Shown: piece by piece, positions 1-64,000 of the stretch
Layout: every line of letters starts with the position of its first letter
Position numbering within the stretch: position 1 is the stretch's first letter
Source of the DNA: Pseudoxanthomonas helianthi
Lineage (GTDB): Bacteria; Pseudomonadota; Gammaproteobacteria; Xanthomonadales; Xanthomonadaceae
Length of the DNA: 64,000 nucleotides
Assembly: GCF_017939625.1 (NCBI RefSeq)
Contig: NZ_JAGKTC010000001.1
Location: forward strand, 1,024,519 to 1,088,518
Direction: 5' to 3'
Notes under the pieces: model-generated
The model's input: only the letters and a program-made list of their open reading frames with translations
The model's database searches: none
What the model was told of the DNA's origin: nothing
Made by a program: the position numbers and the translations under genes

Positions 1-1
1 T

Positions 2-1231
2 CGCCTGGAAACGATCCTGCAAGCGCACGGCAAGCGCCTGCTCGGCTGGGACGAAATCCTCGAAGGCGGGCTGGCGCCCGACGCCACGGTGATGTCCTGG
101 CGCGGCATCGAAGGCGGCATCGAGGCGGCGAAACAGGGCCATGACGTGGTCATGTCGCCGACCTCGAGCATGTACCTGGACTACCTGCAGACCGATTCGC
201 CGAACGAATTCCCCGGCCGTCCCGCGCCGCGGCTGATTCCGATGGACAAGTTCTACGCCTTCGAGCCCGTGCCCGCGCAACTCGACGCCACGCAGCAGAA
301 GCACGTCCTCGGCCTGCAGGCGAACATGTGGACCACCGACAACCGCAGCTTCGCCGGGGTCGAACACAACACCTTCCCGCGCCTGCTCGCCGTCGCCGAG
401 ACGGGATGGACGCCGAAGGAACGGAAGGACTACGCGAGCTTCCTGCGGCGTTTGCCGGCGTGGACCCATCGCTACGAAGCCCTTGGCGTCGGCTACGCGC
501 GTACGCCATTCGAAGTGATCGCCGATGCCGCATTGCTGCCGGGACCGGGCGACTCCCCGCAGGGCGACGCACTGGTGACGCTCGCCAATCCGCTCGGTTA
601 CCCGATCCGCTATGCGATCGATGGCGCCGGGACGGACATGCCCAAGCTGGAATACCGGAAGCCATTGCGCATCAAGTTGCCGGCGCGACTTCGCGCTGTC
701 GCCCTCGCCGAGGGCCGGATCGTGCATCCGGTCCAGCGTTTCGATTTCAGCCGCACCGGTCTGCTGGCCCGCACCGACGAACAGCTGCAAACCTGCACCG
801 CCGACGGCCCGGTGCTGCGCATGGAAGACGACGGCCCCGCTACCGGCGTACGCGCGTTGTACAACGTGGCGATCATGGCGCCGTGCTGGCAATGGAAGGA
901 TGCGCCGCTGCAGGATATCGCCGCCATCGAGGTCCGCGCCGGCCGCCTGCCCTACCTCTTCAACCAGCGCGCCGAGGAAGACGCCGCACGCAAGTACCTG
1001 CCGGCGAAGAGCGCGCACGGCGAACTCGACGTTCGGCTCGATTCCTGCGATGGCGAAACCATCGCCACCGCGCCGCTGCCGGCCGAAGCGGGCGCCGATG
1101 GCTTCGCGACCCTGCGCGCGCCCCTGGCCCGCGAGCTGGACGCGCCGCATTCGCTGTGCCTGCGTTTCAGCGGGGATTTCCGCCCACGGATGTGGGTGCT
1201 GGACCGCGTTACCCTTTCACCGACTCCCTGA
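2..1231 (+). CDS. Beta-N-acetylhexosaminidase, GH20 (5' partial)
   Basis: This is the C-terminal 409 residues of a glycoside hydrolase family 20 enzyme, which removes terminal GlcNAc/GalNAc from chitin or glycan fragments. The reading frame is open from the window edge. Family landmarks are GWDEILEGG near the edge, VMSWRG, the tryptophan-containing QANMWTT, and the AETGWTP segment that closes the (beta/alpha)8 barrel. The catalytic Asp-Glu pair lies upstream, outside the window. About 230 residues after the barrel form a C-terminal beta-rich region. The stop lies 13 bp before the SIS-domain gene, so the two are probably co-transcribed and linked to amino-sugar use. A signal peptide cannot be judged because the start is missing. 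Confidence 0.9.
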   Translation, partial: RLETILQAHGKRLLGWDEILEGGLAPDATVMSWRGIEGGIEAAKQGHDVVMSPTSSMYLDYLQTDSPNEFPGRPAPRLIPMDKFYAFEPVPAQLDATQQKHVLGLQANMWTTDNRSFAGVEHNTFPRLLAVAETGWTPKERKDYASFLRRLPAWTHRYEALGVGYARTPFEVIADAALLPGPGDSPQGDALVTLANPLGYPIRYAIDGAGTDMPKLEYRKPLRIKLPARLRAVALAEGRIVHPVQRFDFSRTGLLARTDEQLQTCTADGPVLRMEDDGPATGVRALYNVAIMAPCWQWKDAPLQDIAAIEVRAGRLPYLFNQRAEEDAARKYLPAKSAHGELDVRLDSCDGETIATAPLPAEAGADGFATLRAPLARELDAPHSLCLRFSGDFRPRMWVLDRVTLSPTP

Positions 1232-1244
1232 GGCCGCGACCGCC

Positions 1245-3329
1245 ATGTCACGCCATCGCAAACCCGCCGTCGCCACCTTCCTGCTCGTCTGCGCCGCCGG
1301 TCTCGCCCATGGCAAGACCGCTGTGAAGGAAGACATCCTGCGCCTGCTCGGCATCGAACCTTCGGAGCAGTCGCGCGACTACGTGCAGAACAAGCAGCAG
1401 TTCCAACTGCACACGCTGCTGACCGAGCAGCGCCATCCGCAGACCATGGACCTGAGCCGCAGCATCGCCGGCGACACCACCGCGGGACTGCAGGAGCTGT
1501 TCGCCGTCGACCGCGACGTGGCGGCGACGATGAACGCAGTCGCCGACGACCCTGCGCGCCTGGCCAAACTGCAGGACGCCTCGCAGGCGATGCAGGATGC
1601 GCTGAAGAACGGCCATCGCGTCTATTTCTACGGCACCGGGTCTACCGGCCGCCTCGCGGAAACGCTGGAAAGCGGACTGTGGCGCCCGTTCTGGGCGCGC
1701 CTTGCGCGGGACGGAAAGATCTGGCGCAAGGTGCAGAAGGCGTATCCGGGCATCCAGGATCGCGTGCGCGGCGAGATCACCGGCGGCGACCGCGCGCTGG
1801 TGTCCTCGCTGGAGGGCTTCGAAGACCTGCAGCTGATCGGCAAGCTGCAATTGCACGACAACGGCATCGGCAAGGACGACGTGGTGTTCGCCGTCACCGA
1901 GGGGGGCGAGACTTCGGCGGTGATCGGCACCGCCAAGGAAGGCGCCGTGGTCAACGGCAACGACCCGGACAAGACCTGGTTCGTCTACAACAATCCCGAC
2001 GAGGTGTTGTTGCCGTTCGTGCGCAGCCGCGAGGTGATCGAACACCCCGGCATCACCAAGCTCATGCTGGCGACCGGACCGCAATCGATCACCGGCTCCA
2101 CCCGCATGCAGGCCACCACCACCAGCCTGTATGCGCTGGGGGTGACGATGGAAGACGCGATCCACGCCCTGTTGAAACCGGTGCTGTCCAAGCGCGAGCT
2201 GGCGGCGTTGGGTTTCGACGGCAACGCGACGATCGCCTCGCGCCTGCACGATTTCGCCACGTTGCAACAGACCATCGCCGCGACCGCGCCTCGCCTGGCC
2301 GCGTGGACGGATCGCGAGTCGTCGACCTATGCCGCCGGGCATCGCACCACTTACCTCGCGCAGCGCGCGCTGATGGCGGTGTTCGTCGACGTGACCGAGC
2401 GCTCGCCGACCTTCCGCCTCGCCCCGCTGGACCGCGCCAACGCGACCGAGCGCAAGTCGTGGATCCAGGTATGGACGCCGGCCGCCGATGCCGGCGCCGC
2501 GTGGGATGCATTGCTGCACCGCCCGTTCCACGGCCTCGACCCGGCGTTGTACGCGAAGCCGTTCGATACGCAGATCGAGGACCCGTGGCTGCACGCCGCC
2601 GCGCAGCGCAGCTTGGCCAACGCCGGCGCGGAACAGCAATGGTTGTACGACCTGTCGTTCTCGGCGGACAACCTGCGCAGATCCGGTCCGGGCGAAGGCG
2701 ATCACGGCGCGATGATCCTGCTAGGCAATGAATCGCCGCGAATCGGCGAACAGTGGTTGCGGACCTTCGCCGAGCAGGGCGCGGTGCCGGTCGTCGTCCA
2801 CGTCGGCAACGCACCGCTGTCGGCTGATGCGCTGGACGCCCTGCACCGGCAGCTGCCGCAATTGGCGGTGTTCGACTTCACCATGCCGTTCGCCCACGAC
2901 CCGCTGCAGGTGAGCCAGACCCTGGGCCTGAAGATGCTGCTCAACGCGCATTCGACCGGAATCATGGCCAAGCTCGGCCGCGTGGTCGGCAACACGATGA
3001 CCGCGGTGCAGCCGAGCAACCTGAAGCTGTACGGCCGCGCCACCTTCCTGATCCAGTCGCACGTCAACGCGGTGCTGTCCAGCGCGAAATGGAAGCAGGC
3101 CCATGGTGAGACGCCGCCGTTGACCTACGCACAGGCCAACGCAGTGCTGTTCGACGCCATCGGCAAGCGTTCCGGCAATCCGGCGCTGACCGGCAGCCCC
3201 GAGGTGGAGCTGGCCATCGTGCGCATCCTGGAGAGCCTGCGCCTGCAGCGCGCGATATCGTGGGACGCCGCCGCCGCGCTGCTGCGCGAACGCAAGCTGG
3301 ACCCGTATCTGGCGGGCTACGACGACTGA
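1245..3329 (+). CDS. MurQ/GKRP-like double SIS-domain protein with signal peptide
   Basis: This 694-residue protein resembles N-acetylmuramic acid 6-phosphate etherase (MurQ) and the eukaryotic glucokinase regulatory protein. The first SIS half has the sugar-phosphate loop GTGSTGRLAETLES. The later KLGRVVGN and QPSNLKL segments match the MurQ signature. MurQ is about 300 residues, so this is a duplicated, GKRP-like layout. The ATG at 1245 was chosen because the frame extends upstream only through the hexosaminidase gene. From that ATG the N-terminus (MSRHRK, then a hydrophobic run ending AHGK) reads as a Sec signal peptide, which is odd for a family acting on cytosolic sugar phosphates. Its substrate is not known to me; the neighbour suggests amino sugars. 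Confidence 0.75.
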   Translation: MSRHRKPAVATFLLVCAAGLAHGKTAVKEDILRLLGIEPSEQSRDYVQNKQQFQLHTLLTEQRHPQTMDLSRSIAGDTTAGLQELFAVDRDVAATMNAVADDPARLAKLQDASQAMQDALKNGHRVYFYGTGSTGRLAETLESGLWRPFWARLARDGKIWRKVQKAYPGIQDRVRGEITGGDRALVSSLEGFEDLQLIGKLQLHDNGIGKDDVVFAVTEGGETSAVIGTAKEGAVVNGNDPDKTWFVYNNPDEVLLPFVRSREVIEHPGITKLMLATGPQSITGSTRMQATTTSLYALGVTMEDAIHALLKPVLSKRELAALGFDGNATIASRLHDFATLQQTIAATAPRLAAWTDRESSTYAAGHRTTYLAQRALMAVFVDVTERSPTFRLAPLDRANATERKSWIQVWTPAADAGAAWDALLHRPFHGLDPALYAKPFDTQIEDPWLHAAAQRSLANAGAEQQWLYDLSFSADNLRRSGPGEGDHGAMILLGNESPRIGEQWLRTFAEQGAVPVVVHVGNAPLSADALDALHRQLPQLAVFDFTMPFAHDPLQVSQTLGLKMLLNAHSTGIMAKLGRVVGNTMTAVQPSNLKLYGRATFLIQSHVNAVLSSAKWKQAHGETPPLTYAQANAVLFDAIGKRSGNPALTGSPEVELAIVRILESLRLQRAISWDAAAALLRERKLDPYLAGYDD

Positions 3330-3340
3330 ACCGCGCCCTG

Positions 3341-3401
3341 TGGGAGCGGCTATAGCCGCGATGGTCTGTCGCGGGATTCATCGCGGCTATAGCCGCTCCC
3401 A
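3341..3401. repeat. Paired inverted REP-like element (GTGGGAGCG family)
   Basis: Two 23-bp arms (3341-3363 and 3379-3401) are exact reverse complements. Each contains the inner palindrome CGGCTATAGCCG. The element fills the convergent junction between the SIS gene and the VanZ-like gene and could act as a bidirectional transcript end. Confidence 0.85.
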
Positions 3402-3411
3402 CCAAGCCGTT

Positions 3412-3825
3412 CTACGAACCGCGCGTGTCGAATTTCAACAGCAGGTCGCGCAACGGCGTCAGTCGCGTGCCCAATCCGGCGATCACGCCCAGCGTATTGG
3501 CCAAGGCATCCTGCGCATCCGCGATCCGGTCGACGGTCAGCACGCCCTGCGCATATTCGACGCCGATGCCCAGCAGCACCAGGCCGATGCCGGCGCCGAG
3601 CAGCGAACTCCAGCGCGGGAACAACTGCACCGCCATCGCCGCCAGCGCAAGATAGGCGCTGGCATGCAGCAGCTTGTCGCCATTGGGCATGTCGGGTACC
3701 GGCACGTCGGCGGCCGGCAACAACGAACTGATCACCACGGCGGCGATGGCCGCGCACCACAGCGCGCTCCATAGCCAGGGGCGGCGGAACGGCTTCAACG
3801 AACGGCCGAATCGCAATGCGCTCAT
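3412..3825 (-). CDS. VanZ-like membrane protein
   Basis: This 137-residue protein has about four predicted membrane helices and the VanZ-family motif region DKLLHASAYLALA followed by GIGVEYAQ. VanZ relatives are small integral membrane proteins; the founding member gives low-level teicoplanin resistance by an unclear mechanism, and most chromosomal members have no assigned function. It lies 13 bp after the methyltransferase stop on the same strand, so the two probably form an operon. Length is normal for the family. No specific role can be inferred here. Confidence 0.75.
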   Translation of the reverse strand: MSALRFGRSLKPFRRPWLWSALWCAAIAAVVISSLLPAADVPVPDMPNGDKLLHASAYLALAAMAVQLFPRWSSLLGAGIGLVLLGIGVEYAQGVLTVDRIADAQDALANTLGVIAGLGTRLTPLRDLLLKFDTRGS

Positions 3826-3838
3826 TCCGATATCCCTT

Positions 3839-5023
3839 TCACAGCCGCCAGGTCAGGTCGCCGCCGAGGAAAGCGGCGCCGAGCTCCACATCGCGGGCGA
3901 AGCCCATCGCCTGGAAGCGCTCGCCCATTTCGGTCGGCAGGGTCAATTTCTTCGCCTCGTTGGCGAACTTCAACGACAGCTTCTCGTCGCCGCGCGCCTG
4001 CACTTCCTCGAGCCGTTGCGCCAGCCCATTGCCGAGCAGGAAGCCGGCCTGGTCGCAATAGCCGGCCAGGTCGAAGCCGGCACCGGTGCCCGCCTCGGCG
4101 AGCGCGGTGAAATCGACCGATGCGGTCAGGTCCTGCAAACCGGGCCACAGGTACGGATCGGCGTGCACGTGATGGCGGTAGAACGCGCGCAGGGTGCCGT
4201 CGTCGCGTTCGGGCAGGTAGTACTCGCCGCGCGGATAGCCGTAATCGACGAACAACATCGCGCCGGCGTCCAGTCGCCCCATCACCGCCTGCAGCCAGTA
4301 CGGCAGTTGCGGCAACAGTTCGGAACGATAGCCCTCGGCGAAGGGGCGCTCGAGGTACCGCTCGACATGGCGCACGGCCGCGGCCAGCAGCGCGTCGGCG
4401 GGACGGTCCGTACGCACGAAACGGCCTTCGCCGTCCAGCGCCACGTGTTCCTCGAACACCTCGCCGTCGCGCAAGGTGAAGCGCGGCGTCGGCAGGGCGT
4501 CGATCACTTCGTTGGCGAACAGCACGCCATGCCAGCGCGTCTGCAGCGGCTGTTCGAGCCACTCGACCCCGGCGAACACCGGCGGCGTCAGGCTGCGCCC
4601 GAGGCGTTCGCGCTGGCGCTCGCGCAGGTCGGCGCTGGGTTCGAGGATGCAGTAGCGCGCCGGCATCGCGTCCAGCTGCAGCAGGCGCTTGAGCACGGTT
4701 TCCGCGAAGGCGCCGCTGCCGCCGCCGATTTCGACGAACTCCGCTTCCGGCCCCAGTTCGCGCAGCACCGGCGCCACCGCCTCGGCCACGCAGGCGGCGA
4801 ACAGCGGGCCCAGTTCCGGCGCGGTGACGAAATCGCCGGCCGCACCGAACTTGGCGCTGCCGGCGCTGTAATAGCCCAGTCCCGGCGCGTACAGACAGCG
4901 TTCCATGAAACGCGAGAACGGCACGCTGCCGCCGTTGGCGGTGATCTCGCCGCGGATCAGCGCGGCCAGGCGCTCGCTGTGGCGCAGGGCGTCGTCGTCG
5001 GGAGCGGGAAGGTCGGCCTGCAT
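3839..5023 (-). CDS. SAM-dependent methyltransferase, MidA/NDUFAF7 family (DUF185)
   Basis: This roughly 394-residue protein belongs to the family of mitochondrial MidA/NDUFAF7, an arginine methyltransferase needed for complex I assembly; bacterial members are poorly characterised. Visible family segments are FSRFMERCLYAPGLGYYS, GDFVTAPELGPLF, the SAM-binding EIGGGSGAFA and later FVDYGYPRGEYY. The frame can be extended to 5092, but the start at 5023 (MQADLPAP) matches the family N-terminus, and a TACAAT-like -10 box on the minus strand at 5052-5057 would make the longer form impossible. It is upstream of the VanZ-like gene in a likely two-gene unit. Confidence 0.8.
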   Translation of the reverse strand: MQADLPAPDDDALRHSERLAALIRGEITANGGSVPFSRFMERCLYAPGLGYYSAGSAKFGAAGDFVTAPELGPLFAACVAEAVAPVLRELGPEAEFVEIGGGSGAFAETVLKRLLQLDAMPARYCILEPSADLRERQRERLGRSLTPPVFAGVEWLEQPLQTRWHGVLFANEVIDALPTPRFTLRDGEVFEEHVALDGEGRFVRTDRPADALLAAAVRHVERYLERPFAEGYRSELLPQLPYWLQAVMGRLDAGAMLFVDYGYPRGEYYLPERDDGTLRAFYRHHVHADPYLWPGLQDLTASVDFTALAEAGTGAGFDLAGYCDQAGFLLGNGLAQRLEEVQARGDEKLSLKFANEAKKLTLPTEMGERFQAMGFARDVELGAAFLGGDLTWRL

Positions 5024-5153
5024 GTGCCATGCTTTGCGTGGGGTGGGACCATTGTAGAACGAGCCGCGGAAAGCACCCGAAATGCCGCGCATTCGCTAGC
5101 CAAGGCCATTACCGGCGCCTAGAATCTCCGGTGGAGAACGCAGCGGAATTCCC

Positions 5154-5975
5154 ATGACTTATTGCGTCGGCATCGAGGTGGACGAAGGGCTGGTGTTCGC
5201 CGCGGACACCCGCACCAGCGCCTCGTTCGACGATGTGCGCGTGTATCGCAAGATGCACGTGTTCGAATGGCCGGGCGAACGCGTGTTCGTGGTCATGTCG
5301 GCGGGCAACCTGGCCACCACCCAGCTGGCCATCTCGCGCCTGCAGCGCGATGCCGACGATCCGCAGGCCGCGCGCAGCCTGCGCACCTTCAAGCACCTGT
5401 ACGAGGTCGCCGAATACATCGGCGAGGTGCTGGTCGCCAGCCAGGTCAAGGTCGGCGACGACGCGCAGATGCAGGGCGTCAACGTGCAATCGACGCTGAT
5501 CCTCGGCGGACAGATCGCCGGCGAACGCCCCGGCCTGTACATGATCTACCCGTTGGGCAACTGCATCGCGAGCTCGCCGGAAACGCCGTACCTGCAGATC
5601 GGCGAGTCGAAGTACGGCAAACCGATCCTCGACCGGATCCTGCGTCCGCAGACTTCGCTGGAAGACGCCGCGCGCTGCGCGCTCGTTTCGCTGGATTCGA
5701 CCATCCGTTCCAACCTGTCGGTCGGCATGCCGATCGACCTGGCCCTGCTGCGTGCCGGCGACCTGAAGATCACCCGCAAGATGCGCCTGGAAGCGGACAC
5801 GCCGTTGTACGCGGAAATCCACGACACCTGGTCGCGCAAGCTGGAGGCGGCGATGCACAGCTTGCCGCGCTTCCCGTGGGAGCCGGCCCGGGAAACCGAC
5901 GAGCCCGCTTCCTCCTTGCCGCCGCGGCGCACGCCCGCGCGACAGGATCCGGGCGACGCGCAGGGACAGCAGTAG
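5154..5975 (+). CDS. Anbu, proteasome-related Ntn hydrolase
   Basis: Anbu is the bacterial ancestral-beta-subunit relative of proteasome and HslV. Removal of Met1 exposes Thr as the N-terminal nucleophile (MTYCVGIEVDEG). Counting that Thr as 1, Asp17 (FAADTRT) and Lys32 (VYRKMHVF) match the proteasome catalytic triad. The protein is 273 residues, a normal length, with a proline-rich C-terminal tail after about residue 240. Its usual genomic partners, an alpha-E protein and a circularly permuted ATP-grasp protein, lie immediately downstream on the opposite strand. No transglutaminase-like gene, the other common partner, is present. The physiological substrate of Anbu is not settled. Confidence 0.88.
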   Translation: MTYCVGIEVDEGLVFAADTRTSASFDDVRVYRKMHVFEWPGERVFVVMSAGNLATTQLAISRLQRDADDPQAARSLRTFKHLYEVAEYIGEVLVASQVKVGDDAQMQGVNVQSTLILGGQIAGERPGLYMIYPLGNCIASSPETPYLQIGESKYGKPILDRILRPQTSLEDAARCALVSLDSTIRSNLSVGMPIDLALLRAGDLKITRKMRLEADTPLYAEIHDTWSRKLEAAMHSLPRFPWEPARETDEPASSLPPRRTPARQDPGDAQGQQ

Positions 5976-5982
5976 CGAGATC

Positions 5983-6063
5983 GTGGGAGCGGCCTCGGCC
6001 GCGAATGCTCTCGTGGATCCCTCAGTCATTTTCAAAAGCATTCGCGGCCACGGCCGCTCCCAC
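5983..6063. repeat. Paired inverted REP-like element (GTGGGAGCG family)
   Basis: The left arm (5983-6009) and right arm (6037-6063) are near-perfect reverse complements around GTGGGAGCGGCC and GCGAATGCT, with a short spacer. It sits at the convergent junction of the Anbu gene and the alpha-E gene. Confidence 0.85.
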
Positions 6064-6074
6064 CCAGCCCGCAC

Positions 6075-7016
6075 TCAGCCGTTGAAATAGCCTTCGGCGA
6101 TGGCCTCGTGCAGGCCGCCCAGGTGCATCTGGATCTCGTCCATGAGCGTTGTCGGATTGCCTTGGACCAGCGCCACCGGGTCGGCATTGCGCACCAGGCC
6201 CATGACCCGGTTCATGCGTCGCTCCACTTCCGGACGCGTCGGCATGCTGGGCAGGACGCGCTGGGCGCGGGTCAGGCAGAACTGCACGCTGCGCGGGAAT
6301 TCGGCGTTCTGCAACAGGAAGCGCAGGGCCAGTTCGCCGGTCACCCGCTGGCGCATCTGGCGACGGAACATCTGGTAAGCGGCCAGCGATCGCAGCACCG
6401 CCATCCATTGCATGTTGCGGAAGGTCTCGCGGTCTTCCTCGTTGCGCGGCGTGACCAGGCCCGAAGCGCCCGCATCGACGATGCGGGTGGTCATGTCGGC
6501 CTGCTCCAGCGCCGTCCCCAGGCGCAGGAACTGGAAGCCGATGTCGCGGCTGACGTTCGACGACAGCAGGGCCGACACCTTCAGGCAGCCATCGGTGATC
6601 CGGTTGAGGAAATCGATGCGGTAGCGCCGGCCGATGCTGCGCTCGCCATCGCCGTCGATGTAGATGTGCAGGTCGTTGACCGCTTCCCACACGTCCTGCG
6701 GCAGGCTGTCGCGGATGCCGCGCAGGATCTCGCGCGCGGCATCGATGGAACTCCCCAGCGAGGAAGGATTGCGCCGGTCCAGCAGCAGGAAGCGCATCAC
6801 TTCGGCGTCGCCGACGTTCCGTCCCGCCTCGGGGAAAAGCTCCGCAAACACGTCGCCGACGCCGACCGTGTCGATCAACGGCCGCCACGCGAAATCCACC
6901 GAGCGCGGCAGGTCGAGCTGCAGCTGGCTGCCCACGCCGACCAGGCGCGCGGTGTTCTCCGCACGCCGCACGTAACGGCTGAACCAGTACAGATTGTCCG
7001 CCACGCGCGACAGCAT
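6075..7016 (-). CDS. Alpha-E domain protein (DUF403), Anbu partner
   Basis: This 313-residue all-helical protein is a member of the alpha-E (DUF403) family. The N-terminus MLSRVADNLYWFSRYVRRAE is the typical family opening. Comparative genomics places this family with circularly permuted ATP-grasp enzymes and Anbu, and a peptide-ligase-linked role has been proposed. The start codon overlaps the stop of the ATP-grasp gene by one base (TGATG), which indicates translational coupling. Biochemical function is unproven. Confidence 0.85.
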   Translation of the reverse strand: MLSRVADNLYWFSRYVRRAENTARLVGVGSQLQLDLPRSVDFAWRPLIDTVGVGDVFAELFPEAGRNVGDAEVMRFLLLDRRNPSSLGSSIDAAREILRGIRDSLPQDVWEAVNDLHIYIDGDGERSIGRRYRIDFLNRITDGCLKVSALLSSNVSRDIGFQFLRLGTALEQADMTTRIVDAGASGLVTPRNEEDRETFRNMQWMAVLRSLAAYQMFRRQMRQRVTGELALRFLLQNAEFPRSVQFCLTRAQRVLPSMPTRPEVERRMNRVMGLVRNADPVALVQGNPTTLMDEIQMHLGGLHEAIAEGYFNG

Positions 7017-8488
7017 CAGGCGCTCCTCGCGAGCGCGCCGAGCTCGGCTTCGTCATCCAGATCGACCACCCAGGTGTCCTTGGCGCCACCGCCCTGCGAC
7101 GAATTGACCACCAGCGAGCCCGGCACCATCGCCACCCGGGTCAACCCGCCCGTGGTGACGTAAGTGTCCTCGCGCGACAGGATGAAGGGGCGCAGGTCGA
7201 GGTGGCGCGGGGACGGGCCCTTGTCGGTGACGATCGGCGCGGTGGACAGCGACAGCGTCGGCTGGGCCATGTAGTTGCGCGGATTGGCCTCGATCAGCTT
7301 GCGGAACTTGTCGCGCTCCCGCTTGGTCGCGCGGGGCCCGATCAGCATGCCGTAGCCGCCGGATTCGTTGGCCGGCTTCACCACCAGTTCGTCGATGTGC
7401 TCGAGCACGTACTTGCGGTCCTTCGCGTTGTGGCACAGGTAACTCGGCACGTTGGGCAGGATCGGCTCTTCGTCCAGGTAGTAGCGGATCATCTTCGGCA
7501 CATAGGCGAACACGACCTTGTCGTCGGCCACGCCCGCGCCCGGCGCGTTGGCCAGCGCGACCTTGCCCGCGCGCCAGCTGCGGATCAGACCCGGCACCCC
7601 GAGCACCGAATCCGGATGGAACACCTCCGGATCCAGGAACAGGTCGTCCACGCGCCGGTAGACCACGTCGACGCGTTGCGGGCCGTACACGGTGCGCATG
7701 TAGGTGCAGTCGTCGTCGGCGACGAACAGATCGCTGCCTTCGACCAGCTCGATGCCCATCGCCTGGGCCAGGTACGCATGCTCGAAATAGGCGCTGTTGA
7801 ACACGCCCGGCGTGAGCAGTGCGATCACCGGCGTGTCGCCCGGGCGCGGCGACAACGCCGCCAGGGTGTCGTACAGCTGCGACGGATATTCGTCGACCGG
7901 CAGGATCGAACTGGTCTCGAACAATTCCGGGAACACGCGTTTGGCCACCATGCGGTTCTCCAGCATGTACGACACGCCGGAGGGAATGCGCAGGTTGTCC
8001 TCCAATGCGTACAACGTGCCGTCGGCATCACGCACCAGGTCGCTGCCGCAAATGTGCGCCCACACGCCCAGTGGCGGCCGGATGCCCACGCATTGGGGGC
8101 GGAAATTGACCGAATCCTTCAACAGCATCGCCGGGAACACCTTGTCCTTGACGATCCGTTGCGGGCCGTAGATGTCGCCGATGAACAGGTTCAAGGCCTG
8201 CATGCGTTGCTTGAGGCCGGCTTCGGTGCGTTCCCATTCGCTGCGCGGGATCACCCGCGGGATCAGGTCGAACGGCAGCGTGCGATCGACATTGCGGCCA
8301 TCGGAATACACGGTGAAGGTGATGCCCTGCACGCGGGCGACGACATCGGCGGCCAGTTGGCGTTCGGCGATTTCGCGACCGGAAAGGCCCGACAGGTATT
8401 CGACCAGCCGTCTGGCCGCCGGCCGCGCCTGGCCATCGGCCTGGATCAGCTCGTCATAGGTGGTGGTGCGGTATTTCGCCCAGTCCAT
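7016..8488 (-). CDS. Circularly permuted ATP-grasp protein (DUF404/DUF407)
   Basis: This 490-residue protein belongs to the circularly permuted ATP-grasp type 2 family, predicted to form peptide or amide bonds using ATP. Recognisable segments are GITFTVYSDGRNVDRTLPFDLIP, the PSGVSYMLENR region, LTPGVFNSAYFEHAYLA, VVKPANESGGYGMLIGP (ATP binding) and the C-terminal DLRPFIL. The start at 8488 is preceded by a strong AAGGAAGGG ribosome site; the longer frame to 8656 runs through two inverted repeats and is not credible. It forms a two-gene operon with the alpha-E gene, facing Anbu. Confidence 0.85.
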   Translation of the reverse strand: MDWAKYRTTTYDELIQADGQARPAARRLVEYLSGLSGREIAERQLAADVVARVQGITFTVYSDGRNVDRTLPFDLIPRVIPRSEWERTEAGLKQRMQALNLFIGDIYGPQRIVKDKVFPAMLLKDSVNFRPQCVGIRPPLGVWAHICGSDLVRDADGTLYALEDNLRIPSGVSYMLENRMVAKRVFPELFETSSILPVDEYPSQLYDTLAALSPRPGDTPVIALLTPGVFNSAYFEHAYLAQAMGIELVEGSDLFVADDDCTYMRTVYGPQRVDVVYRRVDDLFLDPEVFHPDSVLGVPGLIRSWRAGKVALANAPGAGVADDKVVFAYVPKMIRYYLDEEPILPNVPSYLCHNAKDRKYVLEHIDELVVKPANESGGYGMLIGPRATKRERDKFRKLIEANPRNYMAQPTLSLSTAPIVTDKGPSPRHLDLRPFILSREDTYVTTGGLTRVAMVPGSLVVNSSQGGGAKDTWVVDLDDEAELGALARSA

Positions 8489-8509
8489 TCCCTTCCTTCG
8501 ACCATGCCG

Positions 8510-8588
8510 ACCGGACGTTGTCCGGTACGGTCTTGCGTTGCAACATGCCCGTAAAACGACACGAGCGTCAAGGTATTTTCTTGACGCT
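8510..8588. promoter_or_regulatory. Two inverted repeats between the ATP-grasp operon and the SDR gene
   Basis: ACCGGAC-GTT-GTCCGGT (8510-8526) lies about 22 bp upstream of the ATP-grasp start. AGCGTCAAG and CTTGACGCT (8564-8572 and 8580-8588) flank a GTATTTT loop. Both are in the divergent promoter region. They may be operators or RNA hairpins; the regulator is unknown. Confidence 0.45.
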
Positions 8589-8677
8589 TCATGTGCCTTT
8601 CGCTGCGTGCACCAAAGCGGTGCTCGAGCCATGGGAGTTGGGTGACAATGCACCATGAATCGTCATCGGAGCGTCTC

Positions 8678-9433
8678 GTGCCCACCTCCCGCCGCGTCGC
8701 CCTGATCACCGGAGCCGCCCGCCGCATCGGAGCGGCCATCGCCCGCCGCCTGCATGCGGACGGCTACGATCTGGCCCTGCATTACCGCAGTTCCGCGCAG
8801 GACATGCAGAGGTTGGCAACGGAGCTGGAAGCGAAACGGCCAGGCAGCACGCTGACGCTGCAGGCCGACCTGGCCGAATTCGACCGCCTGCCGGAACTCG
8901 TCGCGAAGACGGTCGGCCGTTTCGGTCGCCTCGATGCGCTGGTCAACAACGCTTCGACCTTCCATCCGACGCCGGTCGGCGAAACCACGCCACGGCAATG
9001 GGACGAATTGTTCGCCAGCAACGCGCGCGCGCCGTTCTTCCTGGCGCAGGCGGCGGCCCCGCACCTGCGCGCAACGCGCGGCGCGATCGTCAACCTCGTC
9101 GATCTTTATGCCGAACGTCCGTTGCCGCGGCATTCCGTCTACTGCATGGCCAAGGCCGCGCTGGCGATGATGACCCAATCGCTGGCCATCGAACTCGCGC
9201 CCGAGGTGCGGGTGAATGCCATCGCGCCGGGCGCGATCCTGTGGCCCGAGCCTGCCTCCACGCAGGCGGGAGACGGCGACGCGCAACGCCAGCAGGCGAT
9301 CATCGCGCGCACCCCGCTCGCGCGCACCGGCAGCGCGGAGGAAATCGCCGATGCCGTCGCATGGCTGCTGGATGGGGCGAGCTACACCACCGGGCAGGTG
9401 ATTCGCGTCGATGGCGGGCGCGGGCTGGTATAG
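8678..9433 (+). CDS. Pteridine reductase-like short-chain dehydrogenase
   Basis: This SDR-family oxidoreductase, 251 residues from the GTG start, carries the glycine motif in the form TGAARRIG (residues 11-18). That TGxxxRxG version is typical of pteridine reductases (PTR1/FolM), which reduce dihydrobiopterin or dihydrofolate with NADPH. The catalytic Tyr155-x3-Lys159 (YCMAK) and the NNAS motif are present. The GTG at 8678 was preferred because GGAGCG lies seven bases upstream; an ATG at 8648 is a possible alternative giving 261 residues. It faces folK and folB, which supports a pterin/folate role. Confidence 0.78.
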   Translation: MPTSRRVALITGAARRIGAAIARRLHADGYDLALHYRSSAQDMQRLATELEAKRPGSTLTLQADLAEFDRLPELVAKTVGRFGRLDALVNNASTFHPTPVGETTPRQWDELFASNARAPFFLAQAAAPHLRATRGAIVNLVDLYAERPLPRHSVYCMAKAALAMMTQSLAIELAPEVRVNAIAPGAILWPEPASTQAGDGDAQRQQAIIARTPLARTGSAEEIADAVAWLLDGASYTTGQVIRVDGGRGLV

Positions 9434-9445
9434 CCTTTTCCCCCT

Positions 9446-9542
9446 CGTAGGGGCGTCCTTCAAGGCGCGACCTAAGAACAGGCACGCCTTGAAACTATCG
9501 GCGTAGCGCCATTCCGGTCGCGCCCTGAAGGGCGCTCCTACG
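9446..9542. repeat. Paired inverted REP-like element (GTAGGAGCG family)
   Basis: Arms at 9446-9471 and 9517-9542 are imperfect reverse complements with CGTAGGGGCG/CGCTCCTACG ends. The right arm overlaps the 3' end of folK: the TAG within it is the folK stop codon. The site is a convergent junction. Confidence 0.8.
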
Positions 9543-10026
9543 GCAGCGCGACTTCGACGCACGGATCGCCATCCGCGCGCATCTTCATCCACAACTCGCC
9601 AAGCGTCTTGCCCAAGGCCGGGTGCACCACCTCCGGCGCGATGTCGGCCATCGGCTTCAGCACGAAAGCCTGCTTCGTCAATTCGGGACGCGGCAGTTCG
9701 AGGTGACCCGGGCCACGCAGGACGCGGTCGTCGTACAGCAACAGGTCGACGTCCAGCGTGCGACTGGAGAATCGCGGCCCGCTGCGATCGCGCGCATGGC
9801 GATCTTCCAGCGCATGCAGCCACGCATCCAGTTCTTCGGGCGACAATCCGGTTTCGATGCGGGCGGCGGCGTTGAGGAAATCAGCGCCGTCGAAGCCGAC
9901 CGCCGGCGTGCGGTAGAACGGCGACAGCAGCACGTCGCCGAAGCGCTCGCGCAATTCGGCGATCGCCGCGCGCAGGTGCTTTTCCGGCTCGATGTTGCTG
10001 CCGAGGCTGAGGTAGGCGATGCCCAC
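9538..10026 (-). CDS. folK: 2-amino-4-hydroxy-6-hydroxymethyldihydropteridine diphosphokinase
   Basis: HPPK transfers pyrophosphate from ATP to 6-hydroxymethyl-7,8-dihydropterin in folate synthesis. The 162-residue length is normal. Diagnostic segments are YLSLGSNIEPE at the N-terminus, the central DRSGPRFSSRTLDVDLLLYDD with the Asp pair that binds magnesium, and LPRPELTKQAFVLKP. It starts four bases after the folB stop on the same strand, so folB-folK are co-transcribed and consecutive in the pathway. The C-terminus ends inside an inverted repeat that provides the stop codon. Confidence 0.95.
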   Translation of the reverse strand: MGIAYLSLGSNIEPEKHLRAAIAELRERFGDVLLSPFYRTPAVGFDGADFLNAAARIETGLSPEELDAWLHALEDRHARDRSGPRFSSRTLDVDLLLYDDRVLRGPGHLELPRPELTKQAFVLKPMADIAPEVVHPALGKTLGELWMKMRADGDPCVEVALP

Positions 10027-10030
10027 GGCG

Positions 10031-10387
10031 TCAGTCGCGCGTGCCGCGCTCGATGACCACGCCGACCGATTTCGCCCCGGTCACCGCGCCGGGCTTGGCC
10101 AGCTTCAGGCGCACCCAGGCCACGCCGAATTCCTCGCGGATGATCCGCGCGCAGTTTTCCGCCAGCGTTTCCACCAGGCCGAACTCGGCGGCCTCCACGT
10201 AGGCGATCAAGCGCTTGGACACCGCCTTGTAGTCGAGGGTCTTGGCGATGTCGTCGCTGGCCGCGGGCACGCGGTTGTCGAAAGCCATCTCGACGTCCAG
10301 CGCCACGATCTGGCGGATCTTGCGTTCCCAGTCGTAGATGCCGATGACCGTTTCGATGCGCAGGTCTTCGATGAAAACGATGTCCAT
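10031..10387 (-). CDS. folB: Dihydroneopterin aldolase
   Basis: FolB (118 residues) cleaves 7,8-dihydroneopterin to 6-hydroxymethyldihydropterin and glycolaldehyde in the cytosol. Family segments are FIEDLRIETVIGIYDWER, TLDYKAVSKRL and LAENCARIIREEFGV, then VRLKLAKPGAVTGAKSVGV. The frame stays open far upstream, but this ATG gives the standard N-terminus and length. It lies 50 bp after tsaD and directly before folK; tsaD, folB and folK look like one transcription unit. Confidence 0.95.
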   Translation of the reverse strand: MDIVFIEDLRIETVIGIYDWERKIRQIVALDVEMAFDNRVPAASDDIAKTLDYKAVSKRLIAYVEAAEFGLVETLAENCARIIREEFGVAWVRLKLAKPGAVTGAKSVGVVIERGTRD

Positions 10388-10437
10388 GTGCGTTGCCGGA
10401 ATGCGTGAACGCGAAAGCTTAGCCGCTTTGCCGTGAA

Positions 10438-11484
10438 TCAGCCCCTCGCCACTTCCGGCAGCGTCGCCATGTCCCAGCGCGCGACCACCTTGACCTCGGC
10501 GGGTTCGTGCTGGCCCGCCTGCAGGCGCAACGCACCGGCGTAGGCGATCATCGCGCCGTTGTCGGTGCACAACTCGGGGCGCGGGAAGCACACGCGGCCG
10601 CCGCGCTTCTCCGCCATCGCCTGCAGTTTCGCGCGCAGGCGCTTGTTCGCGCCGACGCCGCCGGCGACGACCAGGGTGTCGCACCCGGCCGCGTCCAGCG
10701 CGCGTTCGCACTTGATCGCCAGCGTGTCGACCACCGCATCCTCGAACCCACGGGCGATATCGGCGCGGGTCGTCTCGGACTGGTCGCTGTCGCGCCAGGC
10801 CAGCAGCACCTGGGTCTTCAGCCCGCTGAAGCTGAAATCCAGCCCGGGGCAGACGGTCATCGGCCGGGAAAACTTGTAGGCGCCCGGCCGGCCCTGCTCG
10901 GCCAGTTTCGCCAACTGCGGCCCGCCGGGGTACGGCAGGCCCATCATCTTGGCGGTCTTGTCGAAGGCCTCGCCGGCGGCGTCGTCCAAGGTTTCACCCA
11001 GCAGCCGGTAACGGCCGATGGCCTCCACCGCGACCAGCTGGGTATGTCCGCCGGAGACCAGCAGGGCCACGAACGGGGGTTCGGGCCGGCCGCGGAGCGG
11101 GTCGTCCTCGATCAGCGGGGCCAGCAGGTGGCCTTCCATGTGGTGCACGGCCACGGCCGGGACGCCCAGCGCCCAGGCCAGCGAACGGGCCACCCCGGCG
11201 CCGACCAGCAGGGCACCGACCAGACCCGGCCCGGCGGTGTAGGCGACTCCGTCGAGGTCGCCGGGGGCCAGCCCGGCCTCGGCCAGGGTCTGCCGGACCA
11301 GCGGCAGCAGCTTGCGCACGTGGTCGCGGCTGGCCAGTTCGGGCACCACCCCGCCATATTCGGCGTGCAGGGCGATCTGGCTGTAGACCGCATGGGCCAG
11401 CAGCCCGGACGCGCCGGTCCGGCCGGTGTCGTACACGGCCACCCCGGTTTCGTCGCAGCTGGTTTCGATGCCTAGGACGCGCAT
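10438..11484 (-). CDS. tsaD: tRNA N6-adenosine threonylcarbamoyltransferase
   Basis: TsaD transfers the threonylcarbamoyl group to A37 of ANN-decoding tRNAs, working with TsaB, TsaE and TsaC. The 348-residue protein begins [14 protein letters not shown], the ASKHA-fold hallmark. Metal ligands are in HHMEGH (His115 and His119), and [11 protein letters not shown] and [13 protein letters not shown] are conserved. The start at 11484 is set by this N-terminus. It is divergent from rpsU, the classical neighbour arrangement in proteobacteria. Confidence 0.96.
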
Positions 11485-11529
11485 GGGGCTCAGATGGGGG
11501 CTATCCGCTTGATTCGGAAGGGTACCGGC

Positions 11530-11559
11530 TTGCACGGCGCCCGATGGCTTCAGTATAAT
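11530..11559 (+). promoter_or_regulatory. Sigma70-type promoter of rpsU-yqeY
   Basis: TTGCAC (11530-11535) and TATAAT (11554-11559) are separated by 18 bp. This is the clearest housekeeping promoter in the window. It drives rpsU with a leader of about 90 nt and lies in the tsaD/rpsU divergent gap. Confidence 0.8.
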
Positions 11560-11655
11560 GCGCGGCTCCCCCGGGTCGACCGGGGAATCATGCGCGGATT
11601 CGTCCGCAAGAGCCCGGCCATCCACGGCCGGACTTTCCAACCACCGAGATCACGT

Positions 11656-11871
11656 ATGCCCAGCGTCAAAGTCCGCGAAAACGAGCCGTTCGAGTTTGCC
11701 CTGCGCCGCTTCAAGCGCACCTGCGAGAAGGCCGGCGTGCTGGCCGAAACCCGCAAGCGCGAGTTCTACGAAAAGCCGACGCAGGAACGCAAGCGCAAGG
11801 CCGCTGCCGCGGTGAAGCGCCAGATCCGCCGCAGCTCGCGCGACGTCACCAAGCGCCAGCGCCTGTACTGA
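11656..11871 (+). CDS. rpsU: 30S ribosomal protein S21
   Basis: S21 is a small basic protein of the 30S platform that helps initiation. The 71-residue sequence starts [20 protein letters not shown] and ends in KRQRLY, with the usual Arg/Lys-rich helix. It is preceded by a strong promoter and followed by a rho-independent terminator. In Xanthomonadaceae rpsU-yqeY commonly precedes dnaG in the macromolecular synthesis operon; here dnaG is about 7.4 kb away. Confidence 0.98.
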
Positions 11872-11891
11872 GCGACGATGCTTCGCAAGGA

Positions 11892-11928
11892 AGCCGGCAC
11901 GCGCGAGCGTGGCCGGCTTTTTGTGTTT
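11892..11928 (+). terminator. Rho-independent terminator after rpsU
   Basis: The stem AGCCGGC (11892-11898) pairs with GCCGGCT (11912-11918), followed by a T-rich run. It lies between rpsU and yqeY and probably attenuates read-through into yqeY. Confidence 0.8.
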
Positions 11929-11947
11929 TAAGGATTCGGAGACCGAG

Positions 11948-12394
11948 ATGAGCCTGAAAGAACAACTCACCGCCGACATGAAGGCCGCGATGAAGGCCGG
12001 CGACAAGGACAAGCTGGGCGTGATCCGCCTGATCAACGCCGCGATCAAGCAGAAGGAAGTCGACGAGCGCGTCGAGCTGGACGACGCGGCGGTGCTGGCC
12101 GTGCTGGAAAAGATGGTCAAGCAGCGCAAGGATTCGGTCAGCCAGTACGAAACCGCCGGTCGCGAGGACCTGGCCGCGATCGAGCGCGCCGAAATCGCGG
12201 TGATCGACGGCTACCTGCCGGCCAAGCTGGGCGAGGCGGAAATCCTCGCCGCGATCGACGCCGCCATCGCCGAGACCGGTGCCACCGGTCCGGCCGACAT
12301 GGGCAAGCTGATGGGCGTGCTGAAGCCCAAGCTGGCCGGACAGGCCGACATGGGCCAGGTGTCCGCGCTGGTGAAGAAGAAGCTGGTCGGCTGA
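11948..12394 (+). CDS. yqeY: GatB/YqeY domain protein
   Basis: This 148-residue protein is a stand-alone YqeY domain, homologous to the C-terminal tRNA-binding part of GatB. Its N-terminus MSLKEQLTADMKAAMKAGDK and the EKMVKQRKDSVSQYETAGR region are typical. Function is unproven; it may bind tRNA or take part in amidation-linked processes. It follows rpsU beyond a terminator, so its expression depends on read-through or an unseen promoter. Confidence 0.92.
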   Translation: MSLKEQLTADMKAAMKAGDKDKLGVIRLINAAIKQKEVDERVELDDAAVLAVLEKMVKQRKDSVSQYETAGREDLAAIERAEIAVIDGYLPAKLGEAEILAAIDAAIAETGATGPADMGKLMGVLKPKLAGQADMGQVSALVKKKLVG

Positions 12395-12432
12395 CGACGG
12401 CTCGTCGCCTGCGGCGACCTGCTGGCCTGGAA

Positions 12433-13062
12433 TCATCCGGGCAGCATCAGCTCCATCCGCCGATGCGCCGGCACGCTGCCGCGCGCATTGGCGAGCGTCG
12501 ACAGGCGTTCGCCGGCGACGGCGAAACCCAGCCGTTGGTAAAGCGCCTGCGCCAGCGGATTGGTGGTCGCCACGTCCAGCACCATGCGCCGCTTGCCCTG
12601 GGCGCGGCCCTGTTCGACCAGGTGCGCGACCAACGCACGACCGATGCCTTGCCCGCGCAAATCCGGCACCACGCCGAGGTGGGCGAGATAGTGCATGCCG
12701 CGCGCCGGTGGCTGGATCACCCGTTCGACACGCAATCCGCGCGCGACCACGCCCGGCGCGCGCATTCCGTAGTGGCCGAATATCTGCCGCGCCGCCGCCA
12801 GGGTGAAGGCCAGCGTCGATTCACCACCGAACCCGGCGCCGACCGCGACCACGCGGCCGTCCAGTTCGCCGACCCGATGGTTGCGCCAGCCGAATTCGCT
12901 GGCGCCATCGACGAACGCACGCATCAGGAAATCCCGCGCGTCCCCGCGTCCCGGCACCGCGAACACGTATTCGAACGCGGCCGGTCCGGAGCTGTGGATC
13001 AAGGGCACCGCCGCTTCGGCATCGTCGGCCGTCGCCGCCCGGAAACGCACTTGTTCGGTCAT
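12433..13062 (-). CDS. GNAT family N-acetyltransferase
   Basis: This 209-residue acetyltransferase has the acetyl-CoA motif in LGVVPDLRGQGIGRALVAHL and a C-terminal NPLAQALYQRLGFAVAGER, both normal GNAT signatures. The start at 13062 (MTEQVRFRAAT) is the first one that gives the family beta-1 strand. The substrate cannot be deduced. It is divergent from a second, unrelated GNAT gene 70 bp away and convergent with yqeY across 38 bp. Confidence 0.85.
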   Translation of the reverse strand: MTEQVRFRAATADDAEAAVPLIHSSGPAAFEYVFAVPGRGDARDFLMRAFVDGASEFGWRNHRVGELDGRVVAVGAGFGGESTLAFTLAAARQIFGHYGMRAPGVVARGLRVERVIQPPARGMHYLAHLGVVPDLRGQGIGRALVAHLVEQGRAQGKRRMVLDVATTNPLAQALYQRLGFAVAGERLSTLANARGSVPAHRRMELMLPG

Positions 13063-13132
13063 CCCCGTCCTCCCGCGAGGATCATCGCACGCCGCCGTGC
13101 GCGATCGCGCCCGTCGATGGCATGCTTGCCCG

Positions 13133-13630
13133 ATGACCACGCCGACCATCGTCCTGCGCCCCGCCACGCGCGCCGACATTCCACTGATCCTCGAGTTGAT
13201 CCACGCCTTGGCCGAATACGAACGCGAGCCCGATGCGGTCGAAGCGACCGAAGACCTGCTTGAAGAGCAGCTGTTCGGCGAGCGTCCGGGCGCGGAGGTG
13301 ATCATTGCCGAAGTCGATGGGCAGGGCGCCGGCTTCGCCCTGTTCTTCCACAACTTCTCGACCTGGCGCGGCCGCCGCGGGCTGTACCTGGAAGATCTGT
13401 TCGTACGACCGGAATTCCGCGGGCTGGGCCTGGGCCGTGCGCTGATGATCCGTCTGGCGAAGCTGGCGGTGCAGCGCGGCTGCGGGCGCTTCGAATGGTC
13501 GGTGCTGGACTGGAATACCCCCGCGATCGACTTCTACCGCAGCCTCGGCGCGGTCGGCATGGACGAATGGACGGTGCAGCGGCTCGATGGCGAGGGCTTG
13601 CTGGCGTTGGCGGCGAAGGCGGACACCTGA
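13133..13630 (+). CDS. GNAT acetyltransferase, diamine acetyltransferase-like
   Basis: This 165-residue GNAT enzyme resembles spermidine/spermine acetyltransferases: IVLRPATRADIPLILELI at the N-terminus, FALFFHNFSTWRGRRGLYLEDLFVRPEFRGLGLGRAL (acetyl-CoA loop with RGLGLG) and WSVLDWNTPAIDFYRSLGA. The WRG-LYLEDLFV stretch is characteristic of the SSAT group. Polyamine or small amine substrates are likely but unproven. The stop is immediately upstream of a Fur box, so it is not part of the next operon. Confidence 0.82.
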   Translation: MTTPTIVLRPATRADIPLILELIHALAEYEREPDAVEATEDLLEEQLFGERPGAEVIIAEVDGQGAGFALFFHNFSTWRGRRGLYLEDLFVRPEFRGLGLGRALMIRLAKLAVQRGCGRFEWSVLDWNTPAIDFYRSLGAVGMDEWTVQRLDGEGLLALAAKADT

Positions 13631-13637
13631 TCGCAAT

Positions 13638-13660
13638 TGAAATAAGAATCATTCTCAAAT
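13638..13660 (+). promoter_or_regulatory. Fur box before the siderophore receptor operon
   Basis: The AT-rich palindromic stretch with core AGAATCATTCT matches the Fur consensus and is the only such AT-rich block in the neighbourhood. It lies about 65 bp before the receptor start. Iron-dependent repression of the operon is inferred. Confidence 0.75.
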
Positions 13661-13722
13661 AAGCTGTCCCGGCCGGACGTCAGCCGAATCGCCGCGTCCC
13701 CCACGATTTGCCGGGATTCCCC

Positions 13723-15849
13723 GTGTCCGCCAACCTTCCCCGACTTCGCGCCGGTCTTCCGCGCGCCTCCCTGCTCTCCGCCTGCCTGCTGATCGCTATC
13801 CATGCCCAGGCGCGGGGTGCCGATACCCCTGCCGACGGCGCCCAACCCACCGACCTGGACAAGGTGCTGGTCGTCGCCCAACGCGCGGACCGCGTCAGCA
13901 ACGGCGCCACCAACCTCGACCTGGCCATCAAGGAAACCCCGCAATCGATCGGCATGGTGACGCGGGAGCAGATGGAACGGTTCGGCGCCGACACCATCAA
14001 CGACGCGCTGCGCCTGGCCACCGGCATCAGCGTCGAGGAATGGGAAACCAATCGCACCAATTACGCGGCGCGCGGTTTCGAGATCAAGAACAACCAGATC
14101 GACGGCGTCGGCCTGCCAAACGACTGGGGCATCGTCACCGGTGCGCTGGATTCCTTCGGTTACGAGAAGCTGGAAGTGATCCGCGGCGCGAACGGTCTGC
14201 TCACCGGCGTGGGCAACGCCTCCGGCACGATCAACTACGTGCGCAAGCGGCCGACCAACGACGAACAAGGCAGCGTGGGCGTCAGCGTCGGCTCGTGGGG
14301 CAGCAAGCGCGTGCAAGTCGACTACTCCGCACCGATCACCGAGGACGGCGCCTGGGCCGCGCGCGTGGTCGCAGCGCGCGAGGTCGGCGACTCCTACCTG
14401 CGCGGGCTGAAGAACGACCGCACCTTCCTCTATGGCGTCGTCGACGGACAGATCGGCGACAACGGCACGCTGACCCTGGGCTACGCCTGGCAGGCGAACA
14501 AGAGCGACGGCAACATGTGGGGCGCGCTGACCCTCGTCAACAACGACGGCACGCAGGCGGAATTCGATACCAGCGCGTCGACCACGCAGGACTGGACGTA
14601 CTGGAACACGACCACCCAGAACGCTTTCGTCGAATACACCTACGCGCTCCCGGCCGACTGGCAAATCAAGGCCTCTTACAACTACCGCCGCACCGGCAAC
14701 GACGACCAGCTGTTCTTCGCCTATTCCGCCACCGGACTGGACCCGGAGACGGGCGAAGGCCTGCTGGGCTGGCCCGGCAAATACGTCGACGAAACCACCT
14801 CGCACCTGGGCGACATCAGCATCAGCGGGCGCTACACGCTGTTCGGGCGCGAGCACGAGGCGATGCTGGGTGCGAGCGTCGCGCGCAGCGAACAGACGTA
14901 CTGGAACCACGCGCCGGATTCCGGTTTCGAGGCATTGCCGGGCTTTCCCTACGCGGGCAATGCGGTCCCGGAACCGAACTGGGGCCCGAAGACCTTCTAC
15001 AGCGTGCTGAACCAGGAACTCAAGCGCGTCTACGGCGTTACCCGGCTGGCGCTCAGCGACAGGTTCAAGGCGATCCTGGGCTTCAACTTCGCCGAATACC
15101 ATCGCGACGGCGACAACACGGGCGTCCTGTTCGACCAGACCGAACGCGAGACCAGCCCCTACGCCGGCCTGACCTTCGACTTCACCGACAGCCTGCTCGG
15201 TTACGTCAGTTATTCCGACATCTACCAGCCGCAGGATCAGTACGACATCGACCGCAACTACCTCGACGCCTCGAAAGGCGTGAATTACGAGGTCGGCGTG
15301 AAGAAGGACTGGCTCGACAAGCGCCTGATGACGACGCTGGCCTGGTTCCGCGCCGAACAGAAGGGGCTTTCCACCTATGCGGGCGTGACCGAAGACTTCC
15401 AGTATTACTACACGGGCGTCGACGTCGAATCCGAGGGTTTCGAATTCGAAGCCAGCGGCAAGCTGGGCGACAACATCGATGTCGTGCTCGGCTACACCTC
15501 GCTGGAGCTGACCGGTCCGGACGGCAAGGACGAATACGAATGGTATCCGCGCCAGACCGCCAACCTGCAGGTAACCGCAAGGCTGCCGTCCCACCCGGCG
15601 CTTTCCTTCGGCCTCGGTGGCCGCTGGCAGAGCAAGACCTCTGCGGTCGACAGCTACACCGGGTATACGGTCCGCCAGGGCGCCTATGCGGTGATGAATG
15701 CGTTCGTGGCCTGGAATTTCCTGCCGAACGCGACGCTGCGCGCCAACGTCAACAACCTGGCCGACGAGAAATACATCAACAGCCTCTACCAGATCGGCTA
15801 CTACGGGGCGCCTCGCAACTATTCGCTCAGCCTCGACTGGCGGTTCTGA
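13723..15849 (+). CDS. TonB-dependent siderophore receptor
   Basis: This roughly 708-residue outer-membrane receptor imports ferric siderophores using TonB energy. It has a signal peptide, a TonB-box-like VLVVAQ stretch, the plug domain (KETPQSIGMVTREQMERFGA, then VIRGANGLLTGVGNASGTINYVRKRP) and a beta-barrel ending in an aromatic residue (SLDWRF). A GTG at 13723 is used; a TTG at 13708 would add five residues. A Fur box sits upstream. Downstream are three membrane genes found with such receptors: DUF3325, DUF3649 and PepSY. The siderophore cannot be predicted. Confidence 0.92.
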   Translation: MSANLPRLRAGLPRASLLSACLLIAIHAQARGADTPADGAQPTDLDKVLVVAQRADRVSNGATNLDLAIKETPQSIGMVTREQMERFGADTINDALRLATGISVEEWETNRTNYAARGFEIKNNQIDGVGLPNDWGIVTGALDSFGYEKLEVIRGANGLLTGVGNASGTINYVRKRPTNDEQGSVGVSVGSWGSKRVQVDYSAPITEDGAWAARVVAAREVGDSYLRGLKNDRTFLYGVVDGQIGDNGTLTLGYAWQANKSDGNMWGALTLVNNDGTQAEFDTSASTTQDWTYWNTTTQNAFVEYTYALPADWQIKASYNYRRTGNDDQLFFAYSATGLDPETGEGLLGWPGKYVDETTSHLGDISISGRYTLFGREHEAMLGASVARSEQTYWNHAPDSGFEALPGFPYAGNAVPEPNWGPKTFYSVLNQELKRVYGVTRLALSDRFKAILGFNFAEYHRDGDNTGVLFDQTERETSPYAGLTFDFTDSLLGYVSYSDIYQPQDQYDIDRNYLDASKGVNYEVGVKKDWLDKRLMTTLAWFRAEQKGLSTYAGVTEDFQYYYTGVDVESEGFEFEASGKLGDNIDVVLGYTSLELTGPDGKDEYEWYPRQTANLQVTARLPSHPALSFGLGGRWQSKTSAVDSYTGYTVRQGAYAVMNAFVAWNFLPNATLRANVNNLADEKYINSLYQIGYYGAPRNYSLSLDWRF

Positions 15850-15859
15850 GGACGCTGCG

Positions 15860-16132
15860 ATGACCGCTGCCTATCTGTCCCTGTCCCTGTTCGCCGCACT
15901 GGGCTTCTACCTATCCAGCAACCACCAACGGCTGCTTCCCGCCACTCGGTCCCGTGCGGCCGCGTTGCGCATGGCCGCGTGGATCGGCACCTGCACGTCG
16001 CTGGCTTTCGCGGTCGCGCGGCTGGGCGTCTGGGCAGGCGTGTTTTCGGCCCTGACCGCGCTGATGCTGGCGCTGGTGTTGTTGCCCTATGCCGACGTCG
16101 CGCTCCATTTGCGCAAGCGGGGCGCGCCATGA
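15860..16132 (+). CDS. DUF3325-type membrane protein
   Basis: This 90-residue protein has three predicted membrane helices and an SNHQRLLP segment typical of the DUF3325 family, which occurs in iron-siderophore uptake operons. It starts 11 bp after the receptor stop and its own stop overlaps the next start (ATGA). The likely role is in reduction or release of iron together with the PepSY protein, but this is inference from context. Confidence 0.75.
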   Translation: MTAAYLSLSLFAALGFYLSSNHQRLLPATRSRAAALRMAAWIGTCTSLAFAVARLGVWAGVFSALTALMLALVLLPYADVALHLRKRGAP

Positions 16133-16416
16133 AGGACGTCGCGATGTGGCCGCGCTGGCTGGCGGCGCTGCTGCTGGGCCTGCCGCTGACCATCGGCATC
16201 GTCGGCGTGTGCGCGCTGGCGTGGCCGGGTCGCGCGGAGATCACCGCGCTGCCGTGGATGTTGCTGGCTTTCCCGGTATGGATAACGGCGATGGCGCTGG
16301 CTTTCGCGTTCAAGAGCGGCTTGCGCGCCTGGTTGTGGCTGGGCGGCGCGACGCTGGCCGGCTTCGGCCTGTTGTATGGCTTGAAGGCGCTGGGCTGGAT
16401 CGGGGTGAACGCATGA
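16129..16416 (+). CDS. DUF3649-type membrane protein
   Basis: This 95-residue protein has about three hydrophobic helices and matches, by size and position, DUF3649 family iron-transport-associated proteins. Start and stop overlap both neighbours by ATGA, so it is translationally coupled within the siderophore operon. Function is unknown. Confidence 0.7.
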   Translation: MKDVAMWPRWLAALLLGLPLTIGIVGVCALAWPGRAEITALPWMLLAFPVWITAMALAFAFKSGLRAWLWLGGATLAGFGLLYGLKALGWIGVNA

Positions 16417-17954
16417 AGGCCGCGACCTTGCGTCGGTTCCTTGCGTTGCACACCTGGGTCGGCCTGTTCGCCGGCATGGCGCTGTTCATCGCGTTCTATG
16501 CCGGCGCGATCACCGTGTTCTCGCACGAGATCAGCGACTGGAACCGGACCGGCGCCGCTGCGCAGGTGGCGGAAGACCCCATCGGGCGTTCGCAGCAGTT
16601 GCTCGACCGGCTGTTGAAGGAACATCCGGAGGCCGCGGAAAGCGTGTACCTGGTCCTGCCCGGCGAACACGGCCCGCAACCTTCGGCCTATTGGTACGAA
16701 CTCGCCACCGACACCTCGCACCGCTTCACCTTCGACGAGGACGAAGACAAGCCGCTGCACGAGAGCCTGTTCGGCCAGTCCTTCGTCGAATTCATCTACG
16801 ACCTGCATTTCACCGCCGGCCTGCCCAAGCCGTTCGGCACCTATCTGTTCGGCGTGGTTTGCGTCCTGTACGGCCTGGCCCTGGTCAGCGGGGTGGTGAT
16901 CTATGCGCCGGGCTTCTTCAAGGACCTGTTCGCGCTGCGCCTGGGCAAGAACCTCAAGCGCCTGTGGCAGGATGCGCACAACGCCATCGGCATCCTGTCG
17001 CTGCCCTTCCACGTGATCTTCGCGTGGAGCGGCGCGGTGCTGACGATCGGCCTGTTGCTGATGCTCCCGTTCCAGTCGCTGGTCTACGACGGCAAGCTCA
17101 TGCAGTTGGTCGAAACGGATTTCTACGGTGCGCCGCAGGTGCCGCCCGCCCATGCGCCGGGGCCGACGCTGCCAGTGCGCGAACTGCTCGAACGCGGCAA
17201 GCGGGCGATGCCGGAACTGCAGGTGGAAGGCGTGTCCCTGACCCACGTCGGCGACGCCAATGCACGGGCCACGCTGTACGGCGTGGTCGAACAGCGCCAG
17301 CTGAACCAGCTGGCCGCGGTCGCGATGAAGGCGGGAACCGGCGAAGTCATCAACGCCTTCGCGCCCAGGACCATGACCCCGGGCATGCTGATGCTGCGCG
17401 GCCTGCAGGCACTGCACTACGGCAACTTCGGCCGGGATGCGGTGAAGTGGCTGTACTTCGTGCTCGGTCTGGCCGGCGCCTTTCTGTTCTACAGCGGCAA
17501 CCTGTTGTGGATCGAGTCGCGGCGCAAGCGCAGGCAGCCGGAGCAGCCGCGGCGCACGCGGGTCATGGCGGCGCTGACCCTCGGCGTCTGCCTGGGCTGT
17601 GTCGCCGGCGTATCGGCGCTGTTCGTGTTCGGCGCTCTATTCCCGCAGGCCAAGGCCGCACCGGCCTATTTCGCGGTGTTCTTCGCCTGCCTGCTATGGG
17701 CCGGCCTGCGCCAGCCGGCGCGCGCCGGGCACGAACTGCTGTGGCTGTGCGCGCTGTTGACCGCGGCGATTCCGCTGGCCGGTTGGTGGGGCATGGGCGA
17801 ACACCTGTTCGCCGCTTTCGCGGAGGGGCACTGGCACCGCTTCTTCATCGATGCGATCGCGCTGGTCATGGCGCTGGCGTATGCACGAATGGCGCAGGCG
17901 ACGTTGCGGCGCGGCCGCCAAGGCGATTCGAACAGCGTGTGGGCGCTGCGCTAG
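16413..17954 (+). CDS. PepSY-associated membrane protein, iron uptake
   Basis: This 513-residue inner-membrane protein belongs to the PepSY_TM family. The first helix follows LRRFLALHTWVGLFAGMALF. Conserved His residues in the helices (for example LHTW, YDLHF, DAHNAIG) suggest heme or metal binding. Members of this family act as ferric-siderophore reductases in some bacteria. It is the last gene of the Fur-controlled operon, and its TAG stop overlaps the convergent D-lactate dehydrogenase stop (CTAG). Confidence 0.82.
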   Translation: MKAATLRRFLALHTWVGLFAGMALFIAFYAGAITVFSHEISDWNRTGAAAQVAEDPIGRSQQLLDRLLKEHPEAAESVYLVLPGEHGPQPSAYWYELATDTSHRFTFDEDEDKPLHESLFGQSFVEFIYDLHFTAGLPKPFGTYLFGVVCVLYGLALVSGVVIYAPGFFKDLFALRLGKNLKRLWQDAHNAIGILSLPFHVIFAWSGAVLTIGLLLMLPFQSLVYDGKLMQLVETDFYGAPQVPPAHAPGPTLPVRELLERGKRAMPELQVEGVSLTHVGDANARATLYGVVEQRQLNQLAAVAMKAGTGEVINAFAPRTMTPGMLMLRGLQALHYGNFGRDAVKWLYFVLGLAGAFLFYSGNLLWIESRRKRRQPEQPRRTRVMAALTLGVCLGCVAGVSALFVFGALFPQAKAAPAYFAVFFACLLWAGLRQPARAGHELLWLCALLTAAIPLAGWWGMGEHLFAAFAEGHWHRFFIDAIALVMALAYARMAQATLRRGRQGDSNSVWALR

Positions 17955-19681
17955 CGGATCGGATCCGCCTGGCGCGACCCCTGCACGCTTTCACCCCAGT
18001 CCGCACGCTTCGAGGTCTGGCCGATGCCCGGATTGAAGCGGTTGCCCGGATCCAGCGAACGGTAGAACGCCGCCAGCCCCGGCTTGGCGCGATACAGGTG
18101 GCCGACGTTGTGTTCGGCCGGATACTCGGCGCCGCGCGCATCGAGCAGCGCCCACATGCGATGCTCGATCGCCAGCGGATCGACGCCCTTCTTCACGATG
18201 TAATCCTGGTGGAACACGTGGCAGAAGAAATGCCCGTAATAGAGCTTCGCCGCCATGACCGCATCGAGGTCGGCCGGCAGCGTCTCCACCCAGTCGCGGT
18301 CGTCGCGGCGCAGGGCTATGTCCAGCGCAACGATGTCCTCGACGCTCGCGCGATGCGTCTCGCGATAGCGCACTGCTGCGCTGGCCACCGCGAAGCGGTG
18401 CAGGAAGGCCTTGCGGCCTTCGTCGGCATCGCATTCGAAGAAGCCGCCCGCCTTGCCGGCGAAGAAGCGCTCCAGCAGCGCCCTCGTTGCGCCGGCGTCG
18501 TCCGCCGACACCTTCAACAACAGATGGTGTTCGTAACGGTTGCGGTATTCGCGCAGGCGGCGCGGCAGATGATCGGGCCATAGCGCCGACAACGCCTGCA
18601 ATGCACGATCGGTCGCACCGCGCAGCCCGATCCGCTCGCACCAGCCATCGACGCGGCTTTTCAGCGCGAACGCCGCCGGCACCCTGTCGGTGCCGAAGCG
18701 ATCGATCAGCAGGAACACGTCCTTGCCGTATTTCGCGCCGATGTCGAACGCATCGCGATGGATGTACTCGCCCGAGATCGGCAGGCGGCCGGGCGCGGTC
18801 AGCAGCTCGCGGCGCAGCCCGGTCAGGTCGTGCGGGTCGTTGCTGCCGATGTAGAAAACCGTCGCCGGTTCCTGCGGGAAAGTGTCCACGCGCACCGCGA
18901 ACACCGCCAGCCGTCCCGCGCAGCCCGAAGCCTCGTGCAATCGCGACGGATCGGCGTTGTAGCGCGCGGGCGTCGGTGCATCGACCTGGCGCACCTGTTC
19001 GGCATAGCGCGGATCGGACGCGGCGCGCGCCGGATCGTGGACGACGTCTTCTTCGCGGTAATCGCCGGCCTGCAGCCGGGACAGGATCTGTTCCGGCTCG
19101 TCGCCCAGCGCGATGCCCAGGTGGTTCACCAGCCGCAACCTGCCGCCGTCGCCGACCTGCGCATACAGCGCCAGTTCGGTATAGGCCGGCCCGCGCCGCA
19201 CCAATGCGCCACCGGAGTTGTTGCAGATGCCGCCCAGCACCGACGCCCCGATGCACGAGGAGCCGATCACCGAATGCGGTTCGCGGCCCAGCGGCGCCAG
19301 CGCCTTTTCCAGCGCATCGAGCGTGGCCCCGGGCAGGCAGACGGCTTGCCTGCCGCCATCGAGCAACTGCACGCCGACCAGGCGCAAGGTGCTGACCAGC
19401 ACGATGTCGCGATCGTAATCGTCGCCGTCCGGCGTGGAACCGCCGGTCAGCCCGGTATTGGCCGCCTGCAGGATGACGATGCGCCCCGCCTCGACCACCG
19501 CCTGCAGCACGCGCCACAGCTCCAGCAGCGTGCCCGGGCGCACCACCGCCAGCACCGGGCCTCCGCCGAAGCGATAGCCCTTGCGGAAGCGGCGCGTGGC
19601 GCGCGTGCCGGTGAATACGTGGGCCGCGCCGACGGTTTGGCGCAGGCGCGCCAGCAGGGTTGCGGAATCGACGGCAGCCAT
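17951..19681 (-). CDS. dld: Quinone-dependent D-lactate dehydrogenase
   Basis: This 576-residue FAD flavoenzyme is the E. coli Dld type (571 residues), a membrane-associated enzyme oxidising D-lactate to pyruvate with quinone as acceptor. The PCMH FAD-binding segment is seen in ILQAANTGLTGGSTPDG and GSSCIGASVLGGICNNSGG, and the C-terminal cap includes HVFHQDYIVKKGVD and DPGNRFNPGIGQTSK. The open frame continues antisense to dnaG for 1,187 residues, but the ATG at 19681 gives the family N-terminus. It is divergent from dnaG with a 72-bp gap. Confidence 0.93.
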   Translation of the reverse strand: MAAVDSATLLARLRQTVGAAHVFTGTRATRRFRKGYRFGGGPVLAVVRPGTLLELWRVLQAVVEAGRIVILQAANTGLTGGSTPDGDDYDRDIVLVSTLRLVGVQLLDGGRQAVCLPGATLDALEKALAPLGREPHSVIGSSCIGASVLGGICNNSGGALVRRGPAYTELALYAQVGDGGRLRLVNHLGIALGDEPEQILSRLQAGDYREEDVVHDPARAASDPRYAEQVRQVDAPTPARYNADPSRLHEASGCAGRLAVFAVRVDTFPQEPATVFYIGSNDPHDLTGLRRELLTAPGRLPISGEYIHRDAFDIGAKYGKDVFLLIDRFGTDRVPAAFALKSRVDGWCERIGLRGATDRALQALSALWPDHLPRRLREYRNRYEHHLLLKVSADDAGATRALLERFFAGKAGGFFECDADEGRKAFLHRFAVASAAVRYRETHRASVEDIVALDIALRRDDRDWVETLPADLDAVMAAKLYYGHFFCHVFHQDYIVKKGVDPLAIEHRMWALLDARGAEYPAEHNVGHLYRAKPGLAAFYRSLDPGNRFNPGIGQTSKRADWGESVQGSRQADPIR

Positions 19682-19738
19682 GGCCGCATTCTCCCGCGAA
19701 TCCGGCCGATGCGGCCAGCCGGAGCCAGGGCGCCGAAG

Positions 19739-19744
19739 TACAAT
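19739..19744 (+). promoter_or_regulatory. -10 element directly before dnaG
   Basis: TACAAT ends ten bases before the dnaG ATG, which would give a leaderless or nearly leaderless transcript. No good -35 hexamer is obvious. Confidence 0.45.
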
Positions 19745-19753
19745 CGCATCGGC

Positions 19754-21475
19754 ATGGCACGCATCCCCGACGCCTTCATAGACGATCTTCTGGCCCGGAC
19801 GGACATCGTCGAGGTCATCGGATCGCGCGTGCCGCTGAAACGACAGGGCAAGGAGTACGCGGCGCGCTGCCCGTTCCACGACGAGCGCTCGGCCAGCTTC
19901 ACCGTGTCGCCGACCAAGCAGTTCTACCACTGCTTCGGCTGCGGCGCGCACGGCACGGCGATCTCGTTCCTGATGAATTACGACCGCCTCGAGTTCCTCG
20001 ACGCGGTCGAGGAACTGGCCAAGCGCAACGGCATGGAAGTGCCGCGCGATACCCGCCAGCAGAACCAGAACGACGACAGTCGCGACCTGTACGCGGCGAT
20101 GGAAGCGTCGGCGAAGTATTTCCAGCGCCAGTTGGCGAACAGCGAGAAAGCGCGCGCCTACCTCGATGGACGTGGTGTCGATGAACATACGCGCGAACTG
20201 TTCGGCATCGGCTACGCACCGGAAGGCTATTCGGCGTTGAAGGACGCGCTGGGCACGGACCCGCGTCGGCTGGCCCTGCTGGAACGCGGCGGCATGTTCT
20301 CGAAGAACGACCGCGGCCATGTCTACGACAAGTTCCGCGACCGGGTGATGTTCCCGATCGCCGACCGGCGCGGACGCACCATCGCTTTCGGCGGCCGAGT
20401 GCTGGAGAAGGACGACGGACCGAAGTACCTGAATTCGCCGGAAACACCGCTGTTCCACAAGGGCCGCGAACTTTATGGCTTGTGGCAGGCGCGCCAGTCG
20501 AACCAGAAGCTCGAACGGCTGATCGTGGTCGAAGGCTACATGGACGTGGTCTCGCTGTTCCAGTTCGGCGTCACCGAAGCGGTGGCGACACTGGGCACCG
20601 CGACCACGCCGGACCACGCGGAGCTGCTGTTCCGCAACGCGCCCGACGTGTACTTCTGCTTCGACGGCGACAACGCCGGGCGCAAGGCCGGCTGGCGCGC
20701 GCTGGAATCGGCGCTGCCGCGGATGAAGGACGGGCGCCAGGCGTTCTTCCTGTTCCTGCCCGATGGCGAGGATCCGGACACCATCGTGCGCAAGGAAGGC
20801 AAGGACGCGTTCGACGCGCGCCTCCGCCAAGCCACGCCACTGTCGCAGTTCTTCTTCGACGAGTTGTCGAAGGAAGTGAACCTGGCCACGCTCGATGGCA
20901 AGGCGCGACTGGCCGAACGCGCGCGCCCGCTGCTGGCGCAGATCCCCGATGGCGCGTTCGGCGACCTGATGAAGCAGGAGCTGGCGCGTATCACCGGCAT
21001 CGGCGCCCAGACGCCGGCACCTGCCCCGCCGGTGCGCGTTGCGCGCGCGCTGCCGAACGCCGGCGGCAAGCCCAGTCTGGTGCGCAGCGCCATCGTGCGC
21101 CTGTTGCATTCGCCATCGCTGGCGCTGGCGGTGGAACCGCCGTATGGTTTTGCCAACCTGCGCCATCCCGGCGTCGAATTGCTGGTCGAATTGCTCGACA
21201 TCGTGCAGGCCCGGCCGGAGATCAGCACCGGCGCTCTGCTGGAGCACTTCGCCGAGCGCGACGAACTGGCCGCGTTGCAGAAACTGGCGATGCAGCAACT
21301 GCCGGGCGAGGAGACGCACTGGCGTGCGGAACTGCTCGACGCGGTGGCGCAACTGGAGAAGCAGACGCTGCAGCAGCGCTTGGAGGAACTGCAGGCCAAG
21401 CACCGCGAAACTGGCCTGGACGAGGCCGACAAGTACGAACTGCGCGCTTTGCTGCAGGCGCGCGCGACACATTGA
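19754..21475 (+). CDS. dnaG: DNA primase
   Basis: DnaG makes RNA primers for replication. The 573-residue protein has the CHC2 zinc motif (Cys39, His42, Cys60, Cys63), the RNA polymerase-like core with FGGRVL, and the TOPRIM motifs VVEGYMD and [13 protein letters not shown]-terminal helical DnaB-interaction region follows after about residue 430. In related genomes dnaG follows rpsU-yqeY; here it stands alone, divergent from dld, with its own promoter-like element and apparently a very short leader. Confidence 0.97.
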
Positions 21476-21491
21476 GCCTTTGGAGGCCACG

Positions 21492-22013
21492 ATGAACGCG
21501 ATTCGCCGCTTCAACTTCGCAATCCTCTTCGCATGCCTTTCCTGCTTCGCCGCCGCCGCTCAGGCAGGCGAATTCGCCCAGCCGCGCCCCGGATTGCGCA
21601 CCGGCGGACAGCCGACGCTGGAACAGCTCGATGCATTGCCAGCGCAGGGCGTGCGCACGGTGATCGACCTGCGTCCCGACAGCGAGGACCACGGCTACGA
21701 CGAAGCGCGCGAGTTGCAGCAGCGCAAGCTGAAGTACCTCAGGTTGCCGATCGCCGGCGCGCAGGACCTGACGCCGGCCAATGCCACCGCCCTGAAGAAG
21801 CTGCTCGACGAAAGCGGTGACGGCGTGCTGCTGCACTGTGCCTCCGGCAACCGCGCGGGCGCCTTGCTCGCGCTGATGGCCGCGCAGGAAGAACGCCTGC
21901 CGCCGGCACAAGCGCTGGAACTCGGCAAACAGGCCGGGATGAAGTCGCTGTCCCCGGTGGTCGAGGAAAAGCTCGGGCTGGCCCCTGCGGCGGTGAAGCC
22001 AACGCAGCCGTAA
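21492..22013 (+). CDS. Secreted DUF442/BLH-type phosphatase-like protein
   Basis: This 173-residue protein has a signal peptide ending in AAAAQAGEF. The rest resembles the dual-specificity phosphatase/beta-lactamase-hydrolase-like (DUF442) fold: GLRTGGQPTLEQLDALPAQGVRTVIDLRP, and the active-site loop HCASGNRAG with Cys-x4-Arg. A periplasmic location and small length fit a family with unclear substrates. It follows dnaG by 16 bp and precedes a lipoprotein metallo-hydrolase, which may be functionally linked, since BLH proteins in sulfide metabolism pair with metallo-beta-lactamase-fold enzymes. Confidence 0.72.
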   Translation: MNAIRRFNFAILFACLSCFAAAAQAGEFAQPRPGLRTGGQPTLEQLDALPAQGVRTVIDLRPDSEDHGYDEARELQQRKLKYLRLPIAGAQDLTPANATALKKLLDESGDGVLLHCASGNRAGALLALMAAQEERLPPAQALELGKQAGMKSLSPVVEEKLGLAPAAVKPTQP

Positions 22014-22122
22014 TCCGCACGGCCGTTGCACGCGGCTCGCGGCACGCTGACTTCCGTTTTCAAGCTTGCCGCGCACCAGCGTGCGGAACAGAATCGCTTG
22101 ACCCCACTCATTGGAGAATCCG

Positions 22123-23133
22123 ATGTCGCGTTTTGCCGCCCTGGTTTCGAAGTCGCTGCTCACGCTCGCCATCACTACGGCGTTGACCGCCTGCGCCCCG
22201 CGCAACGATGCCTCGCAGGCGACTGCGGAAACCAAAGCCGAGCCTGCCGCCACCGCACCTGCCCCGGCACCTGCGGCCGCCAGCGAGGATGTGAAGGCGT
22301 TTTCGATCGGCACGCTGTCGGCCTTCGCCCTGCGCGACGGCGCGCTGGAATTCCCCAACGACAACAAGGTGTTCGGCGTCGGCCGCACGCCGGAAGAAGT
22401 CGCCGCGGTCCTCTCCGCCTCCGGCGCGCCGACCGACAAGATCCAGCTGAGCCTGCAACCGCTGCTGGTCAAGGCCGGCGATCGCGTGTTGTTGTTCGAC
22501 ACGGGTGCGGCATCGAACTTCGGCCCCAGCGCCGGCAAGCTGCCCGCTTCGCTGGCCGCCGCGGGCATCGACGCGGCCAGCGTCACCGACATCTTCATCT
22601 CGCATGCGCATGGCGACCACATCGGCGGCCTGGTCGATGCCGCAGGCAAGCTGGCCTTTCCCAACGCCACCGTGCATGTGTCGAAGCCGGAATGGGATTT
22701 CCTGACCGGGCTGGACGCGGAGAAGGCCAAGGCCTTCGGCATCGAAAACCATGCGGCCCTGGTGGCGGCGGTCACGCCGAAACTCGACGCCTTCGCGCCG
22801 GAAAGCGAGCTGGTGCCGGGAACGGTCAAGGCGGTCGCTATCAAGGGCCATACGCCCGGCCATTCCGGCTACCTGATCGGTTCCGGCAACGACACCCTGC
22901 TGTACATCGGCGACGCGGCGCACAGTTCCATCATCTCGGTGCAGAAACCGGAGTGGGTCAACGCCTTCGACGGCGGCGGCGACACTGCGCTGGCTGCGGC
23001 CAGCCGCCAGAAGCTGATCGAACAAAGCGCGGCCAGCGGCCAGCGCATCTACGGCGTGCACTTCCCGTTCCCGGGCGTGGGCAAGTTCGAAAAGCGCGAG
23101 GGTACCCACACCTACGTCTGGGTCGCCGAATGA
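22123..23133 (+). CDS. MBL-fold metallo-hydrolase lipoprotein
   Basis: This 336-residue metallo-beta-lactamase-fold hydrolase has the zinc motif HAHGDH (residues 161-166), a later GHTPGHSGY and an Asp in LLYIGDAAH. The N-terminus has a hydrophobic segment ending in the lipobox LTAC, followed by an Ala/Pro-rich linker of about 35 residues, so it is probably an outer-membrane or periplasmic lipoprotein. Sequence style resembles quorum-quenching lactonase and alkylsulfatase-like members; the substrate is unknown. The ATG at 22123 is supported by GGAG seven bases upstream. Confidence 0.8.
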   Translation: MSRFAALVSKSLLTLAITTALTACAPRNDASQATAETKAEPAATAPAPAPAAASEDVKAFSIGTLSAFALRDGALEFPNDNKVFGVGRTPEEVAAVLSASGAPTDKIQLSLQPLLVKAGDRVLLFDTGAASNFGPSAGKLPASLAAAGIDAASVTDIFISHAHGDHIGGLVDAAGKLAFPNATVHVSKPEWDFLTGLDAEKAKAFGIENHAALVAAVTPKLDAFAPESELVPGTVKAVAIKGHTPGHSGYLIGSGNDTLLYIGDAAHSSIISVQKPEWVNAFDGGGDTALAAASRQKLIEQSAASGQRIYGVHFPFPGVGKFEKREGTHTYVWVAE

Positions 23134-23209
23134 CCGCGGCATGACCTTCGGCCCGAGCAGGGCGGCGGAGGCGCGGTAAGCTGGCGGGAATCCCCTTGGA
23201 GCCCTGCCG

Positions 23210-25201
23210 ATGTCGCACCGCATCCGCCTGTCCCTGCTGGCCCTCGCCCTTGTCGCCACGCCGGCCCTCGCCCAGACCGGCGAGGCGGCATCGTCCGGCG
23301 TGAAGCGCGAAGTCGTCGGCAACCGCACCAGCGAAAACATCCCGGCGATTCCCGCCGAGCTGATCGAGCGCCTGAACCGCTACCAGAACACCCGCGGCGC
23401 GGCCGTGGCCGGCTGGACCAAGGACGGTTGCCTGCTGGTTTCCACGCGCTTCGCCGAAACTGCGCAGGCGCACCGCGTATGCCAGCCGCTTGGCATGCGC
23501 GAACAGCTGACCTTCTATCCGGAGCCCGTCGCCGGCCTGGCCACCGCGCCGGCGCGCGCCGCGCGATCGGGGTTCGTGTTCTCCAAGGACAAGGGCGGCG
23601 ACGAGTTCTCGCAGCTGTACTGGTTCGACGATGCCAGCCGCGAGATTTCCCTGCTGACCGATGGCAAGCGCAACCAGAACAACGGCGCGCTGTTCTCGCC
23701 GGACGGCGCGCGCATGGCCTACAGCAGCACCGCGCGCAACGGCACCGACACGGACATTTGGGTGCGCGACGTCGCCAGCGGCACCGCGAAACCGGTGGTG
23801 ACCGAAGGCGGCAGCTGGAGCGCGCAGGATTTCTCGCCCGACGGCAAGCAACTGCTGGTGGTGAAGTACGTCTCCGCGGCCGAGTCGTATCCCGGCGTGG
23901 TCGACCTGGAAACGGGCAAGCTGCGAATGTTCCCGGTCGACGGCGGCAAGGCCGCGTTCGGCGGCTTCGAGTTCGCGCCTGACGGGCGTGCGGTCTATTT
24001 CGTGTCCGACGAACCGCTGGACGGCAAGGCGCAGGAATTCCAGACCCTGCGCTACCACGACCCGGCCACGGGCAAGCTCGAAGTGCTGTCGCGCCAGATC
24101 CCGTGGGACGTGGACGGCTTCACCGTCGCCGACGACGGCCGCCACCTGGCCTACGTCACCAACGAGGACGGCATCAGCAAGCTGCACGTGCTGGCGCTGC
24201 CGTCGCACAAGGAAGTGAAGTTGCCGGAACTGCCGGTCGGCGTGTTCGGTGCCGGCACGTTCTCGCCCGACGGCAAGCGCCTCGCGCTGAGCATCAACAG
24301 TGCGACTTCGCCCAGCGACGCTTACGTGATCGACCTGGACAGCGCCAAGCTGGTCCGCTGGACACGCAGCGAAGTCGGCGGCCTCGACGCATCCAAGTTC
24401 GTCTCGCCTTCGCTAGTGCGTTACCCGACCTTCGACGAAGTCGATGGAAAGAAGCGCACCATTCCCGCGTTCTACTACAAGCCGGCGAACGTGCCCGCGG
24501 GAAAGAAGCTGCCGGTGGTCATCAACATCCATGGCGGCCCCGAGGGCCAGTCGTTCCCGACCTTCAGCCCCAACGCGCAGTTCATGGCCAATGAACTGGG
24601 CGTAGCGATGCTGGTGCCGAACGTGCGCGGCTCCAGCGGCTACGGCAAGACCTACCTGTCGCTGGACAATGCGGAAAAGCGCGAAGATTCGGTCAAGGAC
24701 ATCGGCGCCCTGCTCGACTGGATCGCGCAGCAGCCCGAACTGGATGCCTCGCGTGTCGGCGTCGTGGGCGGCAGCTACGGCGGCTACATGACCCTGGCCA
24801 CGCTGATGCACTACAGCGACCGCGTGCGCGCCGGCATCGACCTGGTCGGCATCTCCGATTTCGCCACCTTCCTGACCAATACCGAAAGCTACCGCCGCGA
24901 CCTGCGCCGCGCCGAATACGGCGACGAACGCACGCCGGAAATGCAGAAGGTGTTCGCGGAAATTTCCCCCGCGCGCCACGCCGACCGGATCAGGTCGCGG
25001 CTGTTCGTCGCCCAGGGCAAGAACGACCCGCGCGTGCCCTATACCGAGGCGGAGCAGATCGTGAAGGCGGTGCGCGCCAATGGCCAGCCGGTCTGGTACC
25101 TGCTGTACGACGATGAAGGTCATGGCTTCCGCAAGAAGGGCAACAGCGATTGGTTCGGTGCTGCGAGCATTCTGTTTTGGCAACAGAACCTGTTGAATTG
25201 A
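23210..25201 (+). CDS. Secreted S9 family (prolyl oligopeptidase-like) peptidase
   Basis: This 663-residue protein has a signal peptide (cleavage near ALAQTG), a beta-propeller region with SPDG repeats (WFDD..., FSPDGARMAYS, FSPDGKQLLV) and a C-terminal alpha/beta-hydrolase domain. The nucleophile is Ser522 in GGSYGGYM; the acid and base are in GKNDPRVPY and DDEGHGF. It is a dipeptidyl or acylaminoacyl peptidase, acting in the periplasm or outside the cell on peptides. Such enzymes are abundant in Lysobacter-type proteolytic bacteria. Confidence 0.9.
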   Translation: MSHRIRLSLLALALVATPALAQTGEAASSGVKREVVGNRTSENIPAIPAELIERLNRYQNTRGAAVAGWTKDGCLLVSTRFAETAQAHRVCQPLGMREQLTFYPEPVAGLATAPARAARSGFVFSKDKGGDEFSQLYWFDDASREISLLTDGKRNQNNGALFSPDGARMAYSSTARNGTDTDIWVRDVASGTAKPVVTEGGSWSAQDFSPDGKQLLVVKYVSAAESYPGVVDLETGKLRMFPVDGGKAAFGGFEFAPDGRAVYFVSDEPLDGKAQEFQTLRYHDPATGKLEVLSRQIPWDVDGFTVADDGRHLAYVTNEDGISKLHVLALPSHKEVKLPELPVGVFGAGTFSPDGKRLALSINSATSPSDAYVIDLDSAKLVRWTRSEVGGLDASKFVSPSLVRYPTFDEVDGKKRTIPAFYYKPANVPAGKKLPVVINIHGGPEGQSFPTFSPNAQFMANELGVAMLVPNVRGSSGYGKTYLSLDNAEKREDSVKDIGALLDWIAQQPELDASRVGVVGGSYGGYMTLATLMHYSDRVRAGIDLVGISDFATFLTNTESYRRDLRRAEYGDERTPEMQKVFAEISPARHADRIRSRLFVAQGKNDPRVPYTEAEQIVKAVRANGQPVWYLLYDDEGHGFRKKGNSDWFGAASILFWQQNLLN

Positions 25202-25241
25202 TCGGCGCGTTGCGCTGCGCTCGTTTCCGTCGCGACGACCA

Positions 25242-25319
25242 GTAGGGTGGGCAGGCTCCACCTGCCCACCATTGCGACGATCTCGCCGATGGTGGGCACG
25301 AAAGGCGTGCCCACCCTAC
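25242..25319. repeat. Paired inverted REP-like element (GTAGGGTGGGC family)
   Basis: Arms at 25242-25270 and 25291-25319 carry GTAGGGTGGGC and its reverse complement GCCCACCCTAC; each arm is itself a hairpin (GGTGGGCA/TGCCCACC). It occupies the convergent junction after the S9 peptidase gene. Confidence 0.8.
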
Positions 25320-25337
25320 GTCACTGGCGTTCTTGCC

Positions 25338-25697
25338 TCAGCGAACGACGTACGGATGTTCGCCATCTCCCGTCGGCAGGGGACGAATGTACATCTTGCC
25401 GTAACGGCAGACGTCGACGTTCTCGTAGACCATCGTCCTGCCGTTGCTGAAATGGAAACGGAAGTCGTAGCGGCAGCCTTCGGCATCCACGCTGACGGTG
25501 GCGGAGTCGCCGCCGCCCTTCAATGGTTCCAGCGGGACATCCTCGAATGCATCGCTGCCTGCCGGCGCGACGGATAACGAAGTCACGCTGTCGTGGGCGC
25601 GGTTGACGAGGTCGACGTAACGCGTGTCGCCGGCGTGGGCGTGCACGGCGGTGGCGAGCAGGAAAGCCGCCGGTAGGGCGAAGCGGGTCGGGCGCAT
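25338..25697 (-). CDS. Small secreted protein of unknown function
   Basis: This 119-residue protein has a signal peptide (hydrophobic stretch ending AHAHAGD). The mature part of about 95 residues begins DTRYVDLVNRAHDSVTSL and contains two cysteines (EGCRYDF, VDVCRYG) that could form a disulfide. I do not recognise a family with confidence. It is isolated: convergent with the S9 peptidase and divergent from the histidine kinase gene across about 210 bp. Confidence 0.7.
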   Translation of the reverse strand: MRPTRFALPAAFLLATAVHAHAGDTRYVDLVNRAHDSVTSLSVAPAGSDAFEDVPLEPLKGGGDSATVSVDAEGCRYDFRFHFSNGRTMVYENVDVCRYGKMYIRPLPTGDGEHPYVVR

Positions 25698-25906
25698 GGC
25701 AAGGTCTCCGGTCGATGGGTCGGAATGACCGGTTGCGCATCGCTCGCGCAACCCGGTCCTTCCATCTGATGCGGGCAGGGCCGGCCACGGCCACCGATGC
25801 GGGACGAATCGTCGTTGCGGCGGCGCGAATCGTAGTCGGGCGACAGCGTGCTTTTCCTTGCGCCAGTGCGTGGCTACGATGCGGGTGCCATCCCGGACGA
25901 GCCGCC

Positions 25907-27016
25907 ATGACCGTCGAACTCGGCACCACACGCATTTCCCTGCGGCGCTATTTCGCGCTGTGGACAGCCGTGGTGCTGGTGTCCGCCTTGCACGGCTACC
26001 TGCGCGACACCCAGGAAGGCCCTGTATGGTCGGCGTTCGATTACCTGCGCTGGTCGGCCATCCAGTGGTACGCCTGGGCCGCGCTCGCACCGATCGTGTT
26101 CCGGCTCGGCGAGCGCTATCCGATCGAAGCGCCTTTCCGGCTGCGTTCGTTGGGCAGGCACATGGTCTCCAGCGCGGGACTGACCATGTTGGCGCTATTC
26201 GTTGGCGCGGCCGTGTCCACGGCATTCGAGCCCAGTTCGTTTAGCGTGCAGTTCCACCAGTTCTTCGGTAAGCAGGCGCTGGCCGGCCTGATCACTTACT
26301 GGGCCTTGCTGGCGATCCAGCACACCTTGCGGTTGCAGGCCGAAAAGGCGCGCCGCGAGGTCGAAGCGAGCCGCCTGGCCACCGAACTGGCGCAATCGCG
26401 GTTGCAGGTGCTGAAGACCCAGTTGCAACCGCATTTCCTGTTCAACACCCTGCACGCCATCGCCACCCTGCTCGACGAAGACAAACTGTCCGCCGAGGAC
26501 ATGCTGTTGCGCCTGAGCGAACTGCTGCGCGCCTTCCTCGAGGACTACGACGGCCAGGAGATCAGCCTGCGCCGCGAACTGGAACTGCTCGACCTGTACC
26601 TCGGCATCCAGCGCAAACGCTTCAAGGACCGCCTGACCACGCAGGTGTACGTCGCCCCCGATGCGCTGGATTGCGCCGTGCCAAGCCTGATCCTGCAGCC
26701 CATCGTCGAGAACGCGATTCGCCACGGTATCGGCCGGCACGCCGGCAGCGACCGCATCGACATCGAAACCCGCCGCGAAGGCGACACGCTGCATATCGAG
26801 GTACGCAACCAGAACAGTTCCCTGGAAACCGAAGGCACGCCCGGCGGACACGGCATCGGCCTGTCCAACACGCGGCACCGCCTGCGCGAGCTTTACGGCG
26901 AAGCGGCCGACATCCGCCTCGACATGACCTGGCCGCAGGGCGTCGCCTGCCGCATTCGCCTGCCGTTCCGCGCAATGGAAGAGCCCGACGATCCGCCCGA
27001 GCACGTGCCCGCATGA
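25907..27016 (+). CDS. LytS/AlgZ-type sensor histidine kinase
   Basis: This 369-residue kinase has four predicted N-terminal membrane helices, a short coiled segment, and a HisKA_7-type (LytS) phosphoacceptor LQPHFLFNTLHAIATLL with His176. The ATPase domain has LQPIVENAIRHGI and GHGIGLSNTRHRL. It phosphorylates the LytTR-type regulator encoded next, with which it overlaps by ATGA. No extracytoplasmic domain is visible, so it may sense membrane or small signals. The region between 25698 and 25906 holds its promoter but no clear motif. Confidence 0.9.
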   Translation: MTVELGTTRISLRRYFALWTAVVLVSALHGYLRDTQEGPVWSAFDYLRWSAIQWYAWAALAPIVFRLGERYPIEAPFRLRSLGRHMVSSAGLTMLALFVGAAVSTAFEPSSFSVQFHQFFGKQALAGLITYWALLAIQHTLRLQAEKARREVEASRLATELAQSRLQVLKTQLQPHFLFNTLHAIATLLDEDKLSAEDMLLRLSELLRAFLEDYDGQEISLRRELELLDLYLGIQRKRFKDRLTTQVYVAPDALDCAVPSLILQPIVENAIRHGIGRHAGSDRIDIETRREGDTLHIEVRNQNSSLETEGTPGGHGIGLSNTRHRLRELYGEAADIRLDMTWPQGVACRIRLPFRAMEEPDDPPEHVPA

Positions 27017-27804
27017 GTCCGTCGCGGATTTCCACGCTGGTGGTCGACGATGAGCCGATCGCGCGCCACGCGATCGTGCGCCTGCTGCGCGACGATCCGG
27101 AGATCGAGCTGCTGGACGAATGCGGCGACGGCGCGTCGGCGGTAATCGCGATCCGCGAGCGCTCGCCCGACCTCGTGTTCCTCGACATCCAGATGCCGGT
27201 GATGACCGGCATGGACGTGGTCGCGACGATCGGCGCGGAACGCATGCCGGCGACCATCTTCGTCACCGCCTACGAGCAGTACGCGGTGCGCGCCTTCGAA
27301 GCCAACGCCATCGACTACCTGGTCAAGCCGTTCAGCCGCGAACGCTTCGCCGGCACGCTGCAACGCGCGAAAAAGCGGCTGTCCGCGGACATCGACGCCT
27401 CGGCGCGGATCCTGCAGGCGCTGGATGCGCTACGCCAGCGCGACCACTACCTGGAACGCCTGCCCGTGCGCGTGGACGAGCACGTCGTCTTCGTCCCCGT
27501 CGACGACATCGTCTGGATCAAGGCCAACCGCAACGTGGTGGAACTGCATCTGGCCGGCAAGGTGCACGAACTGCGCGAAACCATGGCCTCGCTCGCGGCG
27601 CGCCTGGACCCGCGCCATTTCGCCCGGGTGCACCGCTCGGCCATCGTCAACGTCCGCCGGGTCAAGGCGATCCATCCCTGGTTCAACGGCCACCACGTGG
27701 TCACCATGGACACCGGCCAGCAGTTGCGCATGAGCCGCTACCAGCACGAGACCTTCCTGCGCCTCGCGACAACGCGCAAGGAGCCGGACGAATCGCCCGG
27801 CTAG
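27013..27804 (+). CDS. LytTR-family response regulator
   Basis: This 263-residue regulator has a receiver domain with Asp12/Asp13 and phosphoacceptor Asp58 (VFLDIQMP), Lys in LVKPFSRE, and a C-terminal LytTR DNA-binding domain ([40 protein letters not shown]). It is coupled to the upstream sensor kinase. Targets are unknown; related AlgR-type regulators control surface polysaccharide, motility and virulence traits. Its stop overlaps that of ctaB as CTAG. Confidence 0.93.
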
Positions 27805-28721
27805 GCGGTCGGCACGAATTCCAGCGCCGCCGCCGGCTGCAGGAACGGCAGCAGCCAGTGGTCGATCAGCAGGAAGGCGAACAGCGCCATCAGGTACACC
27901 ACGGAGTAGTTGAACACCTTCATCGCGAACAGTTCGTCCGGCGGGTCCAGCAGCTTCCACGCGTACCACAGGAACATCGCGCCCAGCACCAGCGCGCCGC
28001 CGAGGTAGAACAGGCCGCTCATGCCCAACAGCCACGGCAGCACGGTGACCAGCACCAGCAGCACGGTGTAGAACAGGATCTGCCAGCGCGTGTATTCCAC
28101 GCCGTGGGTCACCGGCAGCATCGGGATCAGCGCGCGCGCATAGTCGTCGCGGCGGAAGATCGCCAGCGCCCAGAAATGCGGCGGCGTCCACACGAAGATG
28201 ATCAGCACCAGCACCAGCGCGTGCGCCCAATCCCACGGTTGGCGCATGCCGGTGACCGCGGCCCAGCCCAGCAGCGGCGGCGCGGCGCCGGCGATGCCGC
28301 CGATGACGATGTTCTGCGGCGTGGCCCGTTTCAGGAAACCGGTGTAGACGACCGCATAGCCGATCAGCGAAGCGAAGGTCAGCCCCGCGGCCAGCGGATT
28401 GACCAGCCCGATCAGGATCGCCATCGACGCCGCGCCGAGGAACACCGCGAACGCCAGCACCTGCGCGGGCGCCAACGCGCCGGTCGCCAGCGGTCGATGC
28501 GCGGTGCGCGCCATCACCTTGTCGATGCGCTGGTCGATCAGGTGGTTGATCGCCGCCGCCGACGCGGCCGCCAGCCAGATGCCGAGCAGGCCGAACACGC
28601 TCTCGCGCAGCGGCGGCAGTCCCGGCACGGCGAGGAACATGCCGACCAGCGCGGTGAACACGATCAGCGCCACCACGCGCGGCTTGGTCAATTCCCAGTA
28701 CTGGCCGAACTTGCCGGTCAT
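27801..28721 (-). CDS. ctaB: Protoheme IX farnesyltransferase (heme O synthase)
   Basis: This 306-residue polytopic membrane prenyltransferase converts heme B to heme O for cytochrome oxidase. Signature residues are in [27 protein letters not shown] (first Asp-rich motif) and the second loop [18 protein letters not shown]. It is the last gene of the oxidase biogenesis group and lies after ctaA, separated by an inverted repeat pair. Length and motifs are standard. Confidence 0.96.
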
Positions 28722-28750
28722 GCGCGGGCGGTCCCGCGCAGCCGCGCCGC

Positions 28751-28821
28751 GTAGAGTCGAGCTTGCTCGACTGCTTCCCGCGCGGGAACCAGAAAGAACA
28801 GTCGAGCAAGCTCGACTCTAC
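28751..28821. repeat. Paired inverted REP-like element (GTAGAGTCGAGC family)
   Basis: Two 23-bp arms (28751-28773, 28799-28821) are exact reverse complements, each containing the hairpin TCGAGCTTGCTCGA. It lies between the co-directional ctaA and ctaB genes, so read-through past it must happen or ctaB has its own promoter. Confidence 0.85.
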
Positions 28822-28827
28822 GAATCG

Positions 28828-29994
28828 TCATTCCGGCTTCCTCAGGCGCGCAAGCAACGACACCAGGGTGAACAGCAGCAAGGCCGCGCCGCCGTTGTGG
28901 GCGACGGCGACCGGCAACGGCAGCGCCAGCTTGACGTTGAGGATGCCCAGGCTGACCTGCGCCAGCAGCAGCACGACGATGCCGACGCCCCAGCCGCGCA
29001 TGCCCGGGATGCGCAACAGGCGCCACGACAGCACCAGCAGGTAGCCCGCGGCCAGCACCGCGACGATGCGATGCGCCATCTGGATGGCGATGCGCGAAGC
29101 GCCGTCGAGCACGCCGCCCTCGTAATCGACGCCGACCCCGCGCCACAGCACGAAGCCTTCGCGGAAATCGTGCGGCGGCCACCACTGGCCGACGCACTTG
29201 GGGAAATTGTCCGCGGACCAGCTGCCCGCACCGCAGCTCAGCGCCGCGTAGTTGGCGCTGGTCCAGCCGCCCAGCGCGATCTGCAGCGCGAGTACGGCGA
29301 TGGCGCCGATCACCCAGTTCCGCAACTGCAACGCCTCCGCCAGGCGGATCGGCCGGTCGGTCGCACGCCATGCGGTCCAGGTCAGCAGGGAGAAGGTCAA
29401 CAGGCCGCCGAGCAGATGGCCCATCACCACCACCGGCTTCAGCAGCCAGGTCACCGTCCACATGCCAAGCAGGGCCTGGAAGATGATCACCGCCAGGGTC
29501 AACGCCGAGGCGCGCGACAGGTCGGCGTTCGACCAGCGCAACGCGGCGAACAGCAACAACCCTTCCGCAACGATCGCCAACGCCGATGACGCCACGTGTT
29601 GCCCGTGCATGTACAACGGAATGGCGACGGCGACCAAGGCCGAAGCGAGCAGGATTTGCGCGATGCCGAAACGGCGCCGGCGCGCCGCCAGCAGGGCCAG
29701 CGCCAGCACCAGCACGCCGAGCGAACCGGCCAGCATGCGGTGCACCTGTTCGCGCCAGGCCTTGTGGGTTTCGAACGGACGGATCGCCGAGGCGGCATGG
29801 TCGGCGACTTCGCCCACCGCCTGCGGCCACGTCGCCCGGCCATAGCAGGTCGGCCAGTCGGGGCAGCTCAGGCCGGCGTTGGACAGGCGCACGAAGGCGC
29901 CGAACACGATCACTCCCAACGCCAGCGCCACCGCCAACCAGGCGAGGCGATGGAAATGGCGATGGCGATGGGCGGCGTGCGGTGCGGAATTCAT
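28828..29994 (-). CDS. ctaA: Heme A synthase (COX15/CtaA)
   Basis: This 388-residue membrane enzyme oxidises heme O to heme A for the aa3-type oxidase. It has eight predicted helices, the N-terminal FVRLSNAGLSCPDWPTCYG with the paired cysteines, heme-ligand histidines in EQVHRMLAG, MHGQHV, VVMGHLLGG and MAHRIVAV, and a final AVAHNGGAA. It is in the biogenesis run SURF1, a 195-residue protein, ctaA and ctaB. Confidence 0.95.
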   Translation of the reverse strand: MNSAPHAAHRHRHFHRLAWLAVALALGVIVFGAFVRLSNAGLSCPDWPTCYGRATWPQAVGEVADHAASAIRPFETHKAWREQVHRMLAGSLGVLVLALALLAARRRRFGIAQILLASALVAVAIPLYMHGQHVASSALAIVAEGLLLFAALRWSNADLSRASALTLAVIIFQALLGMWTVTWLLKPVVVMGHLLGGLLTFSLLTWTAWRATDRPIRLAEALQLRNWVIGAIAVLALQIALGGWTSANYAALSCGAGSWSADNFPKCVGQWWPPHDFREGFVLWRGVGVDYEGGVLDGASRIAIQMAHRIVAVLAAGYLLVLSWRLLRIPGMRGWGVGIVVLLLAQVSLGILNVKLALPLPVAVAHNGGAALLLFTLVSLLARLRKPE

Positions 29995-30016
29995 CGGGAC
30001 ATCCGGTTCGTGGGGC

Positions 30017-30604
30017 TCACATCAACTTCAGCAGCTTGGCCATGTCGCTGCGCAGGTCGACCGGATCGAAGCCGGGCGCGTAGCGCAATACCACGAAGCC
30101 GTAGGGGTCGATGACGTAGGCCGGCACGCCGGCGGCGGAAACCTGGTTGCGCGGCAGCGCGGCGGACAGTTTCGCGTCTTCGCGCATCGGCTGCCACGCC
30201 GGCGAGCCCGGCGCCTGCGCCGGCATCGCGCCGAACCACAACACCTGCGCATGGTCCGCGTCCTTGCCGAACAGCTGCCAGACCTTGTCCACGTCTTGCG
30301 CCAGCTTCGCGCATTCGGCGGCATGGGCCTGGCACCAGCCCGGCGGCGGGGCCAGTGCGATGCGCCACAGGCGGCGCTCGGGTTCCCACGCATAGGCGGT
30401 ACCGTCCGCGCGCGCCAGCGCAAACGCGCGCAGGTCGGGCTTGGGCGACAGCAGCTCGCCCTTGCTGCGGCTGCCCGACGGATGCAGGTTCAGCCAACCC
30501 ATCGCCATCGCCACCAGGATCGGACCGATGAACAGGAGGAACAGCGCGATCAGGGTGCGTCGGCCGCGGCGAACCGACGCGGCCTCGGGGGAAGGATGGC
30601 TCAT
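30017..30604 (-). CDS. Putative cytochrome oxidase assembly membrane protein
   Basis: This 195-residue protein has one N-terminal membrane helix (LIALFLLFIGPILVAMAMGWL) and a periplasmic domain. The end, PAYVIDPYGFVVLRYAPGF, resembles the C-terminal part of the Sco/thioredoxin fold, but no CxxxC copper motif is visible, so copper delivery is doubtful. Its start overlaps the SURF1 stop by ATGA, and ctaA follows by 22 bp, which ties it to oxidase assembly. The exact role is unknown. Confidence 0.72.
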   Translation of the reverse strand: MSHPSPEAASVRRGRRTLIALFLLFIGPILVAMAMGWLNLHPSGSRSKGELLSPKPDLRAFALARADGTAYAWEPERRLWRIALAPPPGWCQAHAAECAKLAQDVDKVWQLFGKDADHAQVLWFGAMPAQAPGSPAWQPMREDAKLSAALPRNQVSAAGVPAYVIDPYGFVVLRYAPGFDPVDLRSDMAKLLKLM

Positions 30605-31353
30605 GCGGCCATTTTCTCACGCGAGCGCCGGCGCTGCCGCAGGCTCAGCAGCAATGCGGTGGCGAACACGGCCAGCGCGAGTCCGAACCACTGCACTGCG
30701 TAGCCCAGGTGGCGCTCCGGCGGCAGGGTGTTGGGCAGGATGTCGAGGTCGCGGGCGTAGCCGAGCCTGAGCGCGGGATCGAGCTTCAGCACCCGTGGCG
30801 GCAGCGCCCGAACGCGGAGGTCCGGGGCGAGGTTCGGCGCATCCAGCCCGATGGTCAGCAGTTCGCCACCCGGTTGCTTCGTCGCCACCGCGCTGGCAAT
30901 GCCGTGCGACGGCGGCGGTGCGAGCAGGCCCTGCACGCGGATGTTTCCGGCCGGCGACTCGATTTTCGGCATGGCCCGGTCGCCCGGCAGCGGCAGCCAG
31001 CCCAGTTCGACCAGCAAGGGCGGCGCGCCCGTAGGAACGAACAAGCGGTACGCGCGCACCCCGGCCCGGCCATCGCGCTGCTGGTTGTCCAGCAGGACTG
31101 CCGGCGCATCGGCGAACACGCCTTCGCCGGCCGCCCAATCGTATTCGCGCGCGCGCGCGGCATCGGCCGCGAGCGCCAGGGATTGCGGGTTGCGTTCGAC
31201 CAATACCTCATGGACCGCGGCCAGCATCGCTTCCTTCTGCTTGGCCCGGCCCAGTTGCCAGGTACCGAGGCCGCAGAAGGCCGCCATCGCCAGCAGTGCG
31301 AGGGTCCAGCCCAACAGCGGGTGCAGGCGCCTGTTCGCGCGTTCGTTGCCCAT
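30601..31353 (-). CDS. SURF1 family cytochrome oxidase biogenesis protein
   Basis: This 250-residue protein has the SURF1 layout: one helix near each end (LLGWTLALLAMAAFCGLGTWQLGRAKQKE and the C-terminal YAVQWFGLALAVFATALLLSL) with a periplasmic beta domain between them. SURF1 helps insert heme A into subunit I. The start was placed at MGNERANRR; an upstream alternative at 31389 would overlap the divergent promoter region. It is translationally coupled to the downstream assembly gene. Confidence 0.9.
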   Translation of the reverse strand: MGNERANRRLHPLLGWTLALLAMAAFCGLGTWQLGRAKQKEAMLAAVHEVLVERNPQSLALAADAARAREYDWAAGEGVFADAPAVLLDNQQRDGRAGVRAYRLFVPTGAPPLLVELGWLPLPGDRAMPKIESPAGNIRVQGLLAPPPSHGIASAVATKQPGGELLTIGLDAPNLAPDLRVRALPPRVLKLDPALRLGYARDLDILPNTLPPERHLGYAVQWFGLALAVFATALLLSLRQRRRSREKMAA

Positions 31354-31400
31354 GGCTGCAATAATACGTTCACGCGACCGGGCAGCCACGCGAGGACACG

Positions 31401-31619
31401 ATGAGCGATTCGTTGAAAACCCTGGTGATCGTGGCCTTCCTGGCGCTGATCGTGTGGAACCTCGGCGCCGGCCTGTATTACCTGCTGGTCGACAAGGGCC
31501 AGAGCAAGCGCACGGTCAACGCCCTGACCCGGCGCATCGCGCTGTCGGTGGCGCTGATCCTGCTGGTGATCCTGGCCATGTACATGGGCTGGATCAAGCC
31601 GCACGGCATCGGCGCGTAA
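31401..31619 (+). CDS. Twin-transmembrane protein (DUF2909)
   Basis: This 72-residue protein has two membrane helices (TLVIVAFLALIVWNLGAGLYYL and ALSVALILLVILAMYMGWI) and matches the DUF2909 family, often found beside SURF1 in cytochrome oxidase loci. It is on the plus strand, divergent from SURF1 by 47 bp and convergent with ctaE. The function is unknown; a small oxidase accessory role is inferred from conserved location. Confidence 0.8.
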   Translation: MSDSLKTLVIVAFLALIVWNLGAGLYYLLVDKGQSKRTVNALTRRIALSVALILLVILAMYMGWIKPHGIGA

Positions 31620-31648
31620 CCGCACTACAAGCCTTCCGAAAAATCGAG

Positions 31649-31741
31649 ATATCCGGTGTGGGAGCGACGTCAGTCGCGATGCTTTTGCCGTACCGATGCC
31701 GGGAAAGAGCTCGCGACTGACGTCGCTCCTACGCCGGATAT
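31649..31741. repeat. Paired inverted REP-like element (GTGGGAGCG/GTAGGAGCG hybrid)
   Basis: Arms at 31649-31679 and 31711-31741 are reverse complements with two mismatches. They include ATATCCGG at the outer ends and GCGACGTCAGTCGCGA inside. It lies at the convergent DUF2909/ctaE junction. Confidence 0.85.
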
Positions 31742-31778
31742 TCCGGATATCGGGACGCTTGCTCCGGATCGGGATGCC

Positions 31779-31815
31779 AAAAGAAACGGGCCGGCAATGC
31801 CGGCCCGCCGTTTTT
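31779..31815. terminator. Bidirectional terminator between DUF2909 gene and ctaE
   Basis: GGGCCGGC (31788-31795), an AAT loop and GCCGGCCC (31799-31806) form an 8-bp stem. A T run follows on the plus strand (31811-31815) and an A-rich run precedes it, so it can end transcription from both sides. Confidence 0.85.
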
Positions 31816-31831
31816 CTGCATCCCGTGCCGG

Positions 31832-32710
31832 TTACAGCACGTAGACGAACAGGAACAGGCCCAGCCAGACCACGTCGACGAAGTGCCAGTACCACGCGAC
31901 GGCTTCGAAGGCGAAGTGGTTGTCCTTGCTGAAATGGCCCTTGGCGCAGCGCAGCCAGATGATCGCCAGCATGATCGTGCCCAGGGTCACGTGCGCGCCG
32001 TGGAAGCCGGTCAGCATGAAGAAGGTGGAACCGTAGATGCCCGAACCCAGGGTCAGGTTCAGCTCGTGGTAGGCGTGGATGTATTCCTTGGCCTGGAAAT
32101 ACAGGAAGGTGCAGCCCAGCAGCACGGTGGCGCCCAGCCAGAACAGCAGGTGCTTGCGCTTGCCCGCCTTCAACGCATGGTGGGCGATGGTGATGGTCAC
32201 GCCCGAGGTCAGCAGGATCAGCGTGTTGAGCAGCGGCAGGCCCCACGCCGGGATGGTCTTGAACGTGCCGCCGACCTGGCCGGGACCGGCGGTCGGCCAC
32301 GCCGCGCTGAAGCCGTCCCACAGCAGGCTGTTGGTCATCACGCCGTCGCCTTCGCCGCCGAGCCACGGCAGCGCGTACTGGCGCGCGTAGAACAGCGCGC
32401 CGAAGAACGCGCCGAAGAACATCACTTCGGAGAAGATGAACCAGACCATGCCCATGCGGAAGGACACGTCGACCTGCTTGTTGTAGTGGCCGCGCAGCGA
32501 TTCGCGGATCACGTCGCCGAACCACATGAACAGGGTCGCCATCAGCATGAACACGCCGGCGAAGAACACCCACTTGCCCCACGTGGTTTCGTTGAGCCAG
32601 TTGGCCACGCCGAACATGGTCGTGAACATGGCGATGGAGCCGACGAAGGGCCAGCGGCTGCCGTGGGGCACGAAGTAGGTGTTGGCGTCCGTCGAATGGG
32701 TATTGGCCAT
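31832..32710 (-). CDS. ctaE: Cytochrome c oxidase subunit III
   Basis: This 292-residue subunit has seven predicted helices and typical segments FMWFGDVIRES, FRMGMVWFIFSEVMFFGAFF, TGFHGAHVTLGT and the final AVAWYWHFVDVVWLGLF. It stabilises the aa3 oxidase core and its proton-pumping activity. It is the last gene of the minus-strand run ctaC, ctaD, small ORF, ctaG, ctaE and ends at a bidirectional terminator. Confidence 0.97.
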   Translation of the reverse strand: MANTHSTDANTYFVPHGSRWPFVGSIAMFTTMFGVANWLNETTWGKWVFFAGVFMLMATLFMWFGDVIRESLRGHYNKQVDVSFRMGMVWFIFSEVMFFGAFFGALFYARQYALPWLGGEGDGVMTNSLLWDGFSAAWPTAGPGQVGGTFKTIPAWGLPLLNTLILLTSGVTITIAHHALKAGKRKHLLFWLGATVLLGCTFLYFQAKEYIHAYHELNLTLGSGIYGSTFFMLTGFHGAHVTLGTIMLAIIWLRCAKGHFSKDNHFAFEAVAWYWHFVDVVWLGLFLFVYVL

Positions 32711-32730
32711 GGCGAGTCTTCCGGTGCGGA

Positions 32731-33327
32731 TCAGGGCGCCGCGAGCGGCGTGGTGGACGCGATGGGCGCCCGCCCGGGCTGGTTCTGCTGCAGCTGGGCG
32801 GTCAGTGCGTCGTTCTTGTAGAAGGTATACGACAAGGTGATGGTGCTGACGTCTTCCGGCAGCGCCGGATCGACGATGAAGCGCACCGGCATGTCGCGGG
32901 TTTCACCGGCCTGCAGGGTCTGCGCGGTGAAGCAGAAGCATTCGGTCTTGGTGAAGTAACCCGAGGCGCGAGACGGCGCCACCGAAGGCGCGGCGCTGCC
33001 GACGATGGCGCGCTTGCCGTCGTTGCGGGCGAAGTACTTGGCTTCGTACAGCTTGCCAGGCTCCACCTGCATGGTCAGCTGCTCGGGGTGGAACGCCCAC
33101 GGCAGCTTGGAGTTGGCAGTACCGTCGAACTGCACGGTGACCAGGCGCGACTTCGGCGCGACCACGGCCGCCTTCGCTTCGCCCGGACCCTGCTCCAGGC
33201 GCACGCCGAACACCTTCTCGCAGGCGATGCGGTACAGCGGAACCAGCGAGAAGGTCAGCAGGAACACCGCCACGGCCACGCCGACCAGCTTGCCCAACCC
33301 GGCGGCGTTCGACTTCGCGCCGCTCAT
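32731..33327 (-). CDS. ctaG: Cytochrome c oxidase assembly protein CtaG/Cox11
   Basis: CtaG/Cox11 (198 residues) delivers copper to the CuB site of subunit I. It has one N-terminal helix ([22 protein letters not shown]) and a periplasmic immunoglobulin-like domain with the copper-binding CFCF motif in [11 protein letters not shown]. The start codon overlaps the stop of a 44-residue membrane gene (ATGA). The Ala/Pro-rich C-terminus is slightly longer than usual. Confidence 0.95.
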
Positions 33328-33458
33328 GAGGCCAGCACCCCGGACAACAGGAACGCGACGTAGACCAGCACCGCGATCGCGCCCGCGATCAACGCCGTGC
33401 GCACCGCGCGCTTGCGGCGCGCGGCGATGTCGTCGGCGGGGGCGGGCCGCGGGCTCAT
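33324..33458 (-). CDS. 44-residue single-helix membrane protein, oxidase-linked
   Basis: Reading the minus strand from 33458 gives [20 protein letters not shown], then one helix ([20 protein letters not shown]) and VLAS before a TGA. The gene starts seven bases after the ctaD stop and its stop overlaps the ctaG start (ATGA), so it is embedded between the two. It resembles, by location and layout, the small cytochrome oxidase assembly or subunit-like proteins annotated between ctaD and ctaG in beta- and gammaproteobacteria. Basic N-terminal residues suggest the N-terminus faces the cytoplasm. Exact function is unknown. Confidence 0.8.
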
Positions 33459-33465
33459 CGCGATG

Positions 33466-35088
33466 TCAGTGCGACACGTCGCCGTGGGCCAGGTCGCCGT
33501 CCTTGATGACCGGCGGCGTGCTGAAGGTGTGGTGCGGCGCCGGCGACGGCACCGTCCATTCCAGGCCCTTGGCGCCTTCCCAGACGCGCGCGTCGGCCTT
33601 GGCGCCGTATTTCTTCGAGTGCCACAGGATCGCGAACATCATGAACGGGGTCAGGAACATGCCGAACGCACCGATCGAGCTGACCAGGTTCCAGTCGGCG
33701 AACACCGGGTTGTAGTCCGGGATGCGGCGCGGCATGCCGGCCAGGCCCAGGAAGTGCTGCGGGAAGAACAGCAGGTTGACGAACACCACCGACCACCAGA
33801 AGTGGAACTTCGCCGCGGTCTCGTTGTACATGCGGCCGGTCCACTTCGGCCACCAGTAGTACACCGCGCCGATGATCGAGAACAGCGCGCCGGTCACCAG
33901 CACGTAGTGGAAGTGGGCGACGACGAAATAGGTGTCGTGGTACTGGAAGTCGGCCGGCACGATCGCCAGCATCAGGCCGGAGAAACCGCCGATGGTGAAC
34001 AGGATCACGAAGGCCACTGCCCATAGCATCGGCGCTTCGAAGCTCAGCGAGCCCTTCCACATCGTGCTGACCCAGTTGAACACCTTCACGCCGGTCGGGA
34101 TCGCGATCAGCATGGTCGCGAACATGAAGTAGATCTCGCCGCCCAGCGGCATGCCCACGGTGAACATGTGGTGGGCCCAGACGATGAACGACAGGAAGGC
34201 GATCGACGCGGTCGCGTAGACCATCGCCTGGTAGCCGAACAGCGGCTTGCGGCTGAAGGTCGGGATGATCTCGCTGGCCACGCCGAAGGCGGGCAGGATC
34301 ATGATGTAGACCTCGGGGTGGCCGAAGAACCAGAAGATGTGCTGGTACATCACCGGGTCGCCGCCGCCGGCGGCGTTGAAGAAGCTGGTGCCGAAGAACT
34401 TGTCGGTCAGCAGCATGGTCACCGCGCCCGCCAGCACCGGCATCACCGCGATCAGCAGGAAGGCGGTGATCAGCCAGGTCCAGCAGAAGATCGGCATCTT
34501 CAGCAGGTCCATGCCCGGCGCGCGCATGTTGAGGATGGTCGCGATGATGTTGATCGCGCCCATGATCGAGCTGACGCCCATCATGTGGATGGCGAACACG
34601 GTGAAGGCGACGTTGTAGCCGCCCTGCAGCGACAGCGGCGGATACAGGGTCCAGCCGCCCGCCGGCGCGCCGCCCGGCAGCACGATGGTCATCAGCAGCA
34701 GGGTGAACGCGAACGGCATGATCCAGAACGACCAGTTGTTCATGCGCGGCAGCGCCATGTCCGGCGCGCCGACCTGCAGCGGGATCATCCAGTTGCCCAG
34801 GCCGACGAAGGCCGGCATCACGCCGCCGAAGATCATCACCAGCGCGTGCACGCTGGTCATCTGGTTGAAGAACTCGGGCTTGACGAACTGCAGGCCCGGG
34901 GTCATCAGCTCGGCGCGGATCACCACCGACATCGCCGCGCCGATGATGAACATGATGAAGCTGAAGATCAGGTACAGCGTGCCGATGTCCTTGTGGTTGG
35001 TCGAGAAGAACCAACGCTCGACGAACCCCTGCTTGTGTTCGTGGTGGTCGTCGTGATGGCCGACAGCTTCGGGATGGGTTGCGGACAT
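33466..35088 (-). CDS. ctaD: Cytochrome c oxidase subunit I
   Basis: This 540-residue heme-copper oxidase subunit holds heme a and the heme a3-CuB centre. Diagnostic parts are FIMFIIGAAMSVVIRAELM, the CuB/heme histidines in FWFFGHPEVYIMILPAFG and WAHHMFTVGM, and the heme ligands in VVAHFHYVL. The ExPE-type proton path residue is within FFGHPEVY, so this is an A1-type oxidase. It is the second gene of the ctaCD operon, 24 bp after ctaC. Confidence 0.97.
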   Translation of the reverse strand: MSATHPEAVGHHDDHHEHKQGFVERWFFSTNHKDIGTLYLIFSFIMFIIGAAMSVVIRAELMTPGLQFVKPEFFNQMTSVHALVMIFGGVMPAFVGLGNWMIPLQVGAPDMALPRMNNWSFWIMPFAFTLLLMTIVLPGGAPAGGWTLYPPLSLQGGYNVAFTVFAIHMMGVSSIMGAINIIATILNMRAPGMDLLKMPIFCWTWLITAFLLIAVMPVLAGAVTMLLTDKFFGTSFFNAAGGGDPVMYQHIFWFFGHPEVYIMILPAFGVASEIIPTFSRKPLFGYQAMVYATASIAFLSFIVWAHHMFTVGMPLGGEIYFMFATMLIAIPTGVKVFNWVSTMWKGSLSFEAPMLWAVAFVILFTIGGFSGLMLAIVPADFQYHDTYFVVAHFHYVLVTGALFSIIGAVYYWWPKWTGRMYNETAAKFHFWWSVVFVNLLFFPQHFLGLAGMPRRIPDYNPVFADWNLVSSIGAFGMFLTPFMMFAILWHSKKYGAKADARVWEGAKGLEWTVPSPAPHHTFSTPPVIKDGDLAHGDVSH

Positions 35089-35112
35089 GGGCTACCTCGG
35101 ATGTTCGTTCGA

Positions 35113-36045
35113 TCAGCCGGCCGAAGCGGCGGCGGCGGGGGCCTGCTGCGCGGTCGGCGCGGCCTCGGCCGGGGCGGCGAGCTCGGCTGGCGCAGCCTCG
35201 GCGGGTGCCGCGGGCGCGGCTTCGACGGGCGCGGCCGGCTTCTTCGAGGCCAGCCACTGCTTGAATTCTTCCTTCGGCACGGCCTTGACCACGATCGGCA
35301 TGAAGCCGTGGTCCTTGCCGCACAGCTCGGCGCACTGGCCGCGGTACGTGCCCGGCTGCTGGATGTCGGTCCAGGCCTCGTTGATGATCCCGGGGATCGC
35401 GTCCTGCTTCCAGCCCAGCGCCGGCACCCACCAGGCGTGGATCACGTCGTCGCCGGTGATGACGAAGCGGATCTTGGTGTTGACCGGCAGCACCAGCGCG
35501 TTGTCGACGTCGAGCAGGTAGTGCGGGTTCTTGGCGACGTCCGGCACCTCGCCGCTCTGGCGGATGCGGTCGGATTCGCGGTCGAGGCGACTGGTGAACT
35601 CGACGCCCTCGCCCAGGTATTCGTACTTCCACATCCACTGGTAGCCGGTGACCTTGACCGTCATCTCGGACTGGCGGGTGTCGTACATCGCGATCAGCTT
35701 CTTGGTCGCCGGGATCGCCATGACCACCAGGATCACGATCGGCACCACGGTCCAGATGACCTCGGCCACGGTGTTGTGGCTGAACTGGGCCGCGACCGCG
35801 CCCTTGGACTTGCGGAACTTGAACATCGCATAGCCCATCGCGCCGAACACGATGATGCCGATGACCACGCAGACCCACAGCGCCACCATGTGCGCGTCGT
35901 AGGCGTGGTTGGCCGAGGCGGTGACGCCGCGACCCATGTTGAGCTGCCATTCCTTGGGATCTGCCGACTGGGCGAAAGCCAGCGCCGGCGCCAGCCACAT
36001 TCCCAGGGCGGTCAAGCGCTTGCCCCATCCATTCATTTGCGTCAT
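35113..36045 (-). CDS. ctaC: Cytochrome c oxidase subunit II
   Basis: This 310-residue subunit accepts electrons from cytochrome c at the CuA centre. After a signal peptide it has two helices (about residues 50-75 and 92-112) and a cupredoxin domain with ligands His203, Cys238, Cys242, His246 and Met249 (GQCAELCGKDHGFM). There is no fused cytochrome c domain; instead, the last 45 residues are a low-complexity Ala/Pro/Glu tail of AAPAEA repeats. It is the first gene of the oxidase operon. Confidence 0.96.
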   Translation of the reverse strand: MTQMNGWGKRLTALGMWLAPALAFAQSADPKEWQLNMGRGVTASANHAYDAHMVALWVCVVIGIIVFGAMGYAMFKFRKSKGAVAAQFSHNTVAEVIWTVVPIVILVVMAIPATKKLIAMYDTRQSEMTVKVTGYQWMWKYEYLGEGVEFTSRLDRESDRIRQSGEVPDVAKNPHYLLDVDNALVLPVNTKIRFVITGDDVIHAWWVPALGWKQDAIPGIINEAWTDIQQPGTYRGQCAELCGKDHGFMPIVVKAVPKEEFKQWLASKKPAAPVEAAPAAPAEAAPAELAAPAEAAPTAQQAPAAAASAG

Positions 36046-36210
36046 TGCCTAGACCCCAAGCGTCGTCGGTTGTCGTCCCGCGGCGCGGCCGCAAGACGCT
36101 GAATAACCGGGGAATGTTATCCGGGGGGCTCCGGGGCGGCAAGCCGAGCGCATTCTCGTCGCCGGAGGTTGCGGACTAAACTATTGGTCTTTCTCCGGTA
36201 TCGGCAGTCC

Positions 36211-39200
36211 ATGGCCACGCCCCAGCCAACCCCTTCCGCCCCGTCCGCGTCAGCGCCTGCGGGCGCCATCGTCGCCCCCGAACTGCCCCCGCCGCCGTCC
36301 GCGTTGCGCGCCGCGATCACCGCCGCCTACCTGCGCGACGAAGCCGAGCACGTACGTGAACTGCTGGCGCAGGCGCGGCTGGAACCCGGCGCGCAGGCCC
36401 ATGCGCAGGCATTGGCCGCCGACCTGGTCCAGCGGGTCCGCGCCCGCGCCCAGGACCAGGGCGCGATCGAGGCCTTCATGCGCCAGTACGACCTAGGCAG
36501 CGAGGAAGGCGTGCTGCTGATGTGCGTGGCCGAGGCGCTGCTGCGCATCCCCGACCAGGACACCGCCGACGCGCTGATCCGCGACAAGCTGGGCGATGCC
36601 GACTGGGAAAAGCACCTGGGCCAGAGCGATTCGGTGCTGGTCAACGCCTCGACCTGGGGCCTGATGCTGACCGGCAAGCTGGTCTCGTTGAATGACCTGA
36701 CCCGGGCCAACGTCCGCGGCGCGTTCAAGCGCCTGGTCGGCCGGGTCGGCGAACCGGTGATCCGGCTGGCGGTGCGCCAGGCGATGCGGATCATGGGCCA
36801 TCAGTTCGTGATGGGCCGGACCATCGGCGAAGCCCTCGCCCGTTCGCGCAAGGGCGACAACGCCGACTACCGCTATTCCTTCGACATGCTGGGCGAAGGC
36901 GCGCTGACCGCGAAGGACGCCGCGCGCTACCTGCAGGCCTACCGTGACGCGATCCACGCCATCGGCAAGAGCGGACCGAACGGTTCGTTCGTCGGCGGCG
37001 ATGTGTTCGCCGCGCCCAGCATCTCGATCAAGCTGTCCGCGCTGCACCCGCGCTACGAGCACGCCAAGCGCGCGCGGGTGATGAAGGAATTGGCCCCGGC
37101 GATCCTCGAACTGGCGCAGCTGGCCAAGTCCTACGGCATCGGCTTCACCATCGACGCCGAGGAGGCCGACCGCCTGGAGCTGTCGCTGGACCTGATCGAA
37201 GCGACCTTCTCCGACAAGTCGCTGGACGGCTGGGAAGGCTACGGCCTGGCCGTGCAGGCCTACCAGAAGCGCACGCCGTACGTGATCGACTTCCTCGCCG
37301 ACCTCGCCCGCCGCGTCGGCCGGCGCATGCCGGTGCGCCTGGTCAAGGGCGCGTACTGGGACGCGGAGATCAAGCGCGCGCAGATCGATGGCCACCCGGG
37401 CTACCCGGTGTTCACCCGCAAACCCAATACCGACGTGTCGTACCTGGCCAATGCGCGGCGCATGTTCGGCCACGGCGATGCGCTGTACCCGATGTTCGCC
37501 ACCCACAACGCGCAGACCATCGCCGCGATCCGCTCGATTTCCGAAGGCCGCCCGTACGAGCACCAGAAGCTGCACGGCATGGGCGACGACCTGTACGCCG
37601 AAGTCGTGCCGGCCGACCGCCTCGGCGTGCCTTGCCGCGTGTACGCGCCGGTCGGTTCGCACGAGGACCTGCTGCCGTACCTGGTGCGGCGCCTGCTGGA
37701 GAACGGCGCCAATTCCAGCTTCGTCAACCGCATCACCGACGAGAGCGTGGCCATCGACGACCTGATCCGCGACCCGGTGGAAACCGTGTCGAACTTCGAT
37801 TCGATCCCGCACCCGCGCATCCCGCTGCCGCGCGACCTGTTCCGCCAGCAGCCCGCTCCGATTCCGACTTCCGACCGAGACAACTCCATGGGCGCCAACC
37901 TCGCCAACGACAACGACCTGCGCGCGCTGGCCGAGCGCATCAATGCCGCCGTGAAGCCCTGGAAGGCCACGCCGCTGGTGCCGGGCGCGGTGGTCTCCTC
38001 GAGCCCGCTGGCGGTGACCAGCCCGGCGGACCGCCGCCAGAACGTCGGCGAATGGCAACCGGCCGATTCGGCCACGGTGGAGAAGGCGCTGCAGAACGCG
38101 GTCGCCGCGCAGCCGGCCTGGGACCGTACACCGGCCGCGAGCCGCGCCGCGTTGCTGGAGCAGGCGGCGAACCTGCTGGAGCAGCGCATGCCGGAATACA
38201 TCGCGCTGTGCGTCAAGGAAGCAGGCAAGACCATTCCCGACAGCGTCGCCGAAGTGCGCGAAGCGGTCGATTTCCTGCGCTACTACGCCGGCCAGGCGCG
38301 CGCGCAGTTCGGCGCCGCGGAAAAGCTGCCCGGCCCGACCGGCGAATCCAACGAACTGCAGCTGCACGGCCGCGGCGTGTTCGTCTGCATCAGCCCGTGG
38401 AATTTTCCGCTGGCGATCTTCCTCGGCCAGGTCGGCGCCGCGCTCGCCGCCGGCAACAGCGTGATCGCCAAGCCGGCCGAGCAGACCAACCTGATCGGCT
38501 ACTACGCGGTGAAGTTGCTGCATGAAGCCGGCGTGCCGGAAGCGGTGCTGCAGTTCCTGCCCGGCGACGGCGCCACCGTCGGCGCCGCGCTGACCAAGGA
38601 TCCGCGCGTCGCCGGCGTGGCCTTCACCGGCTCCACCGAAACCGCGCGTGCGATCAACCGCGCGCTGGCCGGCCGCGAAGCCGGCCCGATCGCCGTGCTG
38701 ATCGCCGAGACCGGCGGCCAGAACGCCTTCATCGCCGACAGCTCCGCGCTGCCGGAACAACTGGTCAAGGACGCGCTGGCGTCCGCCTTCACTTCGGCCG
38801 GCCAGCGCTGCTCGGCCGCGCGCGTGCTGTTCGTGCAGGACGACATCGCCGACAAAGTGATGACCATGCTGGCCGGCGCGATGGACGAGCTGAAGATCGG
38901 CGACCCCGGCCTGCTGTCCACCGACGTCGGCCCGGTGATCGATGCCGACGCGCTGAAGATCCTCGAGGACCACGCCGCGCGCATGGCCGGAGAAGCGCGC
39001 CTGATCAAGCAGGCCAACCTCGGCGACGAAGCCGCGCACGGCACCTTCTTCGCCCCGCGCGCGTGGGAACTGAAGTCGCTCGACCAGCTGCAGCGCGAGG
39101 TGTTCGGCCCGGCACTGCACGTATTGCGCTGGAAGGCCGACCAGCTCGATGCGGTGATCGACGCGATCAACGCCACCGGCTATGGCCTGACCCTGGGCGT

Positions 39201-39447
39201 GCATTCGCGCATCGACGAAACCATCGACCGCATCGCCGCGCGGGTCAGGGTCGGCAACGTCTACGTCAACCGCAACCAGATCGGCGCGGTGGTCGGCGTG
39301 CAGCCGTTCGGCGGCCAGGGCCTGTCCGGCACCGGCCCGAAGGCCGGCGGCCCGCACTACCTGGCCCGCTTCGCCACCGAGAAGACCGTCACCGTCAACA
39401 CCACCGCTGCGGGCGGCAATGCTTCGCTGCTGACACTCGGCGATTGA
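36211..39447 (+). CDS. putA: Bifunctional proline dehydrogenase / P5C dehydrogenase
   Basis: PutA oxidises proline to glutamate in two steps: FAD-dependent proline dehydrogenase and NAD-dependent glutamate-semialdehyde dehydrogenase. The 1,078-residue protein has a Pro/Ala-rich start, a PRODH barrel (YRYSFDMLGEGA near residue 220, RLVKGAYWDAE near 375), a linker and the aldehyde dehydrogenase domain with catalytic Cys near 866 (GQRCSAARV) and ETGGQNA. No ribbon-helix-helix DNA-binding domain is present, so it probably does not repress its own gene. The ATG at 36211 was chosen over a TTG at 36169. Confidence 0.95.
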   Translation: MATPQPTPSAPSASAPAGAIVAPELPPPPSALRAAITAAYLRDEAEHVRELLAQARLEPGAQAHAQALAADLVQRVRARAQDQGAIEAFMRQYDLGSEEGVLLMCVAEALLRIPDQDTADALIRDKLGDADWEKHLGQSDSVLVNASTWGLMLTGKLVSLNDLTRANVRGAFKRLVGRVGEPVIRLAVRQAMRIMGHQFVMGRTIGEALARSRKGDNADYRYSFDMLGEGALTAKDAARYLQAYRDAIHAIGKSGPNGSFVGGDVFAAPSISIKLSALHPRYEHAKRARVMKELAPAILELAQLAKSYGIGFTIDAEEADRLELSLDLIEATFSDKSLDGWEGYGLAVQAYQKRTPYVIDFLADLARRVGRRMPVRLVKGAYWDAEIKRAQIDGHPGYPVFTRKPNTDVSYLANARRMFGHGDALYPMFATHNAQTIAAIRSISEGRPYEHQKLHGMGDDLYAEVVPADRLGVPCRVYAPVGSHEDLLPYLVRRLLENGANSSFVNRITDESVAIDDLIRDPVETVSNFDSIPHPRIPLPRDLFRQQPAPIPTSDRDNSMGANLANDNDLRALAERINAAVKPWKATPLVPGAVVSSSPLAVTSPADRRQNVGEWQPADSATVEKALQNAVAAQPAWDRTPAASRAALLEQAANLLEQRMPEYIALCVKEAGKTIPDSVAEVREAVDFLRYYAGQARAQFGAAEKLPGPTGESNELQLHGRGVFVCISPWNFPLAIFLGQVGAALAAGNSVIAKPAEQTNLIGYYAVKLLHEAGVPEAVLQFLPGDGATVGAALTKDPRVAGVAFTGSTETARAINRALAGREAGPIAVLIAETGGQNAFIADSSALPEQLVKDALASAFTSAGQRCSAARVLFVQDDIADKVMTMLAGAMDELKIGDPGLLSTDVGPVIDADALKILEDHAARMAGEARLIKQANLGDEAAHGTFFAPRAWELKSLDQLQREVFGPALHVLRWKADQLDAVIDAINATGYGLTLGVHSRIDETIDRIAARVRVGNVYVNRNQIGAVVGVQPFGGQGLSGTGPKAGGPHYLARFATEKTVTVNTTAAGGNASLLTLGD

Positions 39448-39488
39448 TGCGACACGATTCGGTGTGGGACCGGTTGCGAACCGCTCCG

Positions 39489-39626
39489 GTGTGGGAGCGA
39501 CGTTAGTCGCGAATTCGAAGTCGGATACTCCCGACATCGCACCTGGCAGACCCGGAGCCTTGTCGGCACCGGTCCGTGGACGGGACAACGTGGCGCCATG
39601 ATTCGCGACTAACGTCGCTCCCACAC
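39489..39626. repeat. Paired inverted REP-like element (GTGGGAGCG family)
   Basis: Two 26-bp arms (39489-39514, 39601-39626) are exact reverse complements separated by 86 bp, carrying GTGTGGGAGCGACG ends. Further GTGTGGGA copies flank the left side. It lies in the convergent putA/fadL junction. Confidence 0.85.
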
Positions 39627-39646
39627 CGAGTATTCCTACTGAAACA

Positions 39647-39674
39647 AAAAAACCCCGCCGAGGCGGGGTTTTTT
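39647..39674. terminator. Bidirectional terminator between putA and the FadL-type gene
   Basis: AAAAAACCCCGCC (39647-39659) and GGCGGGGTTTTTT (39662-39674) form a perfect stem with A and T tracts on both sides, a classical intrinsic terminator usable from either direction. Confidence 0.92.
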
Positions 39675-39694
39675 GCGTGTCGCGATTGCTTCGA

Positions 39695-41077
39695 TCAGAA
39701 CTTGTACTGCGCGGAAATGCCGTAGATATCGGCACCGCCGTCGAACTCGCCGACCAGGCGCGAACCGCTCGAGGACACGATGTCGATTTGCGGCGTGTCG
39801 ACCAGGTCGATCTTCACGTAGCTGGCGCTGATCTCGAAGTTCGGGGTCGCGTTCCAGGTCAGGCCCAGCGAATACCACATGCGGTCCTGGTCGGGCATGC
39901 GCGGGGTGCGGTGCGGCAGGCTGACCGGCGAATCGTCGCGGGCCACGCCGGCGCGGGCGGTGAACTTGTCGCTGAACTTGTACTCGCCGCCCACGGAGTA
40001 GAACCAGCTGTCGCCCCAGGAGTAGTTCTCGACCGAGTCGGGCTGCGCGCTGTCGAACTCGATGCGGATTTCCTTCAGGGAATGCCAGTCGGTCTTCGAG
40101 GTCTCGGCCATCAGGGCAACGCGATCGTTGACCTGCCAGGTGGCGCTCAGGGTATCGATGCTGGGCGTGGTCAGCGCCGCACCGCCACCGGTGGTGACGT
40201 ACTGGTTCGGCGCAAAGATATTGAGCAGGGTGGCGACGTTGCCCGGCTTCTCGAAGGTGGCCGTGCCGCGCAGGTCGTAATCCACTTCCGAGCGGTGGCT
40301 ATAGCCCAGCGACAGGTTGTCGGTCGGGCGCCAGTTCAGGCCGACCAGCCAACCGATGCTGTTGTCGGTGCCGTGGATCTCGGCGAAGCCGTCGTTCTTC
40401 TGCGGACCGAACGGCGCGGCGACCGGGTTCGGGGTGACGCAGGCGGCGACGTTGATGCGGCAGATCGCCGAACCGAAGTCGACCGCGTTGGACAGCGTCA
40501 CGTCGGCGCGCGAATAGATCAGCCCGAAGCCCGCCGAAAAGCGGTCGGTCAGGGCCACCGAGGCGGCCAGGGTCAGGTCGACGATCTTCACGTCCGATTC
40601 CAGCGCGTGGTAGCGACCCACCCAATCCTTGTCGTAGTTGGTCTTCAGGCCGAACGGCGCGCTGACCATGGCACCCAGGGTCATGCGGTCGAAAGCGCCG
40701 TCCAGCGGCAGCACGAACGACATCGCCGGCACGGCGGTCAGGTCGCCGGCTTCACCGCCATTGCCGCCGGTCAGCGGACGGGCCAGCGGGCTGCCCGCCG
40801 CCGCGGTACCGCCGCCCTTGAACTTGAACGACAGGTCGATGGCCGAAACGTCGGCCTGCACGGCCTTCTGCTCGAAGGTGGACATCACCGCCGGATTGTT
40901 GACGACCACCGAGGCGTCGCCCTTGGCCGAGGCCGAACCGGCCATCGCACGACCCTGGGCCTTGACGCTGTTTTCCTTCAACTGGAAGGCCGACGCATGG
41001 GCCTGGCCCATGGCCAGCGCGCCGGCGATGCCGAACGCGAGGGCGGAAAGCTGGGCGAAACGATTGGAAATCTGCAT
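39695..41077 (-). CDS. OMPP1/FadL/TodX family outer-membrane transport protein
   Basis: This 460-residue protein is a 14-strand FadL-type channel for long-chain fatty acids or other hydrophobic compounds. It has a signal peptide (cleavage at AHASAF) and the family N-terminal hatch AFQLKENSVKAQGRAMAGSASAKGDASVVVNNPAVM, containing the NPA motif. The C-terminus ends in aromatic YKF. The start at 41077 is preceded by GGAGAGG. Its promoter carries an 18-bp palindrome, suggesting control by a TetR-like regulator. Confidence 0.9.
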   Translation of the reverse strand: MQISNRFAQLSALAFGIAGALAMGQAHASAFQLKENSVKAQGRAMAGSASAKGDASVVVNNPAVMSTFEQKAVQADVSAIDLSFKFKGGGTAAAGSPLARPLTGGNGGEAGDLTAVPAMSFVLPLDGAFDRMTLGAMVSAPFGLKTNYDKDWVGRYHALESDVKIVDLTLAASVALTDRFSAGFGLIYSRADVTLSNAVDFGSAICRINVAACVTPNPVAAPFGPQKNDGFAEIHGTDNSIGWLVGLNWRPTDNLSLGYSHRSEVDYDLRGTATFEKPGNVATLLNIFAPNQYVTTGGGAALTTPSIDTLSATWQVNDRVALMAETSKTDWHSLKEIRIEFDSAQPDSVENYSWGDSWFYSVGGEYKFSDKFTARAGVARDDSPVSLPHRTPRMPDQDRMWYSLGLTWNATPNFEISASYVKIDLVDTPQIDIVSSSGSRLVGEFDGGADIYGISAQYKF

Positions 41078-41170
41078 GTATGCCTCTCCGAAAAAACGTG
41101 GGACAGCTCTTGCGCCACGATCACGGCCGCCCCGGGAAGGAGGCAGGCCCTGTGCCGGAAACCCCTCCCG

Positions 41171-41194
41171 ACATACGACGCCGTATGTAGTATA
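41171..41194 (-). promoter_or_regulatory. Promoter with operator palindrome before the FadL-type gene
   Basis: On the minus strand a TATACT -10 box (41194-41189) is directly followed by the palindrome ACATACGGCGTCGTATGT (41171-41188), with exact 7-bp arms around a 4-bp spacer. A repressor bound there would cover the transcription start. Fatty-acid-responsive control is inferred only from the gene. Confidence 0.6.
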
Positions 41195-41305
41195 GCCCGC
41201 ACTTAAAACAAAAAAGTAACAATTAGGGGCGTCGCGGTTAGCCCGGGGTTCACTGTCGTGAATCGGGTCAAGCCACGCGAACCCTCCGCCCCGTACAGTC
41301 CCCGC

Positions 41306-41998
41306 ATGTTCGTTTCCCTGCCCTCCCGCAAGAAACCCGGCGTGCGCTGGGCCGCCCCGACCCTGCTGGTGCTGATGTCGCTGGCCTTCCTGTGGGCGTA
41401 CAGCCGTCCGCACGAGGCCCAGCGCAACCTGTGGCTGGACTGGGGCGCGCTGTCCGGCGGACTGGCCACGCCCGAGGCCTGGTGGGCAGCCCTGCGCGAC
41501 GGCAGCGCGCTGCGGCTGTTCACCGCGTTGTTCCTGCACGCCGACTGGGCCCACCTGCTGGGCAACCTGGTGTTCCTGATGATCTTCGGCCCGCCGGCGG
41601 AACGCACCATGGGGCCGTGGCGGTTCCTGGTGCTGTTCCTGGTCGGGGGCGCGATGTCTAACCTCGCCGCGGTGCTCAGCGTCGGCACCCCGGACCAGGT
41701 CATCGTCGGCGCCAGCGGCGCGGTGTCGGCAGTGATCGGCGCCTACCTGGCGCTGTTCCCCGGGGCGAAGCTCGGAGTGGTGTTGCCGCTGGGCCTGTTC
41801 CTGGAATTCGTCAAGGCGCCGGCCTCACTGCTGATCGGCATCTGGGCGGTGCTGCAGGTCGTGTTCGCCTATATCGGCCCGGCGTTCGGCGCCGTGGCGT
41901 GGTCGGCGCACATCGCCGGCTTCCTGTTCGGCGTGATCTACGCACTGTTCGTGCGCGCGGCCATCGCGCGGCGATTGCGCAAGCGGCAGGGCTATTGA
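41306..41998 (+). CDS. Rhomboid family intramembrane serine protease
   Basis: This 230-residue protein has six predicted helices and the rhomboid catalytic pair Ser137 (GASGAVSAVIG) and His202 (SAHIAGFLFG), plus the conserved HADWAHLLGN loop. It cleaves transmembrane substrates within the membrane; its targets are unknown. The ATG at 41306 is preferred over an upstream GTG at 41258. The stop lies 24 bp before the DUF1820 gene. Confidence 0.9.
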   Translation: MFVSLPSRKKPGVRWAAPTLLVLMSLAFLWAYSRPHEAQRNLWLDWGALSGGLATPEAWWAALRDGSALRLFTALFLHADWAHLLGNLVFLMIFGPPAERTMGPWRFLVLFLVGGAMSNLAAVLSVGTPDQVIVGASGAVSAVIGAYLALFPGAKLGVVLPLGLFLEFVKAPASLLIGIWAVLQVVFAYIGPAFGAVAWSAHIAGFLFGVIYALFVRAAIARRLRKRQGY

Positions 41999-42010
41999 AG
42001 CGGGCGACCT

Positions 42011-42016
42011 TATAAT
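42011..42016 (+). promoter_or_regulatory. TATAAT -10 box seven bases before the DUF1820 start
   Basis: A perfect TATAAT ends six bases before the ATG. Transcription would begin at or beside the start codon, giving a leaderless messenger; no ribosome site is visible in the six intervening bases. No matching -35 is obvious. Confidence 0.55.
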
Positions 42017-42022
42017 TCGCCC

Positions 42023-42343
42023 ATGGCCAAACCGCTCTACAAAGTCACGTTCTTCAATGCCGGCAAGATCTATGAGCTGTACGCGCGCCGGGTCGGCGCG
42101 AGCAGCCTGTGGGGTTTCACCGAAGTCGGCGAACTGGTGTTCGACGTCAACGAAGGCGTGGTGATCGATCCGACCGAGGAACGCCTGCGCGACGAATTCG
42201 CCGGCACCCGCGTGCTGCACCTGCCGATGCAAAGCATCGTCCGTGTCGAGGAAGTGGACCACAAGGGCCAGTCCGCGATCCGCGATGCGCAGAGTGGGGA
42301 AAAAGTGGTGACGCCGTTTCCGATGCCGGCGAAGCCGAGGTAA
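42023..42343 (+). CDS. DUF1820 family protein
   Basis: This 106-residue cytosolic protein matches DUF1820, a conserved gammaproteobacterial family of unknown function. The N-terminus KPLYKVTFFNAGKIYELYAR and the central GFTEVGELVFDVNEGVVIDPTEERLRDEF are typical. It has a promoter-like TATAAT immediately before the start and may be leaderless. No functional clue comes from its neighbours. Confidence 0.85.
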   Translation: MAKPLYKVTFFNAGKIYELYARRVGASSLWGFTEVGELVFDVNEGVVIDPTEERLRDEFAGTRVLHLPMQSIVRVEEVDHKGQSAIRDAQSGEKVVTPFPMPAKPR

Positions 42344-42417
42344 ACGTTGCGATCAGGATCGCCCGCCTGCAGGGCATGCAACTAGTTCCGCGATCGCAGC
42401 AAGCATGCGAGGAAACG

Positions 42418-42505
42418 TAGGATGGGTGGAGCCGAAGGCGATACCCATCGACACGGCGCCGGACACACGACACGCTGGCGGGTATCGCTACGCTCCACCC
42501 ACCCT
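42418..42505. repeat. Paired inverted REP-like element (GTAGGGTGGG-related family)
   Basis: An imperfect pair: the left arm begins GTAGGATGGGTGGAGC (42418) and the right arm ends GCTCCACCCACCCT (42505), with GCGATACCC/GGGTATCGC inside. It lies at the convergent DUF1820/S41 junction; nothing else coding is seen from 42344 to 42604. Confidence 0.75.
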
Positions 42506-42604
42506 CCGCAGCTCTCGCCGGGATGCGACCTCGTTCCATCGCCTTTTCATCGGCAACGGATTCTCGGCTGACGCCGCTGGAATAGGTGTAACGTCTCCGA
42601 TCCG

Positions 42605-42635
42605 CCAAAAAACGGTCGGGGACGTTATCCCGACC
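42605..42635 (-). terminator. Intrinsic terminator of the S41 protease gene
   Basis: On the minus strand GGTCGGG and CCCGACC (arms 42629-42635 and 42614-42620) form a stem with a GATAACGT-type loop, followed by a run of six T (GTTTTTTGG). Confidence 0.8.
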
Positions 42636-42643
42636 CATTATCG

Positions 42644-44005
42644 CTATCGCTTGCTCGTCGGCTTTTCCGCCTGCGCGGTAACGCCGGGCTTCTTCAGTTC
42701 GGCCAACGCCTTGGCGATGTAACCGTCGCCATCCAGCACGTCGCCAACCGCATAGCCTTCCTTGCCTTCGTCGTCGCCGCGCAGATGGCCGGGCAACGCG
42801 GCTTCGCTGAAATCGATGACCGATCCCTTGTCGTCGATCACCTGGAAGGTCTTGTCGCCGTCCTTGATCAACCGCGGCGCCTGCACTTCCGGCTGGAACG
42901 CAACGTCCGGCACGATCCCGCTGGCCTGGATCGACTTGCCGCTGGGCGTGTAATAACGCGCCGTGGTCAGCTTGACCGAATCGCCGTTGTCCAGCGGCAG
43001 CACGGTCTGCACCGAGCCCTTGCCGAAGGTGCGGCTACCGACGATGCGCGCGCGCTTGTTGTCGTGCAACGCGCCAGCGAGCACTTCGGAAGCGCTGGCC
43101 GAACCCGCGTCGACCAGCACCACCACCGGCGCGCCGTCGAGGCGGTCGCCCGGCGTGGCCTTGAATTCGGAATCGCTGATCGGGATGCGCCCGCGCGTGC
43201 TGACGATGGTGCCCTTGTCGAGCAGGTCGTCGGCCACCTGCACCGCCGCGGTCAGCAAGCCGCCGGGATTGCTGCGCAGGTCCAGCACCAGCCCGCGCAG
43301 CTTGCCCTTGGCCTGCAGCGCATCGACCTGCTTCTGGAAGTCGGCGCCGGTGTCGGCCTGGAATGCCTTGATCCGCACGTAGCCGTAACCCGGCTCCAGC
43401 AGGCGGCTGTCCACGCTGGCGATGCGGATGTTCTCGCGCACCAGCTCCACGTCGAAGGGCTTGTCCTTGCCTTCGCGCACGATGGTCAGCCTGACCTTGC
43501 TGCCGGGCTCGCCACGCAGCGGCGACATGCTGTCGTCGCTGGGCAACGGCTTGCCGTCGACGGCGACGATCACGTCGCCGGCCTTGATGCCCGCGCGCTT
43601 CGCCGGCGTGTCGTCGATCGGCGCGATCACCTTCAGCGTGTTGTCCGCCTGGGTCATCAGCTCGACGCCGATGCCGGCGTAGCTGCCGTTGGCCTGCTCG
43701 TCGAATTCCTCGGCGTCGCTCTTGTCGAAGTAGGTGCTGTGCGGGTCGAGGTCCAGCAGCAGGCCCCGGATCGCCGAATGCATCAGCTTCTTGTCGTCGA
43801 CCGGCTCGACGTAGGCTTCCTTGACCGCATTGAATACCGACACGTAGCGGCGGATTTCCTCCAGCGGCACCTTCGCGGGCGCGGTCTCGGCCGCATCGGG
43901 ATCGTCGCTGGAGGCGATCACCGGCTCTTCGTCGGGCTTGGGCGTTTCCTGGGCGAAGGCGGGCGCGGCCGCGAGCAGCAAGACCAACCACAATGACGAA
44001 CGCAT
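42644..44005 (-). CDS. S41 family C-terminal processing peptidase
   Basis: This roughly 453-residue periplasmic serine protease has a signal peptide (APAFAQE), a PDZ domain (YAGIGVELMTQ to GDVIVAVDGKPL) and the S41 catalytic domain with Ser in GSASASEVLAG and Lys in TFGKGSVQTV. Such proteases trim or degrade periplasmic proteins. The ATG at 44005 is favoured by GGAG seven bases upstream; 44011 is an alternative. It lies downstream of envC, matching the gpmI-envC-ctp order of relatives. Confidence 0.9.
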   Translation of the reverse strand: MRSSLWLVLLLAAAPAFAQETPKPDEEPVIASSDDPDAAETAPAKVPLEEIRRYVSVFNAVKEAYVEPVDDKKLMHSAIRGLLLDLDPHSTYFDKSDAEEFDEQANGSYAGIGVELMTQADNTLKVIAPIDDTPAKRAGIKAGDVIVAVDGKPLPSDDSMSPLRGEPGSKVRLTIVREGKDKPFDVELVRENIRIASVDSRLLEPGYGYVRIKAFQADTGADFQKQVDALQAKGKLRGLVLDLRSNPGGLLTAAVQVADDLLDKGTIVSTRGRIPISDSEFKATPGDRLDGAPVVVLVDAGSASASEVLAGALHDNKRARIVGSRTFGKGSVQTVLPLDNGDSVKLTTARYYTPSGKSIQASGIVPDVAFQPEVQAPRLIKDGDKTFQVIDDKGSVIDFSEAALPGHLRGDDEGKEGYAVGDVLDGDGYIAKALAELKKPGVTAQAEKPTSKR

Positions 44006-44105
44006 GCGCATCGCTCCGGGCGAATTCGAATCCACCGGGATTATGCGCGAAGCGGCGATGAATGGCGTTGCAGCAACGGCTTCTTAACGCCCGCCGGCAA
44101 GATCG

Positions 44106-45350
44106 CTAGCGCCGCTGCAGCCACGCCCTCGGGTCGACCGGCGCGCCGTTGCGCCGCAATTCGAAGTACAGCGCCGGCGTGCCCTGCCCACCCGAACTGC
44201 CGATGCGCGCGACCGGGTCGCCGCGCTTCACCGCGTCGCCCGCGTTGCGCAGCAGGGTGTCGTTGTGCGCGTACAGGCTCATGTAGCCGTTGCCGTGGTC
44301 GACGATCAGGATCAGGCCGTAGCCGGTCATCCATTCGGCGAACACCACCGTGCCGTCGGCGACCGCGGTGACCGGCGTGCCCACCGGTGCACCGATCAGC
44401 ACGCCGGAGCTGGTGCGCCCGTCGGGCATGCGTCCGCCGAAACCCGCGAGCAGGTTGCCCGATGCCGGCCAGCCCAGGCCGCCGACCTTCAGCGCGGGCG
44501 CATTGGCGACCTTCGGCGGAGGCGGCTTGCGCACCGGCTTGCCGGTCGCGGCGGCGGCGCGCGCTTCGCGCTCGGCGGCTTCGCGCTGGCGCTTTTCCTC
44601 GGCGCGGCGCGCGGCTTCGGCGCGTGCGGCCGCCGCGCGCAGGTTGGCCAGCAGGCGTTCCAGCGACTTGGCATCGCGGCCCAGCGCCTTTTCGCGCGCG
44701 GCCTTGTCCTGGTATTTCTGATCCAGCTCGGCGACCACGCCGGCCTGTTCCTTGCGGTCCTGTTGCAGGCTGGCGACCTGCTGCTTCTGCCGCGAGCGGG
44801 TGGCATCGAGTTGTGCGCGACGCTCGGCGATTTCGCGTTCGAGCTGCTCGATCTGCTGCAACTCGGCGGTCAGCTCACCCATCTTCCGCGCGCGTTCGCG
44901 CTGCAGGTAGCCGTGGTAGGCCAACACGCGGCGCGCCTTGCCGACCTCGTCCTGCGCCAGCAAGGCCTTCAACGGTGCATCGCCGCCTTGCCGGTACGCC
45001 GAACGCACCAGCGCCGCGAGCTGCTGGCGCTGGCCGGCGAGCCGTTCCTGCGCGGCATCGCGCTGCTGCTGCAATTGCGCCAGCGCGGCCTGTTCCTGCC
45101 GCAGCGAGGCCTCGGTCTCGCTCAGCGCGCGGCTGCTCTTGCCGACCTTCTCATCGGCCTCGCGCAGCTCGCGCGACGCGTTGCCGCGCTCGCCCTCCAG
45201 CCTGCGGCGTTCGGCGGCGATCGACTTCAACTCGCCGCGCACGCTTTCCAGTTTCTTCTCGGCGTCGCGCTGGCTCTGGGCGAAGCCGCTGCCGGCAGCC
45301 AGGGCCACGATGAACCCCAACACCGATGCGCGAAGCGGGACGGCTTTCAT
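44106..45350 (-). CDS. envC: EnvC-like murein hydrolase activator
   Basis: This 414-residue periplasmic protein has a signal peptide, a long coiled coil (about residues 28-245), a basic linker and a C-terminal LytM domain. The LytM catalytic residues are missing: where active enzymes have HxGxD there is SSGVLIGA, and the last HxH is replaced by YFE. That is the hallmark of EnvC, which does not cut murein itself but activates amidases at the septum when driven by FtsEX. Its start overlaps the gpmI stop by ATGA. Confidence 0.9.
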
Positions 45351-46891
45351 CCGGCGGCGAACAGGCTGCGACCGGTCATTTCCGCCGGCTGCGGCAGGCC
45401 CAGCAGGTCGAGCATGGTCGGGGCGACATCGCGCAGCGCGCCGCCTTCGCGCAACTTCGCGTCCGCACGTTCGCCGACATAGACGAACGGCACCGGTCCG
45501 ACCGTGTGCGCGGTATGCGGCTGCCCGGTCTGCGGGTCGCGCATCATCTCCAGGTTGCCGTGGTCTGCGGTGATCAGCAGCGCGCCGTGCGCAGCGCGCA
45601 CCGCGGCCTCGATGCGGCCGATGGCCACGTCCACCGCCTGCGCGGCCTGGATCGCGGCATCGAGGATGCCGCTGTGTCCGACCATGTCCGGGTTGGCGAT
45701 GTTGCAGACGACCGCGTCGAAGCGGCCGGAAGCGATCGCCGAAACCAGCTTGTCGGTGACTTCCGGCGCACTCATCTCCGGCTGCAGGTCGTAGGTGGCG
45801 ACCTTGGGGCTGGGCACGAGGATGCGCTCCTCGTCGGCATACGGGTCTTCGCGACCGCCGCTGAAGAAGAAGGTCACGTGCGCGTATTTTTCCGTCTCGG
45901 CGATGCGCAGCTGGGCCAGGCCGTTTTCGGCCAGCAGTTCGCCCAGGGTGTGGCGCAGGTCGTCGGGCGGGAAGGCGACGGGCGCCGGCAGCTTGGCGTC
46001 GTATTCGCTGAGGCAGACGTAGCGCGCCAGCTTCGGGCGACGCGCCTCGAAGCCATCGAACGTCGGCGATACGAACGCGGCGGTCAGCTGGCGCGCTCGG
46101 TCGGCGCGGAAGTTCATGAACACCACCGCGTCGCCATCGCGCATCGGTTGCGCACCATCGATGACGGTCGGCAACACGAATTCGTCGTTCTCGCCACGGG
46201 CATAAGCCGCCTGCAACGCCGCCAGCGCGTCGGGCGCGTGGTGTTCGGACTTCGCTTCGACGATGGCGTCCCAGGCCTTGCGCACCCGGTCCCAGCGCTG
46301 GTCCCGGTCCATCGCGTAGTAGCGGCCGCTGACGCTGGCGACATGCGCGTTGCCGAGCTTCGCGCACAGGTCCTGCAGCGCGCGCAGGCTGGCTTCGGCC
46401 GAGCGCGGCGGCGTATCGCGACCGTCGAGGAAGGCATGCACCGCGACCTTCGGCACGCCGCGGCGCGCGGCCATGTCGAGCATGGCGAAGATGTGGTTCT
46501 CGTGGCTGTGCACGCCGCCCGGCGAAAGCAGGCCGAACACGTGCAGGGTGCCGCCGTCGGCCTTGGCCGCGTCGCAGGCCGCGGCCAGTTCGGCATTGGC
46601 GAAGAAGCTGCCGTCCTCGATGGCCGCGTCGATCCGGGTCAGGTCCTGGTAGACGATGCGGCCCGCGCCGAGGTTCATGTGCCCGACTTCGGAATTGCCC
46701 ATCTGTCCGTCCGGCAGGCCGACGTGGCGGCCTTCGGTATGGATCAGCGTATGCGGGCAGGTCGCCAGCAGGCGCCGCCAGTTCGGCAGTTCGGCCAGCG
46801 CCAGCGCGTTGTCGGCCGGGTCTTCGCGATGGCCCCAGCCATCCAGGATCAGCAGCACGACGGGCTTGGGACGCGAAGGGTTGGCGGACAC
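45347..46891 (-). CDS. gpmI: 2,3-bisphosphoglycerate-independent phosphoglycerate mutase
   Basis: GpmI (514 residues) interconverts 3- and 2-phosphoglycerate in glycolysis using two manganese ions. It has [15 protein letters not shown] near the N-terminus, the phosphoserine Ser67 in [15 protein letters not shown], metal ligands in [20 protein letters not shown] and ADHGN. It is the first gene of a likely gpmI-envC operon, an arrangement conserved from E. coli to Xanthomonadaceae. Confidence 0.96.
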
Positions 46892-47007
46892 GGGGGCTCC
46901 AGCGATGGGGGTCGGGACGATTGTAGCGAGGCTCGCGTCCGGTTCTAAACCCTGCGCCGTTTCCGTGCATCACAGGGTTCACACCACCCATGCATGAAGG
47001 AACGCCG

Positions 47008-47670
47008 ATGAAACCGATTCGCCCGATCCTGTTGTTGACCCTGGCGCTGGCCGCCGCGCCGGCCCTGGCCCAGCAGGACCTCGACGAGATCAGCAAGGAC
47101 ATCGTCGCCCGGGCCGGGCAGACCTACGGCAACCTGGACACGATCAGCGGCGACATCCACATCGAAGCCCGCGCCAGCACCCGCACCGTGAACACCGTCA
47201 GCGGCGATATCGAACTGGCCGAAGGCGCGACCACCGGCCGGATCGAAACGGTCAGCGGCGACATCCAGGCGGCCGGCAAGGTCACGGCCGGCAAGGGCGT
47301 CGGCACGGTCAGCGGCGACATCTACTTCGATCGCGGCGGCCGCATCGGCGGCGACATCGAGACCGTCAGCGGCGACGTCGGCCTGGTGGCCACCGAGGTG
47401 TCCGGCGGCATCGAAACCGTGTCCGGCGACATCACCGTCGGCATCGGCTCGCACGTGCGCGGCGGCATCAAGATCGAGAAGAACGAGAACGGCAGCAGCA
47501 TGAACTGGGGCCGCCCGCCGCGCATCGTCGTCGGCCCGAACGCGGTGGTCGACGGCCCGATGGTGTTCGAACGCCCGGTCGTGCTGTACGTGCACAGGAC
47601 CGCGAAAATCGGCCGGGTCAGCGGCGCCACCGCGAAGACCTTCGATACGCCGACCGCGCCGAAGGACTGA
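47008..47670 (+). CDS. Secreted repeat protein, TVSGDI repeats
   Basis: This 220-residue protein has a signal peptide (ALAQQD) and about six copies of an 18-residue repeat with the core TVSGDI (first as TISGDI) spaced through residues 35-145. The regular hydrophobic pattern suggests a beta-helix or beta-solenoid, as in DUF4097-like and bactofilin-like proteins. The end is a conserved PPRIVVGPNAVVDGPMVF and YVHRTAKIG segment. The next gene is a paralog. No enzyme motif is visible. The start at 47008 is preceded by an AAGGA ribosome site. Confidence 0.8.
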   Translation: MKPIRPILLLTLALAAAPALAQQDLDEISKDIVARAGQTYGNLDTISGDIHIEARASTRTVNTVSGDIELAEGATTGRIETVSGDIQAAGKVTAGKGVGTVSGDIYFDRGGRIGGDIETVSGDVGLVATEVSGGIETVSGDITVGIGSHVRGGIKIEKNENGSSMNWGRPPRIVVGPNAVVDGPMVFERPVVLYVHRTAKIGRVSGATAKTFDTPTAPKD

Positions 47671-47742
47671 CTCGCTGCCTGCGTCACTGAACCCGGATCC
47701 GCATTCGCGCACCATAGACCGCACCTTCCACGGAGAAACACG

Positions 47743-48408
47743 ATGACCCCGTTCCGCCAAGCCCTGCTGCTGACCCTGGCGCTGAGCGCCGCGCCCGCCT
47801 TCGCCCACGACGACGACACGTCCAAGGTCAACGGCAGCATCCATGCCGAAGCCGGCCGCAGCTATGGCGACCTCTCCACCGTCAACGGCGGCATCGACAT
47901 CGACGCCGCCGCGACCACCGGCAGCGCCTCGACCGTCAACGGTGGCATCGAAGTCGGCGACCGTGCACGCACCGGCGGGCTGGAGACGGTCAACGGCGGC
48001 ATCCGCCTGGGCCGCGAGGTCCAAGTCGATGGCGGCCTGGAAGCGGTCAACGGCAGCCTGTTCGCCGACCGCGGCAGCCGCATCCGCGAAGACGTGGAGA
48101 ACGTCAACGGCGGCATCGGCCTGGTCGATACCGATGTCGGCGGCGGCATCCGCACCGTGCGCGGTGACATCACCGTCGGCGTCGGTTCGCACGTCAAGGG
48201 CGGTTTGCGCGTGGAGAAGCCGAATGGCGGTTTCCATCTGGGCAAGCAGCGTCCGCCGCGCATCGTCATCGGCCCCGACGCGGTGGTCGAAGGCGCGATG
48301 GTGTTCGAGCATCCGGTCGTGCTGTACGTGCACAAGACCGCGAAGACCGGGCCGGTGAGCGGCGCCACGGCGAAGACGTTCGATACGCCGACCGCGCCGA
48401 AGGACTGA
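47743..48408 (+). CDS. Secreted repeat protein, TVNGGI repeats (paralog)
   Basis: This 221-residue protein is a tandem paralog of the gene 73 bp upstream. It has a signal peptide and about seven repeats whose core is VNGGI instead of VSGDI (for example STVNGGIDID, ETVNGGIRLG). The last 50 residues are nearly identical to the paralog, ending SGATAKTFDTPTAPKD in both. It probably forms the same solenoid, perhaps pairing with the paralog. Function is unknown. Confidence 0.8.
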   Translation: MTPFRQALLLTLALSAAPAFAHDDDTSKVNGSIHAEAGRSYGDLSTVNGGIDIDAAATTGSASTVNGGIEVGDRARTGGLETVNGGIRLGREVQVDGGLEAVNGSLFADRGSRIREDVENVNGGIGLVDTDVGGGIRTVRGDITVGVGSHVKGGLRVEKPNGGFHLGKQRPPRIVIGPDAVVEGAMVFEHPVVLYVHKTAKTGPVSGATAKTFDTPTAPKD

Positions 48409-48417
48409 CGACTTCCT

Positions 48418-48496
48418 GTGGGAGCGACCCTGTCGCGAATGCTTTGACGAGGGCGCCGGCAAGGACAAAAGCATTCGCGGCCAAGGCCGCTCCCAC
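48418..48496. repeat. Paired inverted REP-like element (GTGGGAGCG family)
   Basis: Arms at 48418-48445 and 48467-48496 share GTGGGAGCG and GCGAATGCTTT with their reverse complements; the inner parts differ (CCCTGT against GCCAAGGC). It lies between two co-directional genes. Confidence 0.8.
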
Positions 48497-48545
48497 AACA
48501 GCGCGTTTCTATAGAATCCGGGATTCCTGAACCAGGAACCCCCGG

Positions 48546-50246
48546 ATGAAAACACGCCACCTGCTATTGGGTCTCGCCGCACTGGCCGCCTTGTCGGCCT
48601 GCAAGCGCGAGGCGCCCCAAGCGGCGCCCGCCACGAACCCGCCGCCTGCGCCGGCGCATGCCTTCGCCGACGCGATCAACCCCGCCGATTTCGCCGAACA
48701 CGTGAAGACCCTGGCCTCGGACGAGTTCGAGGGCCGTGGCCCCGGCACGCCCGGCGAGGACAAGACCGTCGGCTACATCAAGGCGCAGTTCGAGCGCATC
48801 GGCCTGCAGCCCGGCAACAACGGCGACTGGTTCCAGACCGTGCCGATGACCGAGACCACCGCGGACGAAAACACGGCGATGAACATCGACGTGAAGGGCA
48901 AGCCGCACGTGCTGAAGTTCGGCGCCGACATGGTCGTGGGCACCCGCACCGGCCAGCCCGACGTGAAGATCGATGCCAGCGACATGGTATTCATCGGCTA
49001 CGGCGTCGACGCGCCGGAGCAGAAGTGGAACGACTACGCCGGCCTCGACGTCAAGGGCAAGACCGTGGTGATGCTGGTCAACGATCCCGGCTTCCATGCC
49101 CACGACGAAAGCCTGTTCGAAGGCAAGCGCATGACCTATTACGGGCGCTGGACCTACAAGTTCGAGGAAGCCGCGCGCAAGGGCGCCGCGGCGGCGCTGA
49201 TCATCCACGACACCGAAGGCGCATCGTACGGCTGGGACGTGGTCAGGAATTCGTGGTCCGGCGCGCAATACGACCTGCGCGCCGCCGACGACCCGGCGCC
49301 GCGCGTGCCGCTGCAGGGCTGGATCACCGGCGAGCAGGCGAAAGCGCTGTTCGCCGACGCCGGCCTCGATCTGGACAAGCTGCGCGCCGACGCCAACAAG
49401 CGCGGCTTCAAGCCGGTGCCGGTGGACGCGAAGATGAGCATCGACCTGAAGAGCGCCACGGTCGAGAAGCAGTCGCGCAACGTGGTCGGCGTGCTGCGCG
49501 GCAGCGAGCGCCCCGATGAAGCCGTGGTCTACATGGCCCACTGGGACCACCTGGGCAAGCATCCCGACGAGCCGGGCGACAACATCTACAACGGCGCGGT
49601 CGACAACGCGACCGGTGTGGCCGGCATCCTCGAGATCGCCGAGCAGATGGCCAAGGTCGGCAAGCCGAAGCGTTCGGTGGTGTTCCTCGCGGTGACCCTG
49701 GAGGAATCGGGCCTGCTCGGGTCGAAGTACTACGTAGCCCATCCGTCGGTGCCGCTGGACAAGACCGTCGCGGTGATCAACATCGACGCGATGAGCGTGG
49801 CCGGCAAGACCCGCGACATCACCGTGGTCGGCATGGGCAGTTCGGAACTGGAAGACGTGCTGAAGCCGATCGCAGACAAGCAGGGCCGCACCCTGCATTC
49901 GGAAGCGCGTCCCGAGGCCGGCGGGTACTTCCGTTCCGATCACTTCAATTTCGCCAAGGCCGGCGTACCGGCGTTGTACGTCGACGGCGGCGAAGACCTG
50001 GTCGACGGCGGCAAGGCGGCCGGCGACGCGGCGGCGAAGGACTACGGCGACAACCGTTACCACAAGCCCGCGGACCAGTACGACGCGGCCACGTGGAAGC
50101 TCGACGGCACCATGGACGACCTGTCCGCGGTATACGAAGTCGGCCTGCAGCTCGCCGATGGCGACCAGTGGCCGAACTGGTACAAGAACAACCCGTTCCG
50201 CGCTGCCCGCGATGCGATGCGACAGGGCCAAGCGGCCACGAAATAG
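48546..50246 (+). CDS. M28 family zinc peptidase lipoprotein with PA domain
   Basis: This 566-residue aminopeptidase-type enzyme has a lipobox (ALSAC) and so is probably a lipoprotein. After a short Pro-rich linker come a protease-associated domain (residues about 95-280) and the M28 catalytic core. Zinc ligands and catalytic residues fit MAHWDHLG, GAVDNATG, LEESGLLG, INIDAM and the late SDHFNF. It likely releases N-terminal residues from peptides in the periplasm, complementing the S9 peptidase. Confidence 0.9.
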   Translation: MKTRHLLLGLAALAALSACKREAPQAAPATNPPPAPAHAFADAINPADFAEHVKTLASDEFEGRGPGTPGEDKTVGYIKAQFERIGLQPGNNGDWFQTVPMTETTADENTAMNIDVKGKPHVLKFGADMVVGTRTGQPDVKIDASDMVFIGYGVDAPEQKWNDYAGLDVKGKTVVMLVNDPGFHAHDESLFEGKRMTYYGRWTYKFEEAARKGAAAALIIHDTEGASYGWDVVRNSWSGAQYDLRAADDPAPRVPLQGWITGEQAKALFADAGLDLDKLRADANKRGFKPVPVDAKMSIDLKSATVEKQSRNVVGVLRGSERPDEAVVYMAHWDHLGKHPDEPGDNIYNGAVDNATGVAGILEIAEQMAKVGKPKRSVVFLAVTLEESGLLGSKYYVAHPSVPLDKTVAVINIDAMSVAGKTRDITVVGMGSSELEDVLKPIADKQGRTLHSEARPEAGGYFRSDHFNFAKAGVPALYVDGGEDLVDGGKAAGDAAAKDYGDNRYHKPADQYDAATWKLDGTMDDLSAVYEVGLQLADGDQWPNWYKNNPFRAARDAMRQGQAATK

Positions 50247-50276
50247 GCGTTACCTTCGCCCCGGAAGAAACCTCGA

Positions 50277-50300
50277 ACGGCGCCTGCGGGCGCCGTTTTT
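50277..50300 (+). terminator. Intrinsic terminator after the M28 peptidase gene
   Basis: ACGGCGCC (50277-50284), a TGCG loop and GGCGCCGT (50289-50296) precede a T run. Confidence 0.88.
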
Positions 50301-50348
50301 CCGGTACGGCTGCGCTACGCTGGCGATCCATCCAGTCGGGAGAGCGTC

Positions 50349-50906
50349 ATGTATGTCCTTGCCCAGCTATGGCTGCCGATCCTGCTTGCCGCGGTAGCCG
50401 TATTCGTCGCCAGCAGCCTGGTCCACATGGTGTTCAAGTGGCACAACCGCGACTACCGCAAGCTGCCTAACGAAGACGAAGTGCGCGCCGCGATCAACGC
50501 CGGCCAACCCGGCCCCGGCCTGTACATGCTGCCGCAGTGCCTCGACGAGAAGGATTGGAAATCGGAAACCGTGCAGGCGAAGTTCCGCGAAGGCCCGGTC
50601 GGCAAGCTGTTGCTGCGCAAACCCGGTCCGGTGTCGATGGGCGCGCCGCTGCTGCAATGGTTTCTGCTCAACCTGGTCGTAGCGGCAATCGCCGCCTGCG
50701 CCGTCTATGGTGCGCTCGGCCTTGGCGGCGACGGCCATCGTGCCGCTCATACGGCAGGCGTGGCTACCTTGCTTGCTTACGGGGCGGGCAGTGTCAGCGA
50801 CGCCATCTGGATGGGCAAGCCATGGGCCGCGACGCTCAAGGACCTGCTCGACGCGCTGATCTATGCCGTGGTGACGGCTCTGGTGTTCTGCTGGCTGTGG
50901 CCGTAA
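50349..50906 (+). CDS. Conserved membrane protein of unknown function
   Basis: This 185-residue protein has one N-terminal helix (LPILLAAVAVFVASSLVHMVF), a short hydrophilic segment containing WHNRDYRKLPNEDEVR, and three C-terminal helices. It resembles hypothetical proteins of Xanthomonadaceae, but I do not recognise a named domain. It has its own ribosome site (GGGAGAG) and is isolated between a terminator and a block of inverted repeats. Confidence 0.75.
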   Translation: MYVLAQLWLPILLAAVAVFVASSLVHMVFKWHNRDYRKLPNEDEVRAAINAGQPGPGLYMLPQCLDEKDWKSETVQAKFREGPVGKLLLRKPGPVSMGAPLLQWFLLNLVVAAIAACAVYGALGLGGDGHRAAHTAGVATLLAYGAGSVSDAIWMGKPWAATLKDLLDALIYAVVTALVFCWLWP

Positions 50907-50922
50907 GCGGAGCTTTCGCCTT

Positions 50923-51170
50923 GTAGAGCCGAGCATGCTCGGCTGCCTTTGTCATTGCTGTCGTAACAGCCGGGCTTGTCCCGGCTGGCTTTCTGCCTTT
51001 CGCACCCCACGCGAGAATCAAAGCGTGCCGGGACAAGCCCGGCACCCCTATCTACGCGGGGCAGGCTCTACAAAACCCGGCGGAGGCCCGCCTTTGTAGA
51101 GTCGAGCTTGCTCGACTGCGTTTGCCGCAGAATTGCCATTCGAAGCCTGGTCGAGCAAGCTCGGCCCTAC
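50923..51170. repeat. Compound REP-like block
   Basis: Five palindromic units fill most of the 288-bp gap between two plus-strand genes. Units with TCGAGCTTGCTCGA or GCCGAGCATGCTCGGC lie at 50923-50945, 51096-51120 and 51149-51170. A different pair with CCGGGCTTGTCCCGG and its complement lies at 50968-50987 and 51025-51045. Nothing coding is seen in the block. Confidence 0.8.
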
Positions 51171-51194
51171 GACCGTGACCGCTGGAGGGTTCGC

Positions 51195-51587
51195 ATGGCC
51201 ATCGCCTACTGGTGCATCCTGATCGCCGCGCTGCTGCCGTACGTATGGGTCTTCGTCGCCAAGACCTCGGGCGAGCGTTACAACAATCGCAACCCGCGCG
51301 CGTGGGTCGCCAAGCAGGAAGGCAACTATAAGGTGCAGCGCGCCAACGCCGCGCATCTCAACGGCTTCGAAGCCTTCCCCGCCTTCGTCGCGGGCGTGCT
51401 GATGGCGCAACTGGCCGGCGTTCCGGCGAACCTGGTGACGCCGCTGGCGATCGGCTTCGTCGTCGCCCGGGTCCTGCACGGCGTGTTCTACCTGGCCGAC
51501 CTGCATACGCTGCGCAGCCTGATCTGGCTGGTCGGCATGCTGTGCGCCGTGGCATTGATCGTGCTGGCCGCGTTGCGCGTGGCGTAA
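51195..51587 (+). CDS. MAPEG family membrane protein
   Basis: This 130-residue four-helix protein belongs to the MAPEG family (eicosanoid and glutathione metabolism-like). It has the conserved NNRNPRAW, RANAAHLNGFEAFPAFVAGVL and RVLHGVFYLADLHTLRSLIW segments. Bacterial members of this group have no established substrate. The ATG at 51195 is preceded by GGAGGG. It is convergent with ung. Confidence 0.88.
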   Translation: MAIAYWCILIAALLPYVWVFVAKTSGERYNNRNPRAWVAKQEGNYKVQRANAAHLNGFEAFPAFVAGVLMAQLAGVPANLVTPLAIGFVVARVLHGVFYLADLHTLRSLIWLVGMLCAVALIVLAALRVA

Positions 51588-51599
51588 GCGGTCCTTTTT

Positions 51600-51694
51600 T
51601 GTAGGAGCGCCCGCGGGCGCGACCGCGGATTCTCCGACCTGCGGAATCTTCTGCAAGACGTTGTTTTCAAGTCGCGCCCAGGGGCGCTCCTACA
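51600..51694. repeat. Paired inverted REP-like element (GTAGGAGCG family)
   Basis: The arms TGTAGGAGCGCCC-type (51600-51623) and the complement ending GGGGCGCTCCTACA (51671-51694) flank 47 bp at the convergent MAPEG/ung junction. Confidence 0.85.
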
Positions 51695-51697
51695 AGC

Positions 51698-52405
51698 TCA
51701 GATCGCCAGTTGAGAACGCGGCGGCAACGACCAGTCGATCGGCGTCTGTCCGTGCTGACTCAGGTACTGGTTGGCCGCGGAAAAATGCTTGCAACCGAGG
51801 AAGCCGCGATGCGCCGAAAGTGGCGAAGGATGCGGCGCGCGCAGCACGCGATGGCGGCGCGCATCGATGACCTTGCCCTTGGCCTGCGCGTAGCTGCCCC
51901 ACAGCAGGAACACCAGGTTCTCGCGCTCGTTGGCCAGCGCTTCGATGGCATGGTCGGTGAAACCTTCCCAGCCCTTGCCCTGGTGCGCGCCGGCACGGCC
52001 TTCTTCGACCGTCAGCACCGCGTTCAACAGCAGCACGCCTTGTCGCGCCCACGGCAACAGGCAGCCATGGTCAGGGCGCGCAATCCCGAGATCCGACTGG
52101 ATCTCCTTGAAGATGTTGTCCAACGACGGGGGCACCGGCACGCCGGGCAGCACCGAAAAGCACAGGCCGTGCGCCTGGCCGAAACCGTGATATGGGTCCT
52201 GGCCGAGAATCACCACCTTCACCGCGTCGAAAGGCGTCGCGTCGAATGCCGCGAAAATCTGTGGCCCTGGCGGGAATATCCGCGCCCCGGCCTGCTTGCG
52301 CTGGCGCAAGAATCCCGACAGCGCGCGCATATCGTCGCGCTGCAGGTAGTCGCCGATGCGCGCCTTCCATGAAGGCTCCAGCTTGATGCGGTCGTCGTCG
52401 GACAT
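51698..52405 (-). CDS. ung: Uracil-DNA glycosylase
   Basis: Ung (235 residues) removes uracil from DNA as the first step in base-excision repair. It has the catalytic Asp70 in [21 protein letters not shown], the [12 protein letters not shown] segment and the DNA-intercalating [11 protein letters not shown] loop. Length and motifs are standard. It has no obvious operon partner and lies between two inverted-repeat elements. Confidence 0.97.
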
Positions 52406-52439
52406 GGAAATCAGGAATCAGGTGAGGCGTAATGTCTTT

Positions 52440-52549
52440 CGTTCGTCATTCCCGCGAAGGCGGGAATCGCTCTGGCTTTTGCTTGCCGCGCACGTCCGAC
52501 GAATAACAACAGCGAAGAGCGATTCCCGCCTTCGCGGGAATGACGAACG
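52440..52549. repeat. Paired inverted REP-like element (ATTCCCGCGAAGGCGGGAAT family)
   Basis: Two 34-bp arms (52440-52473, 52516-52549) are exact reverse complements, each containing the hairpin ATTCCCGC...GCGGGAAT. It lies between ung and ftsX, which are co-directional. Confidence 0.88.
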
Positions 52550-52554
52550 ATGAA

Positions 52555-53523
52555 TCACGTTTCGGTAGGGCGGGTCTGGCGCAGGAAGTGGCCAGTGACC
52601 AGCCATGCGCCGATCCAGCCGATCACGGTGGCGCCCAGCAACACCGCACCGACACGCAACGGGTCGAGGCCGCTCAACGCGAAACGGCTGGCATAACTGC
52701 CGGCCAGCGCATCCAGCGGTTCGCGCAGCGCCGCGGCCGCGCCGAGCACCAGCGCGAGTCCCAGCGCGCCGGCGGCAAGCCCGTACCACGCACCGAGATA
52801 GATGAAGGGCCGGCGGATGAAACCGTCGCTGGCGCCGAGCAGTTGCAGCACGCCGATTTCCTCGCGCCGCGACTGGATGTCCAGGCGCACGGTGTTGCCG
52901 ACCACCAGCAACGCGCCGAGGCCGAACAACGCGGCCAGCACCCAGGCCAGGCGCTGGCCGAAACCGATCCAGCCGTCCAGCCGCTTGCGCCAGCCGGCAT
53001 CGTGCTGGACCTGGTCGGTCTCGGGCAATGCCTGCAAGGCGGCGACCAGCGCGGTTTCGTCGCCGCGCGGCACCAGGCTCAGGCGGTTCGGCAACGGATT
53101 CTGGTCGAGCGCGGCGACCGCATCGTCCAGTCCGCTGAGTTTCTTGAACTCGGCCAGCCCCTGTTCGGGCGTGACCAGTTCGAGCTTCGCCACGTCGCCG
53201 CGACCGCGCAATTCGTCGGCCAGCGCCTGCGCACGCGACACGGCGACATCCTGCTTCAGGAATACGTCGATCTGCCGCGACTGCTGTACGTTGCCGGCGA
53301 AGCGCTGCACGTTGTCCAGCGCCAGGCCCAGGCCCAGCGGCAGGGCGAAGGCCACCGCCATCACGCCGATGGTCAGCAGCGTCGCCCATGGCTTGCGCAC
53401 CGCGCGGCCGAGGCTGGCGACGAAGCTGTAAAGGTGCTGCTCGAGCCAGATGCCGAAACCGCCGCGCGGCTCGCTGCGGACGTTGGCCTCGTTCTTCTGC
53501 ACGGACGGATCGGCGGTGTTCAT
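52555..53523 (-). CDS. ftsX: Cell division protein FtsX
   Basis: FtsX (322 residues) is the membrane part of the FtsEX complex. It has a cytoplasmic N-terminus, one helix (PWATLLTIGVMAVAFALPLGLGLAL), a periplasmic domain of about 110 residues that in E. coli contacts EnvC, and three C-terminal helices with the FtsX permease fold (LLGASDGFIRRPF). Its start overlaps the ftsE stop by ATGA. The EnvC partner is encoded about 7 kb away. Confidence 0.95.
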   Translation of the reverse strand: MNTADPSVQKNEANVRSEPRGGFGIWLEQHLYSFVASLGRAVRKPWATLLTIGVMAVAFALPLGLGLALDNVQRFAGNVQQSRQIDVFLKQDVAVSRAQALADELRGRGDVAKLELVTPEQGLAEFKKLSGLDDAVAALDQNPLPNRLSLVPRGDETALVAALQALPETDQVQHDAGWRKRLDGWIGFGQRLAWVLAALFGLGALLVVGNTVRLDIQSRREEIGVLQLLGASDGFIRRPFIYLGAWYGLAAGALGLALVLGAAAALREPLDALAGSYASRFALSGLDPLRVGAVLLGATVIGWIGAWLVTGHFLRQTRPTET

Positions 53524-54206
53524 TCGGCCAGCTCCGCGGGCGAGATGTCGTCGACCAGCTTGCCGTGGTCGAGGATCAGCACGCGCTTCTTCATCCGCTT
53601 GATCAGCGGCAGGTCGTGGCTGACCACCAGCACGCTGGTGCCGCGCTCGGGCATCGAGGCGAACAGTGACATGATCTCCGCGGCCAGGGTCGGGTCGAGG
53701 TTACCGGTCGGTTCGTCGGCGACCAGCAGGCGCGGTTCGCTGACGATGGCGCGGGCGATGCCGACGCGCTGCTGTTCGCCGGCGGAAAGCTGGCCGGGCA
53801 GCGCGCGTTCGCGATGGCCCAGGCCGAGCCGCGCCAGCACCTCGCGCACGCGCTTGTGGATGTCGCTGCGGCGATCGCCACGCAGGATCAACGGCAACGA
53901 CACGTTTTCCTCGATGGTGCGGTCGGTCAGCAGCCGATGGTCCTGGTGTACCGCGCCGACTTCGCGCCGGTGCAGGGCGACGCGGCCGCCGCGCACCTTC
54001 AATAGGTTGCGCCCGCCGAACACCACCGCACCGCGCGTAGGCCGTTCACTGAGGTGGATCAGCTTCAGCAGCGTGCTCTTGCCGGCGCCGGAATGGCCGG
54101 TGACGAACAACATCTCGCCCTGCGCCACATCGAAGCTGACGTTTTCCAGGGCGACGTGGCCGCCGGGATACTGTTTGCTGACGCTTTCGAATTGCAGGAC
54201 GCTCAT
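53520..54206 (-). CDS. ftsE: Cell division ATP-binding protein FtsE
   Basis: FtsE (228 residues) is the ABC ATPase that drives FtsX to activate septal murein amidases. Walker A is GHSGAGKS (37-44), the signature is LSAGEQQRVGIARA, Walker B LLVADEPTGNLD, and the switch His is in VVSHD. The start at 54206 (MSVLQFESVSKQYPGG) gives the standard N-terminus. Confidence 0.96.
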   Translation of the reverse strand: MSVLQFESVSKQYPGGHVALENVSFDVAQGEMLFVTGHSGAGKSTLLKLIHLSERPTRGAVVFGGRNLLKVRGGRVALHRREVGAVHQDHRLLTDRTIEENVSLPLILRGDRRSDIHKRVREVLARLGLGHRERALPGQLSAGEQQRVGIARAIVSEPRLLVADEPTGNLDPTLAAEIMSLFASMPERGTSVLVVSHDLPLIKRMKKRVLILDHGKLVDDISPAELAE

Positions 54207-54225
54207 GCGGCGATTATGCCGCCTT

Positions 54226-54359
54226 CCTTCTCCCATCGGGAGAAGGTGCCCGAAGGGCGGATGAGGGCGTAACACCGCGCTTGCGATGCAGCCTCTTCGA
54301 ATCGGAAAGCTCCCGCCCTCATCCGGCGCTGCGCGCCAACTTCTCCCGGTGGGAGAAGG
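54226..54359. repeat. Paired inverted REP-like element (CTTCTCCC family)
   Basis: The arms (54226-54269 and 54314-54359) carry CCTTCTCCC hairpins next to GGATGAGGGCG and its reverse complement. It lies between ftsE and rhlB, both on the minus strand. Small differences between arms are present. Confidence 0.8.
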
Positions 54360-54367
54360 AACAGCGC

Positions 54368-56005
54368 TCAACCGCCGAACAGCGACTTGACCTTGCGGCC
54401 CAAACGGGTCAGGAACGAATCGGCGGTGTTGGCCGGCTTCGCGACCGGCGCGGACGCGGCCATTGGTGCGGCGACGGCATCGGCTCCCTCCAGTGGACGG
54501 CCATGGCGACGGCGACGCCGCTTGCGCGGCGCGCGCTCGCCCTCCGGCTTCGCCTCGACATTCGCGGCAACGACGGGGTTCGCCTGTTCCGGACGCGGGC
54601 TGCGTGGCGGGCGCGGCTTGCCATCATGCGAGCGCGAACCGCCCTCGCGACGTTCACCACCGCGACCGCGACCGCCACTGCCGCTGCGTCCACCGCCACT
54701 GCGGCCGCCGCCGCGCTTGGCGTCCTCGGCGGCACGCGCTTCGCGGGCTTCCTTGAAGATCTCGCCGATGCTTTCCTCTTCCTCGCCGGCTTCGCCCGCC
54801 GGGGGCGGTGCGCGCTCGGGGCGCGGCAGCGCGGTCAGCAATTCGGCGGTGACCGCTTCGACCGGGATCTTCTGTTCGATGTAGGCCTCGATGTCCGGCA
54901 GCGACATCGCATAGCGCTCGCAGGCGAAGCTGATCGCGTCGCCCTCCGCGCCCAGCCGCGCGGTGCGCCCGATGCGGTGCACGTAATCCTCGGCGTCGAA
55001 CGGCAGGTCGAAGTTGTAGACGTGCGAGACGCCGTCGATGTGCAGGCCGCGTGCGGCCACGTCGGTAGCGACCAGCAGTTCCAGCTGGCCGGCCTGGAAT
55101 TTCTTCAACAGGGTTTCGCGCTTCTTCTGCGGCACGTCGCCGCTGAGCACGCCAACCCGGTAGCCCGCGCGTTCCAGCGCGCGCGCCACGCGCTCGACGA
55201 AGGCCTTGGTGTTGACGAACACCATGGTGCGGGCGCCCTCGCTGCGCGACAGCAGGCCCAGCAGCAGCGGGATCTTCTCTTCGTCGGCCGGGAAGTAGAT
55301 GCGCTGGCGCACGCGCGCGGCGGTGACGGTTTCGGCTTCGACGACGAGCTTTTCCGGCTCGTTCATGTGCTCGTAGGCCAGTTCCAGCACGCGGTGGCTC
55401 AAGGTGGCGCTGAACAGCAGGGTCTGGCGCTCGGTGCGGATCGGCATGCGCCGCAGCAGGAAGCGGATGTCCTTGATGAAGCCCAGGTCGAACATGCGGT
55501 CGGCTTCGTCCAGCACGCAGATTTCGCAGGCGTGCAGCGACACGACCTTGTGCTGCTTGACGTAGTCGATCAGTCGGCCCGGCGTGGCGATGATCACGTC
55601 GACGCCCTGCTGCAGCAGCTCGCGCTGCTTGTCGTAATCGACGCCGCCGTAGACCAGGGCGAAACGCAGGCCGAGGTCGCTGCCGAACTTCACTGCGTCC
55701 TTGTGGATCTGGATCGCCAGTTCGCGGGTCGGCGCCAGGATCAGCGCGCGCGGGTCCTCGGGCTTGCGCTCGGCCAGCGCGGGACGGCTCAGCAGGCGGT
55801 TCATCACCGCGACCAGGAAGGCCAGGGTCTTGCCGGTGCCGGTCTGCGCCTGTCCGGCGACGTCGCGGCCGGCCAGCGCGACCGGCAGGGTCAGCGCCTG
55901 GATCGGCGTGCAACGGGTGAAGCCGGCGGCTTCCAGCCCGGCCAGCAGGGCCGGGTGCAGTTCGAACGAATCGAAGGTGATGTCGGTTAAGGGCTTGTCG
56001 CTCAT
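54368..56005 (-). CDS. rhlB: ATP-dependent RNA helicase RhlB
   Basis: This 545-residue DEAD-box helicase has motif [19 protein letters not shown] (VLDEADRMF), SAT (LFSATL), and [10 protein letters not shown]. RhlB unwinds RNA for the degradosome in E. coli. The C-terminal extension after about residue 395 has Gly/Arg/Ser RGG-like repeats and a basic RKRRRRR cluster, typical of long Xanthomonadaceae forms and likely RNA-binding. It is divergent from trxA-rho across 298 bp, in which I see no other gene. Confidence 0.95.
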
Positions 56006-56303
56006 CGTGTTTCTGTGAAGGCTGGGATTGCGTCGCTGTGTTCCGCGTACGCGCATGTGAAGACCGGGTTCGCGCTTGCATCGGCGGGGTCGCCGTCGCA
56101 CACTGCGCCCCAATGCCGGGACCTTGCGCTACCAGCGAAAACCTTTCGCCAGAACCATGGCGGGGCCGCGACGGAAACGCTTCGCGGACAGCCCCGCAAC
56201 CCTTGCCAAGAGGGCCTTGAACCCGGCCACGCAATACCCAAGTTTAACCCAAACGGCGGCCGACCCCGGCCGGACGCCATGCGTTTTCCGCAGGAGACCC
56301 GAA

Positions 56304-56642
56304 GTGAGCGACAAAGTGACCCATGTCGGCGACGCCGATTTCGACGCCGCAGTGCTGCAGTCGGACACCCCCGTGCTGGTGGATTTCTGGGCCGAATGGT
56401 GCGGCCCGTGCAAGATGATCGCCCCGGTGCTGGACGAGCTGGCCGAGACCTATGACGGCAAGCTGAAGGTGGTCAAGTTGAACGTCGACGAAAACCGCGC
56501 CAGCGCGATGAAGTACCACGTGCGCTCGATCCCGATGCTGCTGCTGTTCAAGGACGGCCAGATCCAGGCCACCCAGATCGGCGCGGTGGGCAAGGGCCAG
56601 CTGACCCAGATGATCGACAAGGGCATCACGGCCCACGCCTGA
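56304..56642 (+). CDS. trxA: Thioredoxin
   Basis: TrxA (112 residues) is the cytosolic thiol-disulfide reductant. The redox motif is WAEWCGPCKMIAPV with Cys33 and Cys36, and the cis-proline loop is RSIPMLLLF. The start is GTG at 56304, with AGGAGA nine bases upstream; the frame is open further upstream but the N-terminus would be abnormal. trxA upstream of rho is a conserved gammaproteobacterial arrangement. Confidence 0.97.
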   Translation: MSDKVTHVGDADFDAAVLQSDTPVLVDFWAEWCGPCKMIAPVLDELAETYDGKLKVVKLNVDENRASAMKYHVRSIPMLLLFKDGQIQATQIGAVGKGQLTQMIDKGITAHA

Positions 56643-56866
56643 ACCGGCGGCGGGCCGCATCGCGGCCCTCCCTCGCCGGGCATTCCCCGGCACCAGCTGA
56701 ACACATCCGCCACGCGGCGCTTGCCGCCGCCGTGGCCCGGTGCTAGTGTCTTCACCGTATCCGGCGCGGGTGTTGCGCGCCGCACCCATCTCCCGGAACC
56801 CTCTTCCGTTTCTTCCACAACGCCCGCTTCCATGCCGGCGCTCGCCATCTAGCGAGGATTTCCCAC

Positions 56867-58540
56867 TTGTCCGATACCACTTCCGAAACCGGCGAAACCG
56901 CCGAGAAGCGCGTGCGCAAGCCGCGCGTCAGCAAGGCCGCCGCCGCGGCCGCCACCGAACAACCCGCCGCCGTTGCGGCACCTGCCGAAGCCCCGCCGCC
57001 GCCCGCGCCCAGTGCGCCGGCCGCCAGCGAGTCCGCTCCGGCGCCTGCCGCCGAAGGCGGCAACACCGCGCAGAGCGCCGAAGGCGGCGAACCGCGCGAC
57101 GGCCAGCAGAACAACCGTTTCAACAACAACAATAACAATCGCCGCGATCGCTTCCGCAACCGCCGGGAACGCAATCGCGAGCGCTACGCCCAGCAGAACG
57201 GCCTGCCGCAGGACGGCGAAGGCAACGACAACCAGTTCGTGCCGCGCCAGCAGCCGAGCGTGCCGGAAGGCTTCCCGCAATACTCGCTCAGCGACCTCAA
57301 GCGCATGCCCGCGCAGAAGCTGCTGGAGATCGCCGAGCAGCTGAACATCCACGAAGGCGTGGCCCGCGCGCGCAAGCAGGATGTGATCTTCGCCCTGCTG
57401 AAGGTGCTGACCCGCCACGGCGAAGGCGTTGCCGCCGACGGCGTGCTGGAAATCCTGCCGGACGGCTTCGGCTTCCTGCGCGCGGCCGAGGCTTCCTACC
57501 TCGCCGGCCCGGACGACGTGTACATTTCGCCCAGCCAGATCCGCCGCTTCAACCTGCGCACCGGCGACCACATCGCCGGCCGCATCCGCTGGCCGAAGGA
57601 CGGCGAGCGCTACTTCGCGCTGAACATCGTCGACACGATCAACGGCGAGCCGATCGAGGCCAGCAAGGGCAAGGTGCTGTTCGAGAACCTGACCCCCCTG
57701 TTCCCGCGCAAGCGCTTCACCCTGGAACGCGGCAACGGCTCTTCGGAAGACATCGCCGGCCGCATCCTCGACCTGATGGCACCGCAGGGCAAGGGCCAGC
57801 GCGCGCTGATCGTTTCGCCGCCGAAGGCCGGCAAGACGATCATGATGCAGCAGGTCGCCACCGCCATCACCACCAACCACCCGGACGTGCACCTGATCGT
57901 GCTGCTGATCGACGAGCGCCCGGAAGAAGTCACCGAAATGCAGCGCACCGTGCGCGGCGAGGTGATTTCGTCCACGTTCGACGAACCGGCCGCGCGCCAC
58001 GTGCAGGTCGCGGAAATGGTCATCGAACGCGCCAAGCGCCTGGTCGAGCACAAGAAGGACGTGGTGATCCTGCTCGACTCGATCACCCGCCTGGCCCGCG
58101 CCTACAACAACGTCGTGCCCAGCTCCGGCAAGGTCCTGACCGGCGGCGTCGACGCCAACGCACTGCACCGCCCGAAGCGCTTCTTCGGCGCCGCGCGCAA
58201 CGTCGAGGAAGGCGGCAGCCTGACCATCATCGCCACCGCGCTGGTCGAGACCGGCAGCAAGATGGACGAGGTGATCTACGAAGAATTCAAGGGCACCGGC
58301 AACAGCGAAGTGCACCTGAACCGCCGCATCACGGAGAAGCGCGTCTACCCGGCCATCGACATCAACCGCTCCGGCACCCGCCGCGAGGACCTGCTGATCG
58401 AACCGGACCTGCTGCAGAAGATCTGGATCCTGCGCAAGCTGCTGCACCCGATGGACGAAATCGCGGCGATGGAGTTCCTGCTGGACAAGATGAAGAACAC
58501 CAAGTCCAACGACGAGTTCTTCGCTTCGATGAAGCGGTAA
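56867..58540 (+). CDS. rho: Transcription termination factor Rho with long disordered insertion
   Basis: Rho (557 residues) is a hexameric RNA helicase that ends transcription. The start is TTG at 56867 with a GAGGA ribosome site. Residues 1-135 form a low-complexity extension: Ala/Pro-rich, then Gln/Asn/Arg-rich with a run of Asn (FNNNNNNRR). The usual Rho_N domain begins near residue 145 ([20 protein letters not shown]), followed by the RNA-binding OB fold and the ATPase (SPPKAGKT near 319, [11 protein letters not shown]-loop). E. coli Rho has 419 residues, so the difference is the N-terminal part. The upstream 224 nt form an untranslated leader with a GGGCCGC/GCGGCCC hairpin. Confidence 0.96.
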
Positions 58541-58570
58541 GGCCCAAAAAGCCGGGAAACCACGTCCAAA

Positions 58571-58598
58571 CGGGCCCTCCTCTCGCAGGGAGGGCCCG
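58571..58598 (+). other. Stem-loop after rho
   Basis: CGGGCCCTCC (58571-58580) pairs exactly with GGAGGGCCCG (58589-58598). There is no T run after it, so it may protect the rho transcript rather than end it. It is close to the boundary of the mobile island. Confidence 0.6.
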
Positions 58599-58624
58599 GA
58601 ACCATCGGAAGGGTCGGGAAGGGG

Positions 58625-58647
58625 TTTGACCCCCTACTTTGACCCCC
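58625..58647 (+). repeat. Direct repeat TTTGACCCCC, twice
   Basis: TTTGACCCCC occurs at 58625-58634 and 58638-58647, 13 bp apart, between rho and the integrase gene. It could be part of an attachment site or a remnant repeat. Confidence 0.4.
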
Positions 58648-58684
58648 GCGCAGCAAGAACCCCCGACCACGACGGACGGGGAAG

Positions 58685-59914
58685 ATGCGCAAAACGCTGT
58701 ATTTGCAGAGACTGGGGCAGTCTTGGTATCTGCGGATGAAAGTACCCCCTGCCTTGCAGGGGAGAGTCGGAAATACACATATTCGGCGGGCGCTGGGAAC
58801 ACGCGACCTAGACGAAGCGGTGCGCCGGAAGTGGGGAGCCGTGGCGCAGGTACGCGCCTACTTCGACTCCCTCAGGGAAAACTCCCCTACTACGCCTTCC
58901 GCGCTCCTTCCGCCTGCCAGTGCAATCAATTGCACTGCACCCTCATCCCCCCGATTGCAATTAATTGCACCGGCTGGGGCCTGCCCTTCAGCTGGGCTGA
59001 ATGAACTTGCGGAGAAATGGGCCGAGATTGCCGGCACCACCAAGACCGTGCGCTACCAACGCCGGCAGGTCTATGCCGAGCTCCGCGCCTACCTCGGCGG
59101 AGACCACCCGCCCGGAGTCGTCACAAATGCGATAGCCGCCGCCTACGTGGACGAACGTTTAGCCAAGTCCCCAGACAGCGCGAGCACGCGCAGGCGCAAG
59201 CTCAGCGCCTTGGCTGCGTTCTGGGAGTGGTTGGGCCTGCGGGGGTACGTTCCCAAGGGTGTAAACCCGTGGAAGGGCTTTCGCCTCAATCCCAGCGACC
59301 GCAAGACCCCGCTGAAGCGCCCCTACACCATGCCGGAGCTGGTCCGGCTGTTCTCGGGCTCCCCTACTTACCCTGCCTTACGCGAAGTCATGGCGTTGGG
59401 CCTGTATACGGGAGCCCGCATTGACGAGCTCTGCTCGCTCACCCAAGGCGATCTCCGCTGGGAACGCGGGGTCGCCTATGTCCGCATTGCCAAGGCCAAG
59501 ACCAACGCCGGGGTTCGCACTCTTGCAGTCGTGCACCCCATTCCGGTGGGAATCCTCCGCGCGCGGTGGAAACGGCGGGCCTCGCCTGCGGCGCAGCTAT
59601 TCCCGGAACTAAAGGGTGGCGGCTACGACAAGCGCCTCTCTTGGCATGTGGGGCAGGCGTTTCGCTACCACCGAAACAAGCAGGGCCTGACTGGCGCAAC
59701 GGATTTCCACTCCTTGCGTCGCACCTTCATCACCCGGCTAGAGAACTTGAGCATCGACCAAGTCCATATCGCCCGTTACGTTGGACATTCCTTACCGACC
59801 CTCGCGTTTCGCGTCTACTCCGGCGGCGCAACAGAGGTCACGCAACGCGCCACAGGAAAAGCCATCACCTATCCCCGCGATGTTGAGAACGCGGTAAGAC
59901 GATTCCTGAAATAG
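58685..59914 (+). CDS. Tyrosine recombinase/integrase
   Basis: This 409-residue site-specific recombinase has an arm-type N-terminal segment (MRKTLYLQRLGQSWYLRMKV), a core-binding domain (about residues 105-200) and a catalytic domain with Arg245 (TGARIDELCSL), His342/Arg345 (HSLRRTF), His368 (VGHSLPT) and nucleophile Tyr378 (RVYSGG). It lies directly after rho, as expected for an island inserted there. The linker at residues 79-99 is encoded by two copies of the TGCAATTAATTGCA palindrome, which looks inserted; the rest of the protein is intact. Confidence 0.92.
   Translation: MRKTLYLQRLGQSWYLRMKVPPALQGRVGNTHIRRALGTRDLDEAVRRKWGAVAQVRAYFDSLRENSPTTPSALLPPASAINCTAPSSPRLQLIAPAGACPSAGLNELAEKWAEIAGTTKTVRYQRRQVYAELRAYLGGDHPPGVVTNAIAAAYVDERLAKSPDSASTRRRKLSALAAFWEWLGLRGYVPKGVNPWKGFRLNPSDRKTPLKRPYTMPELVRLFSGSPTYPALREVMALGLYTGARIDELCSLTQGDLRWERGVAYVRIAKAKTNAGVRTLAVVHPIPVGILRARWKRRASPAAQLFPELKGGGYDKRLSWHVGQAFRYHRNKQGLTGATDFHSLRRTFITRLENLSIDQVHIARYVGHSLPTLAFRVYSGGATEVTQRATGKAITYPRDVENAVRRFLK
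58921..58969. repeat. TGCAATTAATTGCA palindrome pair inside the integrase gene
   Basis: 58921-58934 is the variant TGCAATCAATTGCA and 58956-58969 is the perfect 14-bp palindrome. Both lie in the region coding for the linker of the integrase, 35 bp apart. Three more perfect copies lie at 60735-60820. Confidence 0.85.
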
Positions 59915-59953
59915 ACGCGTCCAACAAAGGTGTTGCCAACTGAGTTTGATACC

Positions 59954-59985
59954 CCGAATGTGGATTGAATGTTCCAGTCATTCGG
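59954..59985. promoter_or_regulatory. Inverted repeat before the excisionase-like gene
   Basis: CCGAATG (59954-59960) and CATTCGG (59979-59985) form an exact 7-bp inverted repeat spaced by 18 bp, just upstream of the GTG start. It could be an operator or an RNA hairpin that hides the ribosome site. Confidence 0.45.
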
Positions 59986-59995
59986 AGTTTCTCCA

Positions 59996-60205
59996 GTGTC
60001 CGCTCCACACACTTTGCCCGAAACGCCACTCAATCCGCACGACGCCGCCAAATTTTTGGGTGTCAGTGTTCCGACCCTCTACAAATGGCGCAGGTACGGC
60101 GGTGGCCCCACGTTCGTGAAGTACGGGCACCACACGGTGCGTTACTTCCCGTCCGACCTTGGCGAGTTCGTCTCCCGTCATCGCTCCAGCTCTAACCGGA
60201 GGTAG
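59996..60205 (+). CDS. Excisionase/AlpA-like helix-turn-helix protein
   Basis: This roughly 69-residue protein has the winged-HTH pattern of phage excisionases: LNPHDAAKFLGVSVPTLYKWRRYGGGPTFVKYGHHTVRY and FPSDLGEFV. The GTG at 59996 is favoured by GGAG seven bases upstream; an ATG at 59969 would add nine residues. Position after an integrase fits a recombination directionality factor or a regulator of the element. Confidence 0.82.
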   Translation: MSAPHTLPETPLNPHDAAKFLGVSVPTLYKWRRYGGGPTFVKYGHHTVRYFPSDLGEFVSRHRSSSNRR

Positions 60206-60210
60206 CAGTC

Positions 60211-60669
60211 ATGTCCGTTCACGCAAAGTCCCTCAACCAGCTCGTTGCCGAGCTGAATCACATTGCGCAGATGCGCAAGGCTCAGGAGCAGCATTCGGCC
60301 ATCCTCACCAAAGAGCAGCAGCTTCAGGTGAAAATGGACAAGATGTTCCCGACTCTCGCAGCGCTGCAAAAGCGCATGAATGAAACGCAGGCACAGAAGT
60401 CGGAATTGGACCCCGCATTTGCACCGGCCAAGAAGTCCGAACCGCCCCGCGTTTCCTTCGCCAAGAGTTCTCTCGGCGGCGGTTTCGCGGGTAAGAACGT
60501 CATCAAGGCCATGGAAAACGACGAGCCGTTCTACATGGATAGTTCGCTGGGTACCCGTTTCCGCGCGGAGCAGCGCGCCGAGTTGCGCAAAAGCGCGCAT
60601 GGCCTGCATTTCTACCCCGGCTTCGCCAGCCGCATCGCAATGACGGACGAGGACGACGGCGACTACTGA
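60211..60669 (+). CDS. Island protein of unknown function, coiled-coil
   Basis: This 152-residue protein starts six bases after the excisionase-like gene with a good AGGAGG-like site (CGGAGGTAG). Residues 1-65 are predicted as helical coiled coil (LNQLVAELNHIAQMRKAQEQ). The second half has Phe/Gly/Ser-rich and acidic parts, ending TDEDDGDY. No family is recognised. The location suggests a plasmid- or phage-like accessory function. Confidence 0.7.
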   Translation: MSVHAKSLNQLVAELNHIAQMRKAQEQHSAILTKEQQLQVKMDKMFPTLAALQKRMNETQAQKSELDPAFAPAKKSEPPRVSFAKSSLGGGFAGKNVIKAMENDEPFYMDSSLGTRFRAEQRAELRKSAHGLHFYPGFASRIAMTDEDDGDY

Positions 60670-60734
60670 CCACTGTGGCGGTGGGGAGCATGGGCGCGGT
60701 GGACGGAACCTCCCGCGCCCGTTGCTTCCCCAAT

Positions 60735-60820
60735 TGCAATTAATTGCACTGAGCTTGACCCAACACAAACCGCCACCGTAATTGCAATTAATTGCATTGA
60801 CCGATTTGCAATTAATTGCA
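60735..60820. repeat. Three TGCAATTAATTGCA palindromes before the HTH gene
   Basis: Perfect 14-bp palindromes at 60735-60748, 60783-60796 and 60807-60820 start 48 and 24 bp apart, the last one ending 13 bp before the ATG of the next gene. They cover the promoter region, so a repressor bound there would block transcription. The gap 60670-60833 shows no coding sequence. Confidence 0.88.
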
Positions 60821-60833
60821 CTGGAGTTCCGCC

Positions 60834-61286
60834 ATGCCCGAACACAAAGCAAGCGGCAAGAAGCCCGCAAAACTGAAACCGATCCAACTCAAGGCATTGG
60901 ATTTCATTCTCTCCGGCCTGACCCTGACAGAGGTGTCGGAAAAGCTGGGAGTCTCTCGGCAGACCGTAAGCGAGTGGAAGAACCACAATCCCGCATTCCG
61001 CGCGAAGCTGGAAGAATTGCAAGCGGAAGCAGAAGAAGAAATGCGTAACCTCCTCCCGGCATACAACACCTTCATGCTCAGCCAGCTGCGGAAGCTGGCA
61101 CAGGAAGCGCCGCCCACCATTAGGCTGGAAGCCATCCGCTATTTCTTCGACAGGTTCGGCCAGAAGGATGAAGCATCCGCAACCACGTCCGCTGCAGGCT
61201 TGAGCCCACAGGACGCCATGATTCTCGAAGTCATGCAACAGCGGAGGGGTCGTGAGATGCGCAGCGAGTGGGAGCGCAACGAATGA
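60834..61286 (+). CDS. HTH protein, terminase-small-subunit-like
   Basis: This 150-residue protein has an N-terminal helix-turn-helix (LSGLTLTEVSEKLGVSRQTVSEWKNHN) followed by a long helix (FRAKLEELQAEAEEEMRN). The layout resembles phage small-terminase-type HTH proteins (phBC6A51 family). GGAG lies eight bases before the ATG. Three palindromes in front may be its own operator. It overlaps the next gene by ATGA. Confidence 0.75.
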   Translation: MPEHKASGKKPAKLKPIQLKALDFILSGLTLTEVSEKLGVSRQTVSEWKNHNPAFRAKLEELQAEAEEEMRNLLPAYNTFMLSQLRKLAQEAPPTIRLEAIRYFFDRFGQKDEASATTSAAGLSPQDAMILEVMQQRRGREMRSEWERNE

Positions 61287-62041
61287 CCATTCACAAAATG
61301 ATTGTTGGCGAAGACCTAGACATGCTTCGCCTTCCTGCTAAGCGCCTAGACAAGCTTTCCCCCGACGAGAACTGTCGCTACAACAGACAGAGAACGCATA
61401 ACGTGATTCGTCGCGCATGGCTCATCCATACCCAGACCGGGAAAGATATTCGCGATTGTCTCGACATGTGCTGTGTTCGTGAGTACATGCCGGAAAGTGG
61501 CGAGATGAATGACAGGGATATGAACTCCTTTGCGCTTAGCTTTGGTCTCGACGACGCGCGTTACTGCAACGATTGGCATGTTGGCTTCCCTTTCTTCGTC
61601 GAAGAAGAGGCGAATACGGTCTTCTTCCGTCACGAGGCCGGCCCCTTGCTGCGAAAGCATATGCAGCAGGCGGACACGCCCTATTTTAGGAATCCGCTTG
61701 CCGGGATGGATCCGGATAATTTGCGGGGATGCGCTTTTTACTGCATGGTGTTTCTCAAATATTCGCTGGAGGCTTGGCGAAAAAGCGCTCGTGGAGATGA
61801 CCTCCAACTGAGGACTGTTCGCTTTATTGAGCAAGTGACTGGACGCGATGCGCTCCTCAGCCATACGCCATCTGAGCTGGAAGCACTCTTTGGGCTGGCC
61901 GAGTTGGGCCTCGAATTCATCGAAAGCGGCGGGGTGTTGCTGACTGATGAACCGGCCATGGAAAACGACAAGTCCGATGGGCGCATTGCGCAATTGCGGG
62001 CCGAACTCAACAAAAGAGAGATCCCATCGACGATGGGGTAG
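61283..62041 (+). CDS. Island protein of unknown function
   Basis: This 252-residue soluble protein is coupled to the HTH gene by an ATGA overlap. It contains several cysteines (for example DIRDCLDMCCVREYM, GCAFYCMVFLKYS) and an acidic character. No signal peptide, membrane helix or catalytic motif is recognisable, and I do not know the family. Base composition is lower in GC than the chromosome, consistent with recent transfer. Confidence 0.7.
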   Translation: MTIHKMIVGEDLDMLRLPAKRLDKLSPDENCRYNRQRTHNVIRRAWLIHTQTGKDIRDCLDMCCVREYMPESGEMNDRDMNSFALSFGLDDARYCNDWHVGFPFFVEEEANTVFFRHEAGPLLRKHMQQADTPYFRNPLAGMDPDNLRGCAFYCMVFLKYSLEAWRKSARGDDLQLRTVRFIEQVTGRDALLSHTPSELEALFGLAELGLEFIESGGVLLTDEPAMENDKSDGRIAQLRAELNKREIPSTMG

Positions 62042-62054
62042 GCATCCCCGCCTA

Positions 62055-62083
62055 AAAGCCGCTATGTGCGCCTAGGCGGCTTT
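62055..62083. terminator. Bidirectional hairpin between the unknown gene and the recombinase
   Basis: AAAGCCGC (62055-62062) and GCGGCTTT (62076-62083) form an 8-bp stem that overlaps the recombinase stop. T-rich flanks are short; it may end both convergent transcripts. Confidence 0.55.
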
Positions 62084-62761
62084 AAGCATGGAGCGAATAG
62101 CGGAGGCGTGATAAGCGTTGCCCTTGCCGTTGTAGTGGCCCTGTAGGGCCAACTGCGCGGAAATATCTCGGTAGCTCAGCCGCTTCCCTTCGCTTCCCCT
62201 TTTGCGGCGCAGCTTGCGAGCCAGTTCCACTACTTCGGGCCTGACCTCGTGATGGGACTTCCGGCCTTCGCATTTCCCTTCGGCGGCTCGCTTGCGTTCA
62301 CGGGCCCCTCGCAACTTGGCAACGATGTTGGCTTTCTCGAACTGCGCGATGGCCCCCATCACCTGCCTAACAAGCTGAGCGGTCGGAGTGTCGTCTAGGA
62401 ATCCGCCGGGAGTGTCCACCGCGATGAGCTCGATCCCGCGTTCCTTGAGCAGGCGGTAACCCGTCTCCTGCACGATGAGGTCGCGGGCAAAGCGGTTGGC
62501 GGTCTCGACAAGGATCACCCGAACATCGGGATTGTCGGAGAGGTAGGCAAGCAGTTCCCGGAAACCCGGCCTAGCGTCGATGGGGTCGGAGCCGGAAACG
62601 GCGGCATCGTAGTAGGCGGGCTCACGGATGACGTACCCCGCTCGCTTGGCAAAGGCTTCGATAGCCGTCCACTGGCGCACGTGGGAATCCTTGCCCTCGC
62701 CCACGTTGGTGGCGGAACTGGTGCGGAGATAGGCAACTGCCGGGATAGCCGTCTTTCGCAT
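62072..62761 (-). CDS. Serine recombinase (resolvase family)
   Basis: This 229-residue site-specific recombinase has the resolvase N-terminus VAYLRTSSATN with nucleophile Ser15, the ILVETANRFARDLIVQE motif (Arg residues of the active site) and a C-terminal HTH (LSYRDISAQLALQGHYNGKG). Length fits small resolvases/invertases. It may resolve multimers or invert part of the island; no obvious crossover site is seen. It is divergent from the abortive-infection-type gene. Confidence 0.88.
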   Translation of the reverse strand: MRKTAIPAVAYLRTSSATNVGEGKDSHVRQWTAIEAFAKRAGYVIREPAYYDAAVSGSDPIDARPGFRELLAYLSDNPDVRVILVETANRFARDLIVQETGYRLLKERGIELIAVDTPGGFLDDTPTAQLVRQVMGAIAQFEKANIVAKLRGARERKRAAEGKCEGRKSHHEVRPEVVELARKLRRKRGSEGKRLSYRDISAQLALQGHYNGKGNAYHASAIRSMLKAA

Positions 62762-62821
62762 GGTCTGCCCCCTCCAGTGATGGGCATTGCCCCGTCGCGG
62801 AGGGGCCTTTCGGAACCGAAT

Positions 62822-62849
62822 TGTACTTAATTCCGAAGATTAAAGTACA
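62822..62849. promoter_or_regulatory. Inverted repeat TGTACTT/AAGTACA in the divergent gap
   Basis: Exact 7-bp arms at 62822-62828 and 62843-62849 lie in an AT-rich stretch in the recombinase/Abi intergenic region. This is a plausible operator for the XRE-type regulator encoded at the window end. Confidence 0.55.
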
Positions 62850-62904
62850 TCGGACCGTCTAAGGACGACCTGAAGTAGAGTCACGCGGGAACGAAGGAGG
62901 CGCC

Positions 62905-63714
62905 ATGGGCCAGCTTGTCATCTCGGAGACAGTGATTACCGCCCTCTCTAGACTCGTTGACGATGGGCAGGCTGAAGTGAAGCGTGAGCCGACGCACTCT
63001 GCCATTGAGTTTCAAATCGACAAGGCCAGGTTGTCAGCTGGTGACCCCTCAAAGACAGGCCAGGTTGTTGGCAAAGCTAAGCGTGTAAGGGGCGTCTTGA
63101 GCTGGGGAATGGAAAATGCCCCGCTGAACGCCAGCCAGTTCGCTGAAGCCCTATTGGCCGTAGTTAGGGGCTCCGGCGGCTTCAGAGAGACCTCACCGAA
63201 CTACGCCGGTCGGGAGGCGATCATTGACGCAATAGCGGCGTTTCGAAGCGAGGGTTACGAACTCAGTACTGATGGCGAACTGCGCCCCCTTCTATTGGAC
63301 TCGCTGTCGGGGAAGCCCCTCACCGAAGCCCTCAACGCATATGTCAGACGAGCGCGCGCAGGCGCGTTAGATGCTGCTCTTGTCACCGGGACCGGAAAGG
63401 ATCTTCTTGAGGCAACCGCAAAACATGTTCTTATGACTAAGTTCGGTACAGAACCCACCATAACGAACTTTCCAACACTCCTTGCACAAGCCTTCATAGC
63501 ATTAGGCCTATGCATCGAAAAATCTGCGGCACGGAGTCCACAAGAGCGAGTGGATGCCGCGCTTTATGAACTCGCGTGCGGCGTCAACGCGCTCCGCAAC
63601 GCCCAAGGCATCGGACATGGCCGCCCATTCCCTTCGACCGTCAGCCCAGACGAGGCACGAATCGCAGTAGAGAGCATGGGCGCGGTAGCTGATCGTCTAT
63701 TAACGCAACTCTAG
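62905..63714 (+). CDS. Abortive infection-type protein (Abi C-terminal domain)
   Basis: This 269-residue protein ends in a region (about 180-269) with YELACGVNALRNAQGIGHGR and the preceding helix pattern of the abortive infection C-terminal (Abi_C) domain found in phage defence proteins. The N-terminal half has no recognised domain. A very strong ribosome site (AAGGAGG) precedes the ATG. The gene is divergent from a serine recombinase, convergent with an XRE regulator, and lies on a mobile island, all typical of defence genes. Function is inferred. Confidence 0.7.
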   Translation: MGQLVISETVITALSRLVDDGQAEVKREPTHSAIEFQIDKARLSAGDPSKTGQVVGKAKRVRGVLSWGMENAPLNASQFAEALLAVVRGSGGFRETSPNYAGREAIIDAIAAFRSEGYELSTDGELRPLLLDSLSGKPLTEALNAYVRRARAGALDAALVTGTGKDLLEATAKHVLMTKFGTEPTITNFPTLLAQAFIALGLCIEKSAARSPQERVDAALYELACGVNALRNAQGIGHGRPFPSTVSPDEARIAVESMGAVADRLLTQL

Positions 63715-63758
63715 ACGAAATTTATAGAGGCGCGCGGAACTGGCGAAGGCATAAGGCT

Positions 63759-63995
63759 CTATAACCCTTTATGTCGCGGCTGCAGCGCCGCTACCGTTCT
63801 CTTGAGCAGTTCAGTTGAATCTACGCCCATCGCCTTCGCCAAGACGATGAGCGTTGTAATGGTTGGTTGGCGCTGACCGCGTTCCAGCAGCGAGATGTAA
63901 GTGCGATCCAACTCGGCCTCTAGCGCCAAATCTTGTTGCGAGAGCCCAAGACCGACTCGGGCTTGGCGCAATGTCTCGCCAAATGCCCTTTGCAC
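63759..63995 (-). CDS. XRE family transcriptional regulator (5' end uncertain)
   Basis: At least 78 residues: an XRE/Cro-type helix-turn-helix (LRQARVGLGLSQQDLALEAELDRTYISLLERGQRQPTITTLIVLAKAMG). The GTG at 63995 is only five bases from the window edge and the frame is open beyond it, so the true start may lie outside. Such small regulators control restriction-modification and abortive-infection genes; here it is convergent with the Abi-type gene and could bind the inverted repeat in its promoter. Confidence 0.75.
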   Translation of the reverse strand: MQRAFGETLRQARVGLGLSQQDLALEAELDRTYISLLERGQRQPTITTLIVLAKAMGVDSTELLKRTVAALQPRHKGL

Positions 63996-64000
63996 CGATT

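Follow-up and report, generated by a model that had tools for sequence, protein, structure and literature searches.

A 14-bp palindrome recurs across a mobile island inserted at the rho gene of Pseudoxanthomonas helianthi. The sites are real, they are restricted to the island both here and in a relative from another genus (G071), they are conserved at the DNA level, and they take up the same four positions in the two islands despite different right-hand cargo. From these patterns in the sequence, we propose that the palindromes may be double-stranded binding sites of a dimeric DNA-binding protein that controls the island, and that together they would form a dispersed, stoperator-like operator set that silences it. 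We hold this reading at slightly less than even confidence. For islands that sit in expressed genes such as rho, the means by which the integrase is kept silent are often obscure. If our reading is right, a fixed operator pair inside the integrase gene (int), found in two reading frames and in distant bacteria, would be a sequence tag for finding such islands and would offer a route to the protein responsible for their silencing or release.

The window, a 64,000-base stretch of this genome, contains exactly five matches to the palindrome at up to two mismatches, all within 58921-60820. Shuffled sequence gives a mean of 0.03 matches, and five were reached in 0 of 100 shuffles. The initial annotation had counted four perfect copies and one single-mismatch copy and had noticed none in the rest of the window; both statements hold at up to two mismatches. 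Consecutive sites are spaced 35 bp apart in the first pair and later 48 and 24 bp. The latter phasing, which the annotation had placed in front of an HTH gene, matches the coordinates, with the last site ending 13 bp before the ATG.

Across the whole genome (3,588,529 bases in 4 contigs), we found seven sites at up to one mismatch, all within C1:1083439-1094063 and inside one island of ~11 kb. The annotation had named random genome-wide occurrence at similar density as the outcome that would count against its claim, and no such dispersal outside the element was seen. A reversed, uncomplemented control motif gave 0 matches in this genome. Sites 6 and 7 lie outside the window, at window-equivalent 64825 and 69532. 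They are given below on L008, a fetched stretch covering the whole island; adding 57,481 to an L008 position yields the window coordinate.

58440-58541, plus strand: attL side, the 3' end of rho; attR copy at window-equivalent 69812-69913
58626-58647, plus strand: two TTGACCCCC repeats, 13 bp apart, candidate integrase arm sites; matching attR pair at L008 12263 and 12276
58685-59914, plus strand: int, tyrosine recombinase (Pfam PF20172, E 1.3e-15; PF00589, E 7.4e-14; PHROG 1 integrase)
58921-58934, no strand: palindromic site 1, TGCAATCAATTGCA, one mismatch; within int, codons ~79-84, read A-I-N-C
58956-58969, no strand: palindromic site 2, perfect; within int, codons ~91-96, read Q-L-I-A; 35 bp from site 1
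59969-60205, plus strand: AlpA/excisionase-like HTH_17 protein (Pfam PF12728, E 2.5e-8; PHROG 66, E 5.9e-8)
60211-60669, plus strand: 152-aa ORF with no Pfam, PHROG or NCBIfam match
60735-60748, no strand: palindromic site 3, perfect; leader of the HTH gene
60783-60796, no strand: palindromic site 4, perfect; HTH leader, 48 bp from site 3
60807-60820, no strand: palindromic site 5, perfect; 24 bp from site 4, its end 13 bp 5' of the HTH ATG (60834)
60834-61286, plus strand: HTH protein of 150 aa, terminase-small-subunit-like (phBC6A51-like; PHROG 7344, E 1.1e-9; PDB 2ao9), candidate binder
61283-62041, plus strand: 252-aa ORF; a 29% identical homologue follows the HTH gene in G071
62072-62761, minus strand: serine recombinase, resolvase domain (Pfam PF00239, E 1.8e-25); 77% identical homologue in the G071 island
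62905-63714, plus strand: Abi_C domain protein (Pfam PF14355, E 9e-11)
63759-64000, minus strand: XRE/HTH_3 regulator (Pfam PF01381, E 2.1e-15 on 63759-63995); the gene passes the window end (L008 6278-6535)
L008 7344: palindromic site 6, between the 3' ends of two convergent ORFs
L008 12051: palindromic site 7, 5' of the PP2C operon and 266 bp from the rho repeat

The element has the build of a rho-targeting integrative island. The rho ORF ends at 58540, and the 3' stretch 58440-58541 is repeated at L008 12331-12432, where 100 of 102 bases agree, which sets the island length at ~11.3 kb. The integrase gene lies beside att, and direct repeats of the target stand at both ends, as they also do in G071 (101 of 101 identities). 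Both the seat of the island at rho and the location of sites 1 and 2 inside the integrase ORF are additions to the initial annotation. Within the integrase, an N-terminal DUF6538 domain covers residues 6-64, the integrase-profile match starts at residue 105, and the catalytic domain spans residues 226-373; sites 1 and 2 fall in the linker between DUF6538 and the integrase-profile part. Sites 3-5 are intergenic, downstream of the 152-aa ORF and upstream of the HTH gene. Beyond the window, the island continues with a 208-aa ORF and then a leftward operon for a 354-aa protein, two Ser/Thr kinases, and a PP2C phosphatase. It contains the PICI-like gene trio of int, AlpA-like, and terminase-small-subunit-like genes, and neither a primase nor a helper-packaging gene was recognized among the island proteins scanned.

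The island ends carry repeats of their own. At each end of the window island and of the G071 island stand two copies of TTGACCCCC 13 bp apart, and the window has no further copy. Lysobacter soli has TTGACCCCC repeats at the right end and one copy plus one degenerate copy at the left, and the left end of G022 has the degenerate form only, TTGACCACC. CCGAC repeats with a 10-bp period are found near attR only. The TTGACCCCC and CCGAC repeats would fit integrase arm sites and an excisionase array, so the palindrome itself is probably not an arm site.

Integrase relatives (E <= 1e-40) were detected in 3 of 297 genomes of the family, namely P. helianthi itself, G071, and G196 (L. soli). The rho island of G071 is ~21 kb long and bounded by a 101-base perfect rho repeat. 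Its five sites at up to one mismatch all lie in that island: one in int, one exact site ending 12 bp before the HTH ATG, one at a border between convergent genes, and two near attR, at distances of 180 and 235 bp inside it. A sixth site, with two mismatches, sits between two co-directional ORFs. The position kinds common to both islands are thus the integrase linker, the HTH leader, the convergent cargo border, and the neighborhood of attR. The right-hand cargo of G071 encodes a DUF4236 protein and a 1440-aa protein with helicase-type AAA domains. No homology between the right-hand cargo of the two islands was found by blastn, and blastp of four window-side cargo proteins against four G071 proteins gave a best E of only 0.27.

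Both sites of G022 are in int, inside which its contig ends, and all three sites of L. soli are in a deleted remnant, two within int and one beside the right-end repeats. In G271, both sites belong to an element with an HTH homologue and, by eye, a P4-type integrase. One of the two sites in G783 is at an HTH homologue; the sites near that homologue carry one or two mismatches.

Aligning the four rho-type int genes showed a diverged linker in which the 14-mers are kept; G022 and L. soli (L015) had been found by motif, L. soli also by protein similarity, and only G071 by protein similarity alone. The first site is read AINC in three of the four genes and has decayed in G071; the second is read QLIA except in one gene, where it is read QSIA. 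Pairs in a like place, with both sites read AINC, are also present in four alphaproteobacterial recombinase genes (L011, L012/L057, L013, L018), all found by motif. Because the 14-mers are kept amid a diverged linker and are read in two frames, we conclude that selection acts on the DNA. A protein motif cannot account for the conservation of a single DNA word that is translated in two different frames.

The decayed first site of G071, GCAGTCGACTGC, is still a 12-bp palindrome, and its complementarity to the partner site is lost. This disfavors an RNA or single-stranded DNA hairpin between the paired sites, as the site has kept self-symmetry and not pairing with its partner. An Rfam scan of 56000-64000 gave no match. 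Around the 14-mers, the flanks are unrelated among the window copies and across elements, with no conserved body beyond the core. The central dinucleotide is pyrimidine-purine in 76 of 76 sites (up to two mismatches, 17 stretches), 63 being TA and 13 CA/TG, a count biased to TA by the fetching of some stretches with the exact motif. Such a center would suit a kink at the middle of a dimer site.

In a collection of 84,980 genomes, exact-site pairs 22-52 bp apart occur in eight stretches, with observed spacings of 35-43 bp. The carriers are Pseudochrobactrum, Asticcacaulis, Erythrobacter, a Hydrogenothermaceae MAG, Lysobacter soli, a Proteobacteria MAG, Nitrosomonas communis, and Phyllobacterium. 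A tyrosine recombinase gene is at the pair or within the stretch in seven of the eight. The recombinase of L. soli is rho-type, and the other six form one XerC-like subfamily (all matching the L018 protein by phmmer at E 8e-91 or better; the Asticcacaulis match was taken on L057, which extends L012). The pair lies inside the recombinase gene in four of these six XerC-like stretches. The Nitrosomonas pair follows the recombinase and a RadC gene, and that of the Proteobacteria MAG precedes an XRE gene. L014, a contig of an AT-rich thermophile (genome G594), may be a chance occurrence because no recombinase is present within its 3.6 kb and G594 matched the reversed control once. That control also matched once in G597 and not in the other five genomes of the set.

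Closer to P. helianthi, the exact 14-mer is found in 2 of 38 genomes of the genus and in 4 of 397 genomes of the order, P. helianthi and G071 included. Lone exact sites in G280 and G359, in regions that look ordinary by eye, were taken as background. The initial annotation had suggested searching related genomes and islands for the motif, and the outcome was divided: the sites of G071 keep to its rho island (5 of 5), but restriction is imperfect in some other genomes. Of the 31 sites at up to one mismatch in Nitrosomonas, 25 sit on contigs C133 and C144, and TGCAATTAACTGCA is a frequent variant in this genome. Asticcacaulis has 10 in several places, several of these outside the one element, and Pseudochrobactrum has three exact sites in one element and two one-mismatch sites elsewhere. 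Given these counts, island restriction does not hold perfectly in every genome. Among 344 plasmid records with recombinase relatives, none of the six examined had a site at up to three mismatches. Phage contigs contain no exact pairs; they contain 11 degenerate pairs against 0 and 4 for two control palindromes, a modest excess on which we do not lean. In the family of G597, a degenerate pair is present in 1 of 120 genomes, G597 itself.

This distribution raises a broader possibility, one we regard as doubtful. Pairs of TGCAAT-YR-ATTGCA might be a shared cis-control code of two tyrosine-recombinase subfamilies in Alpha-, Beta-, and Gammaproteobacteria, often placed inside the recombinase gene just before the core-binding domain and read by one factor common to elements or hosts. 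That factor would silence the recombinase by an intragenic roadblock and mark cargo slots. If the factor were shared, separate elements would be under one switch.

For this island, the HTH protein is our first candidate as binder, followed by the AlpA-like protein and then a host protein. The AlphaFold model of the HTH protein (three sequences) has a mean pLDDT of 69, rising to 81-92 over residues 11-60, which contain the HTH. Its best nine PDB fold matches are the nine chains of 2ao9, phBC6A51 (E 0.011-0.085; best probability 1.00), with no match at E <= 0.001. Terminase small subunits are typically rings and not dimers on palindromes. Five cellular HTH relatives were found at E <= 1e-5, with sites nearby in three (G071, G271, and G783) and none nearby in G844 and G925, whose contigs are short. 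Searches of plasmids and phages gave no HTH relative at E 1e-5. Four viral contigs with HTH relatives have no site at up to two mismatches, although the two relatives compared share the recognition helix SRQTVSEWKNH.

Neither regulator family tested accounts for all carriers. We looked for the HTH family in ten site-bearing genomes and found it in four (strongly in G071, G271, and G597; weakly in G595, E 3.3e-4); at E <= 0.01 it was not found in G591, G592, G593, G594, G596, or G022. We therefore rejected it as the general binder. Relatives of the L018 XRE protein occur near sites in L011/L080 and L016/L061, with a weak, short match in L057 (E 8e-5). This family was rejected as general binder as well, its relatives being missing from L081 (Erythrobacter), the Nitrosomonas stretches, and the rho islands scanned. 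With the HTH family in 4 of 10 genomes and the L018 XRE family not general, no single regulator family tested explains every carrier.

In the operator-set reading that we prefer, the set would consist of the int pair, the cluster at the ribosome-binding site of the HTH gene, the convergent cargo-border site, and one or two sites between the cargo operon and attR, each bound by a dimer. The int pair would act as a roadblock to transcription entering from rho, and the HTH leader cluster could provide autoregulation. Sites near attR may influence either cargo-operon expression or, next to the CCGAC array, excision. A host ORF to the right of attR (L008 12500-13288, minus strand) points into the island, and a terminator-like hairpin at L008 12475-12459 faces it. 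This hairpin makes a role in damping read-through from the attR side doubtful, as such read-through may already be stopped.

A multi-site operator was among the functions that the initial annotation had offered, and it is the one we favor in altered form. A self-palindromic site 12-13 bp before the HTH start in each of two islands agrees with it; the sites are dispersed, however, and would not make up a single promoter operator. Because they also lie inside int and between convergent genes, a dispersed, stoperator-like set seems the better description. Consensus scans of four regions, which say little in a GC-rich genome, yielded a single weak sigma-70-like match, upstream of PP2C, and shuffled sequence does as well there. 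The HTH leader, the convergent site, and the 5' part of int gave no such promoter.

We think it unlikely that the palindromes are boundary sites of exchangeable cargo modules, swapped or deleted by site-specific recombination or slippage as in pdif modules and integron cassettes. The right-hand cargo, which differs between the window and G071 (best E 0.27), is bracketed by sites in both islands, as is a single Asticcacaulis gene (L058 4573 and 6012), though not all sites bracket gene modules in this way. In Nitrosomonas, several homology blocks of C133 and C144 end at a site, and a 66-bp indel falls exactly between two direct copies: between the C133 blocks 29458-30946 and 27549-29408, C133 has two sites plus 52 bp and C144 has one site. 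A site at a block end may, however, simply be the last conserved stretch there, and the coincidence is at most suggestive. Slippage between direct 14-bp repeats would explain the indel without a recombinase. No module is bounded by the int sites or by those of the HTH leader, and 14 bp would be short compared with the known cores of tyrosine or serine recombinases.

The likeness of the HTH protein to terminase small subunit PHROGs and to the phBC6A51 fold suggests another role, in which the palindromes would be packaging (pac-like) sites of a phage satellite. Three sites precede the HTH gene, and a position before the small-terminase gene is a usual place of pac. Like satellites, the island carries int and AlpA-like genes, and in L036 and L039 a viral relative is followed by a large ORF that resembles, by eye, a terminase large subunit. 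We nonetheless consider packaging improbable: int and the cargo border have sites too, as do genomes in which this HTH family was not found, the viral HTH relatives lack the site, and no other packaging gene was recognized among the proteins scanned.

We give as little credence to a short selfish repeat, also raised in the initial annotation, whose palindromic copies would insert where mobile elements tolerate them. Intergenic and linker positions, the occurrence in pairs, and the scatter across Proteobacteria are what such a repeat would produce; Asticcacaulis and Nitrosomonas have it in several separate places, and some Nitrosomonas copies share ~110 bp on one side. The idea is weakened by the unrelated flanks of the 14-mers in the window and across elements, by the confinement of all copies to the island in this genome, and by the position classes common to two islands. 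Least probable of all is the annotation's arm-type array for the island integrase, or sites of its excision factor: sites do lie inside both island ends, the nearest at 180-422 bp, and adjoin the CCGAC repeats near attR in G071 and L. soli, but the TTGACCCCC pairs present at both ends are the better arm candidates, other palindromes are kilobases from att, and the palindrome is common to a second recombinase subfamily.

Several known systems bear comparison with the operator-set reading. Lambda-type integrase arm sites are direct, non-palindromic repeats near the att ends; their counterpart in the island seems to be TTGACCCCC and not the palindrome. SaPI/PICI satellites, whose control regions invite comparison, are islands with int, AlpA-like, and terminase-small-subunit-like genes. 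Unlike them, this island has no recognized primase or helper-packaging genes among the proteins scanned, and its sites are scattered. We know of no scattered, island-wide site set in the Kpn2I system. Its controller is alike in that the DNA-bound protein stops elongation (PMC6237814), and it differs in its setting, a restriction-modification operon. In the literature searched, we found no mention of the exact 14-mer. Five 12-mer cores matched only work judged unrelated by its titles, and the texts consulted in further searches described analogues and not this motif.

The nearest described patterns, judged from passages of both papers, are the stoperators of Cluster A (PMC9283540) and the 17-bp palindrome of Cluster O mycobacteriophages (PMC4351075). 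Cluster A stoperators are repressor sites scattered over promoters and short intergenic gaps, and they are proposed to block both initiation and elongation (PMC9283540). The island resembles them in having several like sites across one element, before and between genes. Stoperators, however, are asymmetric 13-mers, oriented with transcription and bound by monomers (PMC9283540), whereas the island sites are palindromes without orientation. In Cluster O, the palindromic repeats are present in many copies, both intergenic and coding, and their symmetry has been taken to suggest a dimeric regulator. Corndog has 34 tabulated sites, and stable lysogens of this phage were not recovered; a deletion between two copies is described, and the function is given as unknown (PMC4351075). 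The likeness is that many copies of a short palindrome are spread across one mobile genome in intergenic and coding sequence. The Cluster O word is another sequence (TGTTCGGNNNCCGAACA) and belongs to another host phylum (PMC4351075). In the islands described here, the copies are few, the elements are integrated, and a pair is fixed inside the integrase gene.

One set of short repeats lies at both ends of the island that carries the 14-bp palindrome, a second set near its right end only, and the island also holds an operon. Positions in L008, the fetched stretch covering the whole island, become window coordinates on adding 57,481.

Window 58626-58647 and L008 12263-12284: a pair of TTGACCCCC copies, 13 bp apart, at each end of the island
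L008 12155-12179: three CCGAC repeats with a 10-bp period, near attR (the right-end repeat of the rho 3' end) only
L008 7477-11814, leftward: operon for a 354-aa protein, two Ser/Thr kinases and a PP2C phosphatase

The TTGACCCCC pair is arranged in the same way in the related rho island of another genus (G071), and these repeats are likely the true arm sites of a rho-targeting integrase family. CCGAC repeats also occur near attR in L. soli (three) and G071 (two plus one degenerate) and are likely candidate excisionase/AlpA sites. Within the left end, directly 3' of the rho stop, lies a GC-rich inverted repeat (window ~58570-58600) that may replace the rho terminator, although nothing terminator-like was reported by the scan at that place. 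By eye, a comparable repeat follows rho in G071, L. soli and a further carrier, G022.

The palindrome also occurs elsewhere. In four alphaproteobacterial element stretches, an MgsA_C-like gene (sub-threshold by Pfam in L018, over threshold in L013, assigned by eye in L057 and L080) sits immediately upstream of a XerC-like recombinase gene, the one bearing the site pair. In L053, from Nitrosomonas contig C133, sites at 1533 and 15308 flank a self-match array (9562-10942, period ~70 bp) and the preceding genes, which look by eye like type III CRISPR-Cas. Close pairs of degenerate variants are present in each of 11 viral contigs (L062-L072), against 0 and 4 for two control palindromes, and several adjoin structural genes (by eye).

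The operon kinases match PADLOC models PD-T4-6 and mad6, one having a tail with a weak cold-shock-like match; the operon is a candidate defence module. Upstream of the XRE gene, a ACTATAGT...GACTATAGTC repeat (L008 6540-6600), distinct from the palindrome, resembles restriction-modification controller boxes.
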